Origin: Sphingomonadales bacterium
GTDB taxonomy: Bacteria; Pseudomonadota; Alphaproteobacteria; Sphingomonadales; Sphingomonadaceae
Reading direction: 5' to 3'
Assembly: GCA_027483465.1 (NCBI GenBank)
Contig: JAIXUQ010000008.1
Coordinates: 1 to 64,000, forward strand
Length of the DNA stretch: 64,000 nt
The translations under genes and the position numbers were made by a program. Under the pieces are notes generated by a model that had not been told where the DNA came from, ran no database searches, and saw only the letters and a list, made by a program, of their open reading frames with translations. Below are positions 1 through 64,000 of this stretch, in pieces. How positions within the stretch are numbered: the first letter of the stretch is position 1; every line of letters starts with the position of its first letter.

Positions 1-399
1 GGCACCATCCGCACCGTGGTGACAACGCCGCTGGTGGAGCGGCTCGCCGCCCTGCACGATGGTGTGATCGCGGTGATCCGCGATCATGGCGTGGCCGAGG
101 CGGCGGTGGAGGAGGTGTTTGTCAACGTCAACCCGCAGTCCACGCTGAAACTGGGCCAGGCGCGCGGGGTGGTGCTGCTGGCCGCCGGGCGGGCTGGCCT
201 GCCGGTGGCGGAATATGCCACAAGGCTGGTGAAGAAGGCGCTCACGGGCGTGGGCGGGGCCAGCAAGGATCAGGTGCAGGCGATGGTGGAACGGTTGCTG
301 CCGGGGGTGAGCGTGACGGGCGCCGATGCCGCCGATGCGCTGGCGGTGGCCATTGCCCATGCCCACCTGGGCGCCAGCCGCGCCAAGGGGCTGGCATGA
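1..399 (+). CDS. ruvC: Crossover junction endodeoxyribonuclease RuvC, C-terminal part (5' end outside window)
   Basis: RuvC is the nuclease that cuts Holliday junctions after RuvAB branch migration. The reading frame is open from base 1, so the N-terminus lies upstream and about 132 residues are visible. The segment EEVFVNVNPQSTLKLGQARG carries the conserved second acidic region, and the C-terminal DAADALAVAIAHAH holds the paired aspartates of the RNase H-like active site. The first catalytic aspartate is off the window. The last codons overlap the ruvA start (ATGA at 396-399), as in ruvCAB operons. Identification is secure from motif and context. Confidence 0.95.
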   Translation, partial: GTIRTVVTTPLVERLAALHDGVIAVIRDHGVAEAAVEEVFVNVNPQSTLKLGQARGVVLLAAGRAGLPVAEYATRLVKKALTGVGGASKDQVQAMVERLLPGVSVTGADAADALAVAIAHAHLGASRAKGLA

Positions 400-1001
400 T
401 CGCCCGTCTGAAAGGCCTGGTCGACAGCGTGTCAGCCGATGCGCTGGTGATCGATGTGGGCGGTGTTGGCTATCTGGTGCAGGCCTCCACCCGCACGCTT
501 TCTGGCCTGGCGGTGGGGCAGCCGGTGGCGCTGCACATCGAAACCCAGGTGCGCGAGGAATCGATCACCCTGTTCGGCTGCACCAGCGAGGCCGAACTGG
601 CCATTTTCCGCGCGCTGGTGACGGTGCAGGGCGTGGGCGGCCGGGTGGCGCTCAACATCCTGTCCGTGCTCACCCCCGATCAGATCGCCCATGCCGTGGC
701 GGTGGGCGATGCCGCGAGCCTGGCCCGCGCCAACGGTGTGGGCGCCAAGCTGGCCGCCCGCATCGCCAACGAGTTGAAGGGCAAGCTGGGCGCCGTGGCC
801 TTCACCCCGGCCGGCAGCGCCACCCCGCGTGCCGGGGTGGGTGGGGGCGTGGCCGATGATGCGGTGGCCGCGCTGGCGGCGCTGGGCTTCCGCCCGCTGG
901 ACGCCAGCCGCGCAGTGTCCGAAGCACTGGCCGAAGCCGGCGCGGGCGCTGCGCTGAATGACGTGGTGCGGCTGGCCCTCAAGAAGAGTGCGCGGGCATG
1001 A
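396..1001 (+). CDS. ruvA: Holliday junction branch migration protein RuvA
   Basis: RuvA binds the four-way junction as a tetramer and loads the RuvB motor. The 201-residue length is normal. The N-terminal OB fold starts [10 protein letters not shown] and contains the GVGYLV strand. Residues about 64-140 hold the two helix-hairpin-helix motifs ([13 protein letters not shown] and [20 protein letters not shown]). A Gly/Ala/Pro-rich linker leads to the C-terminal domain III that contacts RuvB. The start overlaps the ruvC stop and the end overlaps the ruvB start (ATGA at 998-1001), which suggests translational coupling. Confidence 0.97.
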
Positions 1002-2020
1002 GCGCCGATCTTTCCCCCCAGCGCCGGCCCGATGATATCGATGCCGCGCTGCGCCCCAAGGGGCTGGACGAATTTGTTGGCCAGGCGGCCTTGCGCGAAA
1101 ATCTGGCGGTGTTCATCGCGGCCGCCCGGGCCCGCGGCGAGGCCATGGACCATGTGCTGTTCCACGGCCCGCCCGGCCTGGGCAAGACCACGCTGGCCCA
1201 GATCGTCGCCCGCGAACTGGGCGTGGGCTTTCGCGCCACATCGGGGCCGGTGATTGCCAAGGCCGGCGATCTGGCCGCCATCCTCACCAACCTCGATGCC
1301 CATGATGTGCTGTTCATCGACGAGATTCACCGGCTCGCCCCGGCGGTGGAGGAAATCCTCTACCCGGCGATGGAGGACCGGGTGCTGGATATCATGATCG
1401 GCGAAGGCCCGTCCGCGCGCAGCGTGCGCATCGATCTGCCGGCCTTCACCTTGGTGGGCGCCACCACCCGTGCCGGCCTGCTCTCCACCCCGCTGCGCGA
1501 TCGCTTCGGCATTCCGCTGCGCCTCAATTTCTACACGGTGGACGAACTCGAACGGGTCGTCACCCGCGCCGCCGTGCTGTTGGGGCTGGGCCTCACCCCG
1601 GATGGCGCGCGCGAGATTGCCGCCCGCGCCCGCGGCACCCCGCGCATCGCCGGCCGGCTGCTGCGGCGCGTGCGCGATTTCGCGGCCGCCGCTGGCCGGG
1701 CGACCGTGGACCGCGCCGCCGCCGATGCCGCTCTGAACCGGCTGGAGGTGGATGCGCTTGGCCTTGATGCCATGGATCGCCGCTATCTGATGATGATCGC
1801 CGATCTGTATCGTGGTGGCCCGGTGGGCATCGAAACCCTGGCCGCCGGCCTGTCGGAGGCGCGTGACACGCTGGAGGATGTGGTGGAGCCCTATCTGATC
1901 CAGCAGGGCCTGATCGCCCGCACCGCGCGCGGCCGCATGCTGAACGGCCCGGCCTGGAAGCATCTGGGGCTGGTGCCGCCGGCCGAACAGACCATCCTGC
2001 CACTGCTGGACGAGGATTGA
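998..2020 (+). CDS. ruvB: Holliday junction branch migration ATPase RuvB
   Basis: RuvB is the hexameric AAA+ motor that drives branch migration with RuvA. The 340-residue length is typical. Walker A (GPPGLGKTT, residues 57-65), Walker B (VLFIDEIH, about 104-111), the sensor region ([18 protein letters not shown]) and the C-terminal winged helix ([20 protein letters not shown]) are all present and intact. It is the third gene of the ruvCAB run. The next gene starts one base after its stop, so the run may extend into the aminotransferase. Confidence 0.98.
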
Positions 2021-2021
2021 G

Positions 2022-3269
2022 ATGCTGCCCATTGACACCGTGCGCGCTGCCTTTCCGGCGCTGGCCCTGGCCGACAATGGCGTGCCCCGCCATTATTTCG
2101 ATGCGCCCGCCGGCAGCCAGGTGGCCGGCCGCGTGGTGCAAGCCATGAGCGACGTGATGATCGGCGCCTGTGCCAATGATGGCGGCCTGTTCCGCACCAG
2201 CCAGGCCACCGGCGCCATTGTCGATCATGCGCTTGCTGCGGCCGCCGCCTTCTTCAACTGCGAAGATGATGAAGTGGTGTTCGGGCTCAACACCACCAGC
2301 CTGTTTTTCCAGATGGCGCCGCTGATCGCGCATGATTGGCGGCCGGGTGACAATATCCTCCTCACCCGCATGGATCATGATGCCAATGTCTCGCCCTGGA
2401 TGCAGGCCGCCCAGGCGCGCGGGGTGGAGGTGCGCTTTCTGGAGTGGGACCGGGAGAGCTTTGCCCTGCGCCTTGAAACGCTGCCCGATCTGATCGATGC
2501 CCGCACCCGTGCGGTGGCGGTTGGCCATGCCAGCAACATGCTGGGCACCATCAACGATGTCACCGCCGTGTGCGCGGCTGCCCGTGCGGTGGGCGCCATC
2601 AGCATTGTTGATGCCGTGCAATCGGCGCCGCACCTGCTGATCGATGTGGCCGCGATCGGCTGCGATCTGCTTGCGGCTTCGGCCTATAAATTCTTCGGGC
2701 CGCATGCGGCGATCATGTTTGTGGCCAGGGCCCTGCAGGCGCGTATCCCGCCGCTGAAGGTGCGCCCGTCGGTGGATGCCATGCCCACCCGCCTGTCACC
2801 CGGCACCCCCAGCTTCGAAGCGATGGCCGGCACCGCCGCCGCGATCGCGCATCTGGCCTGGCTGGGGGAGGCCGCCGGCACCGCCGGCGCCGATCAGCCG
2901 CTGCGCACCCGGCTGGCCGCCGGCCTGGCCGCGGCCCAGGCGCATGAGCTTGATCTGGCCCGCCAGTTCCTGGCCGGGCTGGGCAGCCTGCCGGGCGTGA
3001 CCCTCCATGGCATCGCCAATCCCAACCGGCTGCACGAGCGGGTGGCGACCTTCACCTTTGAAATTGCCGGGCACAGCGCCGACGCCATCGCCGCCCAATT
3101 GGCGGCACGCAACATGTTCGTGTGGAACGGATATTATTACGCGTGGGAACCCGCCGGCGTGCTCGGCCTGAGGGAGCGTGGCGCGGTCAGGGTGGGCTTC
3201 ACCCATTACAACAGCGCGGCTGAAGTGGCGGCGCTGATCACCGCCCTGGCCGCCATCACGGGAAACTGA
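2022..3269 (+). CDS. Cysteine desulfurase-like class V aminotransferase (VC1184-type)
   Basis: This is a PLP-dependent fold-type I enzyme of 415 residues. The lysine expected to bind PLP is in SAYKFFGPH, preceded by VDAVQSAPH with the aspartate that contacts the PLP ring nitrogen. It resembles the cysteine desulfurase family protein often named after VC1184, not IscS or SufS. I see no clear IscS-like mobile cysteine loop, so the true substrate is unknown. The ATG at 2022 is one base past the ruvB stop and a GAGGA ribosome site lies inside the end of ruvB, so the genes are probably coupled. No isc or suf genes are adjacent. Confidence 0.85.
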
Positions 3270-3318
3270 ACATTTTGGCGCTGGATTTTGGCCTTGGCCC
3301 TTGGCAAAGCCTGCGGCC

Positions 3319-4734
3319 ATGACCAGCACCGCACGCACCCTCTATCAAAAAATCTGGGACGATCATGTCGTCAGTACGCTGGAAGACGGCACTGCGCTGA
3401 TCTTCATCGATCGCCATCTGATCCACGAGGTGACCACCCCGCAGGCGTTCGAGGCGCTGCGCCTGGCTGGCCGCAAGCTGCGCCGGCCCGATCTCACCTT
3501 GGCCGTGCCCGATCACAATGTGCCCACCACTGATCGCCGGCTGCCGATCACCGATCCCATGTCGAAGGCGCAACTGGATGCGCTGGTGCGGAATTGTGCC
3601 GATTTCGGCGTCGAGCTTTACAGCATCGATGCCCCCGAACAGGGCATCGTGCATGTGATCGGGCCCGAACAGGGCTTCACCCTGCCCGGCGTCACCATGG
3701 TCTGCGGCGACAGCCACACCGCCACCCACGGGGCGTTTGGCGCCCTCGCCTTCGGCATCGGCACGTCGGAAGTGGAGCATGTGTTTGCCACGCAAACCCT
3801 GCTGCTGCGCCAATCGAAATCCATGGAGGTGCGCGTCACCGGCAGCCTGGGCTTTTCGGTGAGTGCCAAGGATGTGGCGCTGGCGGTGTGTGGCCGGCTG
3901 GGTTCGGGCGGCGGTGCCGGCTATGTGATTGAATATACAGGCCCGGTGATCGAGGCCCTTTCAATGGAAGGGCGCATGACCCTGTGCAACATGGCCATCG
4001 AAGCCGGTGCCCGCGCCGGCCTGGTGGCGCCCGACCAGCAGACGTTTGATTATGTGAAGGGCCGCCCGCGTGCGCCCACGGGCGCCGCCTGGGATCAGGC
4101 GCTGGCTTGGTGGCAGACGCTGAAGACCGATCCCGGCGCTGCCTATGACGCGGTGATCGAGATTGACGGCAGCGCCATCGCCCCGCTCGTCACCTGGGGC
4201 ACCAGCCCCGAAGACGTGGTGCCGATCACCGGCGCGGTGCCCGATCCGATGAGCTTTGCTGATCCCGCCAAGCAGGCCGCCGCCGCCAAGAGCCTGGATT
4301 ATATGGGCCTGGTGCCCGGCACCCGCATGGAAGACGTGGTGGTGGAGAATATCTTCATCGGCAGTTGCACCAACAGCCGTATCGAGGATCTGCGGGTTGC
4401 CGCCCGCGTGGTGGAGGGCCGCCGCATTGCCGGCAATGTGCGTCAGGCGCTGGTGGTGCCGGGCTCCGGCCTGGTCAAGCGGCAGGCCGAGGCCGAGGGG
4501 CTGGACCGCATCTTCACTGCCGCCGGTTTTGAATGGCGCGAACCGGGCTGTTCGATGTGCCTGGGCATGAACCCCGATCAGGTGCCAGCCGGCGAACGCT
4601 GCGCCAGCACCTCAAACCGCAACTTCGTCGGCCGCCAGGGCCCGGGGTCACGCACCCATCTCCTCTCCCCGGCGATGGCCGCTGCCGCCGCCGTCACCGG
4701 CCGGCTCACCGACGTGCGCAGCCTGATGGGTTGA
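3319..4734 (+). CDS. leuC: 3-isopropylmalate dehydratase large subunit LeuC
   Basis: LeuC carries the [4Fe-4S] cluster of isopropylmalate isomerase, which interconverts 2- and 3-isopropylmalate in leucine synthesis. The 471-residue protein begins [18 protein letters not shown]. Substrate and cluster motifs are intact: [36 protein letters not shown] (first cluster Cys) and [11 protein letters not shown] (the other two). An in-frame TTG at 3301 is possible, but the ATG at 3319 matches the family start. The small subunit LeuD, usually next door, is absent: downstream is an unrelated GGDEF gene and upstream a class V aminotransferase. Confidence 0.96.
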
Positions 4735-4819
4735 TGCGGCCGCGCCAGCGGCATCGTTGCTAACGCTTTCGAAATGATTCTTTGCCATAGGTTGGCACGC
4801 GAGGAATTTGGAAAGCGTG

Positions 4820-7276
4820 ATGGGGGCCTGGTTCCACCACATTGCCGGTGTGCGCGGTGGCCAGGCGCCTTCCGCTTGCCTGCCTCTGCGTTCGCTCGCC
4901 TTGCTGGCGTTGTGCTGCCTGCTGGCCGCCTCCGCCCGCCCGGTACAGGCTGCCACCCATTCGCTGCAATTTCAGCTGCTTGATTGCCGTGCGCAGGCCT
5001 GCCCCGATGCCGGGCCCGGCCGCTGGACGTGGTTCAGCGTGAACGCCGCCGCACTCGCCGATCTGGCGCCGGGCTGGCAATTGCTGGTGGACAATGTGCG
5101 TTTCAGCCGCGTGACGGTGCGGATCGGCCACACCGGCGGCCAATGGGCCGTCGCCCGCGATGAACATGGCCTGCGCAGGAATTGGACCCTGGGCAACAAT
5201 CTGCGCTTTGCCGTGCCGATGGCCGGTCGCACGGTCAACACGATGCGCATCGGCTTTCGCGATCTGGATTCGCCCGCCCTGATGCGCACCATCAAGGCGA
5301 TGGACCGTGCCGATCATGCCGAGTTCGTGGCCGGCTGGACTCGCCTGGTGGCGCTGGTGATGGGCGTGCTGCTGTCGGCTTTGGTCTACAACATGTTCCT
5401 GCTCACCTGGCTGCATATCGGCTTTCAGCGCTGGTATGTGATCTGGGCGGCGGCGGCGGGTGCGTATACCATGGTCTGGTCGGGCCAGATCGCTGCGCTG
5501 GTGCCGGTGCTGGCCGGCCCGGCGGCGATGCGCATATCCTATGTGCTGGTCGGCGTTCTGATCGTGGCTGGCACCAATTTCTTCTTCGCCTTCATCGAAC
5601 AGGGCAAGCTGCCGCAGCGCCTGATCCGTTTTGGCCAGGTGACCGGCGTGGGGGCCGCTGCCCTGGGGCTGGTCGCCTCGCTGGACACGCTGGCCCCAGC
5701 GGTCACGGACCGACTGTTCAACCTGGCGCTGGCCATCGTCACCCTGGCCATTGCGGTTGGCAGCGCCATCGCCTTGCGGCGCGGCAGCCGGGCAATCTGG
5801 TTCTATCTGATCGGCTGGCTGCCGCCGCTGTCGCTCCTGGTGGTGCGCATCCTGCGCAATTTCGGCCATCTGCCGCAGGATGATCTGATCGATCAGGCCG
5901 GCTTTGCCGCGCTGGGCTGGGAGGCGCTGTTGCTGTCGCTGGCCATTGCCGATCGGTTCCGCCAGTTGCGCGCCGAAGCCGATGCCGCCGACAATGAACG
6001 GCGCACCCTGTTGAAACTGGCCACAACCGATCCGCTCACCGGGCTTGGCAACCGCGCCCTGTTCCAGGGCCTGCTCGATCGACCGATCAAGCCCGGCCAT
6101 GGGGTTGACGTGATCGCCGTCGATATCGATTTGCTCAAGCAAACCAATGATATGGCTGGCCATGATGCCGGTGATGCGCTGATCATCGCGGTGGCGGATC
6201 GGCTGTCGGCCGCCGCCGGCCCGCAGGCAACACTGGCCCGCATCGGCGGTGATGAATTCGTGATCGTGCTGGAAGGCGATGCCCGCAACCGGTTGGCGGC
6301 GATCCGTCAGATGATTGCGCTTTCGTCGGGCGTGCCCATGCGCCACGGCGGCCATGATCTGATGATGTCGATGTGTGCCGGCCATGCCAGCAACGAAGGC
6401 AGCGATGGCGACGCGCTGGACATGCAGGCGCTGTTCAAGCTGGCCGATCTGGCGCTCTACAGTGCCAAGGCCAGCGGGCGCGGGCGCTGGTGCCGATATG
6501 ATCAGGGCATGGCCAGCGCCGCCGATGCGCGCAGCCGGCTGCTGGCCGAAGCCCGCAGCGCCGTGCAAACCGGTCAATTCTGCCTGCATTATCAGCCCAT
6601 TGTTGGCAGCAACGGCCGGGTGTTTGCCCAGGCCGCACTGCTGCGGTGGCAGCATCCGCAACTGGGCGTGCTGGCCCCGGCGCAGTTTGCCGATGTGATG
6701 GGTGATCCGGCTCTGGCGCTGGCGGTGCAGCAACGGTTGCTGCGTGCGGCAATCCAGCATGCCGCGCAGCTCACCCGTGCCGATCCCACAGCGGCGGTGG
6801 CGGTTGCGTGCAGCACCGCACAGCTGGATGGACCGGCCGCCGCCATCGCGCTGTTGGATGAGCTGGCCCGCCACGCCCTGCCGCCTGCCGCCCTGATCCT
6901 TGAAGTGAGCGAAGCCTTGGCCGCACCGGGCACCGCGGCGGCGGTGCTTGAGTGTCTGGAATGTCTGCGCGATGCCGGCGTGCGGGTGGCGCTGGACGAG
7001 TTTGGCGCCGGCAGCGCCAGCCTGCTGCACCTGCGCGATCTGCCAGCCACGCTGATCAAGCTGGATGCCGCACTGGTTGAGAGCCTGAACGCCAGCGGCG
7101 GGGCGGTGCATGTGGTGCAGGCGATCATCGACCTGGCCCATCGGCTGGGCAAGCAGGTGATCGCGCAAGGCGTGGACAACGAGGCGCAGCGGCGCATCCT
7201 GAACAGCCTGGGGTGCGATTTCACCCAGGGGCTGGTGCATGGCCGCGCCCAGCCCGCGACCGAGCTGGCAGCCTGA
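4820..7276 (+). CDS. Membrane GGDEF protein with degenerate EAL domain
   Basis: This is a probable cyclic-di-GMP signalling protein of 818 residues. An N-terminal signal-like segment is followed by an extracytoplasmic domain and about seven hydrophobic helices (nt about 5330-5960), an arrangement like 7TMR-DISM sensors. The GGDEF domain is intact (TTDPLTGLGNR; IGGDEF at residues 475-480), so cyclase activity is plausible. The EAL domain looks dead: the signature is AAL (Ala605 in place of Glu), the DDFG loop reads DEFGAGSASL, and the late AEGVE motif reads AQGVDN. The EAL part may bind c-di-GMP or act as a partner surface. An in-frame TTG at 4808 and GTG at 4817 are alternative starts. The stop abuts the nadB stop (convergent). 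Confidence 0.9.
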   Translation: MGAWFHHIAGVRGGQAPSACLPLRSLALLALCCLLAASARPVQAATHSLQFQLLDCRAQACPDAGPGRWTWFSVNAAALADLAPGWQLLVDNVRFSRVTVRIGHTGGQWAVARDEHGLRRNWTLGNNLRFAVPMAGRTVNTMRIGFRDLDSPALMRTIKAMDRADHAEFVAGWTRLVALVMGVLLSALVYNMFLLTWLHIGFQRWYVIWAAAAGAYTMVWSGQIAALVPVLAGPAAMRISYVLVGVLIVAGTNFFFAFIEQGKLPQRLIRFGQVTGVGAAALGLVASLDTLAPAVTDRLFNLALAIVTLAIAVGSAIALRRGSRAIWFYLIGWLPPLSLLVVRILRNFGHLPQDDLIDQAGFAALGWEALLLSLAIADRFRQLRAEADAADNERRTLLKLATTDPLTGLGNRALFQGLLDRPIKPGHGVDVIAVDIDLLKQTNDMAGHDAGDALIIAVADRLSAAAGPQATLARIGGDEFVIVLEGDARNRLAAIRQMIALSSGVPMRHGGHDLMMSMCAGHASNEGSDGDALDMQALFKLADLALYSAKASGRGRWCRYDQGMASAADARSRLLAEARSAVQTGQFCLHYQPIVGSNGRVFAQAALLRWQHPQLGVLAPAQFADVMGDPALALAVQQRLLRAAIQHAAQLTRADPTAAVAVACSTAQLDGPAAAIALLDELARHALPPAALILEVSEALAAPGTAAAVLECLECLRDAGVRVALDEFGAGSASLLHLRDLPATLIKLDAALVESLNASGGAVHVVQAIIDLAHRLGKQVIAQGVDNEAQRRILNSLGCDFTQGLVHGRAQPATELAA

Positions 7277-8902
7277 TCAGCCTTCCCGGCCCAGCTGCGG
7301 ATCCAGCACCGTATCGGCCGCCACCGGCAACTGGCCGGGATGATCGGTGCTGTAATGCAGGCCGCGGCTTTCCTTGCGGCGGCGGGCCGACCGCACGATC
7401 AGATCGGCCACCGTCACCAGGTTGCGCAGCTCGATCAGATCGGCGGTGACGCGGAAATTGCCGTAATATTCCTGCACTTCCTTGCGCAGATTCTTCACCC
7501 GGTGGGCGGCGCGTTCCAGCCGTTTTTCGGTGCGCACGATGCCGACATAATCCCACATGGTGCGGCGCAGCTCGTCCCAATTGTGGGCGATCACCACCTC
7601 CTCGTCGCTGTCGGTCACACGGCTTTCGTCCCACGGGCGGATTTCCGGCGGGGCGCTGTCGCTGCGGTGGGCGGCGATGTCGTCGGCGGCGGCCTGGCCA
7701 AACACCAGGCATTCCAGCAGGCTGTTGGATGCCAGCCGGTTGGCGCCGTGCAGGCCGCTCTGCGTCACCTCGCCGATGGCCCACAGGCCGGCCAGATCGG
7801 TGCGGCCGTTCAGGTCCACCATCACCCCGCCGCAGCTGTAATGCGCCGCCGGCACCACCGGGATGGGCTGGCGGGTGCAATCCAGGCCCAGTTCCAGCAG
7901 CCGGGCATGGATGGTGGGGAAATGGCCACGCACGAAATCGGCATCCAGGTGCGACAGATCGAGCAGGACATGCTCCAGCCCCAACCGCTTCATTTCGGCA
8001 TCGATCGCGCGTGCCACCACATCGCGCGGTGCCAGCTCCATCCGCTCATCATATCGCTGCATGAAGCGGCTGCCGTCGGGCAGTTTCAGCTGGCCGCCCT
8101 CGCCGCGCGCGGCTTCGGTGATCAGGAAATTGCGCACCTTGGGGTGATAGAGGCAGGTGGGATGGAACTGGTTGAATTCCATGTTCGAAACCCGGCAGCC
8201 CGCCCTCCACGCCATGGCGATGCCGTCGCCGGTCGCACCATCGGGATTGGTCGAATAGAGATAGACACGGCTGGCCCCGCCGGTGGCCAGCACGGTGGCC
8301 GGCGCCACATAGCGCACGACATGGCGGCGGGCGGTGTCAAGCGCATAGACCCCGTGGCAGCGGCGGCCGGGAAAACGCTCGCCCAGCACATGGCGGTGGG
8401 TGATCAGGTCGACCGCGGCCATGCCGGGGGCCAGCATGATATTGGGATGGGCGGCGGCGGCCTTGATCAGCGCCTGGCTCACCGCCCAGCCGGTGGCATC
8501 ATCCACATGCACGATGCGGCGGTGGCTGTGGCCGCCCTCGCGGGTGAGGTGCCAGCGTTCCGACACCGTCTCGCCCGGATTGAACGGCACGCCCAGCGCC
8601 GCCAGCCGATCAATGGCGCTGCCGGCATTGCTGGCGACATATTCCACCGTGGCGCGGTGGTTCAGCCCGGCGCCGGCCACCATCGTGTCGTCCACATGCG
8701 CGTCAACCGTGTCCCCGGCGTCCAGCACGGCGGCGATGCCGCCCTGTGCCCAGGCGGTGGAACCATCGGCCAGCCCGCCCTTGGCCAGCACCGCCACGCG
8801 GCCATGTTCGGCAAGGTTCAGCGCCGCGGTCAGCCCCGCCGCGCCCGAACCGATCACGATGGCATCGAAATGGCGCGCCTCAGGCGGCTGCGGGCTTGCC
8901 AC
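7277..8902 (-). CDS. nadB: L-aspartate oxidase NadB
   Basis: NadB oxidises L-aspartate to iminoaspartate with FAD, the first step of de novo NAD synthesis. The 541-residue protein shows the N-terminal FAD motif [18 protein letters not shown], the flavin loop [11 protein letters not shown], the substrate region [13 protein letters not shown] and the C-terminal [18 protein letters not shown]. The GTG at 8902 is the only start that keeps the FAD fold, and it places the first 23 bases inside the end of the upstream ABC ATPase gene in another frame, implying coupled translation. nadA and nadC are not in the window. Confidence 0.96.
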
Positions 8903-9824
8903 TGGTCAACTCCAGAAACACATCTTCCAGATCGGCCTCGCGGGTGGAAACCTCCACCACGCCCAGCCCGGCGGCGGCCACCATCGCCAGCACCGCGCCG
9001 GCATTGTTGGTGCGCTTGTCATAGGTGATGGCCAGCGTGCGCGGGCCCTTCCGCTCCACCGCCTTGCAGCCGGCCAGCGCCGGCGGCACCGCATCCAGAT
9101 CCCTGTCCACCACCACTTCCAGCACCTTGTCACCGGTGGTGCCCAGCAGCCGCGATGTCTCGTCGTTGGCCACCACCTGGCCATGGTTGATGATGGCGAT
9201 CCGGTCGCACAGGCTTTCGGCCTCTTCCAGATAATGGGTGGTCAGCACGATGGTGGTGCCCTGCGCGTGCAGTTCGCGCACATAATCCCACAGCAATTGC
9301 CGCAATTCGATATCCACCCCGGCGGTGGGTTCATCCAGCACCAGCACCGGCGGCGCGTGCACCAGCGCCTTGGCCACCAGCAGCCGCCGCTTCATCCCGC
9401 CCGAAAGCGTGCGGGAATAGACATGGGCCTTGTCGTCCAGCCGCACTGCCTTCAGCAATTCCATGGTGCGCCGCCGCGCCTTGGGCACGCCAAACAGGCC
9501 GGCCTGCAATTCCAGCGTTTCAAAGGGCGTGAAAAACGCATCGAACACCAGTTCCTGCGGCACGATGCCGATGCTGGCCTTGGCGTTGCGGGGATGCTCG
9601 TCGATGTCAAAGCCCCAGATGCGCGCGGTGCCTGCCGTCTTGTTCACCAGCCCGGCCAGGATGTTGATGGTGGTGGATTTGCCGGCGCCATTGGGGCCCA
9701 GCAGGCCAAAGATGCTGCCGCGCGGGATATCCAGATCAATGCCCTTCAGCGCCTGCTTGCCGCCGGCATAGGTCTTGGTCAGGCCGCGAAGCTGGATGGC
9801 GGGTTCTGACGCAGGTTCTGACAT
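8880..9824 (-). CDS. ABC-2-type transporter ATP-binding protein, no permease nearby
   Basis: This is an ATPase subunit of 314 residues of the DrrA/YadG type. Walker A is GPNGAGKST, the signature is [15 protein letters not shown], Walker B is [12 protein letters not shown], and the switch histidine is in [12 protein letters not shown]-terminal extension of about 90 residues follows, ending with the typical [12 protein letters not shown]. Such subunits normally pair with a six-helix ABC-2 permease, but the neighbours are gpmA and nadB, so the partner must be elsewhere. Its 3' end overlaps nadB by 23 bases. The substrate cannot be inferred. Confidence 0.92.
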
Positions 9825-9865
9825 GGCCGGCGCTGATCCTGAATGAAGGGGAAGGGGGGCGGCCT

Positions 9866-10543
9866 TCAGATGTAACGGCGGGAAATCGCGGTCAGATCAT
9901 CGGCCAGATGATAGACCATGGGCTGGCCGGTGGGGATCTCCTCGTGGATGATCGCCTCGTCCGACAGGCCGGAAAGATGCTTGACCAGCGCACGCAGCGA
10001 ATTGCCGTGGGCGGCGATGATCACCCGCTTGCCGGCCTTGAGCTGCGGCGCGATCTCCGCCTCGAAATAGGGCAGCACGCGGGCGATCGTGTCCTTCAGG
10101 CTTTCGGTGGCTGGCACCGCGACGCCTTCATAGCGGCGATCCTGCGCCAGATCGAAGGGCGAGCCCGGCTCCATCGGCGGCGGCGGCACATCAAAGCTGC
10201 GCCGCCAGATCTTCACCTGCGCCTCGCCATAGCGGGCAGCGGTGTCGGCCTTGTTCAGCCCGGTCAGCCCGCCATAATGGCGCTCGTTCAGGTGCCAGTT
10301 CTTGATCACCGGCAGCCAGGCGCGGTCCATGGCCCCCAGCGCCAGGTTCAGCGTCTTGATCGCCCGGCTCTGCACGCTGGTATAGCCGATGTCGAAATCC
10401 AGCCCGGCGGCGGCCAGGCGGCGGCCGGCATCAAGCGCTTCGGCCACGCCCTGATCGGTGAGGCCGACATCCCACCAGCCGGTGAAGCGATTTTCCAGAT
10501 TCCACTGGCTCTGGCCGTGGCGAAGAAGAACAAGCGTGGGCAT
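9866..10543 (-). CDS. gpmA: 2,3-bisphosphoglycerate-dependent phosphoglycerate mutase
   Basis: The enzyme interconverts 2- and 3-phosphoglycerate in glycolysis and gluconeogenesis. The 225-residue sequence has the phospho-histidine motif [10 protein letters not shown] near the N-terminus, the substrate loop [12 protein letters not shown], and the second catalytic histidine in [16 protein letters not shown]. The length is slightly short of the usual 228-250. It is followed by the ABC ATPase gene on the same strand and preceded by a PII gene 45 bases away. Confidence 0.95.
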
Positions 10544-10588
10544 GCACCCGCCTTAGCAGGGCGAGCGCCGTCCCGTCAAAGTGTGGCG

Positions 10589-10927
10589 TCAGAGCGCGGT
10601 TTCGTTCAGTTCCCCGGTGCGGATGCGCACGGCGCCCTGGATGGTGGAGATGAAGATCTTGCCATCGCCGCTGGTGCCGGTGTGGGCGGCCTGGGCGATG
10701 GCCTCGGCCACGCGCAGCGCATCCTCGTCCTCCACCACCGCCTCGATCTTCAGCTTGGGCACGAGATTGAGAGCATGCTCGGCCCCGCGATAGACTTCGC
10801 TGCTGCCCGGCTGGCGGCCAAAGCCGCGCACCTCGCTCACCGTCATGCCCTGCACACCGCTGGCCGACAAGGCCTCGCGCACCTGATCCAGACGGAATGG
10901 CTTGATGATCGCCTCGATCAGCTTCAT
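10589..10927 (-). CDS. P-II family nitrogen regulator with His at position 51
   Basis: PII proteins are trimeric sensors of ATP/ADP and 2-oxoglutarate that control nitrogen assimilation. The 112-residue length and the conserved segments (MKLIEAIIKPF, GMTVSEVRGFGRQ, TGTSGDGKIFI, IRTGE) fit GlnB/GlnK. The T-loop reads SSEVYRGAEH, so Tyr46 is kept but Tyr51, the residue uridylylated in enteric GlnB, is His51 (codon at 10775-10777). GlnD-type modification at that site is therefore not possible. The ATG at 10927 is preferred over the GTG at 10939 because it gives the canonical N-terminus. No glnA, amtB or glnD is nearby. Confidence 0.93.
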   Translation of the reverse strand: MKLIEAIIKPFRLDQVREALSASGVQGMTVSEVRGFGRQPGSSEVYRGAEHALNLVPKLKIEAVVEDEDALRVAEAIAQAAHTGTSGDGKIFISTIQGAVRIRTGELNETAL

Positions 10928-11011
10928 GCTGTTTCCCACATCCCTGCCCGATCAGCAGTCTGCCCCACGGGCGGGCAAAGCGGTATAAGCCGTTTGACGG
11001 TGCGCCCGGCC

Positions 11012-11224
11012 TCAACCCGGCTGATCGGGTGCGCGCAGCACGGCGCCGGCCCTGGCGGCATCCTCGGCCAGCACCATCAGCCGGATGCCCGACACGCCGG
11101 GGCCGATCAGGCTGGCAATGCCGGCATCAAACAACACCGCCTCGATCCCGGCCGCCGCCAGCCGGGCGCGGGCGATTTCGGCCTCCACCGGCGAATAAAG
11201 CGTGTCAACGCAGGCCAGCGCCAT
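11012..11224 (-). CDS. DUF2007-type small protein
   Basis: The protein has 70 residues and matches the remembered DUF2007 (putative signal-transducing) pattern: an N-terminal strand followed by YSPVEAEIARARLAAAGIEA, then a loop and SGIRLMVLAEDAARA near the end, a ferredoxin-like alpha/beta layout. No catalytic residues are apparent. Some members sit next to PII genes, and a PII gene lies 85 bases downstream here, but a functional link is only inference. Its start codon overlaps the last codon of the PPOX-fold gene. Confidence 0.75.
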   Translation of the reverse strand: MALACVDTLYSPVEAEIARARLAAAGIEAVLFDAGIASLIGPGVSGIRLMVLAEDAARAGAVLRAPDQPG

Positions 11225-11781
11225 CAGCTGTAGGGCAGCACCGATGGCGGCGTGACAGGCAGGCCATCGATGGAGCGGTTGCGTTCCTGATATTTGGCCA
11301 GCCGCACCGCCGGTTCTTCCTGGGCATGATATTTGCGCAGCGTCTGGCGTTCTTCCACCAGCGCCATTTTCGGCACCGCCCAGCCGCAGCTTTCCTGGGT
11401 GGAGTCCACGCTGATATGGAAGATCTGGCGCACGCCGCGTTCGATGGTGAACAGCGCCGCCAGCGCGCCAAAATCCGCATCCTGGGGCAGCACGGCGCGG
11501 CCGCGACCATAGATGCGATAGATCAGCGGCGGCTGGTCAAAGGCGCAGAACATGATGGTGATGCGGCCATCGGCGGCCAGATGGGCGTGGGTCTCATTGC
11601 CGCTGCCGCCATAATCCAGATAGGCGCAGGCCCGCCCGCCCGCCAGCACGCGGAAACTGTCCATGCCCTTGGGGCTGAGGTTGATGCGGGCATCCGCGGC
11701 GGCGGTGGCCACGAAGAACACCGGCTGGCGGGCGATGAAATCCGCCTGTTTTTCGGTGATATGATCGAAAAAGTCCGACAT
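11224..11781 (-). CDS. Pyridoxamine 5'-phosphate oxidase-fold (PPOX-like) protein
   Basis: A 185-residue split-barrel flavin-binding protein. It opens with the common ITEKQADFIARQPVFFVATA helix-strand pair and has NLSPKGMDSFRVL and ITIMFCAFDQPP, which fit the PPOX family whose members bind FMN, F420 or heme. The real substrate is unknown; a role in vitamin B6 synthesis is unlikely because PdxH residues are not evident. It follows tldD by 19 bases and overlaps the DUF2007 gene by one base, so all three are probably one transcript. Confidence 0.8.
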   Translation of the reverse strand: MSDFFDHITEKQADFIARQPVFFVATAAADARINLSPKGMDSFRVLAGGRACAYLDYGGSGNETHAHLAADGRITIMFCAFDQPPLIYRIYGRGRAVLPQDADFGALAALFTIERGVRQIFHISVDSTQESCGWAVPKMALVEERQTLRKYHAQEEPAVRLAKYQERNRSIDGLPVTPPSVLPYS

Positions 11782-11800
11782 CAGCCTGCTCCCGCGCCGC

Positions 11801-13231
11801 TCAGGCGGCAGTGCCGCCCACGGTCAACCCCTCCACCAGCAGGGTGGGCTGCCCCACGCCGGCCGGCACGCTCTGCCCGCCCTTGCCGCAGATGCCCACG
11901 CCTTCATCCAGTTCCAGATCATTGCCGATCGCCTTCACGCGGGTCAGCACATCGGGGCCGTTGCCGATCAGCGTGGCGCCCTTCAGCGGGCGGCCCAGCC
12001 GGCCATTCTCGATCTCATAGGCTTCGGTGCAGGAAAACACGAACTTGCCGCTGGTGATGTCCACCTGGCCGCCGCCAAAGCTCTTGGCGAAAATGCCCTT
12101 CTTCACGCTGGCCAGAATGTTGCCGGGGTCTTCGCTGCCGCCCAGCATGAAGGTGTTGGTCATGCGCGGCATCGGGGCATGGGCATAGGATTCGCGCCGG
12201 CCGTTGCCGGTGGGCGCCACGCCCATCAGCCGGGCGTTCAGCCGATCCTGCATATAGCCTTTCAGGATGCCATCCTCGATCAGCACGGTGCGCCCTGTCG
12301 GCGTGCCTTCGTCATCCACGGTCAGGCTGCCGCGGCGCTGGTCAAGGCTGCCATCGTCCACCACGGTCACGCCCGGCGCCGCCACCCGGTCACCGATGCG
12401 CCCGGAAAAGGCACTGGTGCCCTTGCGGTTGAAATCGCCTTCCAGGCCATGGCCCACCGCCTCGTGCAGCAGCACGCCGGGCCAGCCGGGGCCCAGCACC
12501 ACGGTCATCTCGCCCGCCGGCGCGTCCACCGCATCGAGATTGGTCAGCGATTGTTGCAGGGCAATGTCGATGGCACGGTCCCAGGTCGCCTCCTCGAACA
12601 GCCGGTCATACATGTAGCGCCCGCCCAGGCCGTGGAAGCCGGTTTCGCGCCGGCCGTTCTTTTCGGTGACGATCTGCACATTGAGCCGCACCAGCGGGCG
12701 GATGTCGCGCACCCGGCTGCCATCGCCGCGCAAGATCTCCACCACGCTCCAGCTGCCCAGCAGGCTGGCCGAAACCTGCACCACGCGCGGATCACGGGCG
12801 CGGGCGGCGGCATCGATCTTTTGCATCAGGGCGACCTTGGCCGAAAAATCCACCCCGGCCAGCGGGTTGTCGTCGCTGTAGCGGCGCTGGTTGGTGGCCT
12901 GCGGGGCCAGCGCCATGGTGCCGGCATGGCCATCCTTCACCAGCCGCACCGTATCGGCTGCCCGCGCGATGGCGGCGGCCGAAAGCTCGGTGGCGTGGGC
13001 AAAGCCGGTCATCTCGCCGGCCACACCGCGCAGGCCAAAGCCCTTCTGCGTGTCGAAGCTGGCGGCCTTCAGCCGGCCATCGTCAAAGCTGAAACTTTCC
13101 GAGACGATATACTGCAGATACAGCTCGCCATCGTCACAGCCGGCCAGCGCGGCGGCAACCTGGCGTTCGGTGGCAACCGGGTCCAGCCCGGTATCGGTGT
13201 AAAACAGCTTGGCGGCGCTTTCGGTCATCAT
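11801..13231 (-). CDS. tldD: Metalloprotease TldD
   Basis: TldD is the catalytic half of the TldD/TldE (PmbA) heterodimer, which digests unfolded or flexible peptides. The 476-residue length is typical. The zinc-binding HExxxH motif is seen as HEAVGHGLEGD, with a later cysteine in KFVFSCTEAYEIENG in the conserved C-terminal domain. The C-terminal GICGKGGQSVPAGVGQPTLL is also conserved. The partner tldE/pmbA is not in the window, which is usual. Two ATG codons (13231 and 13228) are possible starts. Confidence 0.95.
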   Translation of the reverse strand: MMTESAAKLFYTDTGLDPVATERQVAAALAGCDDGELYLQYIVSESFSFDDGRLKAASFDTQKGFGLRGVAGEMTGFAHATELSAAAIARAADTVRLVKDGHAGTMALAPQATNQRRYSDDNPLAGVDFSAKVALMQKIDAAARARDPRVVQVSASLLGSWSVVEILRGDGSRVRDIRPLVRLNVQIVTEKNGRRETGFHGLGGRYMYDRLFEEATWDRAIDIALQQSLTNLDAVDAPAGEMTVVLGPGWPGVLLHEAVGHGLEGDFNRKGTSAFSGRIGDRVAAPGVTVVDDGSLDQRRGSLTVDDEGTPTGRTVLIEDGILKGYMQDRLNARLMGVAPTGNGRRESYAHAPMPRMTNTFMLGGSEDPGNILASVKKGIFAKSFGGGQVDITSGKFVFSCTEAYEIENGRLGRPLKGATLIGNGPDVLTRVKAIGNDLELDEGVGICGKGGQSVPAGVGQPTLLVEGLTVGGTAA

Positions 13232-13296
13232 GGCAGCAGATATGGGCCAGCGCGCGGCAAAGGGAAAGGGGTGCGCCCCTATGTCTGGGCTACCGC

Positions 13297-14241
13297 TCAG
13301 CCGAATTTGCAGGTCAGCACCCAGCGCTCGCCCGGCCGGTCAAAGCTGATGCGGCTGCAATCATCCAGCACGTCGCGGCCGATCAGCAGCCAGGGGTCAC
13401 GCCCGCGCTTCTTGCGGTTGCGGTCGGCCGCGACGGTGATCGTGTCCTCGTCGTCCTTCTCGGTGGAGGTGCCCCGGGCCTGGGCATCGATGGCACGGGC
13501 TTCCGCCTCGGAGACGCGCACCGAAAGCCGCCGCATTGGCAGGCCGGCGATGGTCAGGCCGGCCTTGGGCGCCAGCCCCTGCATCGGCAGCGACACGGCC
13601 GGGAAGGGCCGCCAATAGCCGATTTCGGCCACCCGGCGGGCCAGCCCGGCGCGGATCAGCGCCTCGCCGGCGCGGGCGTTCATCACAGTCGACGGAATGT
13701 TGAGCTCAAGGCTGACATTCACCTCCTCATCGCCGATGCGGGTGCGGATCATCGCCTCGCCCTTGCCCTTTTTCGGGATGATGATCGTCTGGCTGCCCGG
13801 CGGGGTCTCGCCGCGCACCACGTCGATGCGGTCCGCCGCCAGCGCGCCGATCGGCATGATCGCCTCGGCATCGGCCGCCGTGGGCGTTTCCAGCCAGGCA
13901 ATCGGCGTCTTGCGGCCGGGCAGGCCCTGCGGTGTGGCCGTGCCGATGTTGAAGCGGATCACCGCCTTGCCGCTGGCAAAGGGCGTGTTGTCCAGGCTGA
14001 ACTTGCCAAAGATCGGGAAGGGCTTCACCCCGGCACGCTGGACGGCCGCCGGATTGAGCAACAGGCCCTGATCATAGCTGAGCGCGATGCGCGTGTTGAG
14101 CGTGGCGTTCTTCACCAGCACCGGCAGATAGGGATTGCCGTTGGGGCTGATGTTGAGCGTGAAGGTCGCCGGGGCCCTGGGCTTTGCCGCCTGCACCGCG
14201 GCCGGTGCCGCCAGCAGCAGCAAAAGCGCCAGCGCCCTCAT
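13297..14241 (-). CDS. Exported protein with retropepsin-like C-terminus, function unknown
   Basis: The 314-residue protein has a clear signal peptide (MRALALLLLLAAPAAVQA), so it is exported. The body is beta-rich, and the C-terminal LLIGRDVLDDCSRISFD resembles the end of retropepsin-like aspartic proteases, where a hydrophobic strand and a glycine-containing turn close the fold. I do not see a proper DTG catalytic triplet (the equivalent region reads SYDQG), so activity is doubtful. A charged stretch rich in Asp, Glu, Arg and Lys precedes the C-terminal motif. The ATG at 14241 overlaps the stop of the zinc-finger gene, so the two are coupled. Confidence 0.6.
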   Translation of the reverse strand: MRALALLLLLAAPAAVQAAKPRAPATFTLNISPNGNPYLPVLVKNATLNTRIALSYDQGLLLNPAAVQRAGVKPFPIFGKFSLDNTPFASGKAVIRFNIGTATPQGLPGRKTPIAWLETPTAADAEAIMPIGALAADRIDVVRGETPPGSQTIIIPKKGKGEAMIRTRIGDEEVNVSLELNIPSTVMNARAGEALIRAGLARRVAEIGYWRPFPAVSLPMQGLAPKAGLTIAGLPMRRLSVRVSEAEARAIDAQARGTSTEKDDEDTITVAADRNRKKRGRDPWLLIGRDVLDDCSRISFDRPGERWVLTCKFG

Positions 14242-14432
14242 CGCCGGTCTGCCGGGCCGCCGGCCAGGATGAAGCGGCGGTCGCAATAGGGGCAATCGGC
14301 AAAGCCGCTGGCATCGATCTGCAGCCACACGCGCGGGTGGCCATCGCCGCCCTGCTCGTCGCCATCGCAATGGATGCGCGCTGCCTGTGTCACATAGGTC
14401 TCGGGGGCGGGGAGGGCCGTGCGGCTGGTCAT
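14238..14432 (-). CDS. CHCC-type zinc-finger protein (NDUFS6-like)
   Basis: The protein has 64 residues and matches the zf-CHCC family, related to the zinc-binding domain of mitochondrial complex I subunit NDUFS6 and common in alphaproteobacteria. The ligands are seen as IHCDG, GHPRVWLQI and CPYCDRRF. It may be a respiratory complex I accessory protein, but that is inferred from the eukaryotic relative. It overlaps the next gene by four bases (14238-14241). Confidence 0.85.
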   Translation of the reverse strand: MTSRTALPAPETYVTQAARIHCDGDEQGGDGHPRVWLQIDASGFADCPYCDRRFILAGGPADRR

Positions 14433-14590
14433 GCCACCCTGTTATCAGGCTGGTGCCACCAAGTCACCATGCCGCAGCGTGGTGCAACATCATTGTCATC
14501 GCTTTGCCATGCCCCTGCAATCTGGCGCGGGCAGAGGGCCGGCGCCGCCGCCCGCCTGTAGCATCGGGCGGCCAACATGGGGTTGTTCCG

Positions 14591-16921
14591 ATGCGCCGTT
14601 CGCTGTTCCTGGCCAATGCCGGCCTGATTGCCATCCTGTTGCCCGCCCTGCCGGCGCTTGCCGCCGATGCCGTGGTGGACGCCGAATCGATCGGCGAGGA
14701 AATCGTCGTCACCGCGCAGAAGCGCGAGCAGAAGCTGGCCGATGTGCCGATCACCATCACCGCCTACACCGGCCGTTCGCTGCGCGAGATCGGTGTCACC
14801 CAGTTTGATCAGCTGTCGGCCTATGTGCCCGGCCTCAACGTGCAGGAACAGTCGCCCAACAACCCCGGCTTCGTGGTGCGCGGCATCACCTCCGACACCG
14901 GCTCCTCGCAAGGCGCGCCGGCGGTCACCGTCTATCTGAACGGCGTCGATGTCAGCCGCTCGCGCGGTTCCTATTTTGATTTGTATGATCTTGAACGGGT
15001 GGAAGTGGTGAAGGGCCCGCAATCCACCCTGTTCGGCACCGCCGCGGCGGTGGGCGTGGTCAGCGTGATCACCGCCAAGCCGCGCCCCGGCACGTCGGGC
15101 GAGGTGCGGCTGGGCTATGGCAATTATGATCAGCGCCGCATCGATGGCTTCCTCAATGTCGGCAATGATCAGATCGCCGTGCGCGTGGCCGGCGCCATCA
15201 AGCTGCGCGACGGCGTGGTGCCCAACATCGCCGGCCGGCCGAACTCGCAAACCCCCAACGGCCCGCGCATCGATGATCTGAACGGCCAGGGCCAATATGG
15301 CGCGCGCGTTTCGGTGCGCTATACCCCCAACGCCGATCTCACCCTTGATCTGATCGGCACCTATGATGGCCAGCGCGCGCCGGGCACCGCGTTTTCCAGC
15401 GGCACCTTCGCGCCCACCGGCGGCACCACCAGCCCCTACAGCTTCAAGGAAGCTGCCGGTTCGCCCAACAGCCTCACCGCGCTTGGCCTTGATCAGCCGG
15501 GGCTGAAGCGCAATGTCTATGATCTCAATTTCACCGGCACCTACAAGCTTGACGAGGCGTTCAGCATCACCGCCATCGCCGGCTATCGCAACTTCGACAG
15601 CCTGGAAGTGTTCGATGCCGATGGCACCCAGGCCTGGTATCTGGAATTTGCCGAAGACGCGCGCGGCGAGCAGATCAGCGCCGAAGCCCGGGTGAACTTC
15701 ACCAGCGACCGGGTGCGCGCCTTTGCCGGCGCCAATTATTTCTGGGAAACCGGCTTCCAGCGCGTGCCGTTCAGTTCGGAGGAAGGCATTTTCCTGCAGT
15801 GCGCCGCCCGCCTGGTGCCCAATCTGGCCTGCATCAACAACGCCACCGGCGTGGTGACCGCGGCGCAGGCGACCGCCATCCTCACCGGGGGCGCCTTCAC
15901 CCGGCTGCCCTATGCCTCCGAACAATTCCGCAACTCCGCCACCATCGACACGTTCAGCCTATTTGGGGACATCACCGTGATCCCGGTTGACGGGCTGGAA
16001 CTGAATTTCGGCGGCCGCTGGCTCACCGAAAACCGCTTCAGCGGCTTCTCCTCCAACATCCCCAACAGCCGCATCACCGGCGCCAGCCTGATCCCCGGCG
16101 GCGTCAGCACCGGCGGCGCCGTGCTCACCGGCGAAGGCGATTTCGATGCCTTCCTGCCGCGCGCCAACATCCTCTATCACGTCACCGACAAGCTGAACGT
16201 CTATGCCACCTGGTCGCGCGGCCGCCGCTCGCCGGTGGTGCAGGTCAATGCCGCCCGCGTTTCGGGCCAGGTGGTGCCGGCGGTGCGCCTGTTCCCGGCC
16301 GAACTGCTCACCAATTACGAAGTGGGCGTGAAGGGCAGCCTTGGCCGGGTGAACTTCAGCCTTGGCGCCTACATCATGAAATACAAGGATTTCCAGATCT
16401 CGGTGCCGCAGCAGGGCGCGCCGGCGCTGATCGTCAACGCCGATGCCACCAACAAGGGCATCGAGGCCGAGATCAACGCCAGCCTGTCCGATGCCGTCAC
16501 CCTCTATGCCAACGGCAGCTATATCGATGCCCGCGTCAACAATGATCCGCGCTTCGGCAGTTTTGCCGGCGATCGCTTCCGCCTGCAGCCGGAATGGCAG
16601 GGCGCGGCCGGTGCCAACATCAAGCTGCCGCTGGCCGGCAATCTGGAATTGTTCGCCAATCCCAACGTCACCCACCGCTCCAGCCTGTTCTTTGAACTGC
16701 CCAACAACCCGGTGACAAGCCAGGGCCCCGTCACCCTGGCCAATCTGCGCGCCGGCATCCGCCACCCCGAAGGCAAGTGGGAAGTGATCGGCTTTGCCAG
16801 CAACCTGTTCAACACGCGCTATCTGCTCGATGCCGGCAACACCGGCGGCGCCTTTGGCATCCCCACCTTCATCCGCGGCCTGCCGCGGCTGTTTGGCGTG
16901 GAGGCGGTCTACCGCTTCTGA
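14591..16921 (+). CDS. TonB-dependent outer-membrane receptor
   Basis: A 776-residue active transporter of the outer membrane. A signal peptide ends at ALAADA; a TonB-box-like EEIVVTAQKRE follows. The plug domain has LADVPITITAYTG, NPGFVVRGI and the VEVVKGPQSTLFG block. The rest is a beta-barrel ending in an aromatic strand (FGVEAVYRF), as needed for BAM insertion. Sphingomonads use many such receptors for plant or aromatic compounds, and the ligand here is unknown. The ATG at 14591 is chosen because it begins the signal peptide; the frame is open further upstream. An exported amidohydrolase follows 80 bases later. Confidence 0.93.
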   Translation: MRRSLFLANAGLIAILLPALPALAADAVVDAESIGEEIVVTAQKREQKLADVPITITAYTGRSLREIGVTQFDQLSAYVPGLNVQEQSPNNPGFVVRGITSDTGSSQGAPAVTVYLNGVDVSRSRGSYFDLYDLERVEVVKGPQSTLFGTAAAVGVVSVITAKPRPGTSGEVRLGYGNYDQRRIDGFLNVGNDQIAVRVAGAIKLRDGVVPNIAGRPNSQTPNGPRIDDLNGQGQYGARVSVRYTPNADLTLDLIGTYDGQRAPGTAFSSGTFAPTGGTTSPYSFKEAAGSPNSLTALGLDQPGLKRNVYDLNFTGTYKLDEAFSITAIAGYRNFDSLEVFDADGTQAWYLEFAEDARGEQISAEARVNFTSDRVRAFAGANYFWETGFQRVPFSSEEGIFLQCAARLVPNLACINNATGVVTAAQATAILTGGAFTRLPYASEQFRNSATIDTFSLFGDITVIPVDGLELNFGGRWLTENRFSGFSSNIPNSRITGASLIPGGVSTGGAVLTGEGDFDAFLPRANILYHVTDKLNVYATWSRGRRSPVVQVNAARVSGQVVPAVRLFPAELLTNYEVGVKGSLGRVNFSLGAYIMKYKDFQISVPQQGAPALIVNADATNKGIEAEINASLSDAVTLYANGSYIDARVNNDPRFGSFAGDRFRLQPEWQGAAGANIKLPLAGNLELFANPNVTHRSSLFFELPNNPVTSQGPVTLANLRAGIRHPEGKWEVIGFASNLFNTRYLLDAGNTGGAFGIPTFIRGLPRLFGVEAVYRF

Positions 16922-17001
16922 CCATTTCTTCACCTCCCCCCGGCTTGACCGCACCCGCCAGCGCGCCAGACTAGTGGTGACGGCAACCGGGGGGCAGGGC
17001 C

Positions 17002-18729
17002 ATGCGACTGAGCACAATCAAACGGGCAGCCATGGTGCTGGCCCTGGCGGTCGGCAGCGCCCGGGCGGCCCCGCCCGATACCATCCTGCTGCACGGCCAT
17101 ATCCTTACCGCCGATGCGCAAGGCCGGGTGGTGCAGGCGCTGGCGATCAGCGGCGGGCGCATCGCCGCGCTGGGCAGTGATGCCGAAATCGGCAAGCTCG
17201 CCGGCCCGAAAACCCGCGTGATCGATCTGAAGGGCCGCACCGCCACGCCCGGACTGAATGACACCCACGCCCATATCATGTCCACCGGGCTGGGCGAGCT
17301 GAACGAAATCCCGCTGGCCGGGGCGCGATCGGTGGCCGATGTTGTTGCCGCCGTCGCCCGCCGCGTCGCCACCACGCCCAAGGGCCAATGGGTGGTGGGC
17401 GTGGGCTGGGATGAAGGCAAGTTCACCCCCGTCACCTATCCCACCGCCGCCGATCTGGATGCCGTCTCGCCCGACAATCCGGTGTGGCTGGAAAACACCA
17501 CCGGCCATTATGGCGTGGCCAACAGCCGGGCGCTGGCCCTGGCCGGCCTGGGCGCTGCCACTCCCGATCCGCCCGCCGGCACCATCGAGCGGCTGGGCGA
17601 TGGCCGCCCGGCCGGCGTGCTCAAGGAAAGCGCGCAGGAAATCGTCACAAGGCTGATCCCGCCGCCCAGCCCCGAACAGCGCCGCGCCGCCCTGGCCCAC
17701 ATGATCCGCCGCCTCCACACCGAAGGCATGACCGGCTTCAAGGACCCGGCGATCAGCCCCGATGATTGGGCCGCCTATCGCGATCTCGCCCGCGCCGGCC
17801 AGTTGCCGATCAACGCCTGCGTGCTGTTTGCCGGCGGCCGCAGCCTGGCCAGCGCCACCGCCGCGCTGGGCCATATCCGCGCCGCCCAGGCTGATCTGGC
17901 CACATTGCCGGCCGGCGGCAGCCTCAATGTGTGCGGCGTCAAGCTCTTCCTTGATGGCAGCGGCGCCGCCCCCACCGCCTGGATGTACCAGGAATGGAAC
18001 CGCAACCGCACCCAGATTGCCACCGGCAACCGCGGCTATCCGCAGATCGATCCCGACGAATTCCGCCGCATGGTCAGCCTGTTTGTCGGCAACGGCATCG
18101 GCATCGGCACCCACGCCATCGGGGATCGCGCCATCGATTGGGCGGTGGACATCTATGCCGAAACCCTCAAGGCCACGCCGGCCCGTGATCTGCGCCTCTC
18201 CATCATCCACGCCAACACGCCCAGCGATCACGCCATCGCCACCATGAAGGCCCTGCAACGCGATTTCGGCTCCGGCTACCCCGAAAGCCAGGCCACATTC
18301 GCCTGGTGGATCGGGGACATTTATGCCGCCAACCTCGGCCATGATCGCAGCCAGCGGCTCAACCCATTCGCCACCTATGTCAAACAGGGCGTGATCTGGG
18401 GCGGCGGGTCCGACAGCGGGGTCACCCCCTTTCCCGCCCGCCTTGGCCTGTGGGCCTCCGTCGCCCGCGAACCGGCCGGCGGCACCTGGGGCAAAACCCC
18501 GTTCGGCACCGCCGAAAGCATCGATCCGCTCACCGCGCTCACCAGCTACACCCGCTGGGCCACCCCCCTCATCCGCGCCGACAATTCCGGCACCCTGGCC
18601 GTGGGCAAAGCCGCCGACATCGCCGTGTGGGACCGCGACCTGACCAAAGTGCCCACCGCCCAGATCAAGGACATGAAAGCCGACCTCACCCTGTTCCGCG
18701 GGCAGGTGGTGTACGAACGGGCGCCGTGA
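17002..18729 (+). CDS. Exported amidohydrolase (YtcJ-like, metal-dependent)
   Basis: A 575-residue protein of the amidohydrolase superfamily with an N-terminal signal peptide (to about ARAAPP). Metal and catalytic positions are visible: HxH in NDTHAHIMS, GVLKESA (candidate bridging lysine region), IIHAN, THAIGDRAID and DSGVTPFPARLG. The C-terminal sandwich domain (LAVGKAADIAVWDRDLTKVP) completes the fold. YtcJ relatives hydrolyse N-acyl or cyclic amide bonds, but the substrate cannot be read from the sequence. Its position behind a TonB receptor suggests that the receptor imports what it cleaves. Confidence 0.9.
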   Translation: MRLSTIKRAAMVLALAVGSARAAPPDTILLHGHILTADAQGRVVQALAISGGRIAALGSDAEIGKLAGPKTRVIDLKGRTATPGLNDTHAHIMSTGLGELNEIPLAGARSVADVVAAVARRVATTPKGQWVVGVGWDEGKFTPVTYPTAADLDAVSPDNPVWLENTTGHYGVANSRALALAGLGAATPDPPAGTIERLGDGRPAGVLKESAQEIVTRLIPPPSPEQRRAALAHMIRRLHTEGMTGFKDPAISPDDWAAYRDLARAGQLPINACVLFAGGRSLASATAALGHIRAAQADLATLPAGGSLNVCGVKLFLDGSGAAPTAWMYQEWNRNRTQIATGNRGYPQIDPDEFRRMVSLFVGNGIGIGTHAIGDRAIDWAVDIYAETLKATPARDLRLSIIHANTPSDHAIATMKALQRDFGSGYPESQATFAWWIGDIYAANLGHDRSQRLNPFATYVKQGVIWGGGSDSGVTPFPARLGLWASVAREPAGGTWGKTPFGTAESIDPLTALTSYTRWATPLIRADNSGTLAVGKAADIAVWDRDLTKVPTAQIKDMKADLTLFRGQVVYERAP

Positions 18730-19070
18730 CCAGCAGCGCCGCCACCCACCTCAAGGCCCGCCTGCGGACCGACCTCGCCGGCGCCTTGTCCGCCCGGCGC
18801 ACCCAAGAGGCCCGCGTGCTCCGCCTGCTCGTCGCTGCGCTCGACAATGCCGAAGCTGTGCCCATCACCGATGAACAGCGCGCCCGCCTCGTCGCCCAGG
18901 GCATCACCGAACTGCCCCGCCTTGCGCTCGACCAGGCCGCTGCCCACGCCCTCCTGTTGGCCGAAATCGCCGAACGCACCGCCAACGCCGCCACCTACGA
19001 CCAGGCCGGCCGCCCTGACGAAGCAGCCCGCCTGCACGCTCAGATCGCCGTGATCCGCCGCTACCTGTAA
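18726..19070 (+). CDS. Short GatB/YqeY-like protein
   Basis: The 114-residue protein keeps the YqeY pattern: LKARLRTDLAGALSARRTQEARVLRLLVAALDNAE aligns with the N-terminal helical part and DQAGRPDEAARLHAQIAVIRRYL with the segment before the usual C-terminal tail. YqeY proteins average about 150 residues, so this one lacks the last third; either it is a naturally short paralogue or it has lost its tail domain. YqeY is linked to tRNA-dependent amidation only through homology to GatB. The GTG start overlaps the upstream stop (GTGA at 18726-18729). Confidence 0.7.
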   Translation: MTSSAATHLKARLRTDLAGALSARRTQEARVLRLLVAALDNAEAVPITDEQRARLVAQGITELPRLALDQAAAHALLLAEIAERTANAATYDQAGRPDEAARLHAQIAVIRRYL

Positions 19071-19218
19071 CCAGTCCCCGCCGGTGCAGTTGCCCGCAAG
19101 GCAGACAGGGGTGTTACCTGCCAGGGATGCAGAAAAACCAGCCTGCGCCCCGGCCTGCGCCGGGTTCACCGGGCAGGGGACTCGTCGCTGCCCATCCTTC
19201 GGCTGGGGAGGATCGGGA

Positions 19219-21027
19219 TCAGTTGTCATCCCCCATCCGCAGCGCGGCGATGAACGCCTCCTGCGGGATGTCCACGTTGCCGTATTGGCGCATGCGCTTT
19301 TTGCCTTCCTTCTGCTTTTCCAGCAGTTTGCGCTTGCGGGTGGCGTCGCCGCCGTAGCATTTTGCGGTGACATCCTTGCGCAGGGCGGCGATGGTTTCGC
19401 GGGCGATGACCTTGCCGCCGATGGCGGCCTGGATGGGAATTTTGAACAGGTGGCGGGGGATGAGGTCTTTCATCCGTTCGCACATGTGGCGGCCGCGGGC
19501 TTCGGCCTGGCTGCGGTGGACGATCATGGAGAGGGCGTCCACCGGTTCGGAATTGACCATGATGCTCATCTTCACCAGATCGCCTTCGCGGTGGCCGATC
19601 TGGTGATAGTCGAAGCTGGCATAGCCGCGGCTGATCGATTTCAGCCGGTCATAGAAATCGAACACCACTTCGTTCAGCGGCAGTTCGTAGACGACCTGGG
19701 CGCGGCCGCCGACATAGGTGAGGTTTTTCTGGATGCCGCGCCGGTCCTGACAGAGCTTCAGGATGCTGCCCAGATATTCGTCGGGCACATAGATGGTGGC
19801 TTCGATCCACGGCTCGTCGATCTGGAGGATGCTTGACGGGTCCGGCATGTCGGCCGGGTTGTGCAGTTCGCGGCTGGAACCGTCACGCATGGCGATGTGA
19901 TAGACGACCGACGGCGCGGTGGTGATCAGATCAAGATCATATTCGCGCGACAAACGCTCCTGGATGATTTCGAGGTGCAGGAGGCCGAGGAAGCCGCAGC
20001 GGAAGCCGAAGCCCAGCGCGGCGCTGGTTTCCATTTCAAAGCTGAAGCTGGCATCGTTCAGGCGCAGCTTGGCGATGCTGTCACGCAGCTTCTCGAAATC
20101 GGCGGCATCGGTGGGGAACAGGCCGCAGAACACCACCGGCTGCACCTCCTTGAAGCCCGGCAAGGGTTCGTTGGCGGGGCGCTTGGCGTCGGTGATCGTG
20201 TCCCCCACGCGGGCCTGGGCGACTTCCTTGATCTGGGCGGTGATGAAGCCCACTTCGCCGGGACCCAATTCGGGCAATTGCTCGATCTTGGGGCGGAAGG
20301 CGCCCACCCGGTCCACCAGGTGCACGCTGTCGGCCGCCATGAACTTGATCTGCTGGCCCTTTTTGATGGCGCCATCGATCACGCGGATCAGGATGACGAC
20401 GCCCAGATAGGGATCATACCAGCTGTCAACCAGCATGGCCTTCAGCGGCTTGTCGCGGTCGCCCTTGGGCGGCGGGATGCGCTTGACGATGGCTTCCAGC
20501 ACCTCGGTGATGCCGATGCCGGATTTGGCGCTGGCCAGCACCGCGTTGGAGGCATCGAGGCCGATGATGTCCTCGATCTCCTTCTTCACCTTTTCCGGTT
20601 CGGCCGAGGGCAGATCGATCTTGTTGATCACCGGCACGATTTCATGATCATGCTCGATGCTCTGATAGACATTGGCCAGCGTCTGCGCCTCCACGCCCTG
20701 CGCCGCGTCCACCACCAGCAGCGCGCCTTCGCAGGCGGCCAATGAGCGGGAGACTTCATAGGCGAAATCGACATGCCCCGGCGTGTCCATCAGGTTCAGG
20801 ATATAATCCTTCCCGTCAGACGCGCGGTAATCCAGCCGCACCGTCTGCGCCTTGATGGTGATGCCGCGCTCCTTCTCGATGTCCATATTGTCGAGCACCT
20901 GCTCGCTCATCTCCCGCGCGGCGAGGCCGCCGGTCGTCTGGATCAGCCGGTCGGCCAGGGTGGATTTCCCGTGATCGATGTGCGCGATGATGGAGAAGTT
21001 GCGGATACGGTCGAGGTCTGCGGTCAT
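19219..21027 (-). CDS. lepA: Elongation factor 4 (LepA)
   Basis: LepA is a ribosome-associated GTPase implicated in back-translocation or in 30S assembly. The 602-residue length is normal. G motifs are intact: AHIDHGKST (G1), [10 protein letters not shown] (switch I), DTPGH (G3) and NKIDLP (G4). The C-terminal LepA-specific domain carries [25 protein letters not shown] and ends [15 protein letters not shown]. The ATG at 21027 gives the canonical [16 protein letters not shown] start. It is transcribed away from the LuxR-type gene across a 126-base gap. Confidence 0.98.
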
Positions 21028-21153
21028 GGCTGCGGCATAGGCGGTGCGTGGCCGCCATGCAACGTGACACTTGGCCTTGGGCACGCCCGGGCACCGCCCG
21101 GGGCGGCATCGCGCGGGCTTGACAGGGGCGGCGGCGAAAGCTGAACAAAAACA

Positions 21154-22098
21154 GTGCCCCGCGTTGAACAATTTCTGATCGCCTGCATGGATGCCGCCCG
21201 CGAGGTGCCGGCCGCGCGCTACATGGATTGGGCCTTTGATGCGCTGGCCGGCGTGATCCGGTTTGACAAGGCGTGCTGGGGCATTGGCACGCACGTGCCG
21301 CCCACCACCCATGCCGTGCATCTGCGCGGCCTGCCGCCGGCGCTGCTGCTGGCCTATGAAGCCGGCATCGCGCCGATCGATTTCACCCGGCAGGCGGCCG
21401 CCGCCCGGCCGGGGCGCACCATCAACGATGATGATGTGCGCGGTGATTTTCCCGATGTGATGCCGCGCATCAAGCAAAGCATCTGCATCCCCTTTGGCAT
21501 CGCCAACAGCCTGGCCACCAGCCTGGCGCAGGGCGGCGGATCGCCGCTGCACCATCTGATCATCATCTGGCGCAGCGCCGAGGCTGACCTTTTCAACGAG
21601 GATGAGCGCCAGTTGATGGAGCGCTGCGCGCCGCACATGCTGTCGGGCCTGCGCACCGCCCAGGCGCTGCAATTGGCGCGCGCCGGCCGCGATGAACGGG
21701 TGGGCGCCGCGCTGGTGGATGCCACCGGCACGCTGCACAGTTTTGATGATCAGTTCATCCGGCTGGTGCGCGCGGCGGTGCCGGATTGGAGCAGCCCGGT
21801 GCTGCCTGATGCGCTGATGCCGGTGCTGGCCGGCGGCGCCGCGCCCGATGGGCTGGCCGCCACGCTGCGGCCACTGGGGCCGCTGCTCGCCATGACGCTG
21901 ACCGGGCGGGAGACGCTGCACCTGCCACCGGGCCAACAGCAGATTGCCGCGCTTTATGCCGCCGGCATGACCTATGGCGCGATCGCAGCGCAGCTGGGCC
22001 TGGCGCCAGCAACCGTGCGCAACCAGTTGCAGCGGATTTTCAGGCGGCTGGGGGTGCGCAGCAAGGTGGCGCTGGCCGCGCGCCTGCGCGGGCAATGA
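21154..22098 (+). CDS. LuxR-type DNA-binding regulator
   Basis: A 314-residue regulator with a C-terminal HTH of the LuxR/FixJ class: the window from about residue 262 reads [20 protein letters not shown] then [19 protein letters not shown], with the usual AT-VRN-QL recognition helix. The N-terminal 240 residues show no receiver domain (no phospho-acceptor Asp arrangement) and no recognisable autoinducer-binding tryptophan pattern, so it is not a two-component regulator and its signal is unknown. The GTG start is uncertain. Next on the same strand is the PEP-CTERM gene. Confidence 0.82.
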
Positions 22099-22140
22099 TG
22101 CAGATGCATCACGCCGGCCGCTTTACAGGCGGTGGCCGGC
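22096..22140. repeat. Palindrome and hairpin after the LuxR-type gene
   Basis: A 16-base inverted repeat (TGATGC-AGAT-GCATCA, 22096-22111) begins exactly at the stop codon and is followed by GCCGGCC (22113-22119) and its complement GGCCGGC (22134-22140). Neither is followed by a run of T, so an intrinsic terminator is not obvious. They lie 94-138 bases upstream of the PEP-CTERM start and could be an operator or a processing hairpin. Confidence 0.35.
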
Positions 22141-22233
22141 GGCCACAGGCAACTGGCTGAAAACACTGAATTTCCCCGATTGGCGTGCGGTTTGCATGGC
22201 CAAGTGGCAGCGGCTGCGAAAAAGGGGAGATTC

Positions 22234-23196
22234 ATGAAGCACGTGCGTTTGGCGTTGGCATTGGCCACCCTGTTGGCCAGCCCGGTGGCACCGGCGGTTG
22301 CAGCGCCGGTCAATTCCGGTTCGGGCACGGTGAATTTCACCTTCACGCAGTTCAGTGGCCCGGCGCAGCTGACCTTTCCCCCTGGGCTGTTCGGGCCATC
22401 CGATCCAGGCTCCCGCGTCACCGGCACGGTCAATGGCCAGTTGCCGCTGCTGGGGGCGAGCGTTTCGGTCAACCCGCCCACCAATCCCATCACCTGGGAA
22501 CTGGGGACGCTCGATCTTTCGGGCACCCCGTCCGGCACCGTCACGCTGATCGCTGATCCGGTGTTCGACCCGCCGCAAAGCCACAATATCTTCAGTTGGG
22601 CGCCGGCTGCCTTCAGCAATGTGGCCGTGGGGCAGAATTTCACGCTCGGTACGCTCACGTTCCAGAACGGCAGCTGGTTTGGCGCCGCCGGCAACCCGGC
22701 CAACAATCAGGTGACGACCCTGGAGTTCCGGGTCACCACCACGTCGGGCGATGGGGCGCTGTTCAACCAGGTGCGCAACCTGGCGCTGGTGCATGTCGCC
22801 AACGCGCCCTTTCCCAACGACACCACCACCCTGGCCGGGCAGCAGGCCGCGGCGGACTGGGTGAGTCTGCTCGATCTTGACACCGGCACAACGCTGAACA
22901 GCTTCCGGGTGTTTGATCTGAACCAGACCCCGGCCGGCTTCACCAATGTGGGCACGGTTGATCTGATCGGCCGCTTCGGCTCGCTCGACATCGTGGGCTT
23001 TGCCAATGCGCAGGGCGGCTTCATCACGCCCACCGGCGCGCAACTGCCGCCCGTGGTGCCCGGTGGCGGCGGTGGCGGCGGTGTTGGCACCCCGCCGGCC
23101 GTGCCGGAACCGGCCAGCTGGGCGATGCTGATCGCCGGCTTTGGCCTGATCGGCGCTGCCCAGCGGCGGCGGCGAAAGCCCGTCTTGCCGGCCTGA
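22234..23196 (+). CDS. PEPxxWA-CTERM sorting-domain exported protein
   Basis: The 320-residue secreted protein has an N-terminal signal peptide (MKHVRLALALATLLASPVAPAVA) and a C-terminal sorting tag: VPEPASWAMLIAGFGLIGAA followed by RRRRK. The tag has the PEPxxWA variant, a hydrophobic helix and a basic end, and such tags are thought to be processed by an exosortase-type system. A glycine-rich linker (GGGGGGGVG) precedes the tag. The central region is beta-rich without recognised motif. A strong GGGGAGA ribosome site (22224-22230) precedes the ATG. No exosortase gene lies in this window. Confidence 0.92.
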   Translation: MKHVRLALALATLLASPVAPAVAAPVNSGSGTVNFTFTQFSGPAQLTFPPGLFGPSDPGSRVTGTVNGQLPLLGASVSVNPPTNPITWELGTLDLSGTPSGTVTLIADPVFDPPQSHNIFSWAPAAFSNVAVGQNFTLGTLTFQNGSWFGAAGNPANNQVTTLEFRVTTTSGDGALFNQVRNLALVHVANAPFPNDTTTLAGQQAAADWVSLLDLDTGTTLNSFRVFDLNQTPAGFTNVGTVDLIGRFGSLDIVGFANAQGGFITPTGAQLPPVVPGGGGGGGVGTPPAVPEPASWAMLIAGFGLIGAAQRRRRKPVLPA

Positions 23197-23267
23197 AGCC
23201 GCAGCTTGCTTGACCGGACGCGGCCGGGGCGCATAAGCCCCGGCCGTTCCCAGTTCCGGAGGCAGTC

Positions 23268-24566
23268 TTGAGCATCAGCATCGCCATCATCGGCGCCGGC
23301 CCCGCCGGCTATTACACGGCGGAGGCCGCGCAGAAACAATGGGGCGCCGATGCGCGCATCGACATCATCGATCGCCTGCCCAGCCCCTATGGCCTGATCC
23401 GCGCCGGCGTGGCGCCCGATCACCAGTCGATCAAGGCGGTCACCAAGCGGTACGAGGCGACCAATCTGGCGCCGGGCACCCGGCTCGTCGGCCATGTCGA
23501 GGTGGGCCGCGATGTGGGCATCGACGAACTGCTGGGCCTTTATGACGCCGTTGTGCTCTCGGTGGGCGCCCCGCTTGACAAGCCCATCGGCATTCCCGGC
23601 GATGATCTGCCCGGCGTGGTCGGTTCGGCGGCCTTTGTCGGCTGGTACAATGGCCATCCCGATCATGCCGGATTGCAGGTTGATCTGTCGCATCACGGCG
23701 CCGCCATCATCGGCAACGGCAATGTGGCGATCGATTGCGCCCGCATCCTGGCCAAGACGGTGGACGAACTGGCCACCACCGATATCGCCGGCCATGCGCT
23801 GGCGGTGCTGGCCGGCAGCGCGGTGCGCGATATCCACATCGTTGGCCGGCGCGGGCCGCACCAGGCCAGCTTCACCACCAAGGAGGCCGGCGAACTGGGC
23901 CATCTGGTGCGCACCCAGGCCATCGTGAAGCCGGCTGACCTGCCGCCCGAGGCCGAGGATGCCGCGCTGGAGCCGGGCCACCGCAAGATGGTGACGCACC
24001 TGCGCAGCTTTGCCGGCCAGCCGCGGGGCGACAAGCCGGGCACGATCAATTTCGAATTCTTCCGCCGCCCGGTGGCGGTTGAAGGCCATGGCAAGGCTGA
24101 GCGGCTGATCGTGGAGACCACCCGGCTGGAAAATGGCCAGGCCGTGGGCACCGGCGAACTGCACGCCATCCCCTGCGGCCTGGTGATCGCCTGCATCGGT
24201 TATCGCACCGCGGCCATTCCGGGTGTTGCCTGGTCTGACAAGCTGGGCCGGTTCCCCACCGATGATGCCGGGCGGATCGCGCCCGGCCTTTATGCCAGCG
24301 GTTGGGCCCGGCGCGGCCCCAGCGGCACCATCGGCACCAACCGGCCCGATGGGTTCAGCGTGGTCGCCGCCATGGTGGAAGACGGGATCAGCGCCAGCGG
24401 CAAGGCCGGCGGGCAAGGGCTGGACGCGCTGCTCGCCGCCCGCGGCTGCCGAGCCACCAGCTTTGCCGATTGGCAGAGGATCGAGGCCGCCGAAATCGCT
24501 GCCGCCCGCAGCGGCGCCCCGCGCGAGAAGATCGTGGACGTGGCCGCGATGCTGGCGGCGCTCTAG
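23268..24566 (+). CDS. Ferredoxin--NADP+ reductase, adrenodoxin-reductase type
   Basis: The 432-residue FAD enzyme passes electrons between NAD(P)H and a ferredoxin, as in FprA and adrenodoxin reductase. The FAD motif IIGAGPAGYYTAEAA starts the protein; SPYGLIRAGVAPDHQ is a hallmark of the family. The nucleotide motif GNGNVAIDCARIL and the C-terminal GWARRGPSGTIGTN complete it. The TTG start at 23268 is supported by a GGAGG site at 23258-23262, five bases upstream. Its stop overlaps the PP2C stop on the other strand (CTAG, 24563-24566). The partner ferredoxin is not adjacent. Confidence 0.94.
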   Translation: MSISIAIIGAGPAGYYTAEAAQKQWGADARIDIIDRLPSPYGLIRAGVAPDHQSIKAVTKRYEATNLAPGTRLVGHVEVGRDVGIDELLGLYDAVVLSVGAPLDKPIGIPGDDLPGVVGSAAFVGWYNGHPDHAGLQVDLSHHGAAIIGNGNVAIDCARILAKTVDELATTDIAGHALAVLAGSAVRDIHIVGRRGPHQASFTTKEAGELGHLVRTQAIVKPADLPPEAEDAALEPGHRKMVTHLRSFAGQPRGDKPGTINFEFFRRPVAVEGHGKAERLIVETTRLENGQAVGTGELHAIPCGLVIACIGYRTAAIPGVAWSDKLGRFPTDDAGRIAPGLYASGWARRGPSGTIGTNRPDGFSVVAAMVEDGISASGKAGGQGLDALLAARGCRATSFADWQRIEAAEIAAARSGAPREKIVDVAAMLAAL

Positions 24567-25264
24567 AACTGCACCAGCACGAAGGTGAGATTGTCGAAGG
24601 CGCCGGCGCGGTAGATCCGGTCCTTCAGCGCTTCGGGGCGGGGGAGGCTGGTCTGCACCAGCGCCAGTTGCAGGGCTTCGTGGCTGATCTCGCCGTGCAC
24701 GCCATCGGTGCACAGCAGGAACAGGTCGCCCGGTTCGATGCCCACCGTGCCGAACTGCGGGTCGGCCTCCGGCTGGGTGCCGATGCAGCGGGCGATATGG
24801 TCCCGGTCAGGCTCGGTGTGGATGGTCTCCTCGGTATGGATGCCGGCATCGATCAGGAAATTGCCATAGCTGTGATCGCGGGTGAACGGCACCAGCTCGC
24901 CGCCGCGCAGGCGATAGACCCGGCTGTCCCCGCACCAGCACAGCAGCGCCAGGCCCTCGCGATGGGCCATGGCGGCCAGCGTGGTGCCGGAACGCTGGCC
25001 GGCGGCGGTGGCGGCGGCGAAGATGGTGCCGCTGGCGGTGTCGATCGCCGCCAGCATGGCCGCCGCCGTTTCCTCCACCGTCGCCGCCGGCGCCATGGCG
25101 GCCAGCGCATCCACCACCGCCTGGGCCGCCTTGTCACCATCGGCCAGCCCGCCCAGGCCATCGGCCACCGCCCACAGGCCCAGATCATCGCGGGCCAGCA
25201 ACCGGTCCTCGTTGCGCTGGCGACGAAGGCCGATGTCGCTGAGGGAGAGGCTGACCGGTGGCAT
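24563..25264 (-). CDS. PP2C-family serine/threonine phosphatase
   Basis: The 233-residue metal-dependent phosphatase has the PP2C motif order: RRQRNED (Asp for the metal), WAVADGLGG, the GTTLAAM block, CWCGDSRVYRLR, LLCTDGVHGEI and FDNLTFVLVQF. This matches PstP/PrpC-type enzymes that remove phosphate from Ser/Thr kinase substrates or anti-anti-sigma factors. No kinase is adjacent. The stop shares CTAG with the ferredoxin reductase stop; the start lies 137 bases from tRNA-Pro on the other strand. Confidence 0.93.
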   Translation of the reverse strand: MPPVSLSLSDIGLRRQRNEDRLLARDDLGLWAVADGLGGLADGDKAAQAVVDALAAMAPAATVEETAAAMLAAIDTASGTIFAAATAAGQRSGTTLAAMAHREGLALLCWCGDSRVYRLRGGELVPFTRDHSYGNFLIDAGIHTEETIHTEPDRDHIARCIGTQPEADPQFGTVGIEPGDLFLLCTDGVHGEISHEALQLALVQTSLPRPEALKDRIYRAGAFDNLTFVLVQF

Positions 25265-25354
25265 GGCGTGCGGCTCCGTTCCAACAGGGCTGATCCGTTT
25301 TGGCACCACCGCGCGCCGGCGGCAACAATCTTGGCCGGCGATGCAATCAGGCGG

Positions 25355-25383
25355 TTGCAAGCGCCGGACGCCGTCGCTATAGG
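25355..25383 (+). promoter_or_regulatory. Sigma-70-like promoter for tRNA-Pro
   Basis: A -35 box TTGCAA (25355-25360) and a -10 box TATAGG (25378-25383) are separated by exactly 17 bases. Transcription would begin near 25390, about a dozen bases before the tRNA. The boxes match the consensus at most positions, and no other gene starts downstream before the tRNA, which supports the assignment. Confidence 0.6.
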
Positions 25384-25401
25384 GCCACTTCCGCGCAAGG
25401 T

Positions 25402-25478
25402 CGGGGCGTAGCTCAGCCTGGTAGAGCACTGTCTTCGGGAGGCAGGGGCCGGAGGTTCGAATCCTCTCGCCCCGACCA
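25402..25478 (+). tRNA. tRNA-Pro (anticodon CGG)
   Basis: A 77-nt cloverleaf fits well: acceptor stem CGGGGCG paired with CGCCCCG, D stem GCTC/GAGC with the AGCCTGGTA loop, anticodon stem CTGTC/GGCAG around the loop TTCGGGA (anticodon CGG), and T stem GGAGG with TTCGAAT. The 3' ACCA is encoded. The fold resembles E. coli tRNA-Pro. It decodes CCG, the commonest proline codon in GC-rich genomes. Confidence 0.97.
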
Positions 25479-25521
25479 GCGCGGTTTCCCACACAATAAC
25501 GTCCTCCCCACTCCGCCCGTC

Positions 25522-25539
25522 GCCGCTGGCGGCATTTTT
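25522..25539 (+). terminator. Weak terminator-like hairpin after tRNA-Pro
   Basis: GCCG-CTGG-CGGC (25522-25533) is followed by ATTTTT. The stem is only four base pairs, so this is a weak candidate for termination of the tRNA transcript. Nothing else was seen between the tRNA and the lipoprotein start at 25637. Confidence 0.25.
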
Positions 25540-25636
25540 GCCGCGCGGGTGCTGGCAGGGGTTCAGTTTTGATAAGCTTCTGTCTACAAGCGCGTGGCAG
25601 GGCGGTGCCTTGCCAATGGCTTGGGGGGATTAGGTG

Positions 25637-28312
25637 ATGAAGCTGGCACGTCTTGCGATGCTGATCAGTGCCAGTGCGCTGGTGACGGCCTGTGGCGGCA
25701 GCGGCGGTGGCGGCGGCCTGGTGGTGACCAACCCACCCGCGCCCGCGCCGACGCCTGCGCCAACGCCGACTCCGACCCCAACGCCGACTCCGACGCCCAC
25801 ACCGACGCCCACGCCGACACCAACGCCAACACCCACGCCGACCCCCACGCCAACGCCGACCCCGACGCCAACGCCGGCCCCGACGTCGCTGATCGGCCTG
25901 TCGGTCAGCCAGAGCTTTGCCACCGATGCCGTCACCGGCACGGTCAGTGTCAACCGCACCACCGAAGCCGCCACCGCCACCTCGGCGCGCGCCACCGTCA
26001 CCATCGCCTACAGCCAGGCCACCGGCGGCTACACCGTCACCGTCGGCAGCCGCAGCCTCAGCTTCCTGCCCGCTGATCTTGATGCGGCGCAGAGCAGCCC
26101 TGGTGCTGCCGTCTATATCCGCCGCAACGGCAGCACCACCGACAGCCTGACGCTGACCCGCGCCGGCACCAGCGGGCGGCTCACCTTCCAATATGTTGGC
26201 GCCGGTTTCTGGCAGCGCACCACCGAGAATTCCGCGACCGTGGACGGCATTTTCGATGCCTTCACCTATGGTTTCCCCACCACGGCCGCCGCCGTGCCGC
26301 GCACCGGCAAGGCCAGTTACGACATTGATCTTTTGGGCGTGATTTCGCCGGTGCAGGCAATTTCGGGCGGCGGCACCTTGCAGGTGCTGTTTGACAATGG
26401 CCTGATGCTGATCAGCGGCACGCTCGATCCCACCGCCGCCAGCCCGCGCGCCGAAGTGTTCAGCGGCGATGCGCGATTGACCAGCGGCAACGCCTTCACC
26501 GGCAGCCTGGGCTTTTTCCAGTTCGGCAATTTCACCGGCAGCCTGGATGGCAAATTCTATGGCCCCGAAGCCCAGGAGGTGGGCGCCGCCTTCTTCCTGG
26601 CCGAACCGGGCGGCCGCCGCGCCGTGGGCACCATCACCGGCCGGCGCGGCGCCGGCGCCGGCGGCAACACCAGCTTGGCTGAACAGACGCTCAGCGATTT
26701 CTACCCCGGGGTCGGCGGCCGGCTGGGCGCGCGCATCACCGGCACCTCGGGCACCAACACCACGCCCACCACTTATTCCAACCTGTCGGCCGCCAACGGC
26801 GATTTCGTCGTGAATTACAACGCCGGCACCCGGCTCTACACCGTGGTCGCCGGCGATCGCAGCTTCCCCGAAGGCAGCGCGTCGCTGGCGACCACCACCG
26901 AGACATTCGCGCGCGCCAGCTATTCCAACCGCCTGAACCTGGTTGGCAGCAGCGGCGGCGCGGTGTTTGACACGCTGCGCTTTGTCGGCGGCGGCGTGTG
27001 GACCAAGCGCGTCGGCAACGCGAGCACCACCGATTATCTGATCGACGAATTCGCCTTTGGCATCCGCACCCCGGCCTCGGCGATGCTGCGCACCGGGGAG
27101 GCGGCCTATAATTTCGCCCTGCACGGCACCGCGGCCGATCCCGATCAGCGCAATTTCATGTTTGTGGGCGGCAGCGGCGTGCTGCGCGCCAATTTCGCCA
27201 GCGGCGCCATCAGCCTCACCGGCGCCGCCCGCTACCGGGAGGACAGCACCATCTCCGGCTTCCCGCCGGTCACCGCCACCGGCGATTTCACCGCCACAGC
27301 CAGCATCACATCGGGCAGCAATGGCTTTGCCGGCACCGCCAGCATGACCGGGCTGGGCAATTACACCGGCGCGCTCACCGGCAATTTCTTCGGCCCGGCG
27401 GCCGAGGAGGTGGGCGGCGCCTTCAGCCTGTCCGACGGTGCCGGGCGGCTGGTGGGCAGCTTCGTCGGTATCAAGGATGATGCGATCCTCGCCGCCGGCC
27501 AGCCGCTGCTCAATGTGGCCAGCCCGACGACGTTCGAAGCCTTTGCCAATGCCACCACCACCGGCGTGGGCCGTGCCCCCAGCGGCACTGCCGTCACTTA
27601 TTCGCCGGCCACCGCTTCCTATCGCGTCACCGGCGATGCCGCGGAATTTTCGCGCCTCGGCCTCCCGGCCGCCTTCCTCACCAGCTTCGGGCCTGAAAAC
27701 CGGGTGGCGGGCGAAACCAACGCCAGCTTCACGGTGGGCCGCACCATCATCGAAGGCCCGCCGGTGCGCCAGCGGGTGACTGGCCGGCTGTTCAACCCCG
27801 GCAGCGGCAACACCAGCCTCGCGCTCACCTATACCAGCTTCATGGATGTGCTGGTGGAGGAGGTGGACGCCGGCGGCCAGCTCAGCGGTCCGCGCGCCTA
27901 CAACCGGCTGTGGCTCCCCTTTGGCGTTGCCACCCCGGCCTCGGCACTGCCGCGCAGTGGCACCGCCACCTATGATGGCATCGCCTTTGCCCAGGGCGTC
28001 ACGCCCACCAGCTTCAACGTGGAGGCCAGCGGCACCAGCCGCATGGTGGCCAATTTCGCCGACAACAGCTTCACCGCCACCGTCACCCTCACGCCGGTGG
28101 GCGGCGGCAGTGCCTTTGCGCCGTTCAATTTCGGCGGCTTCATCGCCACCAACGGCTTTGCCGGCAACGGCAACAACGGCAATATCGGCCAGTGGGCCGG
28201 CCGCTTCTTTGGCCCGGCCGCCAATGAATTCGGCGCCGCGTTCGATGCCACGCGCGACGATGCCAATGGCCGCACCACCTTCTCGGGCGTGGCGGTGGGC
28301 CGGCGGAACTGA
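25637..28312 (+). CDS. Surface lipoprotein with three TbpB-like modules, candidate Slam substrate
   Basis: The 891-residue protein starts with a lipoprotein signal (lipobox LVTAC, Cys19), a Gly-rich stretch, then a long Pro-Thr linker (residues about 38-83). Three modules of roughly 275 residues follow. Each has a TG(K/E/T)AxY strand and a late strand reading [28 protein letters not shown] or [14 protein letters not shown] (starting near residues 306, 583 and 856), a pattern of the transferrin-binding-protein-like barrel domain. The DUF560/Slam gene begins eight bases downstream. I infer a surface-exposed lipoprotein exported by that Slam; the ligand is unknown. A GGGGGGA site (25623-25629) favours ATG 25637 over GTG 25634. 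Confidence 0.85.
25748..25885 (+). repeat. Pro-Thr coding repeat (linker of the surface lipoprotein)
   Basis: A hexanucleotide-like CCN-ACN repeat encodes 19 uninterrupted Pro-Thr pairs (25760-25873) flanked by Pro-Ala pairs. Third positions vary freely (CCA, CCC, CCG; ACA, ACC, ACG, ACT), so the repeat is not identical at DNA level. The linker probably forms an extended stalk between the lipid anchor and the folded modules. Copy number could vary by slippage. Confidence 0.9.
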
Positions 28313-28320
28313 GCGCACCG

Positions 28321-29631
28321 GTGGCACCGGCGTTGATTGCGGCCGTGCTGGCCGGGCAGGCCGCCATGGCCCAACCGGCCCCCGCGCCGGTCACCGTCGA
28401 GCTGTCGGCCGCGCAGGTGCTGGATCTGGCCAGCGCCAAGGGCGAATCGGGCGATATCGCCGGTGCCATCACCCTGTTTGCCGCACTGGCCAAAGACCCG
28501 GATGTCGATATCCGTTCCGAAGCCCGCTTCCGCCACGGCCGCCTGCTGGAAGGGCAGCGCCGCTATGCCGATGCCGCCGTGCTGTATCGCGCCATCCTGG
28601 ATGAACGGCCCGATGCCCAGCGCGTGCGCCTGCAACTGGCACAGGCGCTGCTGCTGGCTGGCCGCGAAGGCCAGGCGGCGCAAACCCTGCGCCAGGCCCA
28701 GGCCGCCGGCCTGCCGCCCGACATCACCCGCATCGTCGCCCAGTTCCAGAGCGCGCTGCGCGCCATGGCCCCGGTGGGCGGATCGCTGGAGGTGGCGCTG
28801 GCCCCGGCCAGCAACATCAACCGCGCCCCGCGCGGCGCCACATTGGATACGATCATCGCGCCGCTGCAACTCTCCGAAGACGGGCAGGCGCAATCCGGCC
28901 TGGGGGTGAAGCTGGCCGGGCAGGGCTATGTGCGCCTGCCGGTCGCCCCGCGCCTGCGCTGGACGGCGCGCGCCTCGGGCCAGGGCTTTCTTTACGGCAA
29001 GGACCAGTTCAACGATATCGCCGCCAGCCTGGAAACCGGGCTGGAATGGAGCCTGGGCCGATCGCGCCTGCAACCCGGCCTGGGCCACACGCGGCGCTGG
29101 TTTGGCGGCCGGCCCTTCACCATCGCCAACACCGCCAGCCTCAGCTGGCTGCGCCCCATTGGCAAGCGCACGCAACTGGATGTCTCGGCCAGCGCTGGCC
29201 ACAATGATTTTCAGCAGAATGATCTGCAGGATGGCGCCGCCATCGATCTGGGCGTGGCGCTGGAACGCGCCTTTGATGCCAGGAGCGGCGGCCGCATCAG
29301 CCTTTCGGCCCAGCGGCTTGCGGCGCGCGATCCCGGCTATGCCAGCGTGGGCGGCGGGGTGAATCTGCTTTACTACCGCGAAGTTGGCCGCTCCACCCTG
29401 TTCCTGTCGGGCGGCGTCTCGCATCTGGGCGGGGATGACCGGCTGTTCCTGTTCCCGCGCCGGCGCATCGAATGGCTGGTGCGCACGGCGGCTGGCATCA
29501 CCTTGCGGCAGGTGCAGGTGCGCGGCTTTTCCCCGGTGATCCGCATCAGCCAAGAGCGCAATTTTTCCACCGTCGGCCTGTTTGATTTCGCCCGTACCGG
29601 CGTTGACGTGGGCATCACCCGCGCATTCTAA
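28321..29631 (+). CDS. Surface lipoprotein assembly modifier (Slam, DUF560) family protein
   Basis: The 436-residue outer-membrane protein has a signal peptide (MAPALIAAVLAGQAAMAQ), an N-terminal TPR-like helical region (residues about 28-140: ASAKGESGDIAGAITLFAA, RHGRLLEGQRRYADAAVLYR, RVRLQLAQALLLAGR), and then a beta-barrel ending SPVIRISQERNFS...TGVDVGITRAF, which I recognise as the Slam/DUF560 C-terminal signature. Slams move lipoproteins such as TbpB and fHbp to the cell surface. Neighbouring the putative TbpB-like lipoprotein by eight bases, it is most likely its dedicated exporter. The start is a GTG. Confidence 0.85.
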   Translation: MAPALIAAVLAGQAAMAQPAPAPVTVELSAAQVLDLASAKGESGDIAGAITLFAALAKDPDVDIRSEARFRHGRLLEGQRRYADAAVLYRAILDERPDAQRVRLQLAQALLLAGREGQAAQTLRQAQAAGLPPDITRIVAQFQSALRAMAPVGGSLEVALAPASNINRAPRGATLDTIIAPLQLSEDGQAQSGLGVKLAGQGYVRLPVAPRLRWTARASGQGFLYGKDQFNDIAASLETGLEWSLGRSRLQPGLGHTRRWFGGRPFTIANTASLSWLRPIGKRTQLDVSASAGHNDFQQNDLQDGAAIDLGVALERAFDARSGGRISLSAQRLAARDPGYASVGGGVNLLYYREVGRSTLFLSGGVSHLGGDDRLFLFPRRRIEWLVRTAAGITLRQVQVRGFSPVIRISQERNFSTVGLFDFARTGVDVGITRAF

Positions 29632-29709
29632 GGCGTGCCTTGCGCGGCGCGGATTTCCGCGCCAGAGAGGCGCGCGGTGCGCCGGGCGGCGGCTTTTCGG
29701 AGTGGCATG

Positions 29710-30876
29710 ATGAAAATCGCGGTTGTCGGTCTCGGCTATGTCGGCCTGTCCAACGCGGTGCTGCTGGCACAGGCCCACAGCGTGACGGCGGTGGACGTGG
29801 TGGCGGCCCGGGTTGATCAGGTGAACGCCCGCCAAAGCCCGATTGTCGATGCCGAACTCGAACAGTTTCTCGCCACCCGCAGCCTTGATCTGGTGGCCAC
29901 CACCGATCTGGCGGCGGCCTGCCGCGATGCCGAACTGGTGGTGATCGCCACGCCCACCGATTATGATCCGGCCACCAACCATTTCAACACATCGTCGGTG
30001 GAAAATGTCGCCCGCGCCGCGCTGGCGGTGAACCCCGGCGTGCCGATCATCGTCAAATCCACCATCCCGGTCGGCTTCATCGCCCGGGTGCGGCGCGAAC
30101 TGGGCAGCAACAGCATCGTGTTCAGCCCGGAATTCCTGCGCGAAGGCCGCGCGCTCTATGACAATCTCCACCCCTCGCGCATCATCGTCGGCGATCGCGG
30201 CGCCATCGGCCAGATGTTTGCCGCGCTGATGCAGGCCGGCGCCGAAAAGGCCGATGTGCCCGTCCTCCTCACCGATCCGGCCGAGGCCGAGGCGATTAAG
30301 CTGTTTGCCAACACCTATCTCGCCATGCGCGTCGCCTTCTTCAACGAGCTTGACAGCTATGCCATGGCGCACGCCATGGACACGCGCCAGATCATCGAGG
30401 GCATCGGCCTCGATCCGCGCATCGGCACCCACTACAACAACCCGTCCTTTGGTTATGGCGGCTATTGCCTGCCCAAGGATACCAAGCAGTTGCTGGCCAA
30501 TTATGGCACGGTGCCGCAAAATCTGATCGCCGCCATCGTGGATGCCAACCGCACCCGCAAGGATTTCCTGGCTGAACAGATCCTTGCCAAGGGCCCGCGC
30601 ACCGTGGGTGTCTACCGGCTGGTGATGAAGGCCAACAGCGACAATTTCCGCCAGAGCAGCATCCAGGGCATCATGAAGCGCATCAAGGCGCGCGGCATCA
30701 GGGTGGTGCTGTTTGAACCGGCGCTGGAGCAGGCGGAATTCTTCGGCTCCCCCGTCATCCGCGATCTGGCCCAGTTCAAGGCCGAGGCCGACGTGATCCT
30801 GGCCAACCGCATGAGCGACAGCCTGGCCGACGTGGCGGACCGCGTGTTCACCCGCGATCTGTTCGGGGCGGATTGA
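29710..30876 (+). CDS. UDP-glucose 6-dehydrogenase
   Basis: The enzyme oxidises UDP-glucose to UDP-glucuronate (or a related UDP-sugar) with two NAD+. The 388-residue protein starts with a Rossmann motif [14 protein letters not shown]; later motifs include the NAD-binding STIPVGF, the [23 protein letters not shown] block with the catalytic cysteine, and [11 protein letters not shown]. The protein is in the short dehydrogenase class. GGAG at 29699-29702 favours the ATG at 29710, with 29707 as an alternative. The stop overlaps the TTG of the alpha-galactosidase gene. A role in surface polysaccharide synthesis is likely. Confidence 0.93.
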
Positions 30877-32942
30877 GCCGGCTGTTCGCCCTTCACGGCC
30901 GCCAGTCCAGCCTGGTCATCGAACAGGCGGCCGGCGGCCTCATCTGGCGCCACTGGGGGGCGAGGCTGCCGCCGGATGTCGTGGCCGGGCCGGGGCCGGC
31001 CGAGCGCCCGGTGCCGACCTTTTCGCTGGATGCGCCATTGCCCTTCACCATCCTGCCGGCCTTCGGGCTGGGCTGGTTCGGCCAGAGCGCGCTGCTCGCC
31101 CACCGCGATGGCCGGGATTTCGCGCAAGGCTTTGATGCGGTCGCCGTGGTTGAACAGGGCGATGCGCTGGCCTGCACGCTGGATGATGCGGTGGCCGGCA
31201 TCCGCATCCGGCTTGATCTGCGGCTCGATCCGGAAACCGACGTGCTCGAAATCCGCACCCGCCTGACCAACAGCGGGGCAGGCGTGCTGGATGTGCAGTG
31301 GCTGGCCGCCGCCACCCTGCCGCTGCCGGCCGGCATCAGCGCGGTGCGCCACTTCACCGGCCGCCACAATCGCGAATTCGCCGAGCAGACCGATGCGCTC
31401 GGCCACTTCATCTGGCTGCGCGAAAACCGTCACGGCATCAGCAGCCACGGCCATTTCCCCGGCGCGGTGGTGCTGGCGCCCGGCACCGGCGATCATGCCG
31501 GCCCGGCCTGGGGCGCGCAACTGGCCTGGTCGGGCAATCACCGCCAGCTGATCGAGCGGCTGGATGATGGCCGCAGCCAGTGGCAGCTGGGCGGCTGGCT
31601 GGCCCCCGGCGAGGGGCGGCTGGCCCCCGGCGAAACGCTGGAAAGCCCGGCCGTGCTGGCCTGTTTCTCCCCCCACGGGCTGGGCGGCGTGGGGCGCGCG
31701 TTCCATGCCGCCGTGCGCGCCCGCCAGGCCCGGCCTGGCCCGCGCCCGGTGCTGATCAACAGCTGGGAAGGCTTCTACTTCGATCATGATCCGGCGCGCA
31801 TGATGGCGCTGGCCGATGCCGCCGCGGCGATCGGGGTGGAACGGTTCGTGCTGGATGATGGCTGGTTTGCCGGCCGCGATGATGACCGCACGTCGCTGGG
31901 CGATTGGCGGGTGGATGGGCGCAAATATCCCGAAGGCTTGCGCCCGCTGGCCGATCATGTGCGGGGGCTGGGCATGGAATTCGGCCTGTGGGTGGAACCG
32001 GAAATGGTCAGCCCCAACAGCGATCTGTTCCGCGCCCACCCCGATTGGGCCCTGCAACTGGTCGGCCGGCAGCAAGCCACGGGGCGCAACCAGTTGGTGC
32101 TCGATCTCACCCGGCCGGCGGTGACCGACCATCTGTTCAGCGCCCTGTCAGGGTTGGTCGCCGATCTGGGCGTGGCCTATCTGAAATGGGATCACAACCG
32201 CGATCTGGCGCCCGCCGCTGATGCTGCCGGCCGGGCGGCCTATCGCGGGCAGGTGGCGGCCACGTGGGCGCTGATCGACCGGCTGCGCGCCGCGCATCCG
32301 GGGCTGGAGATTGAATCCTGCGCCGGCGGCGGCGGGCGCATTGATGCCGGCATGGCGGCCCGCGTCCAGCGCTTCTGGGCCAGCGATTGCATCGATGCAA
32401 GGCAGCGCATCGGCCTGCAACGCGGCTTCCTGCAATTTCTGCCGCCCGAAATGCTGGGCGCCCATATCGGCGCCGAACGCTGCCACACCACCGGCCGCCG
32501 CTTCACCCTGGGCTTTCAGGCGCTGGTCGCCACGCAGGGCCATTTGGGCCTGGAATTTGATCTCACCCGGCTGGATGCGGCGCAGCGGGCGGACCTGGCC
32601 GGCTGGATCGCATTTTACAAACAGCACCGCCACCTGCTGCACGGCACGGTCTGGACCGGCACCGCGCCCGATGGGGTGGCCTGGCACGCCGCCGGGCATG
32701 AGGACGAATTTCTGCTGATCGTCTATCGCACCGAAATGATGCTGCACCGCCATGCCGCGCCGCTGCCGCTGCCCTTCATCGGCGATGGCCAGTGGCAGGT
32801 GGCCGAGGTGCGACCCGGCGCAACCAGCCCGGCCATCACCTGTTCCGGCCACTGGCTGCACAGCGCCGGCCTCACCATCCCGCCCGGCCTGCCCGATACG
32901 GCGACGGCCTGGTGCCTCAGCCGGCTCAACGCGCCGGCCTGA
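30873..32942 (+). CDS. Alpha-galactosidase, GH36 family
   Basis: A 689-residue enzyme of the GH36 fold that hydrolyses alpha-galactosyl groups. The nucleophile is Asp440 in YLKWDHNRD and the acid/base Asp505 in [10 protein letters not shown]; other family motifs are [42 protein letters not shown] and [12 protein letters not shown]. No signal peptide is seen, so it is cytoplasmic. The TTG start overlaps the stop of the dehydrogenase (TTGA at 30873-30876). The 3' end overlaps the convergent serine hydrolase gene by 17 bases. Confidence 0.93.
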
Positions 32943-34425
32943 AGCTCCAGTCCAGCGTCTGCACCAGCACGTCGGGGGTGGGGGCGAGCAGCAGATCGGC
33001 GGTGATGGTGCCGTTGGCGCAGGCCCAGCTGATGATGCCGCTCAGCGCGCCGTCGGGCTTGAGGGTGGGCGCCGCGCAGCGGCCGGCCTGGGCCTTGATG
33101 GCGGCGATGTCGGCGGCGCGGTGGGCGGCGTCGCGGTCCATCAGCAGGTTCACCGCCAGCAGCGCCGGCTCGGCATCCACCCGCCCGCTGGCCAGCACGC
33201 GCCCGGCAAAGGCGGCGGCGGCGGTGAGGGCAGGGGAGGCGGGGATGGCATCGCGCGGCATCAGCCCGGCCTGATCGATGGCCAGCAGCGTCTGCCACGC
33301 CAGATCGGCCGGCCCGGCATAGGTGTGGTTGGTGAAGATGAAGACGCCCCAGCCGCGATCGGGCGCGATCAGCATATGGCTGCCATAGCCGGGATAGCCG
33401 CCGCCGTGGAAGGCGACCCGGCCCAGCCGGCAATCATCGCCGATGCGAAGCCCGCCGCCATAGACGACCGCGACCGAACAGATGGACGGCAGCATGTCCC
33501 CCGGCCGGTTCATGCGGCGCGGGCTGCCTTCGCCGCGGCCCAGCCGGCGGATGGTGGCGCGCCCCGGCGCTTCGGCCGTGCCCGGCGCGGCGGCCGGCCA
33601 GGCGGACAGCAGATGATCGATCCAGCGGGCATAATCCGGCACGGTGGTGATCACGCCGCCCATCGCACCGAACGCGCCGGGCCCCATGTCAGGCTCGCGC
33701 TTCCAGGTGGAATCCTCCCAGCGCCAGCCGGTGGCCAGTTCGGCGGCCGGCACATCGGCCAGATTGAACGTGGTGCTGGCCATGCCCAGCGGCTGAAAAT
33801 GCCGGCGGGCGATCTCGGCCTCGAACGGCCGGCCGCTCACATTGCTGATGATGCGGCCCAGGATGGCATAGCCCAGATTGCTGTATTCATGGGTCAGCCC
33901 GGTGGCGCGGGTGAAGGGCACGCCGGCTTTCAGCAGCGCGGTGAATTCGGCCTCGGGCAGCGGCGTCTGCCGGTCTCCCCACGGATCGTCGGTGACGAAG
34001 CCGGCCATGTGGTGCAACAAATCGGTGATGGTGAGATGGTCGCCCCAGCCCTTCAGCTCCGGCACGTGGGTCACCACCTTGTCGTCCAGCCGCAGCCGGC
34101 CTTCGGCGGCCAGTTGCTCGATGGTCAGGGCCGTGAAGGCCTTGGTCATGCTGGCGATGCGGAAACGGGTGGTGGGCGCAACCGGCCGGCGGCTGTCGGC
34201 ATCGGCCAGGCCGGCGTGGCCGAAATGCACCAGCCCCTCGCCGCGCTTCACCACACCCCAGGCGATGCCCGGCCAGTTGCGCATGGCCGCCGTGTCCTGC
34301 ATCGAGGCATCGATGCGGGCGGCAAGATCGGGTGGCAGCGGCGCGGCCGCCGCGGGTGCCGCGACGAGCAGCAGCGGCGTAGCGACAGCAGGAGCCGCCA
34401 ACAAAAACGCCGCCAGCGCTCTCAC
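32926..34425 (-). CDS. Exported serine hydrolase, beta-lactamase/class C fold
   Basis: A 499-residue protein with a signal peptide (MRALAAFLLAAPAVATPLLLVAAPAAAA). The catalytic SxxK is in IASMTKAFTALT, the YxN motif is YSNLGYAILGR, and the third motif reads FHGGGYPGYGSHM. These mark the penicillin-binding/esterase superfamily, including beta-lactamase class C and D-aminopeptidase relatives. The substrate is unknown; peptidase, esterase or cell-wall activity is possible. The GTG start overlaps the stop of the DUF3299 gene, so the gene may be part of the following transport unit or only co-transcribed with it. Confidence 0.88.
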   Translation of the reverse strand: MRALAAFLLAAPAVATPLLLVAAPAAAAPLPPDLAARIDASMQDTAAMRNWPGIAWGVVKRGEGLVHFGHAGLADADSRRPVAPTTRFRIASMTKAFTALTIEQLAAEGRLRLDDKVVTHVPELKGWGDHLTITDLLHHMAGFVTDDPWGDRQTPLPEAEFTALLKAGVPFTRATGLTHEYSNLGYAILGRIISNVSGRPFEAEIARRHFQPLGMASTTFNLADVPAAELATGWRWEDSTWKREPDMGPGAFGAMGGVITTVPDYARWIDHLLSAWPAAAPGTAEAPGRATIRRLGRGEGSPRRMNRPGDMLPSICSVAVVYGGGLRIGDDCRLGRVAFHGGGYPGYGSHMLIAPDRGWGVFIFTNHTYAGPADLAWQTLLAIDQAGLMPRDAIPASPALTAAAAFAGRVLASGRVDAEPALLAVNLLMDRDAAHRAADIAAIKAQAGRCAAPTLKPDGALSGIISWACANGTITADLLLAPTPDVLVQTLDWSFRPAR

Positions 34426-34904
34426 ATCTCTTTCCCGTCGCTGATCTTGTAGAACACGCCGCCGCCATCGGTGCCGGCCAGTTCCAGCGTGCCTTCGATG
34501 GTGCGCACGTCATAATTCATCGGGATGGCCGAGGACACCTTCACCTCGATGAACTGCTGCGGGCCGGGGTTGAGGTGGAAGGGGCAATCGGGCGGATAGG
34601 CCAGCAGCACGAAATGGCTCTGGTTGGCGCCCTTGGCCAGCGGCAGCATATAGCCGTTGATCTTCACCCGCTTGCCGGCCAGCGACTTGACCGCGGCAGG
34701 GTAAAGCGGCTTGACGGCGCCGGTCTTGGCGGCGCGCGGGTCTTCCTGGGTGGATTCCAGCACCTGCCAGGCGACGCCGCCGGGCGGGGTGGGGGCCGGT
34801 TTCCAGATCGATTCCGACGGTTTCAGCGGCCCCTGCGTCTGGGCCAGCACGGCCGGCCCGGCCAGCAGCAGCACGGCGGCGGCAGCGATGTTGCGGATGC
34901 TCAT
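34422..34904 (-). CDS. DUF3299-type exported protein
   Basis: A 160-residue protein with a signal peptide (MSIRNIAAAAVLLLAGPAVLA). The core KRVKINGYMLPL, SHFVLLAYPPDCPFH and QQFIEVKV matches the DUF3299 family. The cysteine in PPDCPFH is conserved in this group. Similar proteins sit beside MacB-type ABC genes and metal-related loci. The ATG at 34904 is used because a GGGAGGA-type site precedes it; an ATG at 34919 would put that site inside the gene. It is the third gene after the permease and ATPase, suggesting a shared pathway. Confidence 0.85.
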   Translation of the reverse strand: MSIRNIAAAAVLLLAGPAVLAQTQGPLKPSESIWKPAPTPPGGVAWQVLESTQEDPRAAKTGAVKPLYPAAVKSLAGKRVKINGYMLPLAKGANQSHFVLLAYPPDCPFHLNPGPQQFIEVKVSSAIPMNYDVRTIEGTLELAGTDGGGVFYKISDGKEM

Positions 34905-34921
34905 GGGTCCTCCCTTCATGA

Positions 34922-36232
34922 TCAGCGGGCGTTGGCCAGCGTTTCGGCAATATCGGATTTCAGCACCCTGAACGCCGGGATCAGCGCGGCGATCAGGCCG
35001 ATGGCCAGCGCCGCGCCGGCGATCAGCGCCTCGCCCGGATGCACGCTGAACCCATCCAGGCCAAGCTGTTGCAATTGGCGGAAATTGGCGGCGGCCAGCG
35101 CGATCACGCCATGGCCCAGCGCCAGGCCCAGCGCGGTGCCGGCGGCGGCCAGGATCAGCCCCTCGCTGGCCACCTGGCCGATGATGGCGGCGCGGCTGGC
35201 GCCGATCACGCGCAGCATCGCCATGTCACCCTCCCGCTCCTTGAGCGCGGTGAGCAGCGCGACGAAGATCGACAGGCCGGCGGTGATCATCAGCAGCACG
35301 GCAAAGGCCCGCACCGCATCCAGCCCCACGCCCACCAGCGCCAGCAACCGCGAGATTTCCACCGCCGGCACCGCCGATTGCAGATCGGTCTGGCGGTTGA
35401 TGAAGCCGGGCAGCCGCACCGCCGCGATCGGGCTGTTGAAGCGCACCAGCACCGCGGTCACCTCGGCCGGGCGCAGATGGGCGGCATGTTCCTCGGCCGT
35501 CTCGCCCTCGTGGCCGGCGGGCAGGGCGGCATGGTCATGATCCTCATGCTCATGCTCTTCGCCCTTGGCGTCGTGATCATGGTCATGCTCCCCGTCCTCA
35601 TGCTCGTGCGGGGCCTCGATGCCGTGCACCGCCCACACGCTGTCGATGCGGGTCAGGATCAACCGGTCGATCACCGTGCCGGTGGGCTTCAGCCGGCCCA
35701 CCACCATGAACGGCGCCTCGTTATGCTTGGGGCCATTCTCGCTGGACGACAGCCCGTGGCCGCCGATAAAGCGCTGGCCCAGGCCGGCACCGGTGCCGGC
35801 CGCCACCTCGGCACCGATCACGGCTTCCATCTTCTGCTGATACATGCGGCCATCGGCCAGCGTCGCGCCCAGCAGCGCCGGATAGGCCGGCTCGGTGCCC
35901 ACGATACGATAACCGCGGAAATTGTCCCCCAGCGCCAGCGGGATGGCCTCGGCCACGCCCAGTTGCCGGCGCAGCAGATCAACCGTGCCCAGCGGCACGT
36001 TGCCGGTCGGGATATCGACATGATAGACCGACGAGAGGATCAGTTGCAGCGGCGAGCCCTTGGCCCCCACCACCATGTCGATGCCTTGTGCATCCCGGTC
36101 AAACCGGTCTTCCAACTGGGCCGAGAACAGCAGCAGGATGACGAGGCTGGCGACGCCCAGCGCCAAGAGGATGATGTTGAGCGCGGTGTTGAGCGCCCGG
36201 TCCCGCAGATAGGCAAGGCTGAGCCCGATCAT
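34922..36232 (-). CDS. FtsX/MacB-like ABC permease with histidine-rich loop
   Basis: The 436-residue permease has an N-terminal membrane segment (about 16-38), a large extracytoplasmic domain, and three more membrane helices near 305-330, 350-375 and 395-425, as in MacB/LolE. The extracytoplasmic domain contains an unusual stretch (residues 209-252) with 12 histidines and many Asp and Glu residues, pointing to metal binding. It overlaps the ATPase gene by four bases (36229-36232), and the DUF3299 gene follows after 17 bases. I infer a metal-linked export or assembly function. Confidence 0.9.
   Translation of the reverse strand: MIGLSLAYLRDRALNTALNIILLALGVASLVILLLFSAQLEDRFDRDAQGIDMVVGAKGSPLQLILSSVYHVDIPTGNVPLGTVDLLRRQLGVAEAIPLALGDNFRGYRIVGTEPAYPALLGATLADGRMYQQKMEAVIGAEVAAGTGAGLGQRFIGGHGLSSSENGPKHNEAPFMVVGRLKPTGTVIDRLILTRIDSVWAVHGIEAPHEHEDGEHDHDHDAKGEEHEHEDHDHAALPAGHEGETAEEHAAHLRPAEVTAVLVRFNSPIAAVRLPGFINRQTDLQSAVPAVEISRLLALVGVGLDAVRAFAVLLMITAGLSIFVALLTALKEREGDMAMLRVIGASRAAIIGQVASEGLILAAAGTALGLALGHGVIALAAANFRQLQQLGLDGFSVHPGEALIAGAALAIGLIAALIPAFRVLKSDIAETLANAR
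35477..35608 (-). other. Histidine-rich segment of the permease (metal-binding candidate)
   Basis: Codons 209-252 of the permease give 12 His and many Asp/Glu residues in 44 positions, with HEHEDGEHDHDHD and EEHEHEDHDH as the densest parts. This is a likely Zn2+ or other divalent metal site on the outer face of the inner membrane. It is absent from typical LolE or MacB proteins. Confidence 0.85.
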
Positions 36233-36930
36233 GACGCCACCCCGGCGGCCGGCGCCACCAGATCCAGCCGGTTGGCAAAGCGCGGCGCGATGCGGCCATC
36301 ATGGGTGGCCACCAGCAGCGTCGCCCCCGTGGTGTCGGCGGCTTCGAACATCAGATCGATCATGGCCGCGGCGTTGCGGTCGTCCAGCGCCGAGGTCGGC
36401 TCATCGGCCACCACCAGGCGGGGGCGGGTGACAAGGGCGCGGGCGATGGCGGCGCGCTGGCCTTCGCCCTGCGACAATTGCCGCGGCCGGGCCTGTGCCC
36501 GGTGCGCCAGCCCCACCCGGCCGATCAGCCGTTCGATCTCGGCCGTGTCCACCCGGCCCAGCGCCAGCTTCTGCGCCAGCGCCAGGTTGGCCGTCACGCT
36601 CAAGGCCGGGATCAGCCGCAGCGTCTGGAACACCAGCCCGATCGTCTGCCGGCGCAGCGCGTCACGCCCCGCCGGCGGCAGCGCCGACATCTCCTGCCCG
36701 GCGATGCGGATGCTGCCGTGGCTGGGGGTGAGCAGGCCGGTGACGATGTTGATGAAGGTGGTCTTGCCCGAACCGGATGGGCCAAGCAGCAGGGCATGGG
36801 CACCGGCAGCCAGGTGCCAGTCCCCGATGTGCATCACGCGGCGGCCGTCACGCTCATGCGAAAGGCCCCTGGCTTCCACCAGGGGCCCTTGGCTGGGTTC
36901 GGAAAAGGCGCCGCTCTCAGGGATTGGCAT
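36229..36930 (-). CDS. LolD/MacB-type ABC ATPase
   Basis: The 233-residue ATPase has Walker A GPSGSGKTT, the signature LSQGEGQRAAIARAL (a variant of LSGGQ) and Walker B LVVADEPTSALD, and ends near THDGRIAPRFANRL. Such subunits drive FtsX-type permeases. It overlaps the permease start by four bases (ATGA) and overlaps the small secreted protein gene by 14 bases at its 5' end. The ATG at 36930 is preferred over the upstream in-frame start, which lengthens the protein without a fold. Confidence 0.9.
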   Translation of the reverse strand: MPIPESGAFSEPSQGPLVEARGLSHERDGRRVMHIGDWHLAAGAHALLLGPSGSGKTTFINIVTGLLTPSHGSIRIAGQEMSALPPAGRDALRRQTIGLVFQTLRLIPALSVTANLALAQKLALGRVDTAEIERLIGRVGLAHRAQARPRQLSQGEGQRAAIARALVTRPRLVVADEPTSALDDRNAAAMIDLMFEAADTTGATLLVATHDGRIAPRFANRLDLVAPAAGVAS

Positions 36931-37210
36931 TGGCGACGGCAACCGGAGCCGCAGGGGCCGGTGTCGCAGCGGCGGTCTGCACCGCATCGCCCATCCCCAG
37001 GCGCTTCAGCATGGCCAGACGGGCATTCTCGATGGCTTCCTGGCGGCGCTGCTCGGCGATGCGGGCAGCGGCCTCAGCATAGGCGCCGGCATAGGGATCG
37101 GTGCCATCCGGGGCATAGTGGCTATAGCCCGGCATGCCATCAAAGGCGCAGGCGGTGGCCTGTGCGGCAATCACGGCGGCAGCAACGATGCCAAGGGCGA
37201 TCAGGCGCAT
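36917..37210 (-). CDS. Small secreted protein of unknown function
   Basis: The 97-residue protein has a signal peptide (MRLIALGIVAAAVIAAQATA) followed by a Cys and AFDGMPGYSHYAPDGTDPY. Residues about 45-75 form a possible helix (AEAAARIAEQRRQEAIENAR), and the tail is Ala/Pro-rich. The lipobox is imperfect (ATAC), so it may be cleaved by signal peptidase I rather than lipidated. It heads the ABC gene set, its end overlapping the ATPase start. The function is not known. Confidence 0.65.
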   Translation of the reverse strand: MRLIALGIVAAAVIAAQATACAFDGMPGYSHYAPDGTDPYAGAYAEAAARIAEQRRQEAIENARLAMLKRLGMGDAVQTAAATPAPAAPVAVANANP

Positions 37211-37424
37211 GAGACACTCCCTGTATGCGACTCTACATTGTTCACCATGTCACATCGCCTGCCGCCGTGCAACGTGGCTGCGTGGTGGGCAAATGCCGCA
37301 GGGACTTGGCCGGCCAAGGATATAGAGTAACATTGAAACCGGCGCGTGACGGTGCCCGGTCTTGCCAAGCCGCTGGCTGGCGGGCAAGGGGCGGCAGGAA
37401 CAGACGAAGCGGATAGGGGCGACG

Positions 37425-39827
37425 ATGCGGTTGATCTGGGCGGTGCTGGTGGCAGCGGTGCTGGGCGGTGGGGCGGTGGCCAGCCCGATCGTGCAGACCA
37501 AGGGCGATTTCGTCGACAAGTTCCGCCAGTTGGAAGGCGAGGATTGGCCCACCCCCACCGATTACCGCAACGCCGCCGGCGCGCCCGGCCACCGTTACTG
37601 GCAGCAGAAGGTGGATTACCGCATCACCGCCAGCCTGGACGAGGCCAAGCGGACCATCCGCGGCAGCGAGACGCTGACCTATCACAACAACAGCCCCGAC
37701 CAGTTGCGCTATCTGTGGCTGCTGCTCGATCAGAATTACAAGCGCGACCATATCGCCAACCGCGCCGAAACCGTCTCCCCCGGCGGCCAGGTGAGCATGA
37801 CCGAAGTGCGCCAGGCGATGCGCTACAAGGAATGGGAAGGCGGCTTCAACGATCTGAAGGTGACCGATGCCGCCGGCCGCCCGCTGAAATTCACCGTGGT
37901 CGACACGCTGCTGCGCATCGATCTGCCCGCCCCGCTGGCCAGCGGCGCCGCCATCACCGTGAAGATCGATTTCACCCTGCCGATGCCGGAAACCCGTGTG
38001 GTCGGCGGCCGTTCCGGCTATGAATGTTTCACCAAGCCGGATCAGGACGGCAATTGCCTGTTCCTGGCGGCGCAATGGTTCCCGCGCGCCGCCGTCTATT
38101 CCGATTACGAAGGCTGGCACAACAAGGCCTTTGTGGGATCGGGCGAGTTCACGCTGGAATTCGGCGATTATGACGTGTCGATCACCGTGCCGGCCGATCA
38201 TGTCGTCTCCGCCACCGGCGAACTGGCCAACCCCGAAATCCTCACCGCCGCGCAGCGCGCCCGGCTGGCGCAGGCCCGCACCGCGAAGGAACCGGTGTAT
38301 ATCGTCACCCCGGCCGAGGCGCTGGCCGCCGAGAAGGGGAAGGCCACCACCACCCGCACCTGGCGCTTCACCGCGAAGAATGTCCGCGATTTCGCCTGGG
38401 CCGCCAGCCGCAAGTTCGTGTGGGACGCGATGGGCGTTCGCCAGGACGATCCGGCCAATCCGCTGGTGATGGCGATGAGCTTCTATCCCAAGGAGGCGCG
38501 GCCGCTGTGGGATGCCTATTCCACCAAGTCCATCGCCCACACCATCCAGGTCTATGGCGAATTCGCCTTCCCCTATCCCTATCCCACCGCCCAGAGCATC
38601 AACGGCCCGGTGGGCGGCATGGAATATCCGATGATGACCTTCAACGGCCCGCGCCCGGTGAAGGACAAGAAGACCGGCCAGCTCACCTATACCGAGCGGG
38701 CCAAATATGGCCTGATCGGCGTGGTGATCCACGAGATCGGCCACAGCTGGTTCCCGATGATCGTCAACAGCGACGAGCGCCAGTGGACCTGGATGGACGA
38801 AGGCCTGAACAGCTTCCTGGAGTTCGAGGCCGAACGGCGCTGGGATCCGAAATTCCCGCGTGCCCGCGGCGAGCCGCGTGACATCGTGGAATATATGCTC
38901 AGCCGCGACCAGGTGCCGATGATGACCAACAGCGAAAGCGTGCTGCAATTCGGCAACAACGGCTATGCCAAGCCGGCGACCGCGCTGGTGGTGCTGCGCG
39001 AGACCGTGCTGGGCCGCGAATTGTTCGATTTCGCCTTCAAGGAATATACCCGCCGCTGGCGCTTCAAGCGGCCGACGCCCTATGATTTCTTCCGCACCAT
39101 GGAGGAAGCCTCGGGCGTTGATCTCGACTGGTTCTGGCGCGGCTGGTTCTATTCGACCGACCATGTCGACATCAGCCTGGACAAGGTGGTGCAAGCCCGG
39201 CTCGACACCCGCAACCCCGAGGTGGAAAAGGCCTGGGGCCGGGACAAGGCCAAGGCCGAGCCGACCCCGCTGACCATCGCCCGCAACACCCAGGTGCCGG
39301 TGATCGACCGCGATCCCAAGACCCGCGATTTCTATGACGAGACCGACCGCTTCACCGTTACCGCCAAGGACAAGAAGGATTATGAGGCGCTGACCAAGCG
39401 GCTGGAGCCGGAAGAGGCCGCCGTGCTCGGCTTCAAGGATCATTTTTACCATTTCAGCTTCACCAACCGTGGTGGCGTGGTGATGCCGATCATCCTCAAG
39501 CTCGACTATCAGGACGGCAGCAGCGAGACGATCCGCATCCCGGCCGAAGTCTGGCGCTATAACGCCAAGGCGGTGACCTGGCAGCATGTGACGGCCAAGA
39601 CGCTGAAGGCGGCCGAGGTTGATCCGCTGTGGGAAACCGCCGATGCCGACCGCAGCAACAACGCCTATCCGCGCCGCATCGAGCCAGCCGTGCTGAAGGT
39701 GCGCGACGATCCCACCGGTGACAACCGCATGGCCGACAGCGAACTGGAAGTGACGCCCGACAGCACCAAGACCCGACCGGTGAAGAAGGACGAGAAGAAG
39801 GACGGCGAGAAGAAGGACGGGCAGTGA
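37425..39827 (+). CDS. M1 family metallopeptidase, exported
   Basis: An 800-residue gluzincin peptidase with a signal peptide (MRLIWAVLVAAVLGGGAVAS). The catalytic HExxH is IHEIGHSWF, the downstream Glu is in WMDEGLNSFLEF, and the exopeptidase motif reads GGMEYP (GAMEN in aminopeptidase N). It is therefore likely an aminopeptidase-like enzyme in the periplasm or outside the cell. The tail is rich in Lys, Asp and Glu (KKDEKKDGEKKDGQ). The ATG at 37425 begins the signal peptide. The next gene, DUF6702, overlaps by four bases. Confidence 0.92.
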   Translation: MRLIWAVLVAAVLGGGAVASPIVQTKGDFVDKFRQLEGEDWPTPTDYRNAAGAPGHRYWQQKVDYRITASLDEAKRTIRGSETLTYHNNSPDQLRYLWLLLDQNYKRDHIANRAETVSPGGQVSMTEVRQAMRYKEWEGGFNDLKVTDAAGRPLKFTVVDTLLRIDLPAPLASGAAITVKIDFTLPMPETRVVGGRSGYECFTKPDQDGNCLFLAAQWFPRAAVYSDYEGWHNKAFVGSGEFTLEFGDYDVSITVPADHVVSATGELANPEILTAAQRARLAQARTAKEPVYIVTPAEALAAEKGKATTTRTWRFTAKNVRDFAWAASRKFVWDAMGVRQDDPANPLVMAMSFYPKEARPLWDAYSTKSIAHTIQVYGEFAFPYPYPTAQSINGPVGGMEYPMMTFNGPRPVKDKKTGQLTYTERAKYGLIGVVIHEIGHSWFPMIVNSDERQWTWMDEGLNSFLEFEAERRWDPKFPRARGEPRDIVEYMLSRDQVPMMTNSESVLQFGNNGYAKPATALVVLRETVLGRELFDFAFKEYTRRWRFKRPTPYDFFRTMEEASGVDLDWFWRGWFYSTDHVDISLDKVVQARLDTRNPEVEKAWGRDKAKAEPTPLTIARNTQVPVIDRDPKTRDFYDETDRFTVTAKDKKDYEALTKRLEPEEAAVLGFKDHFYHFSFTNRGGVVMPIILKLDYQDGSSETIRIPAEVWRYNAKAVTWQHVTAKTLKAAEVDPLWETADADRSNNAYPRRIEPAVLKVRDDPTGDNRMADSELEVTPDSTKTRPVKKDEKKDGEKKDGQ

Positions 39828-40318
39828 GGCCGGGCTGGCTGGCGGCGCTGCTGCTGGCCAGCGCGGCGCCGGCCGCCGCGCCCGCCGATGCCCACCGCGG
39901 CCATGGCAGCCTGGCGGTGGTGGAGATTGACGGGAAAAGCGGTGCGCTGGCCGTCACCCATGTGCTCCAGGCCCATGATGTCGAGCCGGCGCTGGTGGCG
40001 ATCGCGCCCGATGCCCAGCCCAGCCTGGATGATCCCGATGCGGTGGCGGCGCTGGTTGCCTATCTGGGCCAGCGGTTCCGCATCGCCGGCGTGGCGCTGG
40101 CACCGGCCGGCCAGCGCATCGCGGGGGACCGGGTGGAAATGCGCTATGTTGGCCGGCTGAAGGGCCGGCCGCGGCAACTGCTGATCAGCGGCGCCCTGTT
40201 TGGCGAGACCTGGGCCGATCATGTCACCCTCGTCAATGTCCGCCGCAACGGCGTGACGCTGTCGCTCAGCTTTGCCGCCAGCGATCCGGCCAAGCCGCTG
40301 CCGCTGCCGGGGGGCTGA
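39824..40318 (+). CDS. DUF6702-type exported protein
   Basis: The 164-residue protein has a signal-like N-terminus and then HRGHGSLAVVEIDGKSGALAV and VLQAHDVEPAL, which match the DUF6702 family. Family members often follow M1 metallopeptidase genes, and here the GTG start overlaps the peptidase stop (GTGA at 39824-39827), so the pair is probably made in fixed ratio. No catalytic residue is recognised. It may act as a partner or inhibitor of the peptidase; this is inference. Confidence 0.78.
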   Translation: MRPGWLAALLLASAAPAAAPADAHRGHGSLAVVEIDGKSGALAVTHVLQAHDVEPALVAIAPDAQPSLDDPDAVAALVAYLGQRFRIAGVALAPAGQRIAGDRVEMRYVGRLKGRPRQLLISGALFGETWADHVTLVNVRRNGVTLSLSFAASDPAKPLPLPGG

Positions 40319-40628
40319 AGCCGCTCCCAAAACCCGCCCATTCGGCCCGCCGCACCGGGGTGCGCGCAGGTGCCGCAGGCGTGCCCGCTACGCCAAAAGA
40401 CGTAAGCTTGCGCCGGATGGGCCGTGCAATTGTGAAATGCACAGGGCCGAATCGCACCCGATCAAGGGCAGTCGGGCGTGCCAAGCCTCTGGAAAAAAGC
40501 GAATTGTCCGTCCGCTCCGGGCAATTCCAGCATCATCAAACGAGCGGGACGGGGTGCGCACCGGCCGGGGGGAGGGGCTGCCACACACCAAATCTTGCCG
40601 GCTGATCGCCGGTGCAACGGGGGTAAAG
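40319..40628. other. 310-base gap upstream of TonB receptor
   Basis: No gene is seen. The gap holds a hairpin at 40501-40527 and, near its end, a GGGGG ribosome-site-like run (40619-40623) before the ATG at 40629. Promoter elements of the receptor are expected here, but no convincing -35/-10 pair was read. Confidence 0.5.
40501..40527. promoter_or_regulatory. Inverted repeat upstream of TonB receptor
   Basis: GAATTG-T-CCG pairs with CGG-G-CAATTC (10 bp with one G-T) around a 7-base loop. It could be a protein-binding site or an RNA hairpin in the leader. The sequence alone does not decide. Confidence 0.3.
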
Positions 40629-43529
40629 ATGACGTACGACCGCTCCACCACTGCTGATCTGCGCCGCTGCTGGCTGTTGGGGGTGGCCGTGGCCGCCATC
40701 GCCGTTCCGGCCGCCGCCCAGGCGCAACCGGCGCCCGCGCCCACCACCACCGCCGAACCGGCGGCCGAGGAGGAGGCCGCGGTCATCACCGTCACCGGCA
40801 GCCGCATCAGCCGCACCGGCTATGACAGCCCGATCCCGGTCTCGGTCGTTTCGGAGGCCGAACTGAAGGCCGAACCGCAGGCCAATATCGGCGATTATGT
40901 CAACACGCTGCCGGCGGTGCGCGGTTCGCAATCCTCGTCCACCAACTCGGGCTCGCTGTCCAACGGCCAGGCCGGCATCGCCACCGTCAACCTGCGCAGC
41001 CTGGGCGCGGCGCGCACCCTCGTCCTCATCGACGGCCAGCGCTCGGTCGCCTCCACGCCGGTCGGCTTTGTCGACACGCAAACCGTGCCGCAGGGCCTGA
41101 TCAAGGGCGTCGAGGTCGTGACGGGCGGCGCCTCCTCGGCCTATGGCTCCGATGCCGTGGGCGGGGTGGTGAACTTCAGCCTGAACCGCGATTTCAAGGG
41201 CCTGCGCGCCGAATATGAATTCGGCATCACCGATTATGGCGATGTGCCCAACCACACGTTCCGCATCACCAGCGGCTTCGATTTCGCCGATGGTCGCGGC
41301 AAGGTGCTGCTGGCCGGCGATTATTTCACGCAAAAGGGCGTCGACACCTATGACCGGCCCTGGCAGCAGTCCGGCTTTTTCCAGATCGACAACCCGGCCT
41401 TTGTTGCCGGCAATGGCCAGCCCGAACGGCTGGTGCAGGCCGGCATCGGCACCTATCAGTTCACGCCGGGCGGCATCATCAATACAGGCCCGCTGCGCGG
41501 CACCTATTTCGGCAATATCGTCAATGGCCAGGCCAGCCTGAACCAGTTCACCTATGGCCCGAACCGCGGCCAGTGGATGGTGGGCGGTGATTATCTGATC
41601 AGCCGCGAAGGCCATTGGAGTTCCAACAGCCTGGCCCCTGATGAAGAGCGCGGCAACATCTTCGGCCGGCTCAGCTTCGAGGTCAGCCGCGCCTTCGTGC
41701 CGTTCGTGCAATACAGCTATTCCGGCTACAACGGCCGCAGCTTCTATCAGCAGACGCCATCGGTGGGTGTGACCATCCAGCGGGACAACGCCTTCCTGCC
41801 CACCGCGCTGGTGACGCAGATGACCAATCTCAACCTCACCAACATCTCGATCGGCACCAGCAATGCCGGCTTCCCGGCCGCCGGTTCCAACAACACCCGC
41901 GAAGTCTACCGCTTTGTCGCCGGTGCCGATGGCGAGTTCGAGATCGGCAAGGGCACGTGGAAATACAACGCCTATTACCAGGCCGGCATCGCCCGCACCA
42001 ACGAACTGCTCACCAACACCTGGCTCAACAGCCGGGTGACGCTGGCCCAGGATGCGGTGCGCGCCCCGGCCGGCAACGCCGCCGGCATCCCGGCCGGCAC
42101 CATCGTCTGCCGCTCCACCTTGACCAGCCCGACCAACGGCTGCGTGCCCTTGAACCGCATCGGCATCGGCGGCGTGACCCAGGCCGCCATCGATTATGTG
42201 TTCAACAACGGCGCCCAGCCACAACGCTATCAGACGCTGCGTCAGGACGTGGCGGCCCTGAGCCTTTCCACCAACGACCTGTTTGAAACCTGGGCCGGCC
42301 CGGTCAGCTTCGCCTTTGGCGGCGAATATCGCCGCGAGCGCGTGGACGGATCGGTGGACCCGCAGTTCAATTCCGGCTGGCTCTACGGCAATTACCTCGT
42401 CACCCGCGGCAGCTTCAACGTGAAGGAAGTCTTTGCCGAAACCGTGGTGCCGCTGGCCAAGGGCCTGGATTTCAACGGCGCCATCCGCCAGACCGATTAC
42501 TCCACCAGCGGCAATGTGACGACGTGGAAACTGGGCGCCACCTGGCAGATCATCGATGATATCAAGCTGCGCGTGGTGCGCAGCCGCGACATCCGCGCGC
42601 CCAACCTCAACGAACTGTTCGCGCCGGGCACCGCCCGCACCAACACGGTGAACGTGCCGCTGCCCGGCGGCGGCCAGCGTGCCGACCAGTTCCTGGAACA
42701 GACCACCGGCAACACCGCGCTGAAGCCCGAAGTGGCGATGACCTGGGGTGTCGGCGGCGTGCTCACGCCCAGCTTCCTGCCCGGCTTTGCCGCCTCGGTC
42801 GATTATTTCGACATCAATCTGGCCGGCGCCATCGGCACCATCTCGGCGCAGACCATCACCACCCTGTGCCTGGAACAGAACCGCGCCGATATCTGCCCGT
42901 TCATCACCTTCAACGGCCCGGTGGCGGCCAGCAGCGTGATCACCGGCATCCGGCTGGTGCCGTTCAACTTCGCCAACGTGAAGGTGCGCGGCATCGACAT
43001 CGAAACCAGCTACCGCTTTGATCTGGGCGGCGGCCGCATGACCCTGCGCGCCCTGGCCAGCCATTATATCGACAATATCTTCAACAACGGCATCGACGTG
43101 CCCGAGGATATCGCCGGCAAGAACCAGGGCGATGGCGTGCCGAGCTGGAACTATCGCCTCACCGCCAATTACGAGCTGGACAGCTGGAGCTTCAACCTCA
43201 CCGGCCGCGGCTTCTCCGATGGTGTCTACAACAACAACTTCGTCGAATGCACCACCAGCTGCCCGGCCTCCACCGCCGCCAACCGCACCATCAACACCAA
43301 CCGGATTTCCGGCCAATGGTATGTCGATGCCTCGGTCACCAAGAAGATCAAGCTGGGTGGTTCGAAGGCCGATCTGTTCCTGTATGTGCGCAACCTGCTC
43401 AACAGCGATCCGGTGCTGGTGGGCAACGGCCCGACCGGCAACAACACGCCGGCCTATCCGATGACCAACCGCGGCCTGTATGATGTGCTGGGCCGCGTGT
43501 ACCGCATGGGCGTGCGGTTCGAATATTGA
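40629..43529 (+). CDS. TonB-dependent receptor (large, about 966 residues)
   Basis: An outer-membrane transporter with an N-terminal signal-like region (ending QAQPAPAP) and a linker rich in Ala/Pro/Glu. The plug starts ITVTGSRISRTGYDSP and contains TVNLRSLGAARTLVLIDGQR and VEVVTGGASSAYGSDAVGGVVNF. The barrel ends GRVYRMGVRFEY. This is the large sphingomonad type with a wide substrate range. The ligand is not known. The M20 hydrolase follows 21 bases after the stop, suggesting uptake of a compound that this enzyme cleaves. Confidence 0.93.
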   Translation: MTYDRSTTADLRRCWLLGVAVAAIAVPAAAQAQPAPAPTTTAEPAAEEEAAVITVTGSRISRTGYDSPIPVSVVSEAELKAEPQANIGDYVNTLPAVRGSQSSSTNSGSLSNGQAGIATVNLRSLGAARTLVLIDGQRSVASTPVGFVDTQTVPQGLIKGVEVVTGGASSAYGSDAVGGVVNFSLNRDFKGLRAEYEFGITDYGDVPNHTFRITSGFDFADGRGKVLLAGDYFTQKGVDTYDRPWQQSGFFQIDNPAFVAGNGQPERLVQAGIGTYQFTPGGIINTGPLRGTYFGNIVNGQASLNQFTYGPNRGQWMVGGDYLISREGHWSSNSLAPDEERGNIFGRLSFEVSRAFVPFVQYSYSGYNGRSFYQQTPSVGVTIQRDNAFLPTALVTQMTNLNLTNISIGTSNAGFPAAGSNNTREVYRFVAGADGEFEIGKGTWKYNAYYQAGIARTNELLTNTWLNSRVTLAQDAVRAPAGNAAGIPAGTIVCRSTLTSPTNGCVPLNRIGIGGVTQAAIDYVFNNGAQPQRYQTLRQDVAALSLSTNDLFETWAGPVSFAFGGEYRRERVDGSVDPQFNSGWLYGNYLVTRGSFNVKEVFAETVVPLAKGLDFNGAIRQTDYSTSGNVTTWKLGATWQIIDDIKLRVVRSRDIRAPNLNELFAPGTARTNTVNVPLPGGGQRADQFLEQTTGNTALKPEVAMTWGVGGVLTPSFLPGFAASVDYFDINLAGAIGTISAQTITTLCLEQNRADICPFITFNGPVAASSVITGIRLVPFNFANVKVRGIDIETSYRFDLGGGRMTLRALASHYIDNIFNNGIDVPEDIAGKNQGDGVPSWNYRLTANYELDSWSFNLTGRGFSDGVYNNNFVECTTSCPASTAANRTINTNRISGQWYVDASVTKKIKLGGSKADLFLYVRNLLNSDPVLVGNGPTGNNTPAYPMTNRGLYDVLGRVYRMGVRFEY

Positions 43530-43550
43530 TCAGAAACCAAGGGGGGCAAG

Positions 43551-45134
43551 ATGATGAAGACCAAGGCAATCGCGGCGCTGCTGGCCGCAACCATGTTCGC
43601 CGGGCCGGCGCTGGCGCTGGCCACCCCGGCGCAGAAGAAGGAGACCGCCACGCTGGTGGATGCGCAGGCCAAGCTGGCGCAGGAAATGGTGGACATGGTG
43701 TTCAGCTTTGCCGAACCCGGTTTCCAGGAGCACAAGACCAGCGAATATCTGACCGGCATCCTCGAAAAGAACGGCTTCACCGTGGTGCGCGGTGCCGCCG
43801 GCATCCCCACCGCCTTCACCGCCACCTGGTCCAACGGCCCCGGCCCCAAGATCGCGCTGGGCAGCGATATCGACGGCCTTCTGGGCCTGTCGCAATATCC
43901 CGGCGTGGTTGAGATGAAGCCGATGGTGGAAGGCGGCCCCGGCCATGGCGAGGGCCACAACAGCGGCATGCCGATGATGATCGTGGCGGCATTGGCGGCC
44001 AAGCAGATCATGGAGAAGAACGGCATCAAGGGCACGCTGATGCTGTGGCCCGGCGTTGCCGAGGAACTGCTCGCCACCAAGGCCTATTATGTGCGCGCCG
44101 GCATGTTCAAGGATGTGGACGCCTCCATCTTCGCCCATGTCGGCCGCGATCTGGGCACCCAATGGGGCCCGGCCGGCAACAACGGCATGGTGAGCGTGGA
44201 ATATACGTTCAAGGGCAAGACTGCCCACGCCGCCGGCCAGCCGTGGGACGGCCGTTCGGCGCTGGACGCGGTGGAACTGATGAACGTGGCCTGGAACATG
44301 CGGCGCGAGCATCTGCCCGTCACCCAGCGCAGCCATTATGTGATCACCGAAGGCGGCGGCCAGCCCAACATCGTGCCGGAAAAGGCCAGCGTCTGGTATT
44401 ATTTCCGCGAGAACAAGTTCAGCTCCATCCGCGGCCTCTATGAAATCGGCAACCGCATCGCCAAGGCCGCCGCCATGGCCACCGACACCACGGTGACCCA
44501 GCGCACCCTGGGCTATGCCGCGCCCAATTATGGCAACAAGCCGCTGGCAGAAGCGCTCTATGCCAATATCGCCGCGGTTGGCCTGCCCACCTGGGATGCC
44601 GCCGATCAGGGCTTTGCCAAGGCGATGCAGATGGCCAACGGCGTGAAGGTGGAACCGCTCACCACCAAGCTGGCGCCGCTCTCCACGCCTGACACCCGCG
44701 GCCAATCGATGGGCGGCGGTTCGGACGACATCGGCGACATCATGTGGACGGTGCCCACCGTCACCATCCGCTATCCCAGCAACATCCCCAACGCCATCGG
44801 CCACAACCGCCAATCGGCGATCGCCATGGCCACCCCGATTGCCCACAAGGGCGTGATGGTGGGCGCCAAGGCCGTGGCGATGACCGTGCTCGATCTGCTG
44901 ACCACGCCCAAGATCATTGCGGACGCCAAGGCCTATCAGCAGGATGTGCAGTTCAAGAGCGACAAATATGACCCGCTGCTCACCCCTGACGACAAGCCGG
45001 CGATCTGGCTGAACGAAGACATCATGAACAAGATGCGGCCGCAGCAGGCGAAATTCTATTACGATCCGGCCAAGTACAAGACCTATCTGGAACAGCTTGG
45101 CATCAACTACGAGGATTTCGCCAAGGTGAAGTGA
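43551..45134 (+). CDS. M20 family metallo-amidohydrolase, exported
   Basis: The 527-residue protein has a signal peptide (MMKTKAIAALLAATMFAGPALA). M20 motifs include LGSDIDGLLGLS (metal-site Asp), GHGEGHNSGMPMMI and VAEELLATKAYYVRAG with a likely catalytic Glu. The dimerisation region is KTAHAAGQPWDGRSALDAVELM. AbgB-like enzymes hydrolyse aminoacyl-aromatic amides, but the substrate here is not established. It follows the TonB receptor by 21 bases. Confidence 0.88.
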   Translation: MMKTKAIAALLAATMFAGPALALATPAQKKETATLVDAQAKLAQEMVDMVFSFAEPGFQEHKTSEYLTGILEKNGFTVVRGAAGIPTAFTATWSNGPGPKIALGSDIDGLLGLSQYPGVVEMKPMVEGGPGHGEGHNSGMPMMIVAALAAKQIMEKNGIKGTLMLWPGVAEELLATKAYYVRAGMFKDVDASIFAHVGRDLGTQWGPAGNNGMVSVEYTFKGKTAHAAGQPWDGRSALDAVELMNVAWNMRREHLPVTQRSHYVITEGGGQPNIVPEKASVWYYFRENKFSSIRGLYEIGNRIAKAAAMATDTTVTQRTLGYAAPNYGNKPLAEALYANIAAVGLPTWDAADQGFAKAMQMANGVKVEPLTTKLAPLSTPDTRGQSMGGGSDDIGDIMWTVPTVTIRYPSNIPNAIGHNRQSAIAMATPIAHKGVMVGAKAVAMTVLDLLTTPKIIADAKAYQQDVQFKSDKYDPLLTPDDKPAIWLNEDIMNKMRPQQAKFYYDPAKYKTYLEQLGINYEDFAKVK

Positions 45135-45159
45135 GCGGTCCTCCCTGCGCGATCCTCCA

Positions 45160-45234
45160 CGATCCTCCCCCTCTGGGGGAGGTGCCCGCAGGGCGGAGGG
45201 GGACGCGCATGAGGAGGCTTTCGCCCGGCCCACC
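45160..45234 (+). repeat. 75-bp repeat, copy 1
   Basis: It matches the copy at 45316-45390 at 72 of 75 positions. Both contain GGTGCCCGCAGGGCGGAGGG and a GGGGGA-type core. The first 41 or so bases also occur in inverted form at 45235-45280. This is a dispersed, hairpin-prone GC-rich element and not coding. Confidence 0.85.
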
Positions 45235-45280
45235 CCCTCCGCCTCCCTCCGGTCGGCACCTCCCCCAGAGGGGGAGGACC
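45235..45280 (-). repeat. Inverted partial copy of the 75-bp repeat
   Basis: Positions 45255-45277 are the reverse complement of 45164-45186 over 23 bases, so this copy and copy 1 can form a long hairpin. Confidence 0.8.
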
Positions 45281-45315
45281 TGGTTGGCGCTCGTGGCACG
45301 ATCCGCACCCCACCG

Positions 45316-45390
45316 CGATCCTCCCCCTCCGGGGGAGGTGCCCGCAGGGCGGAGGGGGACGCGCATGAGGAGGCTTGCGCTCGGCCCACC
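45316..45390 (+). repeat. 75-bp repeat, copy 2
   Basis: A near-identical second direct copy, 156 bases from copy 1, lying just upstream of a 13-bp hairpin (45400-45430). Three substitutions distinguish the copies. Confidence 0.85.
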
Positions 45391-45399
45391 CGTTTCATG

Positions 45400-45430
45400 C
45401 CGTCGCCCCGTGTCAAGCACGGGGCGACGG
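45400..45430. repeat. 13-bp hairpin between convergent genes
   Basis: CCGTCGCCCCGTG and CACGGGGCGACGG (45400-45412 and 45418-45430) pair perfectly around TCAAG. There is no T-run on either side, so it looks more like a REP-type element than a standard intrinsic terminator. It separates the M20 gene and the zinc metalloprotease, which converge here. Confidence 0.7.
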
Positions 45431-45468
45431 GGTCCTTGTGAGGTCAGGGGGCTGTCAGTTCCCCACCC

Positions 45469-47883
45469 TCACAGCGGCGGCCCCGGCGGTTGCGGGAAGC
45501 GGCTGCGGGGGCCGGAGCCCCAGGCCGTGCCCACCGCCTTGGGCGCGCGGCCGGCCGGATCGGCCAGATAGGCGGTGATGTCGGCCGCCGTCTGACGGTT
45601 GAAGCCGTCAAAGCCAATGTCACCATGGTCCGGCTGTGTCGGCAGCTTGCGCGCCAGATCGGCCAGCGTCTGCAAGGCGAAGGCGCGGGCTTCGGGCGCG
45701 GTGGTGGTGCTGGCGCCCAGGATCATCAGCCCATCGAGCACGGCCTTCTGGCTGACATGCAGCAGCGCGGCGCGGCGGTTGTCGGGCGTGCGCGGCTGGT
45801 TCCAGGTGGCGGCCATAAACGCCTGCACCACGCCATTCAGCGTCACCCCCGGCAGGCCGCGCGCCTGCAAGCCCACCAGCCGGGCCGCCCGGTCCGGCGC
45901 CAGCAGTGGCTCCACCACCAGCGCGGCGGCGATGCGGGCGGCGCGCAGCTGGCTGAACACCGGATCATCCGACAGATCTTCCAGATTGCGGCCCTGGTCC
46001 GGCGTCAGTTGCGCCAGCAGGCTGTTCGGCAGATCAAGCTCTTCGGGCCTGAGCAGGCTCACCAGCAGTTGCAGCACCCCGGTCTGCAAGCTGCCGGGGA
46101 TCGGCTCGGTGGGTGGCAGCTTCTCGCCCTTCACCACGATGTTGGTGTACAGCCCGCCGATATATTTCACCGCCGATTCCACCTGATAGCGGTGGTGGAG
46201 ATAGGCCATCCACAGGCGCGCGTTGCGCAATTCGCCCACCGGTTCGCCGGGCTGCAACACCGGATCGGGGCCGAAATTGGCCAGCATGATGCGCCGCGCC
46301 ACGATCGCCTCGTTCAGCCCCTCCACCGGCGAGGCCCGGTCATCATACCAGGTCCAGCGCGGATCGGTTTCGGGCACATAGATCAGGCCCTGCCGGCGCA
46401 TGTCGGCGATCACGCCATCCAGCCCGGCCTTTTCCTGCGCCGCCGGGAAGGGCGTGTAGGCATAGCGCACCATCATCGTGTCATAGGCGCCGATTTCCTT
46501 CTGGAAACTTTCCGACAGATCGAGCCGGCCATTGACGATCTTCACCCGCGGCGTGGGATATTCCATCACGCTGGCGCGGTTGTTGAGGCTGCTGGCAAAG
46601 TTATGCCCAAAACCAAGGGCATGGCCATATTCATGCGCCGTCAGCAGCGCCTGGCGCAGCAGCACCATGTCACGCTGGCCCTTTGGCATGGTGCCGAAAT
46701 TGCCGTTGACCAACGACGGATCGGCCACGGTCACGCCGCTGCCATCTTGCGGCAGGCCGCCGGCATAGGCATCCCAGTAATTGGCGATGGTGCGGATGCG
46801 GTGCGAATCCATGCGCACCTTGGCGCCCAGGATTTCGCCGGTGCGCGGATCGCGATAGGGCCCGCCACTGGAAAAGCCGCGCTCGTCGCGGTTGATCCAC
46901 TGCATGAAGTTATAACGGATATCCTGCGGGTCCATGTCGGCCGGGGCGTCCAGCGCCACGATCGCGTTCCGGAAGCCGGCCGCCTCGAACGACTTGTTCC
47001 ACCACAGCAGGCCCTGCTTCATGGCGTGGCGGATGGGGGCGGGGATGGCCAGATCGAAATAGACGGTGATCGGCGTCACCGGTTCGGAGACCGCGGCATT
47101 GGGGTTTTTCTTTTCCAGCCGCCAGCGTGTCACCCACTCGGTGTCGATCCCTTCGCTGAACGGGCGGGAGAAATCCTTGAAGCGGATGGTGGACACGCCG
47201 ATGCGCTGATCCGCCACGCGCGGGGTGTAGCCGGTGGGCGCCCTGATGAAGCTGTGATGCAGCCTGAGCGTGACGGCTTCGGGCGACGGGGCGACGCCGC
47301 GCACCAGCGGCCCGGGCGAATCGCCGGCATAGGTGGCGCTGATCTCGATCTCGCTGTTGAGCGGGAAGGCCTTGATGCGGGCCGGCACCAGCGCCGAGCG
47401 GGCGGCATCAAAACGGTAATTGCCCTGGTTCTGCCGGCGCAGGATCGCCTCCACCCCGGCGGCATCGCGCATCACCAGCGGCGTTGCATCGACCACGATG
47501 CGCCCGCCGGCCTCGCTCTCGATCGCCAGGCTGGCCAGGGTGGAGGTGTGGAAACTGTCGGCCACGCCCTGTTTGTGCGCGGCATCGCCCGCCAGCGAGC
47601 GGAAGGCGAGATTCTGCTCCTCCACCAGGATGCGGTTGCCGGCGCGGCGGAAGCGGATGACGGCCGAATCCATGATGCCGCGGTCCAGCGGCAGTTCCAC
47701 CGAACCGCCGCCACTGGCCAGGCTGGTGTAATAGAGCACATCGGTATCCAGCGCCGGCACGGTGAGCAGCACCCGCCCCTTCGCCGCATCCACGCTGATC
47801 GGGATATAGGCCGCCTCCTGCGCCACCACCGGCGCCGCCAGCAACGCCCCCACCGCCACCGAAACCAACCACGCCCGCATCAT
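45469..47883 (-). CDS. Exported zinc-dependent metalloprotease (DUF5117/DUF4953 type)
   Basis: The 804-residue protein has a signal peptide (MMRAWLVSVAVGALLAAPVVAQ). The zinc motif is HEYGHALGFGHN, with a downstream Met-turn-like SVMEYPTPRV, as in the metzincin-like DUF5117/DUF4953 proteases. An N-terminal beta-rich region and a C-terminal helical region flank the catalytic domain. It is probably periplasmic. ATG codons at 47883 and 47880 are both possible; 47883 has the GGGGG-type site. Confidence 0.88.
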   Translation of the reverse strand: MMRAWLVSVAVGALLAAPVVAQEAAYIPISVDAAKGRVLLTVPALDTDVLYYTSLASGGGSVELPLDRGIMDSAVIRFRRAGNRILVEEQNLAFRSLAGDAAHKQGVADSFHTSTLASLAIESEAGGRIVVDATPLVMRDAAGVEAILRRQNQGNYRFDAARSALVPARIKAFPLNSEIEISATYAGDSPGPLVRGVAPSPEAVTLRLHHSFIRAPTGYTPRVADQRIGVSTIRFKDFSRPFSEGIDTEWVTRWRLEKKNPNAAVSEPVTPITVYFDLAIPAPIRHAMKQGLLWWNKSFEAAGFRNAIVALDAPADMDPQDIRYNFMQWINRDERGFSSGGPYRDPRTGEILGAKVRMDSHRIRTIANYWDAYAGGLPQDGSGVTVADPSLVNGNFGTMPKGQRDMVLLRQALLTAHEYGHALGFGHNFASSLNNRASVMEYPTPRVKIVNGRLDLSESFQKEIGAYDTMMVRYAYTPFPAAQEKAGLDGVIADMRRQGLIYVPETDPRWTWYDDRASPVEGLNEAIVARRIMLANFGPDPVLQPGEPVGELRNARLWMAYLHHRYQVESAVKYIGGLYTNIVVKGEKLPPTEPIPGSLQTGVLQLLVSLLRPEELDLPNSLLAQLTPDQGRNLEDLSDDPVFSQLRAARIAAALVVEPLLAPDRAARLVGLQARGLPGVTLNGVVQAFMAATWNQPRTPDNRRAALLHVSQKAVLDGLMILGASTTTAPEARAFALQTLADLARKLPTQPDHGDIGFDGFNRQTAADITAYLADPAGRAPKAVGTAWGSGPRSRFPQPPGPPL

Positions 47884-48133
47884 CACGCCCCCTGTTTTGC
47901 CGGCGGCATTGGACACCGCGACTCAGGCGATGGAAAGGGGGACTTTGACGGACACGGCCGGTTGCCGCGTGGGCCGCCAAGCCGTCACCAATGCCCCGCG
48001 GGCCGTCACCCGGGGCCACGCGGCGGCCACCGTTGATCGCCCGTGGGACACATGTGGCCGGCGTGCCGCCACCGTTGCACCCTGATCTTCCGGGGGGCTT
48101 GCCGATGGCGGCGGGTTGGGGCCTGATGCGGCC

Positions 48134-49276
48134 ATGCAGGATTGGGCCGAAATTCGCGCCGCAGTGGCCAGGCTGTGCGGCGATTATCCGGGGGACTATT
48201 GGCGCGCGCGCGATGCGGCGCGCGAATATCCCATTGAATTTGTTGAGGCATTGACGCGCGAAGGCTGGCTTTCGGCGCTGATTCCGGAAGCCTATGGCGG
48301 TTCGGGCCTGCCGCTGTCGGCGGCGTGCGCCATCCTGGAGGAAATCCACGCCAGCGGCGGCAATGGCGCGGCCGCCCATGCCCAGATGTATGTGATGGGC
48401 ACATTGCTCCGCCATGGCTCGGAAGCGCAAAAAGCCCAATATTTACCAGAGGTTGCGCGCGGGGCGCTGCGCCTTCAGGCCTTTGGCGTGACCGAGCCGA
48501 CATCGGGCAGCGATACACTGTCCTTGCGCACCACGGCGGTGCGCGATGGTGATAACTATCGGATAAACGGGCAGAAAATCTGGACAAGCCGGGCCCGGCA
48601 CAGCGATTTGATGGTGCTGTTGGCCCGCACCACCCCCAAGGAGCAGGTGACCAAGCGCACCGAGGGGCTGAGCGTGTTCCTGCTCGACATGCGGAACTGC
48701 CCCGGCCTTTCCATCCAACCCATTGAAACCATGATGAATCATGGCACGACCGCGGTGTTTTTCGATAATGTGCTGGTGCCGGCCGCCAACCGCATCGGGG
48801 ATGAGGGGCAGGGCTTTCGCTACATCCTGTCGGGCATGAATGCCGAACGAATCCTGATCGCCGCCGAATGCCTGGGCGATGCGCGGTTTTTCCTTGATCG
48901 CGCAACGGCTTATGCCAAGGAGCGGCAAGTGTTTGGCCGGCCGATCGGGCAGAATCAGGGCATCCAGTTCCCGCTCGCCCAGGCCCATGCCCGGCTGCAC
49001 GCCGCCCGCCTGGTGGTTGCCGATGCCTGCCGCCAGTATGAAAGCGGCGCCGTGGCCGGGGCCGAGGCCAATATGGCGAAACTGCTTGCTGCCGAGGCCA
49101 GTTGGCAGGCCGGCGAGGCGGCAATTCAGACACTTGGCGGATTCGCCTTTGCCGCTGACTATGATATCGAGCGCAAGTATCGGGAAACACGGTTGTATCA
49201 GGTGGCACCGGTTTCCACCAACCTGATCCTCGCCTATCTGGCCGAGCATGTGCTGGGCCTGCCAAAAAGCTATTGA
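48134..49276 (+). CDS. Acyl-CoA dehydrogenase
   Basis: The 380-residue FAD enzyme oxidises an acyl-CoA to the 2-enoyl-CoA. The FAD/substrate loop FGVTEPTSGSDT and the SFxxxx-like KIWTSRARHSDLMV are present. The usual late Glu (YEGT) is replaced by YQVAPVSTN. A Glu in helix G (MNAERILIAAE) may serve as the base, as in isovaleryl-CoA dehydrogenase; this is inferred. The ATG at 48134 (MQDWAEIRAAV) is favoured over the TTG at 48116. The enoyl-CoA hydratase gene follows after 12 bases. Confidence 0.9.
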   Translation: MQDWAEIRAAVARLCGDYPGDYWRARDAAREYPIEFVEALTREGWLSALIPEAYGGSGLPLSAACAILEEIHASGGNGAAAHAQMYVMGTLLRHGSEAQKAQYLPEVARGALRLQAFGVTEPTSGSDTLSLRTTAVRDGDNYRINGQKIWTSRARHSDLMVLLARTTPKEQVTKRTEGLSVFLLDMRNCPGLSIQPIETMMNHGTTAVFFDNVLVPAANRIGDEGQGFRYILSGMNAERILIAAECLGDARFFLDRATAYAKERQVFGRPIGQNQGIQFPLAQAHARLHAARLVVADACRQYESGAVAGAEANMAKLLAAEASWQAGEAAIQTLGGFAFAADYDIERKYRETRLYQVAPVSTNLILAYLAEHVLGLPKSY

Positions 49277-49288
49277 AAGGAAAGGCTT

Positions 49289-50089
49289 GTGGCTGATCTT
49301 GTGCTCTATGCGCGCGATGGCGCGGTGGTGACCCTCACCCTCAACCAGCCGGAATTGCGCAACCCGGTTTCCGATGATGACATGGTCGACGCGATCCTGG
49401 CGGCGCTGGCCCGGCTGGAAGCCGATGCGAGCGCGCGGGTGGCGATCCTGACCGGGGCCGGCAGCGCCTTCTCCAGCGGCGGCAATTTGCGGAAAATGGC
49501 GAGCGGAGAAGGACTTGCGAGCGACCGGCCGATCCAGACGCGGCGCAATTATCTCACCGGCATCCAGCGGCTGCCGCGGGCCTTTGCCGCGCTGGAGGTG
49601 CCGGTGGTGGCGGCGGTGAACGGCCCGGCGATAGGCGCCGGCTGCGATCTGGCCTGCATGTGCGACGTGCGCATTGCCGGCGCCAGCGCGAAATTTGCCG
49701 AGAGTTTTGTGAAGCTTGGCATCATTCCCGGCGATGGTGGCGCCTGGCTGCTGCCGCATGTGGTGGGCCATGCCAAGGCCGCCGAACTGGCGCTGACCGG
49801 GGACATGGTGGACGCCGAGGAGGCGCTGCGCATCGGTCTGGTGAGCCGGGTGGTGCCCGATGCCGACCTGCTGGACGCCGCCCGCGCCATCGCCCTGCGC
49901 ATCGCCGCCAACCCGCCCCAGGCGGTGCGGATGACCAAACGGCTGCTGTGGGAGGCGCGCGGCAACACCCTGGAAACCGTGCTCCAGCTATCGGCGGCGA
50001 TGCAGGCGCTGGCCCACACCACGGCCGACAACCGCGAGGCGATGGCGGCCTTTCTGGAAAAAAGACCGCCCAATTTCAGCGGGATGTGA
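49289..50089 (+). CDS. Enoyl-CoA hydratase/isomerase family protein
   Basis: The 266-residue crotonase fold protein binds acyl-CoA with the oxyanion hole motifs AFSSGGNLRKM and NGPAIGAGCDLACMCD, and carries FAESFVKLGIIPGDGG, where the first Glu of the catalytic pair is not obvious; the second site has GDGGAWLL with Asp. It could be a hydratase, isomerase or hydrolase. The GTG start has a GAAAGGAAAGG site. It is convergent with the CoA transferase (six-base gap). Confidence 0.9.
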   Translation: MADLVLYARDGAVVTLTLNQPELRNPVSDDDMVDAILAALARLEADASARVAILTGAGSAFSSGGNLRKMASGEGLASDRPIQTRRNYLTGIQRLPRAFAALEVPVVAAVNGPAIGAGCDLACMCDVRIAGASAKFAESFVKLGIIPGDGGAWLLPHVVGHAKAAELALTGDMVDAEEALRIGLVSRVVPDADLLDAARAIALRIAANPPQAVRMTKRLLWEARGNTLETVLQLSAAMQALAHTTADNREAMAAFLEKRPPNFSGM

Positions 50090-50095
50090 TGGCGT

Positions 50096-51322
50096 TCAGG
50101 CGATCACGCCCGCGGCCCTGAGGCCCTCGGCATCATCGCGGCCCAGCCAATCGGCGAGCACGCTGGCGGCATCCTGGCCCAGGCGGGGCGGGGGGCTGCG
50201 CATCGTGGCCGGGGTGGCGCTCAGCTTGGCCGGGTAGGCCACGCTGGGGATGATGGCGCCATCGTCGCGGACGAATTCATGCACCGTGCCGCGCGCTGCC
50301 ACGAAGGGATCGGCAAACACCTCGGCAATGCTGTTGACCGGGCCGCAGGGCACACCGGCGGCCACCAACCGGTCGATCAGCGGCAGGCCGGGCAGATCGG
50401 CGACCAGGCGCTGCACCTCGGCCTCGATGGCATCGCGGTTCAATTGGCGCTGGGCGGCTGTGGCAAAGCGCGGATCATGGCCCAGCGCCGCCACACCCAT
50501 TTCAGTGCAAAAGGCGCGGAACTGGCCATCATTGCCGATGGCGATGATGATCTCCCCATCGGCCACCTTGAACACCGTATAGGGCACCACCGTGGGGTGG
50601 CGGTTGCCCATGCGGCCGGGGTTCACGCCGCCCACCAGCCAGTTCATCGCCTGGTTGGCAAGGCAGGCGATCTGCGTATCAAGCAGGCTGATATCAATAT
50701 GTTGGCCCTCACCGGTGCGCTCGGCATGGCGCAACGCCGCCAGAATCGAGATGGTGGCATAAAGCCCGGTGGTGAGATCGGCCATGGCCACCCCGGCGCG
50801 CAGCGGACGGCCGCCTTCCTCCCCGGTGACCGCCATGAAACCGCCCATGCCCTGGGCGACGAAATCATAGCCGCCACGGGTGGCATAGGGTCCGGTCTGG
50901 CCAAAACCGGTGATGGAGCAATAGACGAGGCTGGGCTTGATGGCGCTGAGGCTGGGCCAGTCGAGGCCATATCGGGCCAAGCCACCCAGCTTGAAATTTT
51001 CCACCAAGATATCGGCCTGGGCCGCCAACGCGCGCAGCAGGGCCGCCCCTTCGGGATGAGCAAAATCAACGGCCAAGGAGCGTTTGTTGCGGTTGGCAGC
51101 GAGATAATAGGCCGACGTGCCGATCTCGTCGCTGCCATCGGGCTGTTTCAGGAAGGGCGGGCCCCAGGCGCGGGTGTCATCCCCGCGGCGGGGCACCTCG
51201 ATCTTCACCACATCGGCGCCCAGATCGGCCAGTGCCTGCGTGCTCCACGGCCCGGCCAGCACGCGTGACAGATCAAGCACCCTGATGCCGGCAAGGGCCG
51301 CGACGGGAAGATGTCCGCTCAT
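50096..51322 (-). CDS. CaiB/BaiF type III CoA transferase
   Basis: The 408-residue enzyme moves CoA between acids. Family motifs: RVLDLSRVLAGPWSTQALADLG at the start, ADVVKIE, NRNKRSLAVDF, VENFKLGGL, and the catalytic Asp expected in GGYDFVAQGMGG. The C-terminal small domain ends with VLADWLGRDDAE. The start ATG at 51322 lacks a strong ribosome site. It is downstream of a thiolase gene by 194 bases, with two hairpins between. The acid substrate is not known. Confidence 0.9.
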   Translation of the reverse strand: MSGHLPVAALAGIRVLDLSRVLAGPWSTQALADLGADVVKIEVPRRGDDTRAWGPPFLKQPDGSDEIGTSAYYLAANRNKRSLAVDFAHPEGAALLRALAAQADILVENFKLGGLARYGLDWPSLSAIKPSLVYCSITGFGQTGPYATRGGYDFVAQGMGGFMAVTGEEGGRPLRAGVAMADLTTGLYATISILAALRHAERTGEGQHIDISLLDTQIACLANQAMNWLVGGVNPGRMGNRHPTVVPYTVFKVADGEIIIAIGNDGQFRAFCTEMGVAALGHDPRFATAAQRQLNRDAIEAEVQRLVADLPGLPLIDRLVAAGVPCGPVNSIAEVFADPFVAARGTVHEFVRDDGAIIPSVAYPAKLSATPATMRSPPPRLGQDAASVLADWLGRDDAEGLRAAGVIA

Positions 51323-51358
51323 CTTTCTACAGTGGTTTCCGAATGATTGCCGTTGCCG

Positions 51359-51395
51359 AAAAACAAACGGTGCCAGTTGCATGCAACTGGCACCG
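51359..51395 (-). terminator. Perfect 28-bp palindrome followed by T-run (terminator or operator)
   Basis: CGGTGCCAGTTGCA and its complement TGCAACTGGCACCG (51368-51395) form a perfect palindrome. On the minus strand it is followed by TTTGTTTTT, so it fits an intrinsic terminator for the thiolase-led operon, 121 bases past its stop. Because the palindrome has no spacer, it could instead, or also, be the operator for a dimeric regulator of the CoA transferase gene. Confidence 0.5.
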
Positions 51396-51397
51396 CC

Positions 51398-51418
51398 CTA
51401 GCCCCCGACCGGGGTTAG
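51398..51418. repeat. Second hairpin next to the palindrome
   Basis: CTAGCCCC and GGGGTTAG (one G-T pair) pair around CGACC. There is no T-tract on either strand. It lies directly beside the 28-bp palindrome. Confidence 0.4.
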
Positions 51419-51516
51419 CCTGTGATATGTTGGATTATTTGAGCAAATCGCTGCAAGAGTCAATTGCGACAGTGTTGCAAAGAAGCGCTTTTGGTCCACG
51501 CCGTGGTGCGCAAGCA

Positions 51517-52716
51517 TCAGCGCGCCAATTCGAACAGCGCCGCCATGCCCTGGCCGCCACCAATACACATGGTTTCAAGGCCATAGCGGGCATCCCGGCG
51601 GCGCATTTCATGCAGCATGGTGGCCAGGATGCGCCCGCCGGTGGCGCCGATCGGGTGGCCCAGGCTGATGCCGGAGCCGTTGACATTCAGCTTGTCGGGA
51701 TCATGCCAGCCCCAGCCTTTCAGCACGGCCAGCACCTGGGGCGCAAAGGCCTCGTTGAGTTCGACCAGATCAATGTCAGCCCAGCCAAGACCGGTGCGGG
51801 CGAACAGCCGCTCCACCGCCGGCACCGGGCCGATGCCCATGCGGCTGGGATCGCAGCCGGCCGCCGCCCAACCGGTGAGGAAGGCCATGGGTACAAGGCC
51901 CAGCGGTTCGAGCAATTCCTCCGCCATCACCAGGCAGGCCGAGGCGCCGTCATTCTGCTGGCTGGCATTGCCGGCGGTGACAACGCCATCCTTCTCGATG
52001 GGCTTCAACAGCGCGAGGCTTTCGGGCGTGGCATCGGCGCGGATGCCTTCGTCAGCGGCAAAGCGGGTGGGCGGGCCCTTGCGGCTTGGGACGTCCACCG
52101 GCACCAGTTCATCGCTGAACTTGCCTTCGGCCCAGGCCTGTGCGGCGCGGGCATGGCTTTGCGCGGCATAGGCATCGCAGGCCTCGCGGCTGATGGCATA
52201 ATCCCTGGCCAGATTGTTGGCGGTTTCGATCATGCCGGAAATCACGCCATAGCGGCTGATCGGCTGGCTCATCACCCGGCCGCGCACCAGCCGATCATGC
52301 AGGGTGGTGCTGCCCAGCCGGGCGCCATGGCGATGATCGATCGAATAATATTCCACGTTGGACATGCTTTCGACCCCGCCGGCCACCACGATGTCGGCCG
52401 CGCCGGTCTGCACCCGCATCGCGGCATCCACCACCGCCTGCAGGCCGCTGCCGCAGCGCCGATCGAGCGCCACACCGGGCACCGATTCGGGGAAACCGGC
52501 GGCCAGCCAGCTCCAGCGCGCCACGCAGGGGCTTTCGCCGTTGGGATAACCATGGGCGAACACCACATCATCCACCCGCTCCGGATCGATGCCGGTGCGC
52601 TCGATCAGCGCCTTGAGGATGATCGCCCCCAGTTCGCCGGCGGGAAAGCCCGCCAGCGCACCGCCAAAACGGCCGACGCCGGTGCGGATGGGCGAAACAA
52701 TGGCGGCACGGCGCAT
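51517..52716 (-). CDS. Acetyl-CoA acyltransferase (thiolase)
   Basis: A 399-residue thiolase. The nucleophile is the Cys in LDRRCGSGLQAVVD, the second site is GISLGHPIGATGG, and the last cysteine is in CIGGGQGMAALF. It cleaves 3-ketoacyl-CoA or condenses two acyl-CoAs. The start ATG at 52716 overlaps nothing; an acyl-CoA dehydrogenase stops at 52719 on the same strand, so the two genes are likely coupled. In the middle of the island it probably completes a beta-oxidation cycle. Confidence 0.94.
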   Translation of the reverse strand: MRRAAIVSPIRTGVGRFGGALAGFPAGELGAIILKALIERTGIDPERVDDVVFAHGYPNGESPCVARWSWLAAGFPESVPGVALDRRCGSGLQAVVDAAMRVQTGAADIVVAGGVESMSNVEYYSIDHRHGARLGSTTLHDRLVRGRVMSQPISRYGVISGMIETANNLARDYAISREACDAYAAQSHARAAQAWAEGKFSDELVPVDVPSRKGPPTRFAADEGIRADATPESLALLKPIEKDGVVTAGNASQQNDGASACLVMAEELLEPLGLVPMAFLTGWAAAGCDPSRMGIGPVPAVERLFARTGLGWADIDLVELNEAFAPQVLAVLKGWGWHDPDKLNVNGSGISLGHPIGATGGRILATMLHEMRRRDARYGLETMCIGGGQGMAALFELAR

Positions 52717-52718
52717 GG

Positions 52719-53861
52719 TCAAACTCCCCGCAGCATGGCTTTGGCCACAATGGTTTGCTGGATCTGGCTGGTGCCCTCGTAAATGCGCAACAGCCGCACA
52801 TCGCGATAGAAACGTTCCACCTTGTATTCGGCCATGTAGCCGGCGCCGCCGTGGATCTGCACTGCCTTGTCGGCGATGCGGCCCACCGCCTCGCTGGCGT
52901 GGAGTTTCAGCACGGAGCATTCGCGGTTGCTGGCCTGCCCGGCATCGAAACGCGCCGCCGTGCGCTCCAGCAGCGCCTCGGTGGTCAACCGGTCAACCTC
53001 CATGTCGGCCAGCATGGCCTGCACCAACTGGAACTGGCTGATCGCCTGGCCGAATTGTTCGCGGCTTTGCGCATAGGCGAGGCTGGTTTCGATCAGCCGG
53101 TCCGCCATGCCCAGCGCCACGGCGGCGATGTGGATGCGCCCGCGGTCGAGCACCTTCATGGCGGTGCGGAAGCCCTGGCCGGGCACGCCGCCGATGATGG
53201 CGGAGGCCGGCACCACCACATCGTCCAGGATGACGTCGCAGGTCTTGGCGCCGCGTTGGCCCATCTTGCGATCGGGCTTGCCCAGCGCAATGCCGGGCAA
53301 ATCGGCCGGCACGATGAAGGCGGAAATGCCGGCGGCGCCCTTCACGCCCGGTTCGGTGCGGGCCATCAGGGTGAAGACGGTGGCGCGCGGGGCGTTGGTG
53401 ATATAGCGTTTGGTGCCGCTGATCCGGTAGCAATCCCCATCCCGCACCGCTTGGGCCCGCAGCGAGGCGGCATCGGAACCGGCCCCCGGTTCGGTCAGGG
53501 CAAAGCTGGCAATCGCCTCGCCGCTGGCGAATTTGGGCAGCCATTCGGCCTTCTGCGCAGGGGTGCCGTCGATCATGATGCCCTGGCTGCCGATGCCCAC
53601 GGTGGTGCCGATCAGGCTGCGGAAGGTGATGCTGGCCCGGCACAGGATGCGCACCAGTTGCGCCTCTTCGGCCATCGTCAGGCCAAGGCCGCCATAGGCT
53701 TCCGGCACGCTGAGGCCAAACAGGCCCATCGCCTTGAATTCGGCCACGATATCGGCGGGAATATCGTCCGCGTCCTCCACCGCGTCTTCGGCGGGGATCA
53801 GCCGTTCTTCGACATAACGGGCCAGCTGGTCTTTGAGCAGCCCAAAGGTTTCGGCGTCCAT
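52719..53861 (-). CDS. Acyl-CoA dehydrogenase, canonical catalytic Glu
   Basis: The 380-residue enzyme has the family patterns FALTEPGAGSDAASL, KRYITNAPRATVF, QIHGGAGYMAEYKVERFYRD and IYEGTSQIQQTIVAK, with the catalytic Glu in YEGT. It is thus a standard active acyl-CoA dehydrogenase. The ATG at 53861 lies four bases from the stop of the hydratase-like gene, and the thiolase follows at two bases, supporting one operon. Confidence 0.94.
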   Translation of the reverse strand: MDAETFGLLKDQLARYVEERLIPAEDAVEDADDIPADIVAEFKAMGLFGLSVPEAYGGLGLTMAEEAQLVRILCRASITFRSLIGTTVGIGSQGIMIDGTPAQKAEWLPKFASGEAIASFALTEPGAGSDAASLRAQAVRDGDCYRISGTKRYITNAPRATVFTLMARTEPGVKGAAGISAFIVPADLPGIALGKPDRKMGQRGAKTCDVILDDVVVPASAIIGGVPGQGFRTAMKVLDRGRIHIAAVALGMADRLIETSLAYAQSREQFGQAISQFQLVQAMLADMEVDRLTTEALLERTAARFDAGQASNRECSVLKLHASEAVGRIADKAVQIHGGAGYMAEYKVERFYRDVRLLRIYEGTSQIQQTIVAKAMLRGV

Positions 53862-53865
53862 CGTT

Positions 53866-54666
53866 TCACCCGGCAGTTGCAACAACGGCAATCGTGCCAT
53901 CGCAGCGCATGGCCGCCAAGCCATCTTGGCTGGCGGTGAGCGTGATCGGCTGCCCGGCAAACAGCGGGGCCTGGGCGCGGAAGCCAAAGCGCCGCGCCGG
54001 GCCGTGCCGCCGTTCCCACAGGCCCAGCAGCTGCGCCGCCACCAACGGGCCGTGGACCACAAGGCCGGGATAGGCCTCGGCACCCATGGCATAGGCCGCA
54101 TCATAATGGATGCGGTGGGCGTTGGCGGTGGCGGCGGAAAACAGGAACAATTGCACCGGGCCGGCGGTGAAGACGGCATCACCCACAGGCAGCTGGCTGG
54201 CCGGTTGCGGCAGTGGCAGCGCGGGACCATCGTCGCGCCACACGATGGTCTGCACCTCTTCCAGCGCCAGCTCGCCATCCTGCCAGATTTCCAGCCGCAC
54301 CTGGCCCAGCAGCAGCGGGCCGGTCTTGCCCTGCTTGGGCGTCAGGCGTTCCAGCACGCGTTTCTGCATGGCCGGAATGCCGGCGATCAGCGGCCGGTGA
54401 AAGGCATAATCGGCGCCGGCAAACATGCGGCGCGGCAACGACACCGGCGGGAAGAAGCCGCCGCGCGCCGGGTGGCCATCGGGCCCGCGCGCACCCGGCG
54501 GGGGCAGAAACAGCGCCAGATGGCCCAGCGGCGGCCAGCCCAGGCTCTCGCTGTCCCAGCCCAGCGCCTCAGCCAGGCGCAGCACATCGGGGCCGTGCAG
54601 CACCTCCTCCCGCCATTCCGGGCGGTTGCACCAGCCCTGCCAGTGCGCAAGATCATCCGGCGTCAT
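53866..54666 (-). CDS. HTD2-like/mesaconyl-C4-CoA hydratase-like dehydratase
   Basis: A 266-residue hot-dog fold protein. The motif FSAATANAHRIHYDAAYA and the nearby PGLVVHGPL match the catalytic region of mesaconyl-C4-CoA hydratase and the yeast HTD2/FAS1-like dehydratases. It may hydrate a double bond in a branched or dicarboxylic acyl-CoA, or act as a 3-hydroxyacyl-CoA dehydratase. Its start overlaps the stop of the CoA transferase (ATGA at 54663-54666), so the two proteins are a coupled pair. Confidence 0.8.
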   Translation of the reverse strand: MTPDDLAHWQGWCNRPEWREEVLHGPDVLRLAEALGWDSESLGWPPLGHLALFLPPPGARGPDGHPARGGFFPPVSLPRRMFAGADYAFHRPLIAGIPAMQKRVLERLTPKQGKTGPLLLGQVRLEIWQDGELALEEVQTIVWRDDGPALPLPQPASQLPVGDAVFTAGPVQLFLFSAATANAHRIHYDAAYAMGAEAYPGLVVHGPLVAAQLLGLWERRHGPARRFGFRAQAPLFAGQPITLTASQDGLAAMRCDGTIAVVATAG

Positions 54667-55871
54667 GCCACCAGCCCCTGATCGTGCAGCCGGCCGATGG
54701 CCGCGCCGGACAGCCCGAGCAGGTCGGCCAGCACGGCGTCGGTGTCGGCCCCCAGCGCCGGGGCCGGGCGCACCGGGCCGCGCGGCTCCCCGGCCAGTGT
54801 CGCGGCCGGGCCGGCGGCGGGGTAGGTGAGGCCGGAGCGGTGGGTGATGGTCTGGAACTGCGGATTGGCGGTGAACAGCCGGGCATCGCCGCGCACCGCC
54901 TGTGCCAGCGATTGATAAGGCCCCCAGGTGACGCCGGCGGCATCGAGCAGCGGGCCGAGATCGGCCAGGCGGCGGGCGGCGATGGCGGCTTCGAACAGCG
55001 GAAACAGCCGGGCGCGGTGGGTGAAGCGGGCGCCTTCATCGCCGGCGAAACCGGCACCGGTGGCTGCCTCCACCCCTGCAACGGCATCGGCCAGGCCCAG
55101 CGCCTGCACCAATCCGCGCCATTGTTTCGGCGTGATCGCCACCAGATAGACACGGGCGCCATCGGCGGTGGCGAAATCGCGGCCAAAGGCGCCAAACAGA
55201 TCATTGCCCAGCCGGCCGCGATCCCCGTGCAGCAGCGCCTCGGCGGCAAGGCCTAGGTGCGACAGCGAGGTGGCGGCGAGATCCGACAGCGGCACGCGGA
55301 TTTCGGCGCCGTCCCCCGTCTGGCGGCGGCGGTACAGCGCGCTCACCATGGCAAAGGCTGCCCACGCCCCGCCCAGCAGATCCCAGGCCGGCAGCACGGC
55401 ATTGACCGGGCGGGTGTCGTCCACCGGCCCCGTCATCCCCGGCACGCCCACGGCGGCATTCACCGTATAATCCAGCGCCGGCTTGCCATCGGCCCAGCCC
55501 ATGATGCGCGCGGTGATGATGTCGGGCCGCAGCGCCGCCAGCGCGGCGTGTGACAGAAAGCCATCGACCGGGAAATTGGTGAGGAACAGGCCCTTGTCGT
55601 CCCCCGGTGCGGTGGCCAGCGCCTGCGCCAGTACGCGGCCCGCGGGGCGGGCCAGATCGATCTGGATCGAGCGTTTCTGCTTGTTGAGGCCTTCCCAATA
55701 GAGGCTGTCGCCCGCATCGGTCAGCGGCCAGCGCCGGTGATCAGGCCCGCCGCCAATCTGGTCGATGCGGATCACCGTGGCGCCCATCTGGGCCAGATAA
55801 AGCCCGCCAGTGGGGCCGGCGACAAAGGCCGCCGCCTCCACCACGGTGAGGCCGGAGAGAAGATTGTACAT
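54663..55871 (-). CDS. 2-methylfumaryl-CoA isomerase-like type III CoA transferase
   Basis: The 402-residue protein is in the CaiB/BaiF family and its DYTVNAAVGVPGMTGP segment resembles 2-methylfumaryl-CoA isomerase (Mct), which moves CoA within mesaconate in the 3-hydroxypropionate bicycle. In Chloroflexus that enzyme works with a mesaconyl-C4-CoA hydratase; the gene next to it here resembles that hydratase. Whether the same reaction occurs is not known. It may act in a related catabolic route. Confidence 0.75.
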   Translation of the reverse strand: MYNLLSGLTVVEAAAFVAGPTGGLYLAQMGATVIRIDQIGGGPDHRRWPLTDAGDSLYWEGLNKQKRSIQIDLARPAGRVLAQALATAPGDDKGLFLTNFPVDGFLSHAALAALRPDIITARIMGWADGKPALDYTVNAAVGVPGMTGPVDDTRPVNAVLPAWDLLGGAWAAFAMVSALYRRRQTGDGAEIRVPLSDLAATSLSHLGLAAEALLHGDRGRLGNDLFGAFGRDFATADGARVYLVAITPKQWRGLVQALGLADAVAGVEAATGAGFAGDEGARFTHRARLFPLFEAAIAARRLADLGPLLDAAGVTWGPYQSLAQAVRGDARLFTANPQFQTITHRSGLTYPAAGPAATLAGEPRGPVRPAPALGADTDAVLADLLGLSGAAIGRLHDQGLVA

Positions 55872-55913
55872 CGGCGGTGGCCGGCCCCGCCATCGGCAGG
55901 GCCGGCGTTCGGA

Positions 55914-57167
55914 TCAGACGCGTTCGATGATGATGGCCGGCGCCATGCCGCCGGCGGCGCACATCGTCACCAGCCCGCGCTTCAGGTCGCGGCGCTCCAG
56001 TTCATCCAGCACGGTGCCAATCAGGATGGAGCCGGTGGCGCCGATCGGGTGGCCCAGCGCGATGGCGCCGCCGTTCACGTTCACCTTGTCCCGGTCCAGC
56101 TTCAGGTCGCGGATGAATTTTTCCGCCACCACGGCAAAGGCCTCGTTGATTTCCCACAGATCGATGTCGTCCACCGTCAGCCCGGCCTTGGCCAGCACCT
56201 TGCGGGCCGCCGGCACCGGCGCGTTGAGCATCAGTGTGGGGCAATCGCCCATGTTGGCCATCGCCACCACGCGGGCGCGCGGCTTCAGGCCATTCTTCTC
56301 GGCATAGGCCTTGCTGGCCAGCAGCACGGCCGCCGCGCCATCCACCACGCCCGACGAATTGCCGGCATGGTGCATATGCTCGATCTTGAGATCGGGATAT
56401 TTGGCGTTGATCAGCTTGCGGAAGGTGGTGCCGGCCTGATCGAGCGGCATGTCGGCCAGCTTGGCAAAGCTGGGTTCAAGCTGGGAGAGGCCCTCCATCG
56501 TGGTCTGCGGGCGGGGGAACTCCTCGCGGTCAAGCGCCAGCGTGCCATCCTCGCGGATGACCGGGATCACCGATTTGGCGAAGCGGCCCTCGGCAATGGC
56601 CACCGCCGCGCGCTTCTGGCTTTCCAGGCCCAGCGCATCGACATCGGCGCGGCTGATGCCTTCCATGCTGGCGATGGCATCGCCGCACACGCCCTGGTGG
56701 CTTTGCGGATGGTGGCGCTGCAGGCGGGCGTTGCCGCTGCCCATCATCATCGGCGGCAGGCCGGCGGCGCGTTCTTCCTGCGCCATGGTGGCGGTATAGC
56801 TCATCATCTCGGTGCCGCCGGCGATCAGCAGATCCTCCATGCCGCTCATGATCTGGGCGGCGGCCAGGTTCACGCTGGTGATGCCGCCGCCGCAGAAACG
56901 GTCAAGCGTCATGCCGCTGGCCTTCAGATCATAGCCGGCATCCAGCGCCGCCATGCGGCCCAGATCGCCGCCCTGCCGGCCCTTCTGGGTGGAGGTGGAC
57001 CAGATGATGTCGTCAACCTCGGCGGTGTTCAGCGCGTTGCGCTCGGCCACGGCCTTCAGCACGGCGGCGGCCAAATGCTGGGGGTGCATATCGGCAAGGG
57101 CACCTTTCCCCACCTTGCCAATGCCGCGCGGGGTGCGCACCGCGTCGATGATATAGGCTTCGGCCAT
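55914..57167 (-). CDS. Acetyl-CoA C-acyltransferase (thiolase)
   Basis: A 417-residue thiolase with DRFCGGGITSVN (nucleophile Cys), the late GGAIALGHPIGATGS and the final TMCAAGGMAPAI with the second Cys. The ATG at 57167 has an AGGAGAGA site just upstream. The CoA transferase start is 42 bases downstream of its stop. It is a second thiolase in the island, distinct from 51517-52716. Confidence 0.94.
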   Translation of the reverse strand: MAEAYIIDAVRTPRGIGKVGKGALADMHPQHLAAAVLKAVAERNALNTAEVDDIIWSTSTQKGRQGGDLGRMAALDAGYDLKASGMTLDRFCGGGITSVNLAAAQIMSGMEDLLIAGGTEMMSYTATMAQEERAAGLPPMMMGSGNARLQRHHPQSHQGVCGDAIASMEGISRADVDALGLESQKRAAVAIAEGRFAKSVIPVIREDGTLALDREEFPRPQTTMEGLSQLEPSFAKLADMPLDQAGTTFRKLINAKYPDLKIEHMHHAGNSSGVVDGAAAVLLASKAYAEKNGLKPRARVVAMANMGDCPTLMLNAPVPAARKVLAKAGLTVDDIDLWEINEAFAVVAEKFIRDLKLDRDKVNVNGGAIALGHPIGATGSILIGTVLDELERRDLKRGLVTMCAAGGMAPAIIIERV

Positions 57168-57273
57168 CGTCTCTCTCCTGTCGTCGGGATTTGCCTTCAC
57201 CCTGCGCTGCCGGCCGCGACGCGTCGATTGCGGTTTTTGCCAGTCTCGCGCAGCGAACCCAATCCAGTCTTGC

Positions 57274-59160
57274 TCAGCGCACGCCCAGGCCGCGGGCGAT
57301 GATGCCGCGCAGGATTTCGCGTGTGCCGCCGCGCAAGCTCACCATCGGGGCGATGTGGATGGTGGTCTCCAGCGTGGCGATCAGGCTGGCCGGTGGTTCG
57401 GGGAGCAGCGGCAACAGGCTGCGCGCCACCTCCGGGATGGACTGTTCAAAGGTGGCGCCCAGATCCTTCACCATGGCGGCTTCCAGCGCCGGGTCTTCCC
57501 CGGCTTCCAGCAGCGCCGCCATCCCGCGCGCCATCTGGCGCAGCACCATCAGATGGGCAGCCAGGCGGCCGATGGGGGCATGCGCGCTGGCCGGGGCATC
57601 GGGGCCAAGCGCCTGCACCAGTTCCTCCAGCAGCACGAAGGTGGACAGGAATCGTTCCGGGCCGGAGCGTTCATAGGCCAACTCGCTCATCACCTGAGCC
57701 CAGCCATTGCCCTCGGCCCCCACCAGCGCCTCGGCCGGCACGAACACATCATCGAAATGGACTTCGTTGAAATGATGTTCGCCCATCAGATCGATGATCG
57801 GGCGGATGCTGATGCCAGGGCTGTCCATCGGCACCAACAATTGGCTCAGCCCCTCATGGCGCAGGCCCTCCCCGGTGCGACAGAGGAGCAGCATCATGTG
57901 TGCCTTGTGGGCATAGGTGGTCCACAATTTGGTGCCCGTGATGCGCCATCCGCCATCCACCGCCTGCGCCCGTGTGGTGAGCGCGGCCAGGTCCGAGCCG
58001 GCGCCGGGTTCGCTCATGCCGATGCAGGCAAACAACTCGCCGCGCGCGATGGCCGGCAGTTGGCGGGCCTGTTGTTCGGACGTGCCGAACTTCAGCAGCA
58101 GCGGCCCGGTTTGCCGGTCGGCGATCCAATGGGCGGCCACTGGCGCCCCGGCGGCGAGCAACTCCTCGATCACCACCAGCCGGTCGAGCGCGCTGCATTC
58201 TTGCCCGCCCAGCGCCCTGGGCCAGGTCATCCCCAACCAGCCGCGTGCGCCCAGGCGGGCGCTGAAGGCCGGATCATGGCCGTTCCAGCTGTGGGCGCGC
58301 ACCGGCGCCGGCAGGCCGGCCAGTGCCTCGGCCAGGAAGGCTCGCACTTCGCGCCTGAGCGCCGCCCGTTCCGGATTTTCCCCCACCACCGGAAAGCGGA
58401 AGCGGTCGCCGCTGGCCAGGTTGGCATCCAGATCGAGCAGGGGTTCAGCGGTGGCAAAGCGCCAGGCGCTGCCATCGGCCAGCAGGTTGGCGCCCAGCGA
58501 GGCCTGCAACGCATGTTCGCCGCCATGGGCATCGCGCTTTTGCCAGAGCGCGCGGGTGAACAGGTGCAGCCGGTGTTCGGCGGTCACACCGATGGCGCCG
58601 TGCAGTTGGTGCGCCAGCGCCGCCACGATGCCCGCCGCCTCGCTGGCGCGGGCCTTGGCGGCGGTGACCGGCATGATCTGCCCGCCCAGGCACCCCAACC
58701 CGGCCAGCCCCACCGCCGCACCCGCCGCCGCCGTTTCCGCCGCCATCTGCGCCAGGCTGTGCTGCACCGCCTGGTTCCGGGCCAGCGGCTTGCCGAACTG
58801 CTGGCGGGTTTGCGTCCAATCCAGGGTCAGGGCCATCACGGCTTCGCACAGGCCGGCGATCTCGGCCGTGGCCAGCGCGGCGCCCCATTGGGCCTGGCCG
58901 GGCGGCGCGATGGCCTCGGCCAGCGGCCAGGGCGCACCGACCCGGCCATGGGCGCGGGCGATGGCCAGCACCGTGATCGCATCCAGGCCCAGCCCGCCAG
59001 CGGCTTCGGGCACCAGCGCCAGCCCCACGCCAGACGCTTCGATGTCCGCCCAGCCGCCCACGGCCTGCCCGGCGCGCGCCTGGCGCAGCCGCTCGTCGGT
59101 GGCTTCGCGCGCAAACAGGCGGGCGGTCTGATCGATCAGCATATTGTCCATGCCGGCCAT
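57274..59160 (-). CDS. Fused acyl-CoA dehydrogenase: truncated N-half joined to full C-half
   Basis: A 628-residue protein. Residues about 8-215 look like an acyl-CoA dehydrogenase in which the N-terminal helices (GVGLALVPEAAGGLGLDAITV) run directly into the C-terminal helices (ALTLDWTQTRQQFGKP), with no middle beta domain. Residues about 260-628 form a complete enzyme with FACIGMSEPGAGSDLA, TTYAHKAHMML and SLRGGTREILRGI; the usual late Glu is Gly, and a Glu in AYERSGPERF may replace it. The start is unclear (59160, 59151 and 59220 are possible). Confidence 0.8.
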   Translation of the reverse strand: MAGMDNMLIDQTARLFAREATDERLRQARAGQAVGGWADIEASGVGLALVPEAAGGLGLDAITVLAIARAHGRVGAPWPLAEAIAPPGQAQWGAALATAEIAGLCEAVMALTLDWTQTRQQFGKPLARNQAVQHSLAQMAAETAAAGAAVGLAGLGCLGGQIMPVTAAKARASEAAGIVAALAHQLHGAIGVTAEHRLHLFTRALWQKRDAHGGEHALQASLGANLLADGSAWRFATAEPLLDLDANLASGDRFRFPVVGENPERAALRREVRAFLAEALAGLPAPVRAHSWNGHDPAFSARLGARGWLGMTWPRALGGQECSALDRLVVIEELLAAGAPVAAHWIADRQTGPLLLKFGTSEQQARQLPAIARGELFACIGMSEPGAGSDLAALTTRAQAVDGGWRITGTKLWTTYAHKAHMMLLLCRTGEGLRHEGLSQLLVPMDSPGISIRPIIDLMGEHHFNEVHFDDVFVPAEALVGAEGNGWAQVMSELAYERSGPERFLSTFVLLEELVQALGPDAPASAHAPIGRLAAHLMVLRQMARGMAALLEAGEDPALEAAMVKDLGATFEQSIPEVARSLLPLLPEPPASLIATLETTIHIAPMVSLRGGTREILRGIIARGLGVR

Positions 59161-59358
59161 GGTGAACCGGTTGGGCCGTGCTTGCCAGCTCTCCTGTCCT
59201 ACAGGGGCAAAGTCTGCCATGATCGCAAACGGCCTGCGGCTTCGGCATTTTGCGCAGGAAAACAACGCTGAATCCCGCCAATTTCGTCAAAACTGTCAAA
59301 ACTGGCGGCGATACGGAAGGTCTGGACATTGCCATCACACGTGCCACACCCTGGCGTC

Positions 59359-60699
59359 ATGCTTTCGGTGCTCGACATGTTTCGGGTGGGGGTGGGCCCA
59401 TCCAGTTCGCACACGGTGGGGCCGATGCGCATCGCGGCACGCTGGCGGCGGTCCCTGGCGGAGTGGCCGGCCGGGGCGCGAGTGGTGGTGATGTTGCAGG
59501 GCAGCCTGGCCTTCACCGGTCTTGGCCATGGCACCTTGCGCGCTGTGGCGATGGGCTTGCTGGGGCACGAGCCGGAAACGTTCGATGCTGGTGCTGCCAA
59601 GGCCGATCTGGCGGCATTGGCGGCCGCCGGCACGTTGGTGCCCGGCCTGGCCTTTGACCCCGCGGCCGATATCCGGCTGGATCACCAGACCCGCGACTTG
59701 TTGCATCCCAACGCCATGCGGCTGGCGATCTGGGCCGATGGTGCCGAATGGCGCGGGGAGGATTGGTTTTCCACCGGCGGCGGCTTCATCGCCAGCCGGC
59801 GCCAGTTGGAGGCACCCGCCCCGGCCGATCGGGTGGCGGCCGGGCATGATGTGCCCTTTGCCTTTACCAACGCCGCCGAACTGCTGGGGATTGCCGCCCG
59901 CGAGGGGCTGAGCCTGGCGGCGATCGTGCTGGCCAACGAGGATGCGATCCGGCCCCGGGCTGAAACGCTCGCCGGGCTGGACCATGTGGCGGCGGTGATG
60001 CTTGCCTGCATCGCCCGCGGGCTGGAAACCGAAGGCATGCTGCCCGGCGGGCTGAAGGTGGAACGGCGCGCACCGCAGCTGTGGCGGCAGTTGCGCCAGG
60101 GCCAGGGCGCCAACGAGCCGGAGCGATTGTTTGATTGGCTGAATGTTTATGCCATGGCGGTGAACGAGGAAAATGCCGCCGGCGGCCAGGTGGTGACCGC
60201 GCCCACCAACGGCGCGGCCGGCGTGATGCCGGCGGTGATGCGGCACTATTGCGAAACGCCGGATCAGCGGCGGCGTTTCCTGCTGACCGCCGGTGCCATC
60301 GGCCTACTCTACAAGAGCCGGGCCTCGATCTCTGGCGCGGAAATGGGCTGCCAGGGGGAGGTGGGCGTGGCCTGTTCGATGGCGGCGGCCGGGTTGGCTG
60401 CGGTCTGGAACGCCAGCCCGCAGCAGGTGGCCAATGCCGCCGAGATCGGCATGGAGCATAACCTCGGCCTGACCTGCGATCCGGTGGGCGGGCTGGTGCA
60501 GATCCCCTGCATCGAACGCAACGCCATCGGTGCAGTGAAGGCAGCCAACGCGGCGCGGTTGGCGCTGCACCGGCCGGGGCAGGGGCGGGTGAGCCTGGAC
60601 CAAGTGATCGAGACGATGCGCCAGACCGGCATCGACATGAGCCACAAGTACAAGGAAACCAGCCAGGGCGGGCTGGCGGTGAATGTGGTGGAATGTTGA
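59359..60699 (+). CDS. sdaA: L-serine ammonia-lyase, iron-sulfur-dependent
   Basis: The 446-residue enzyme deaminates L-serine to pyruvate. The N-terminal [22 protein letters not shown] is typical. Cysteines for the 4Fe-4S cluster are seen in [12 protein letters not shown] and [23 protein letters not shown] at 59329 or GTG at 59341 would be upstream starts; ATG at 59359 matches the family. Divergent from the fused acyl-CoA dehydrogenase. Confidence 0.95.
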
Positions 60700-60767
60700 C
60701 CTGGGACGTCATTGCCGCGCCCGCCGCCGCCTGCCAGCGTAGCAGCCAGCAAAGGGGAGATAGGGCG

Positions 60768-61091
60768 ATGCTGCTGTTCCGGATCTGGTGCGCGGTGATT
60801 TTCGTGAGCCTGGCTGTCTATACAGTGCCGGTGCTGATGGCCGAACCGAATTTGTTTCCAGCCTTTTTCGGCGCCATCCAATCCGGCGGCTGGCAGGGCC
60901 AGTTCAACCTGGATTTCGTGTTCATGCTCAGCCTGTCCGGCCTGTATATCGCCTGGCGGCACCGCTTCACCCCCGCCGGGCTGCTGCTGGGCGTGGTCGC
61001 CTTCAACGGCGGCGCGCTGTTCCTGTCGGCTTACTTCTTTATCCAGAGCTTCCGCTGCGACGGCGATATGCGCCGCCTGTTGCTGGGCTGA
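60768..61091 (+). CDS. Small membrane protein, function unknown
   Basis: The 107-residue protein has about three hydrophobic segments (MLLFRIWCAVIFVSLAVYTV, FVFMLSLSGLYIA and LLLGVVAFNGGALFLSAYFFI). No motif is recognised. A GGGGAG site at 60754-60759 precedes the ATG. Its stop directly touches the stop of the convergent gene at 61092. Confidence 0.7.
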   Translation: MLLFRIWCAVIFVSLAVYTVPVLMAEPNLFPAFFGAIQSGGWQGQFNLDFVFMLSLSGLYIAWRHRFTPAGLLLGVVAFNGGALFLSAYFFIQSFRCDGDMRRLLLG

Positions 61092-61775
61092 TCATTTCAC
61101 CTTTTTGGCGACATATTCGGCAAAATCCCTGGCGAAGGCATCGCGCAGTTCCGCCTTCGCCGCCGGGATCAGATCAGGTGTCTTGGACGGGAATTGCTCA
61201 AGCGGATTCTTCACCTGGCCATTGCCCATCCGCACCACTTTCGTGCCCGTTGGCCCAAAATCGCGGAAGATCCAATTGGCAAACAAATTGCTGCCGTGCA
61301 TCATCGCCTTGAAGTAGAAGATGTAATCGACCACCAGTTCAGCGTAGCAGGCAGCCTTGCTGTCAGACAGGCGCTGTCCGGCCTTTATCTTTGCGGCGGT
61401 GGCCTTGCGCTGCTCGGCAATGGCCGGGTCGGTCTTGGCTTCCTCCGGTGTCGGCAGCGATGGGTGCATGATCACCTGATGACCCGCCAACCCAAGCTTG
61501 GCCTTGTAATCGGCCTTGGCCAATTCCTCCATCTGGATATCGGGACCCAGCCAGCTCTTCATCAGATCCTTTACGGTGGCCACACGATCCTTGTGAGCTT
61601 CCACATCCGCCACGGCGCCGATCGGGCCAAGGCCCGACAACAGGCCCATGTTGATGCCCAGATAGATTTCCGTGGGCCAGACATGGAGTTCGCAGGTCGG
61701 AACCGCCTCCTGTGCCGCGACTGCCGATGGCATGGCCAGCAGCGCGGCAACAGCCCAGCGTGACAAGGCGTTCAT
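61092..61775 (-). CDS. Exported protein of unknown function
   Basis: The 227-residue protein has a signal peptide (MNALSRWAVAALLAMPSAVAAQ). Two cysteines (CELHVWP and ACYAELV) may form a disulfide. The C-terminal half contains FANWIFRDFGPTGTKVVRMGNGQVKNP and a Lys/Glu-rich end. No family is recognised. A GGGGGAG site precedes the ATG. Convergent with the small membrane protein. Confidence 0.7.
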   Translation of the reverse strand: MNALSRWAVAALLAMPSAVAAQEAVPTCELHVWPTEIYLGINMGLLSGLGPIGAVADVEAHKDRVATVKDLMKSWLGPDIQMEELAKADYKAKLGLAGHQVIMHPSLPTPEEAKTDPAIAEQRKATAAKIKAGQRLSDSKAACYAELVVDYIFYFKAMMHGSNLFANWIFRDFGPTGTKVVRMGNGQVKNPLEQFPSKTPDLIPAAKAELRDAFARDFAEYVAKKVK

Positions 61776-61830
61776 GGCAGCTCCCCCGATTTGATCGGAT
61801 ATTGTCCCCGAAACGGCTGGAGGGCAAGGC

Positions 61831-63039
61831 TCAAGCGTTGCGGCGGGCGAGATGCTGCCAGAGAATACCGCGCTGAATTTCGTTGGTGCCGGCATAGATG
61901 GAACCTGCGCGGTCGTTAAAATATTTTGGGAGAGCGCGAGCGGCCCAATCCGGGCCAACGCCCAGGCCATCGGCGGGCGGGGTGTAACCCGGCACATCGC
62001 CGCCGGGCAGGGTGCGATGCGGCTGGAACACCACGGCATGGGGCAGGGCTGCTTCCACTTCCAGTTCGGTCAGCTTCTGGCTGAGTTCAGTGCCGACGAT
62101 CTTGAGGGCCGAGGCCATCGGGCCAGGGGCAGCGCCGTTGGACAGGCCAGCGTTGAAGATCAGTTCCTGGGCGTCCAGCGCCTCGATCTCGCTCCGCAGA
62201 GCCACCAGCCGGCCTGGCATGGCCTGCCCAGTCTCGGCCAGATGGCGTTTCAGCACGTCCACCCGCTTGATCAGGGAAGGGGCGTAGGCATGGCCGCCAC
62301 GCTCGAACTCCATTAGATATTTGGCCACGGTCCAGCCATCGTCTACGTGGCCGACGACATTGGCGACCGGCACCGCAACTGCATCGAAGATCACCTCGTT
62401 CTGCACATGCTCACCGGAAAGCGAGATGATCGGGCGGACACTGACGCCGGGCGATTTCATGTCAATCAGCAGGAAGCTGATGCCCAGTTGCGGCTTTTCC
62501 AGCCGGCTGGTGCGCACCAGGCAAAAGATCCAGTCGGCATAATGGGCATGGGTCGTCCATATCTTGCGGCCGGTGCAGATGAATTCGTCACCCACACGCT
62601 CGGCCTTCATCTGCAACGAGGCCAGATCAGAGCCGCTGTTGGGTTCGCTGTATCCCTGGCACCAGAAAATGTCGCCAGCCAGCATGGGCGGCAGGTGACG
62701 GCGCTTCTGCGCCTCGGTGCCATAATGCAGCAGCACCGGGCCGCACATGCCCAGCCCCATGGGAGACAACGGTGGCGCCCCCGCCTCGGTGGTTTCGCGG
62801 GCAAATACATAACGCCGTGCAACCGACCAGTCGCAGCCGCCCCATTCCACCGGCCAGCTGGGGGCCACCCAGCCCTTGGCATGAAGCTTCTTCTGCCAAG
62901 TCAGCGCCACCGGCGGTGGGGCATAGACGCTGGTCATGCCGGCTGCGGCGGCCTTCAGTTCGGGGGTGAGCTCGCTGGCCAGAAACTCGCGCACTTCGTC
63001 GCGAAACCGCAGGTCGTCCGCACTCCAAGCCAGTTGCAT
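61831..63039 (-). CDS. Acyl-CoA dehydrogenase (FadE-like)
   Basis: A 402-residue enzyme with WCQGYSEPNSGSDLAS, KIWTTHAHYADWIF and a C-terminal IYAGTNEIQRGILWQ in which the usual late Glu is Ala. The Glu in MEFERGGHAY may be the base, as in large subunits of heteromeric dehydrogenases for bulky acyl-CoAs such as steroid side chains. It stands apart from the main island, 2.7 kb beyond it. Confidence 0.88.
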   Translation of the reverse strand: MQLAWSADDLRFRDEVREFLASELTPELKAAAAGMTSVYAPPPVALTWQKKLHAKGWVAPSWPVEWGGCDWSVARRYVFARETTEAGAPPLSPMGLGMCGPVLLHYGTEAQKRRHLPPMLAGDIFWCQGYSEPNSGSDLASLQMKAERVGDEFICTGRKIWTTHAHYADWIFCLVRTSRLEKPQLGISFLLIDMKSPGVSVRPIISLSGEHVQNEVIFDAVAVPVANVVGHVDDGWTVAKYLMEFERGGHAYAPSLIKRVDVLKRHLAETGQAMPGRLVALRSEIEALDAQELIFNAGLSNGAAPGPMASALKIVGTELSQKLTELEVEAALPHAVVFQPHRTLPGGDVPGYTPPADGLGVGPDWAARALPKYFNDRAGSIYAGTNEIQRGILWQHLARRNA

Positions 63040-63091
63040 TGCGTCGATCCTCCCACCGCCACTGTGGGCGACGGCGGGGTGGGCGCCACTG

Positions 63092-63892
63092 TCAATCTTC
63101 CCAGTCCCGCACCCTCAGGCCGGCTTCATACATCCCGCGCGCTTTCAGCCGTGGACCCAGGAAACGGTAGAAGAACCAATCCTTGAGGGCATAGGGCGTA
63201 AGGGCATAGAGCAGCCGTTCCAGCAGGTTCCAGCGCACATGCCCCTTCACCTGACGCCGGGGCGCCGGCCAGCAGACATGATCGGCGGCATGGGTGAGCC
63301 GGCCGGTCTTGAGCACGCGGTGGATTAACTCGTGATCGTGCAGCACATAGGGCCAGGCATCGTTCTTGGGGCCGCCGCAGGCTTCCAGCGCGCGGGTCAG
63401 GATTGCATAGCCAAAGAAGCCGGTGTGGGACTGGCCAGACAGCAGGCTGGCCGTGATGGCGAGGCGATGGCGGATGATGAGATTTTTCAGGCTGCTGAAG
63501 GGGCCGTAGATATCAAACGCCTGCACCCCCACAATGTCACGGCTCCGGCCCAGCAGCGCATCAGCCCGGCTGATGTAATGCGGAGGATAATGCGTGTCGG
63601 CATCCCAGAAGGCGACCACTTCGGCCCCGTGCGCAAGGGCCACGGCATAGCCGGTGCGAAACGCCCAGCTCTGCCCCGGCCGGGTTTCGCTGATCAGCAG
63701 CGCATGCGGTTTGCCGGCGATCAGGTTGGCCACCAGCGCCGCCCCGCCATCGGTCGAGCCATTGTCCACACAGATGACCAGCAGGTCGTCACGGTCCTGC
63801 GCTAGAGCCGCGCCGATGGTCGGCGCGATGAAGCGCTCCTCGTTGTAAAAGGCGATGATGATGGCCCATTTCGGACGCCGGCCGCTGGTCAT
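63092..63892 (-). CDS. Family 2 glycosyltransferase
   Basis: The 266-residue GT-A fold enzyme starts WAIIIAFYNEERFIAPTI, with the nucleotide-sugar site VICVDNGSTDGG and the DxD-like FWDADTHYPP. A conserved LHDHELIHRV likely takes part in acceptor binding. No transmembrane helix is clear. The sugar and acceptor cannot be inferred. The ATG at 63892 is the first methionine consistent with the fold. Confidence 0.88.
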   Translation of the reverse strand: MTSGRRPKWAIIIAFYNEERFIAPTIGAALAQDRDDLLVICVDNGSTDGGAALVANLIAGKPHALLISETRPGQSWAFRTGYAVALAHGAEVVAFWDADTHYPPHYISRADALLGRSRDIVGVQAFDIYGPFSSLKNLIIRHRLAITASLLSGQSHTGFFGYAILTRALEACGGPKNDAWPYVLHDHELIHRVLKTGRLTHAADHVCWPAPRRQVKGHVRWNLLERLLYALTPYALKDWFFYRFLGPRLKARGMYEAGLRVRDWED

Positions 63893-64000
63893 GCCCAAGC
63901 CATACCGGCCCGTCCGGCATGCGGCAAGCCGCGCTCCGGTGCCCGCCGCATTGCCACCGCCCACACCCTGCGTTAGCGAGCGGCGAGCATGGTCCGCCCG

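Follow-up and report, generated by a model that had tools for sequence, protein, structure and literature searches.

A Slam-type exporter gene and the gene of a three-module TbpB-like lipoprotein form a conserved pair in a sphingomonad

Two adjacent genes in a 64,000-nucleotide stretch of sphingomonad DNA (the window) raise the question of whether they form a Slam/substrate pair outside the well-studied pathogens, as the original prediction proposed, and what such a pair would do with no TonB receptor beside it. Both genes are intact and lie on the + strand: the client gene at 25637–28312 (starting at ATG 25637, with an in-frame GTG at 25634) and the exporter gene at 28321–29631 (start GTG 28321, 8 bases past the client stop). 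A tRNA-Pro (CGG) gene found by ARAGORN at 25402–25478 (+) is an upstream landmark outside the system. Scans for promoters (0 found vs. 0.3 expected) and terminator-like sites (six vs. 3.3 expected) were uninformative.

The client is a predicted surface lipoprotein of 891 aa, assigned by Pfam, NCBIfam and module comparison. Its signal peptide (25637–25693) runs up to a lipobox, recognised by motif as VTA-Cys19 with G at +2, and a Pro-Thr stalk of 19 uninterrupted PT units (residues 42–79) is encoded at 25760–25873. Three modules lie on the same strand at 25883–26671, 26672–27490 and 27491–28309, with barrels at about 26300–26641, 27089–27469 and 27953–28300, respectively. The strand motif (K/N/R)F(Y/F)GPxAxExG occurs at residues 306, 583 and 856. 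The lipoprotein signal, stalk, three motif-bearing modules and 8-base gap are all present as originally described. The modules share 27–35% identity pairwise, and BLASTP between them gave E-values from 1e-24 (1 vs. 2) to 1e-4 and 7e-6 (1 vs. 3, two directions); a chance origin of the threefold repeat was thus ruled out. Pfam TbpB_B_D matched three stretches of the client (70.4 bits, cut-off 26; E 2.5e-19), in line with the claim that it is TbpB-like, and our own profile found three barrels. The client also passed the Pfam FHBP_C cut-off (31.9 bits; cut-off 28.1) and scored below that of NCBIfam 'Slam-dependent surface lipoprotein' (75.6 bits; cut-off 80). A profile of the client modules found solved LbpB (E 3.5e-9) and TbpB (E 1.4e-8). 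Within its own genome, matches to the client (P0001) besides itself fell within residues 5–139, a span that takes in the signal and the stalk and reaches no further than the start of module 1. An 84%-identical protein in a Sphingomonadales bacterium MAG supports a sphingomonad host.

The exporter (436 aa) is an outer-membrane protein of Slam/DUF560 (type 11 secretion) type. Its TPR region, matched by TPR_19 and TPR_Slam, covers residues 69–140 (28525–28740, +), and a predicted SlipAM barrel covers residues 163–436 (28807–29628, +), the Pfam match itself being 163–355. The exporter scored 35.7 bits against TPR_19, above the cut-off of 25, and 34.5 bits against TPR_Slam, just under the cut-off of 35.2. 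Because it also fell just under the SlipAM cut-off (18.4 bits vs. 22; E 0.0017), the DUF560 match on which the original prediction was staked was obtained only through relatives. SlipAM was matched at E ≤ 0.001 by 40 of the 41 aligned exporter family members (the exception, at 0.0017, being the window exporter) and TPR_Slam by 38 of the 41. An own-genome paralogue, 34% identical over residues 25–436 (E 1.7e-32), exceeded the SlipAM cut-off and matched PF04575 over positions 4–288. These findings, together with the TPR_19 score, place the second protein in the Slam family as predicted, and its C-terminal SlipAM barrel is, via the relatives only, putatively homologous to PF04575. As called from the GTG start, the exporter N-terminus has no charged residue ahead of the hydrophobic stretch. 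A phmmer search of the PDB with the exporter gave a best E of 0.022. When a 41-row exporter profile was used, the 60 matches listed of 124 all fell in the profile's TPR part, so that the sequence searches brought up no solved structure of a Slam barrel.

Pairing was assessed in 44 Slam loci: the window, 40 other loci (these 41 drawn from 48 Slam matches, the last seven of which lie outside the set) and genus loci L109, L111 and L112. The Slam counts exclude L038 (judged from its length to be the same contig as L109), the broken locus L039 (judged on like grounds to be one and the same as L113) and L110, whose exporter is cut at a contig end and whose cargo was kept among the 50 cargos examined. 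Alignment A3 (41 rows) includes L038 and is without L057, L109, L111 and L112. A barrel cargo lay near the Slam on the same strand in 42 of 44 loci, and within 150 bp in 37; no opposite-strand barrel cargo was found across the 44. Among 149 family genomes, own included, 42 had a Slam, 39 had TbpB_B_D and 38 had both (Fisher p 1e-29). Two or three modules were present in 21 of the 50 cargos, so the description of a multi-module client as unusual fails within the cargo family, and the class is already in print (PMC12282271). Module numbers are lower bounds, since four two-module cargos (L041, the second cargo of L048, L060 and L063) begin inside a module as called.

A search for empty sites in the genus, anchored on the downstream dehydrogenase, gave a match in 10 of the 24 genomes. 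No tRNA lay in the flanks of these 10 loci, and two of them were therefore examined with wider flanks. Relative G020 carried a remnant; G167 shared only the dehydrogenase itself with the window stretch compared. Two genus relatives retain only remnants of the client/exporter pair at the corresponding site.

The two genes very probably make up a type 11 secretion (Slam) unit, with a Slam-exported, stalked surface lipoprotein as the client. It is highly improbable that the client is lipidated yet periplasmic and that the neighbouring barrel protein serves another role; the exporter's scores below the Slam cut-offs in Pfam would favour this, whereas the conservation of the pairing across many genera, the near-perfect co-occurrence and the SlipAM matches of the aligned exporters argue against it. 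A role in iron or haem acquisition, with the client as a surface haemophore or metal receptor feeding an unlinked TonB-dependent receptor, is the mode of action of the best-characterised relatives TbpB, LbpB, HpuA and haemophilin (PMC5449769, PMC12282271), and haemophilins were among the Foldseek fold matches of the client module models. The genome has 53 plug-domain matches, so an unlinked TonB partner is possible. However, no TonB receptor was found in 18001–38000 of the window, as originally noted for the vicinity of the pair; the two plug-domain matches in the window lie at 14735 and 40821. Across the 44 loci, TonB receptors occurred within about 7.5 kb in 9, vs. 9.5 expected, i.e., at background; the expectation is rough, since it assumes 16.5 kb per locus at own-genome density and some flanks are as short as 1.5 kb. 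Receptors were detected with a profile from 20 own-genome seeds, and only ORFs >350 aa were counted; inclusion of a 309-aa receptor-like piece in L054 gives 10 of 44. Clustering of 406 neighbour ORFs gave one TonB-receptor-like cluster in 6 loci and another in 3, which speaks for the iron/haem role. The biggest clusters (11, 8 and 7 loci), named by eye as ABC ATPase, peptidase-like lipoprotein and UvrA, were housekeeping-like; this speaks against that role, and recurrent neighbours were dropped as a clue to function. On balance, we consider iron or haem acquisition unlikely.

Internal and last barrels are two separable classes: all 30 internal and all 21 last barrels were classed correctly when left out, and in the tree the internal barrels cluster together (89/82). 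Modules 1 and 2 of the client belong to the internal class and module 3, with its putative export-targeting barrel, to the last class. This separation fits the proposal in PMC12282271 (section 15) that the C-terminal barrel is a targeting domain, and we lean towards the last barrel being the export signal. The competing explanation is that the two classes merely record a single ancient duplication with vertical inheritance thereafter, and that any of the three barrels can serve export. An old duplication alone would give the same tree. Single-module barrels are ambiguous: 11 of 29 single-module cargos, presumably exported, scored nearer the internal class, with only 18 nearer the last class; against the duplication explanation, the tree grouped 27 of the 29 single-module barrels with last barrels, and the published proposal also speaks against it. 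For 18 cargo/Slam pairs (where L048 and L050 have two cargos, the more distant or bigger one was dropped), Slam and last-barrel distances were uncorrelated (rho 0.07, Mantel p 0.23), and the last barrel did no better than the first (rho 0.15, p 0.10). Co-evolution therefore lends the targeting claim no support, and the duplication explanation is a possibility of real weight, if short of probable.

Structure prediction from six module rows gave usable models of the barrels only. The module 3 model is an eight-strand barrel, and its Foldseek matches include the TbpB C-lobe, NHBA and fHbp. In every module, a stretch of about 140–155 residues comes before the barrel, and in two models this stretch mostly had pLDDT <50. 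Because this handle half is unreliable, query-normalised TM-scores were low, the best among the 50 matches listed being 0.46 (module 3) and 0.39 (module 2).

We propose that the client enters the Sec pathway as a lipoprotein, receives its lipid at Cys19 and is delivered to the outer membrane. By analogy with other Slams, a Skp-like chaperone would keep it unfolded in the periplasm, and the product of the Slam gene just downstream would move it to the surface; a Skp/OmpH-family gene is present in the own genome, and also in 6 of 14 control genomes, and is hence common. The Slam would recognise the third, last barrel. On the surface, its presumed location, the client would be anchored by its lipid and lifted clear of the outer leaflet by the Pro-Thr stalk, and modules 1 and 2 may be ligand-binding effector lobes. 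Their most likely task would be adhesion, with a glycan or protein of a surface or matrix as the ligand, and not the supply of a TonB receptor; an adhesion or glycan role is plausible but tentative. More doubtful is the broader idea that sphingomonads use Slams for modular surface display without TonB receptors, one old barrel lineage being retained at the C-terminus as the export key, and a separate internal lineage supplying, through duplication and variation, the binding lobes carried on a Pro-Thr stalk. If true, these proteins would be exchangeable adhesins or glycan binders with one to three lobes. The internal/last split offers a clean, cheap way to locate the Slam export signal in multi-barrel cargo.

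The client resembles Neisseria TbpB and LbpB in having tandem lobes, putatively of handle-barrel type, predicted lipidation and a Slam partner (PMC5449769, PMC9090332), and its sequence and fold matches fall on the C-terminal halves of these proteins. Unlike the two-lobe TbpB and LbpB, it has three modules, a Pro-Thr stalk and no adjoining TonB receptor; an ordinary two-lobe TbpB was rejected on the module number and the lack of an adjacent receptor. NilC of Xenorhabdus, exported by the Slam NilB, is a lipoprotein with a C-terminal eight-strand barrel like that predicted for module 3, and a non-iron, glycan-related colonisation role has been proposed for it; NilC has two domains with one barrel, in contrast to the three modules of the client (PMC9100927). 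Like the proteins of TXISS subcluster 1C, that of environmental Sphingomonadaceae (Grossman et al. 2021, PMC8406197), the window exporter is a sphingomonad DUF560 protein, and it presumably belongs to that subcluster, for which the text drawn on from that paper describes no cargo. The closest precedent is the 'Sphingomonas surface proteins', which Grossman et al. 2025 (PMC12282271) identified because they co-occur with a T11SS outer-membrane protein. These are the cargo architecture of cluster 1 T11SS, with a Pro-Thr N-terminus and two to three handle-barrel pairs; 18 of 30 are lipoproteins, and they are counted among the cargo classes without a characterised representative (section 15). The client shares their PT repeats, a number of TbpBBD barrels (three) within their range, predicted lipoprotein nature, sphingomonad host and T11SS partner, and comparison with the published description, rather than with member sequences, revealed no difference. 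Its architecture is thus already in print, and, judged by that architecture, the client is another member of the class described in 2025. To that class, the present analysis adds the two barrel classes, TonB receptors at background frequency and the remnants of the pair in two genus relatives.

The client gene (25637-28312, + strand) encodes a predicted surface lipoprotein of 891 residues and is separated by eight bases from the exporter gene (28321-29631, + strand), which encodes a TPR-plus-barrel protein. Sequence motifs at the client N-terminus comprise a short signal peptide ending VTA-Cys19 and a glycine-rich tether; Pro-Thr is then repeated 19 times without interruption over residues 42-79. 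The client has three modules (each with a TbpB-type barrel) of 263-273 residues, with mutual identity of 27-35%, and the strand (K/N/R)F(Y/F)GPxAxExG noted in the original prediction was present once in each. Pfam TbpB_B_D gave three matches (70.4 bits vs. cut-off 26) and FHBP_C scored 31.9 (cut-off 28.1); the NCBIfam model "Slam-dependent surface lipoprotein" scored 75.6, under its cut-off of 80. A client-module profile matched the solved structures of LbpB (3.5e-9) and TbpB (1.4e-8), best in the C-terminal halves of both. AlphaFold2, given six module rows, produced models with mean pLDDT of 52.1 (module 3) and 52.6 (module 2); in module 3 the eight-stranded barrel half was more confident and the handle half was unreliable. 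Foldseek ranked TbpB C-lobe (4.2e-8), NHBA (1.2e-7) and whole TbpB highest for module 3, with fHbp and haemophilin lower, and returned TbpB (3.0e-6), NHBA, haemophilin and LbpB N-lobe for module 2.

The predicted DUF560 match of the exporter held through relatives and not for the window protein by itself, which scored slightly below the Pfam cut-offs for TPR_Slam (34.5 vs. 35.2) and SlipAM (18.4 vs. 22). A paralogue in the same genome (34% identity across exporter residues 25-436, E 1.7e-32) exceeded the SlipAM cut-off. SlipAM matched at E<=0.001 in 40 of the 41 aligned exporter members scanned, the sole miss being the window protein (0.0017); 38 of the 41 had a TPR_Slam match. Through these relatives, the window exporter is identified as a Slam. 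Among the 60 matches listed in a profile search of solved structures, only the TPR part was matched. The same genome carries another Slam, paired with a cargo of one barrel, on contig C117 (8176-9534 and 9531-10805, both - strand), in a region that also encodes a BcsQ-like cellulose-synthesis ATPase and a CSS-motif EAL protein; in the barrel tree this cargo fell in a long-branched group of nine single-module barrels.

Slam-cargo pairing is general in the family. Exporter matches (E<=1e-10) were found in 42 of 149 genomes, own genome included, TbpB_B_D (E<=0.001) in 39, and both together in 38 (Fisher p 1e-29). In the surroundings of 44 exporters (40 fetched matches, the window and three genus loci), barrel cargo lay close to the exporter at 42 loci; L055 and L065 had none nearby, and no opposite-strand cargo was found. 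By hand count from the locus table, the gap was <150 bp at 37 of 44 loci (cargo upstream at 31, downstream at 6). Some loci show an overlap of cargo and exporter that comes from an exporter start placed too far upstream in the gene call, most markedly at L057 and L067. Fifty cargos (49 from these loci, one from L110) had three modules in 9 cases, two in 12 and one in 29. For 43 cargos a script detected a lipobox among residues 1-70; of the other seven, that of L110 has one by eye and four begin inside a module as called. One Slam (L050, genome G138) is surrounded by five barrel cargos, each with between one and three modules, and another (L045, G031) is flanked by two single-module cargos with a 4-base overlap on either side. 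TbpB_B_D matches without an adjoining Slam occurred in G065 (C28:464-739), which has no exporter match at E<=1e-10, and in G107 (C1:2667840-2668196), whose Slam is ~700 kb away on the same contig.

In a tree of 80 barrels, all 30 internal barrels (modules 1-2 type) formed one group (support 89/82), and a branch with support 98/84 divided these and two single-module barrels from the other 48 (21 last, 27 single); the tree rests on few alignment columns, and its bootstrap support had not converged. Independently of the tree, class profiles built without the tested locus, close relatives being left out together, assigned 30/30 internal and 21/21 last barrels correctly. Single-module barrels were less clear than multi-module ones (last-like 18/29, internal-like 11/29). 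The split is consistent with, though no proof of, a proposal in the literature (PMC12282271) in which the C-terminal barrel is the putative targeting domain and the remaining barrels belong to the effector part. Correlation of exporter with barrel distances gave no signal for either barrel position.

Of the 24 genomes in the genus, 6 (own genome included) had exporter matches. In G161 the match was limited to the exporter's last 52 residues. At L039 (8001-9482; MAG REEB437, judged the same record as G161 and L113), the client from its start through part of module 2 is fused in frame to those 52 residues; the remainder of both genes is missing and the flanking neighbours are those of the window. 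In G020 (L124, 5240-5529), ~33 codons of the exporter tail remain behind the same tRNA-Pro, with no client match seen at that site. Sequence downstream in L124 is ~80% alike to that of the genus locus L109. Because the two remnants differ from each other, they suggest that the pair is dispensable; both come from multi-contig assemblies, one a MAG, and could reflect assembly error.

The pair is neighboured by tRNA-Pro and, according to Pfam, by genes for a PP2C phosphatase, a pyridine-nucleotide oxidoreductase, a UDP-glucose/GDP-mannose dehydrogenase, a melibiase-family (GH36) enzyme and a beta-lactamase-fold hydrolase. A protein with a PEP-CTERM sorting motif is encoded at 22234-23196, by the third protein-coding gene before the client. 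As originally predicted, no TonB receptor is adjacent: none was found in 18001-38000, and the two plug-domain matches in the window lie at 14735 and 40821. TonB receptors occurred within ~7.5 kb at 9 of 44 loci vs. 9.5 expected, a rough figure based on the own genome, which has 53 plug-domain matches, 52 of them over cut-off; thus, gene linkage gives no support for an iron-piracy partnership. The own genome has a Skp/OmpH-family gene, of a common kind; the export route worked out for TbpB would, according to PMC9090332, require a Skp-type gene.

The "Sphingomonas surface proteins" described by Grossman et al. 2025 (PMC12282271) carry N-terminal proline-threonine repeats and multiple TbpBBD domains arranged as two or three handle-barrel pairs; 18 are lipoproteins and 12 soluble, and they are among the cargo that co-occurs with T11SS proteins of cluster 1. 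Grossman et al. 2021 (PMC8406197) place environmental Sphingomonadaceae exporters in subcluster 1C. Among the papers listed, going by titles and the starts of abstracts, we recognised no functional study of the 2025 class. Compared by published description, the window pair agrees with the 2025 class in every feature compared save the low-confidence handles. Because its features fit that description, the pair is classed as a further member of an already described class; the division of barrels into two classes and the remnants add modestly to what was known.
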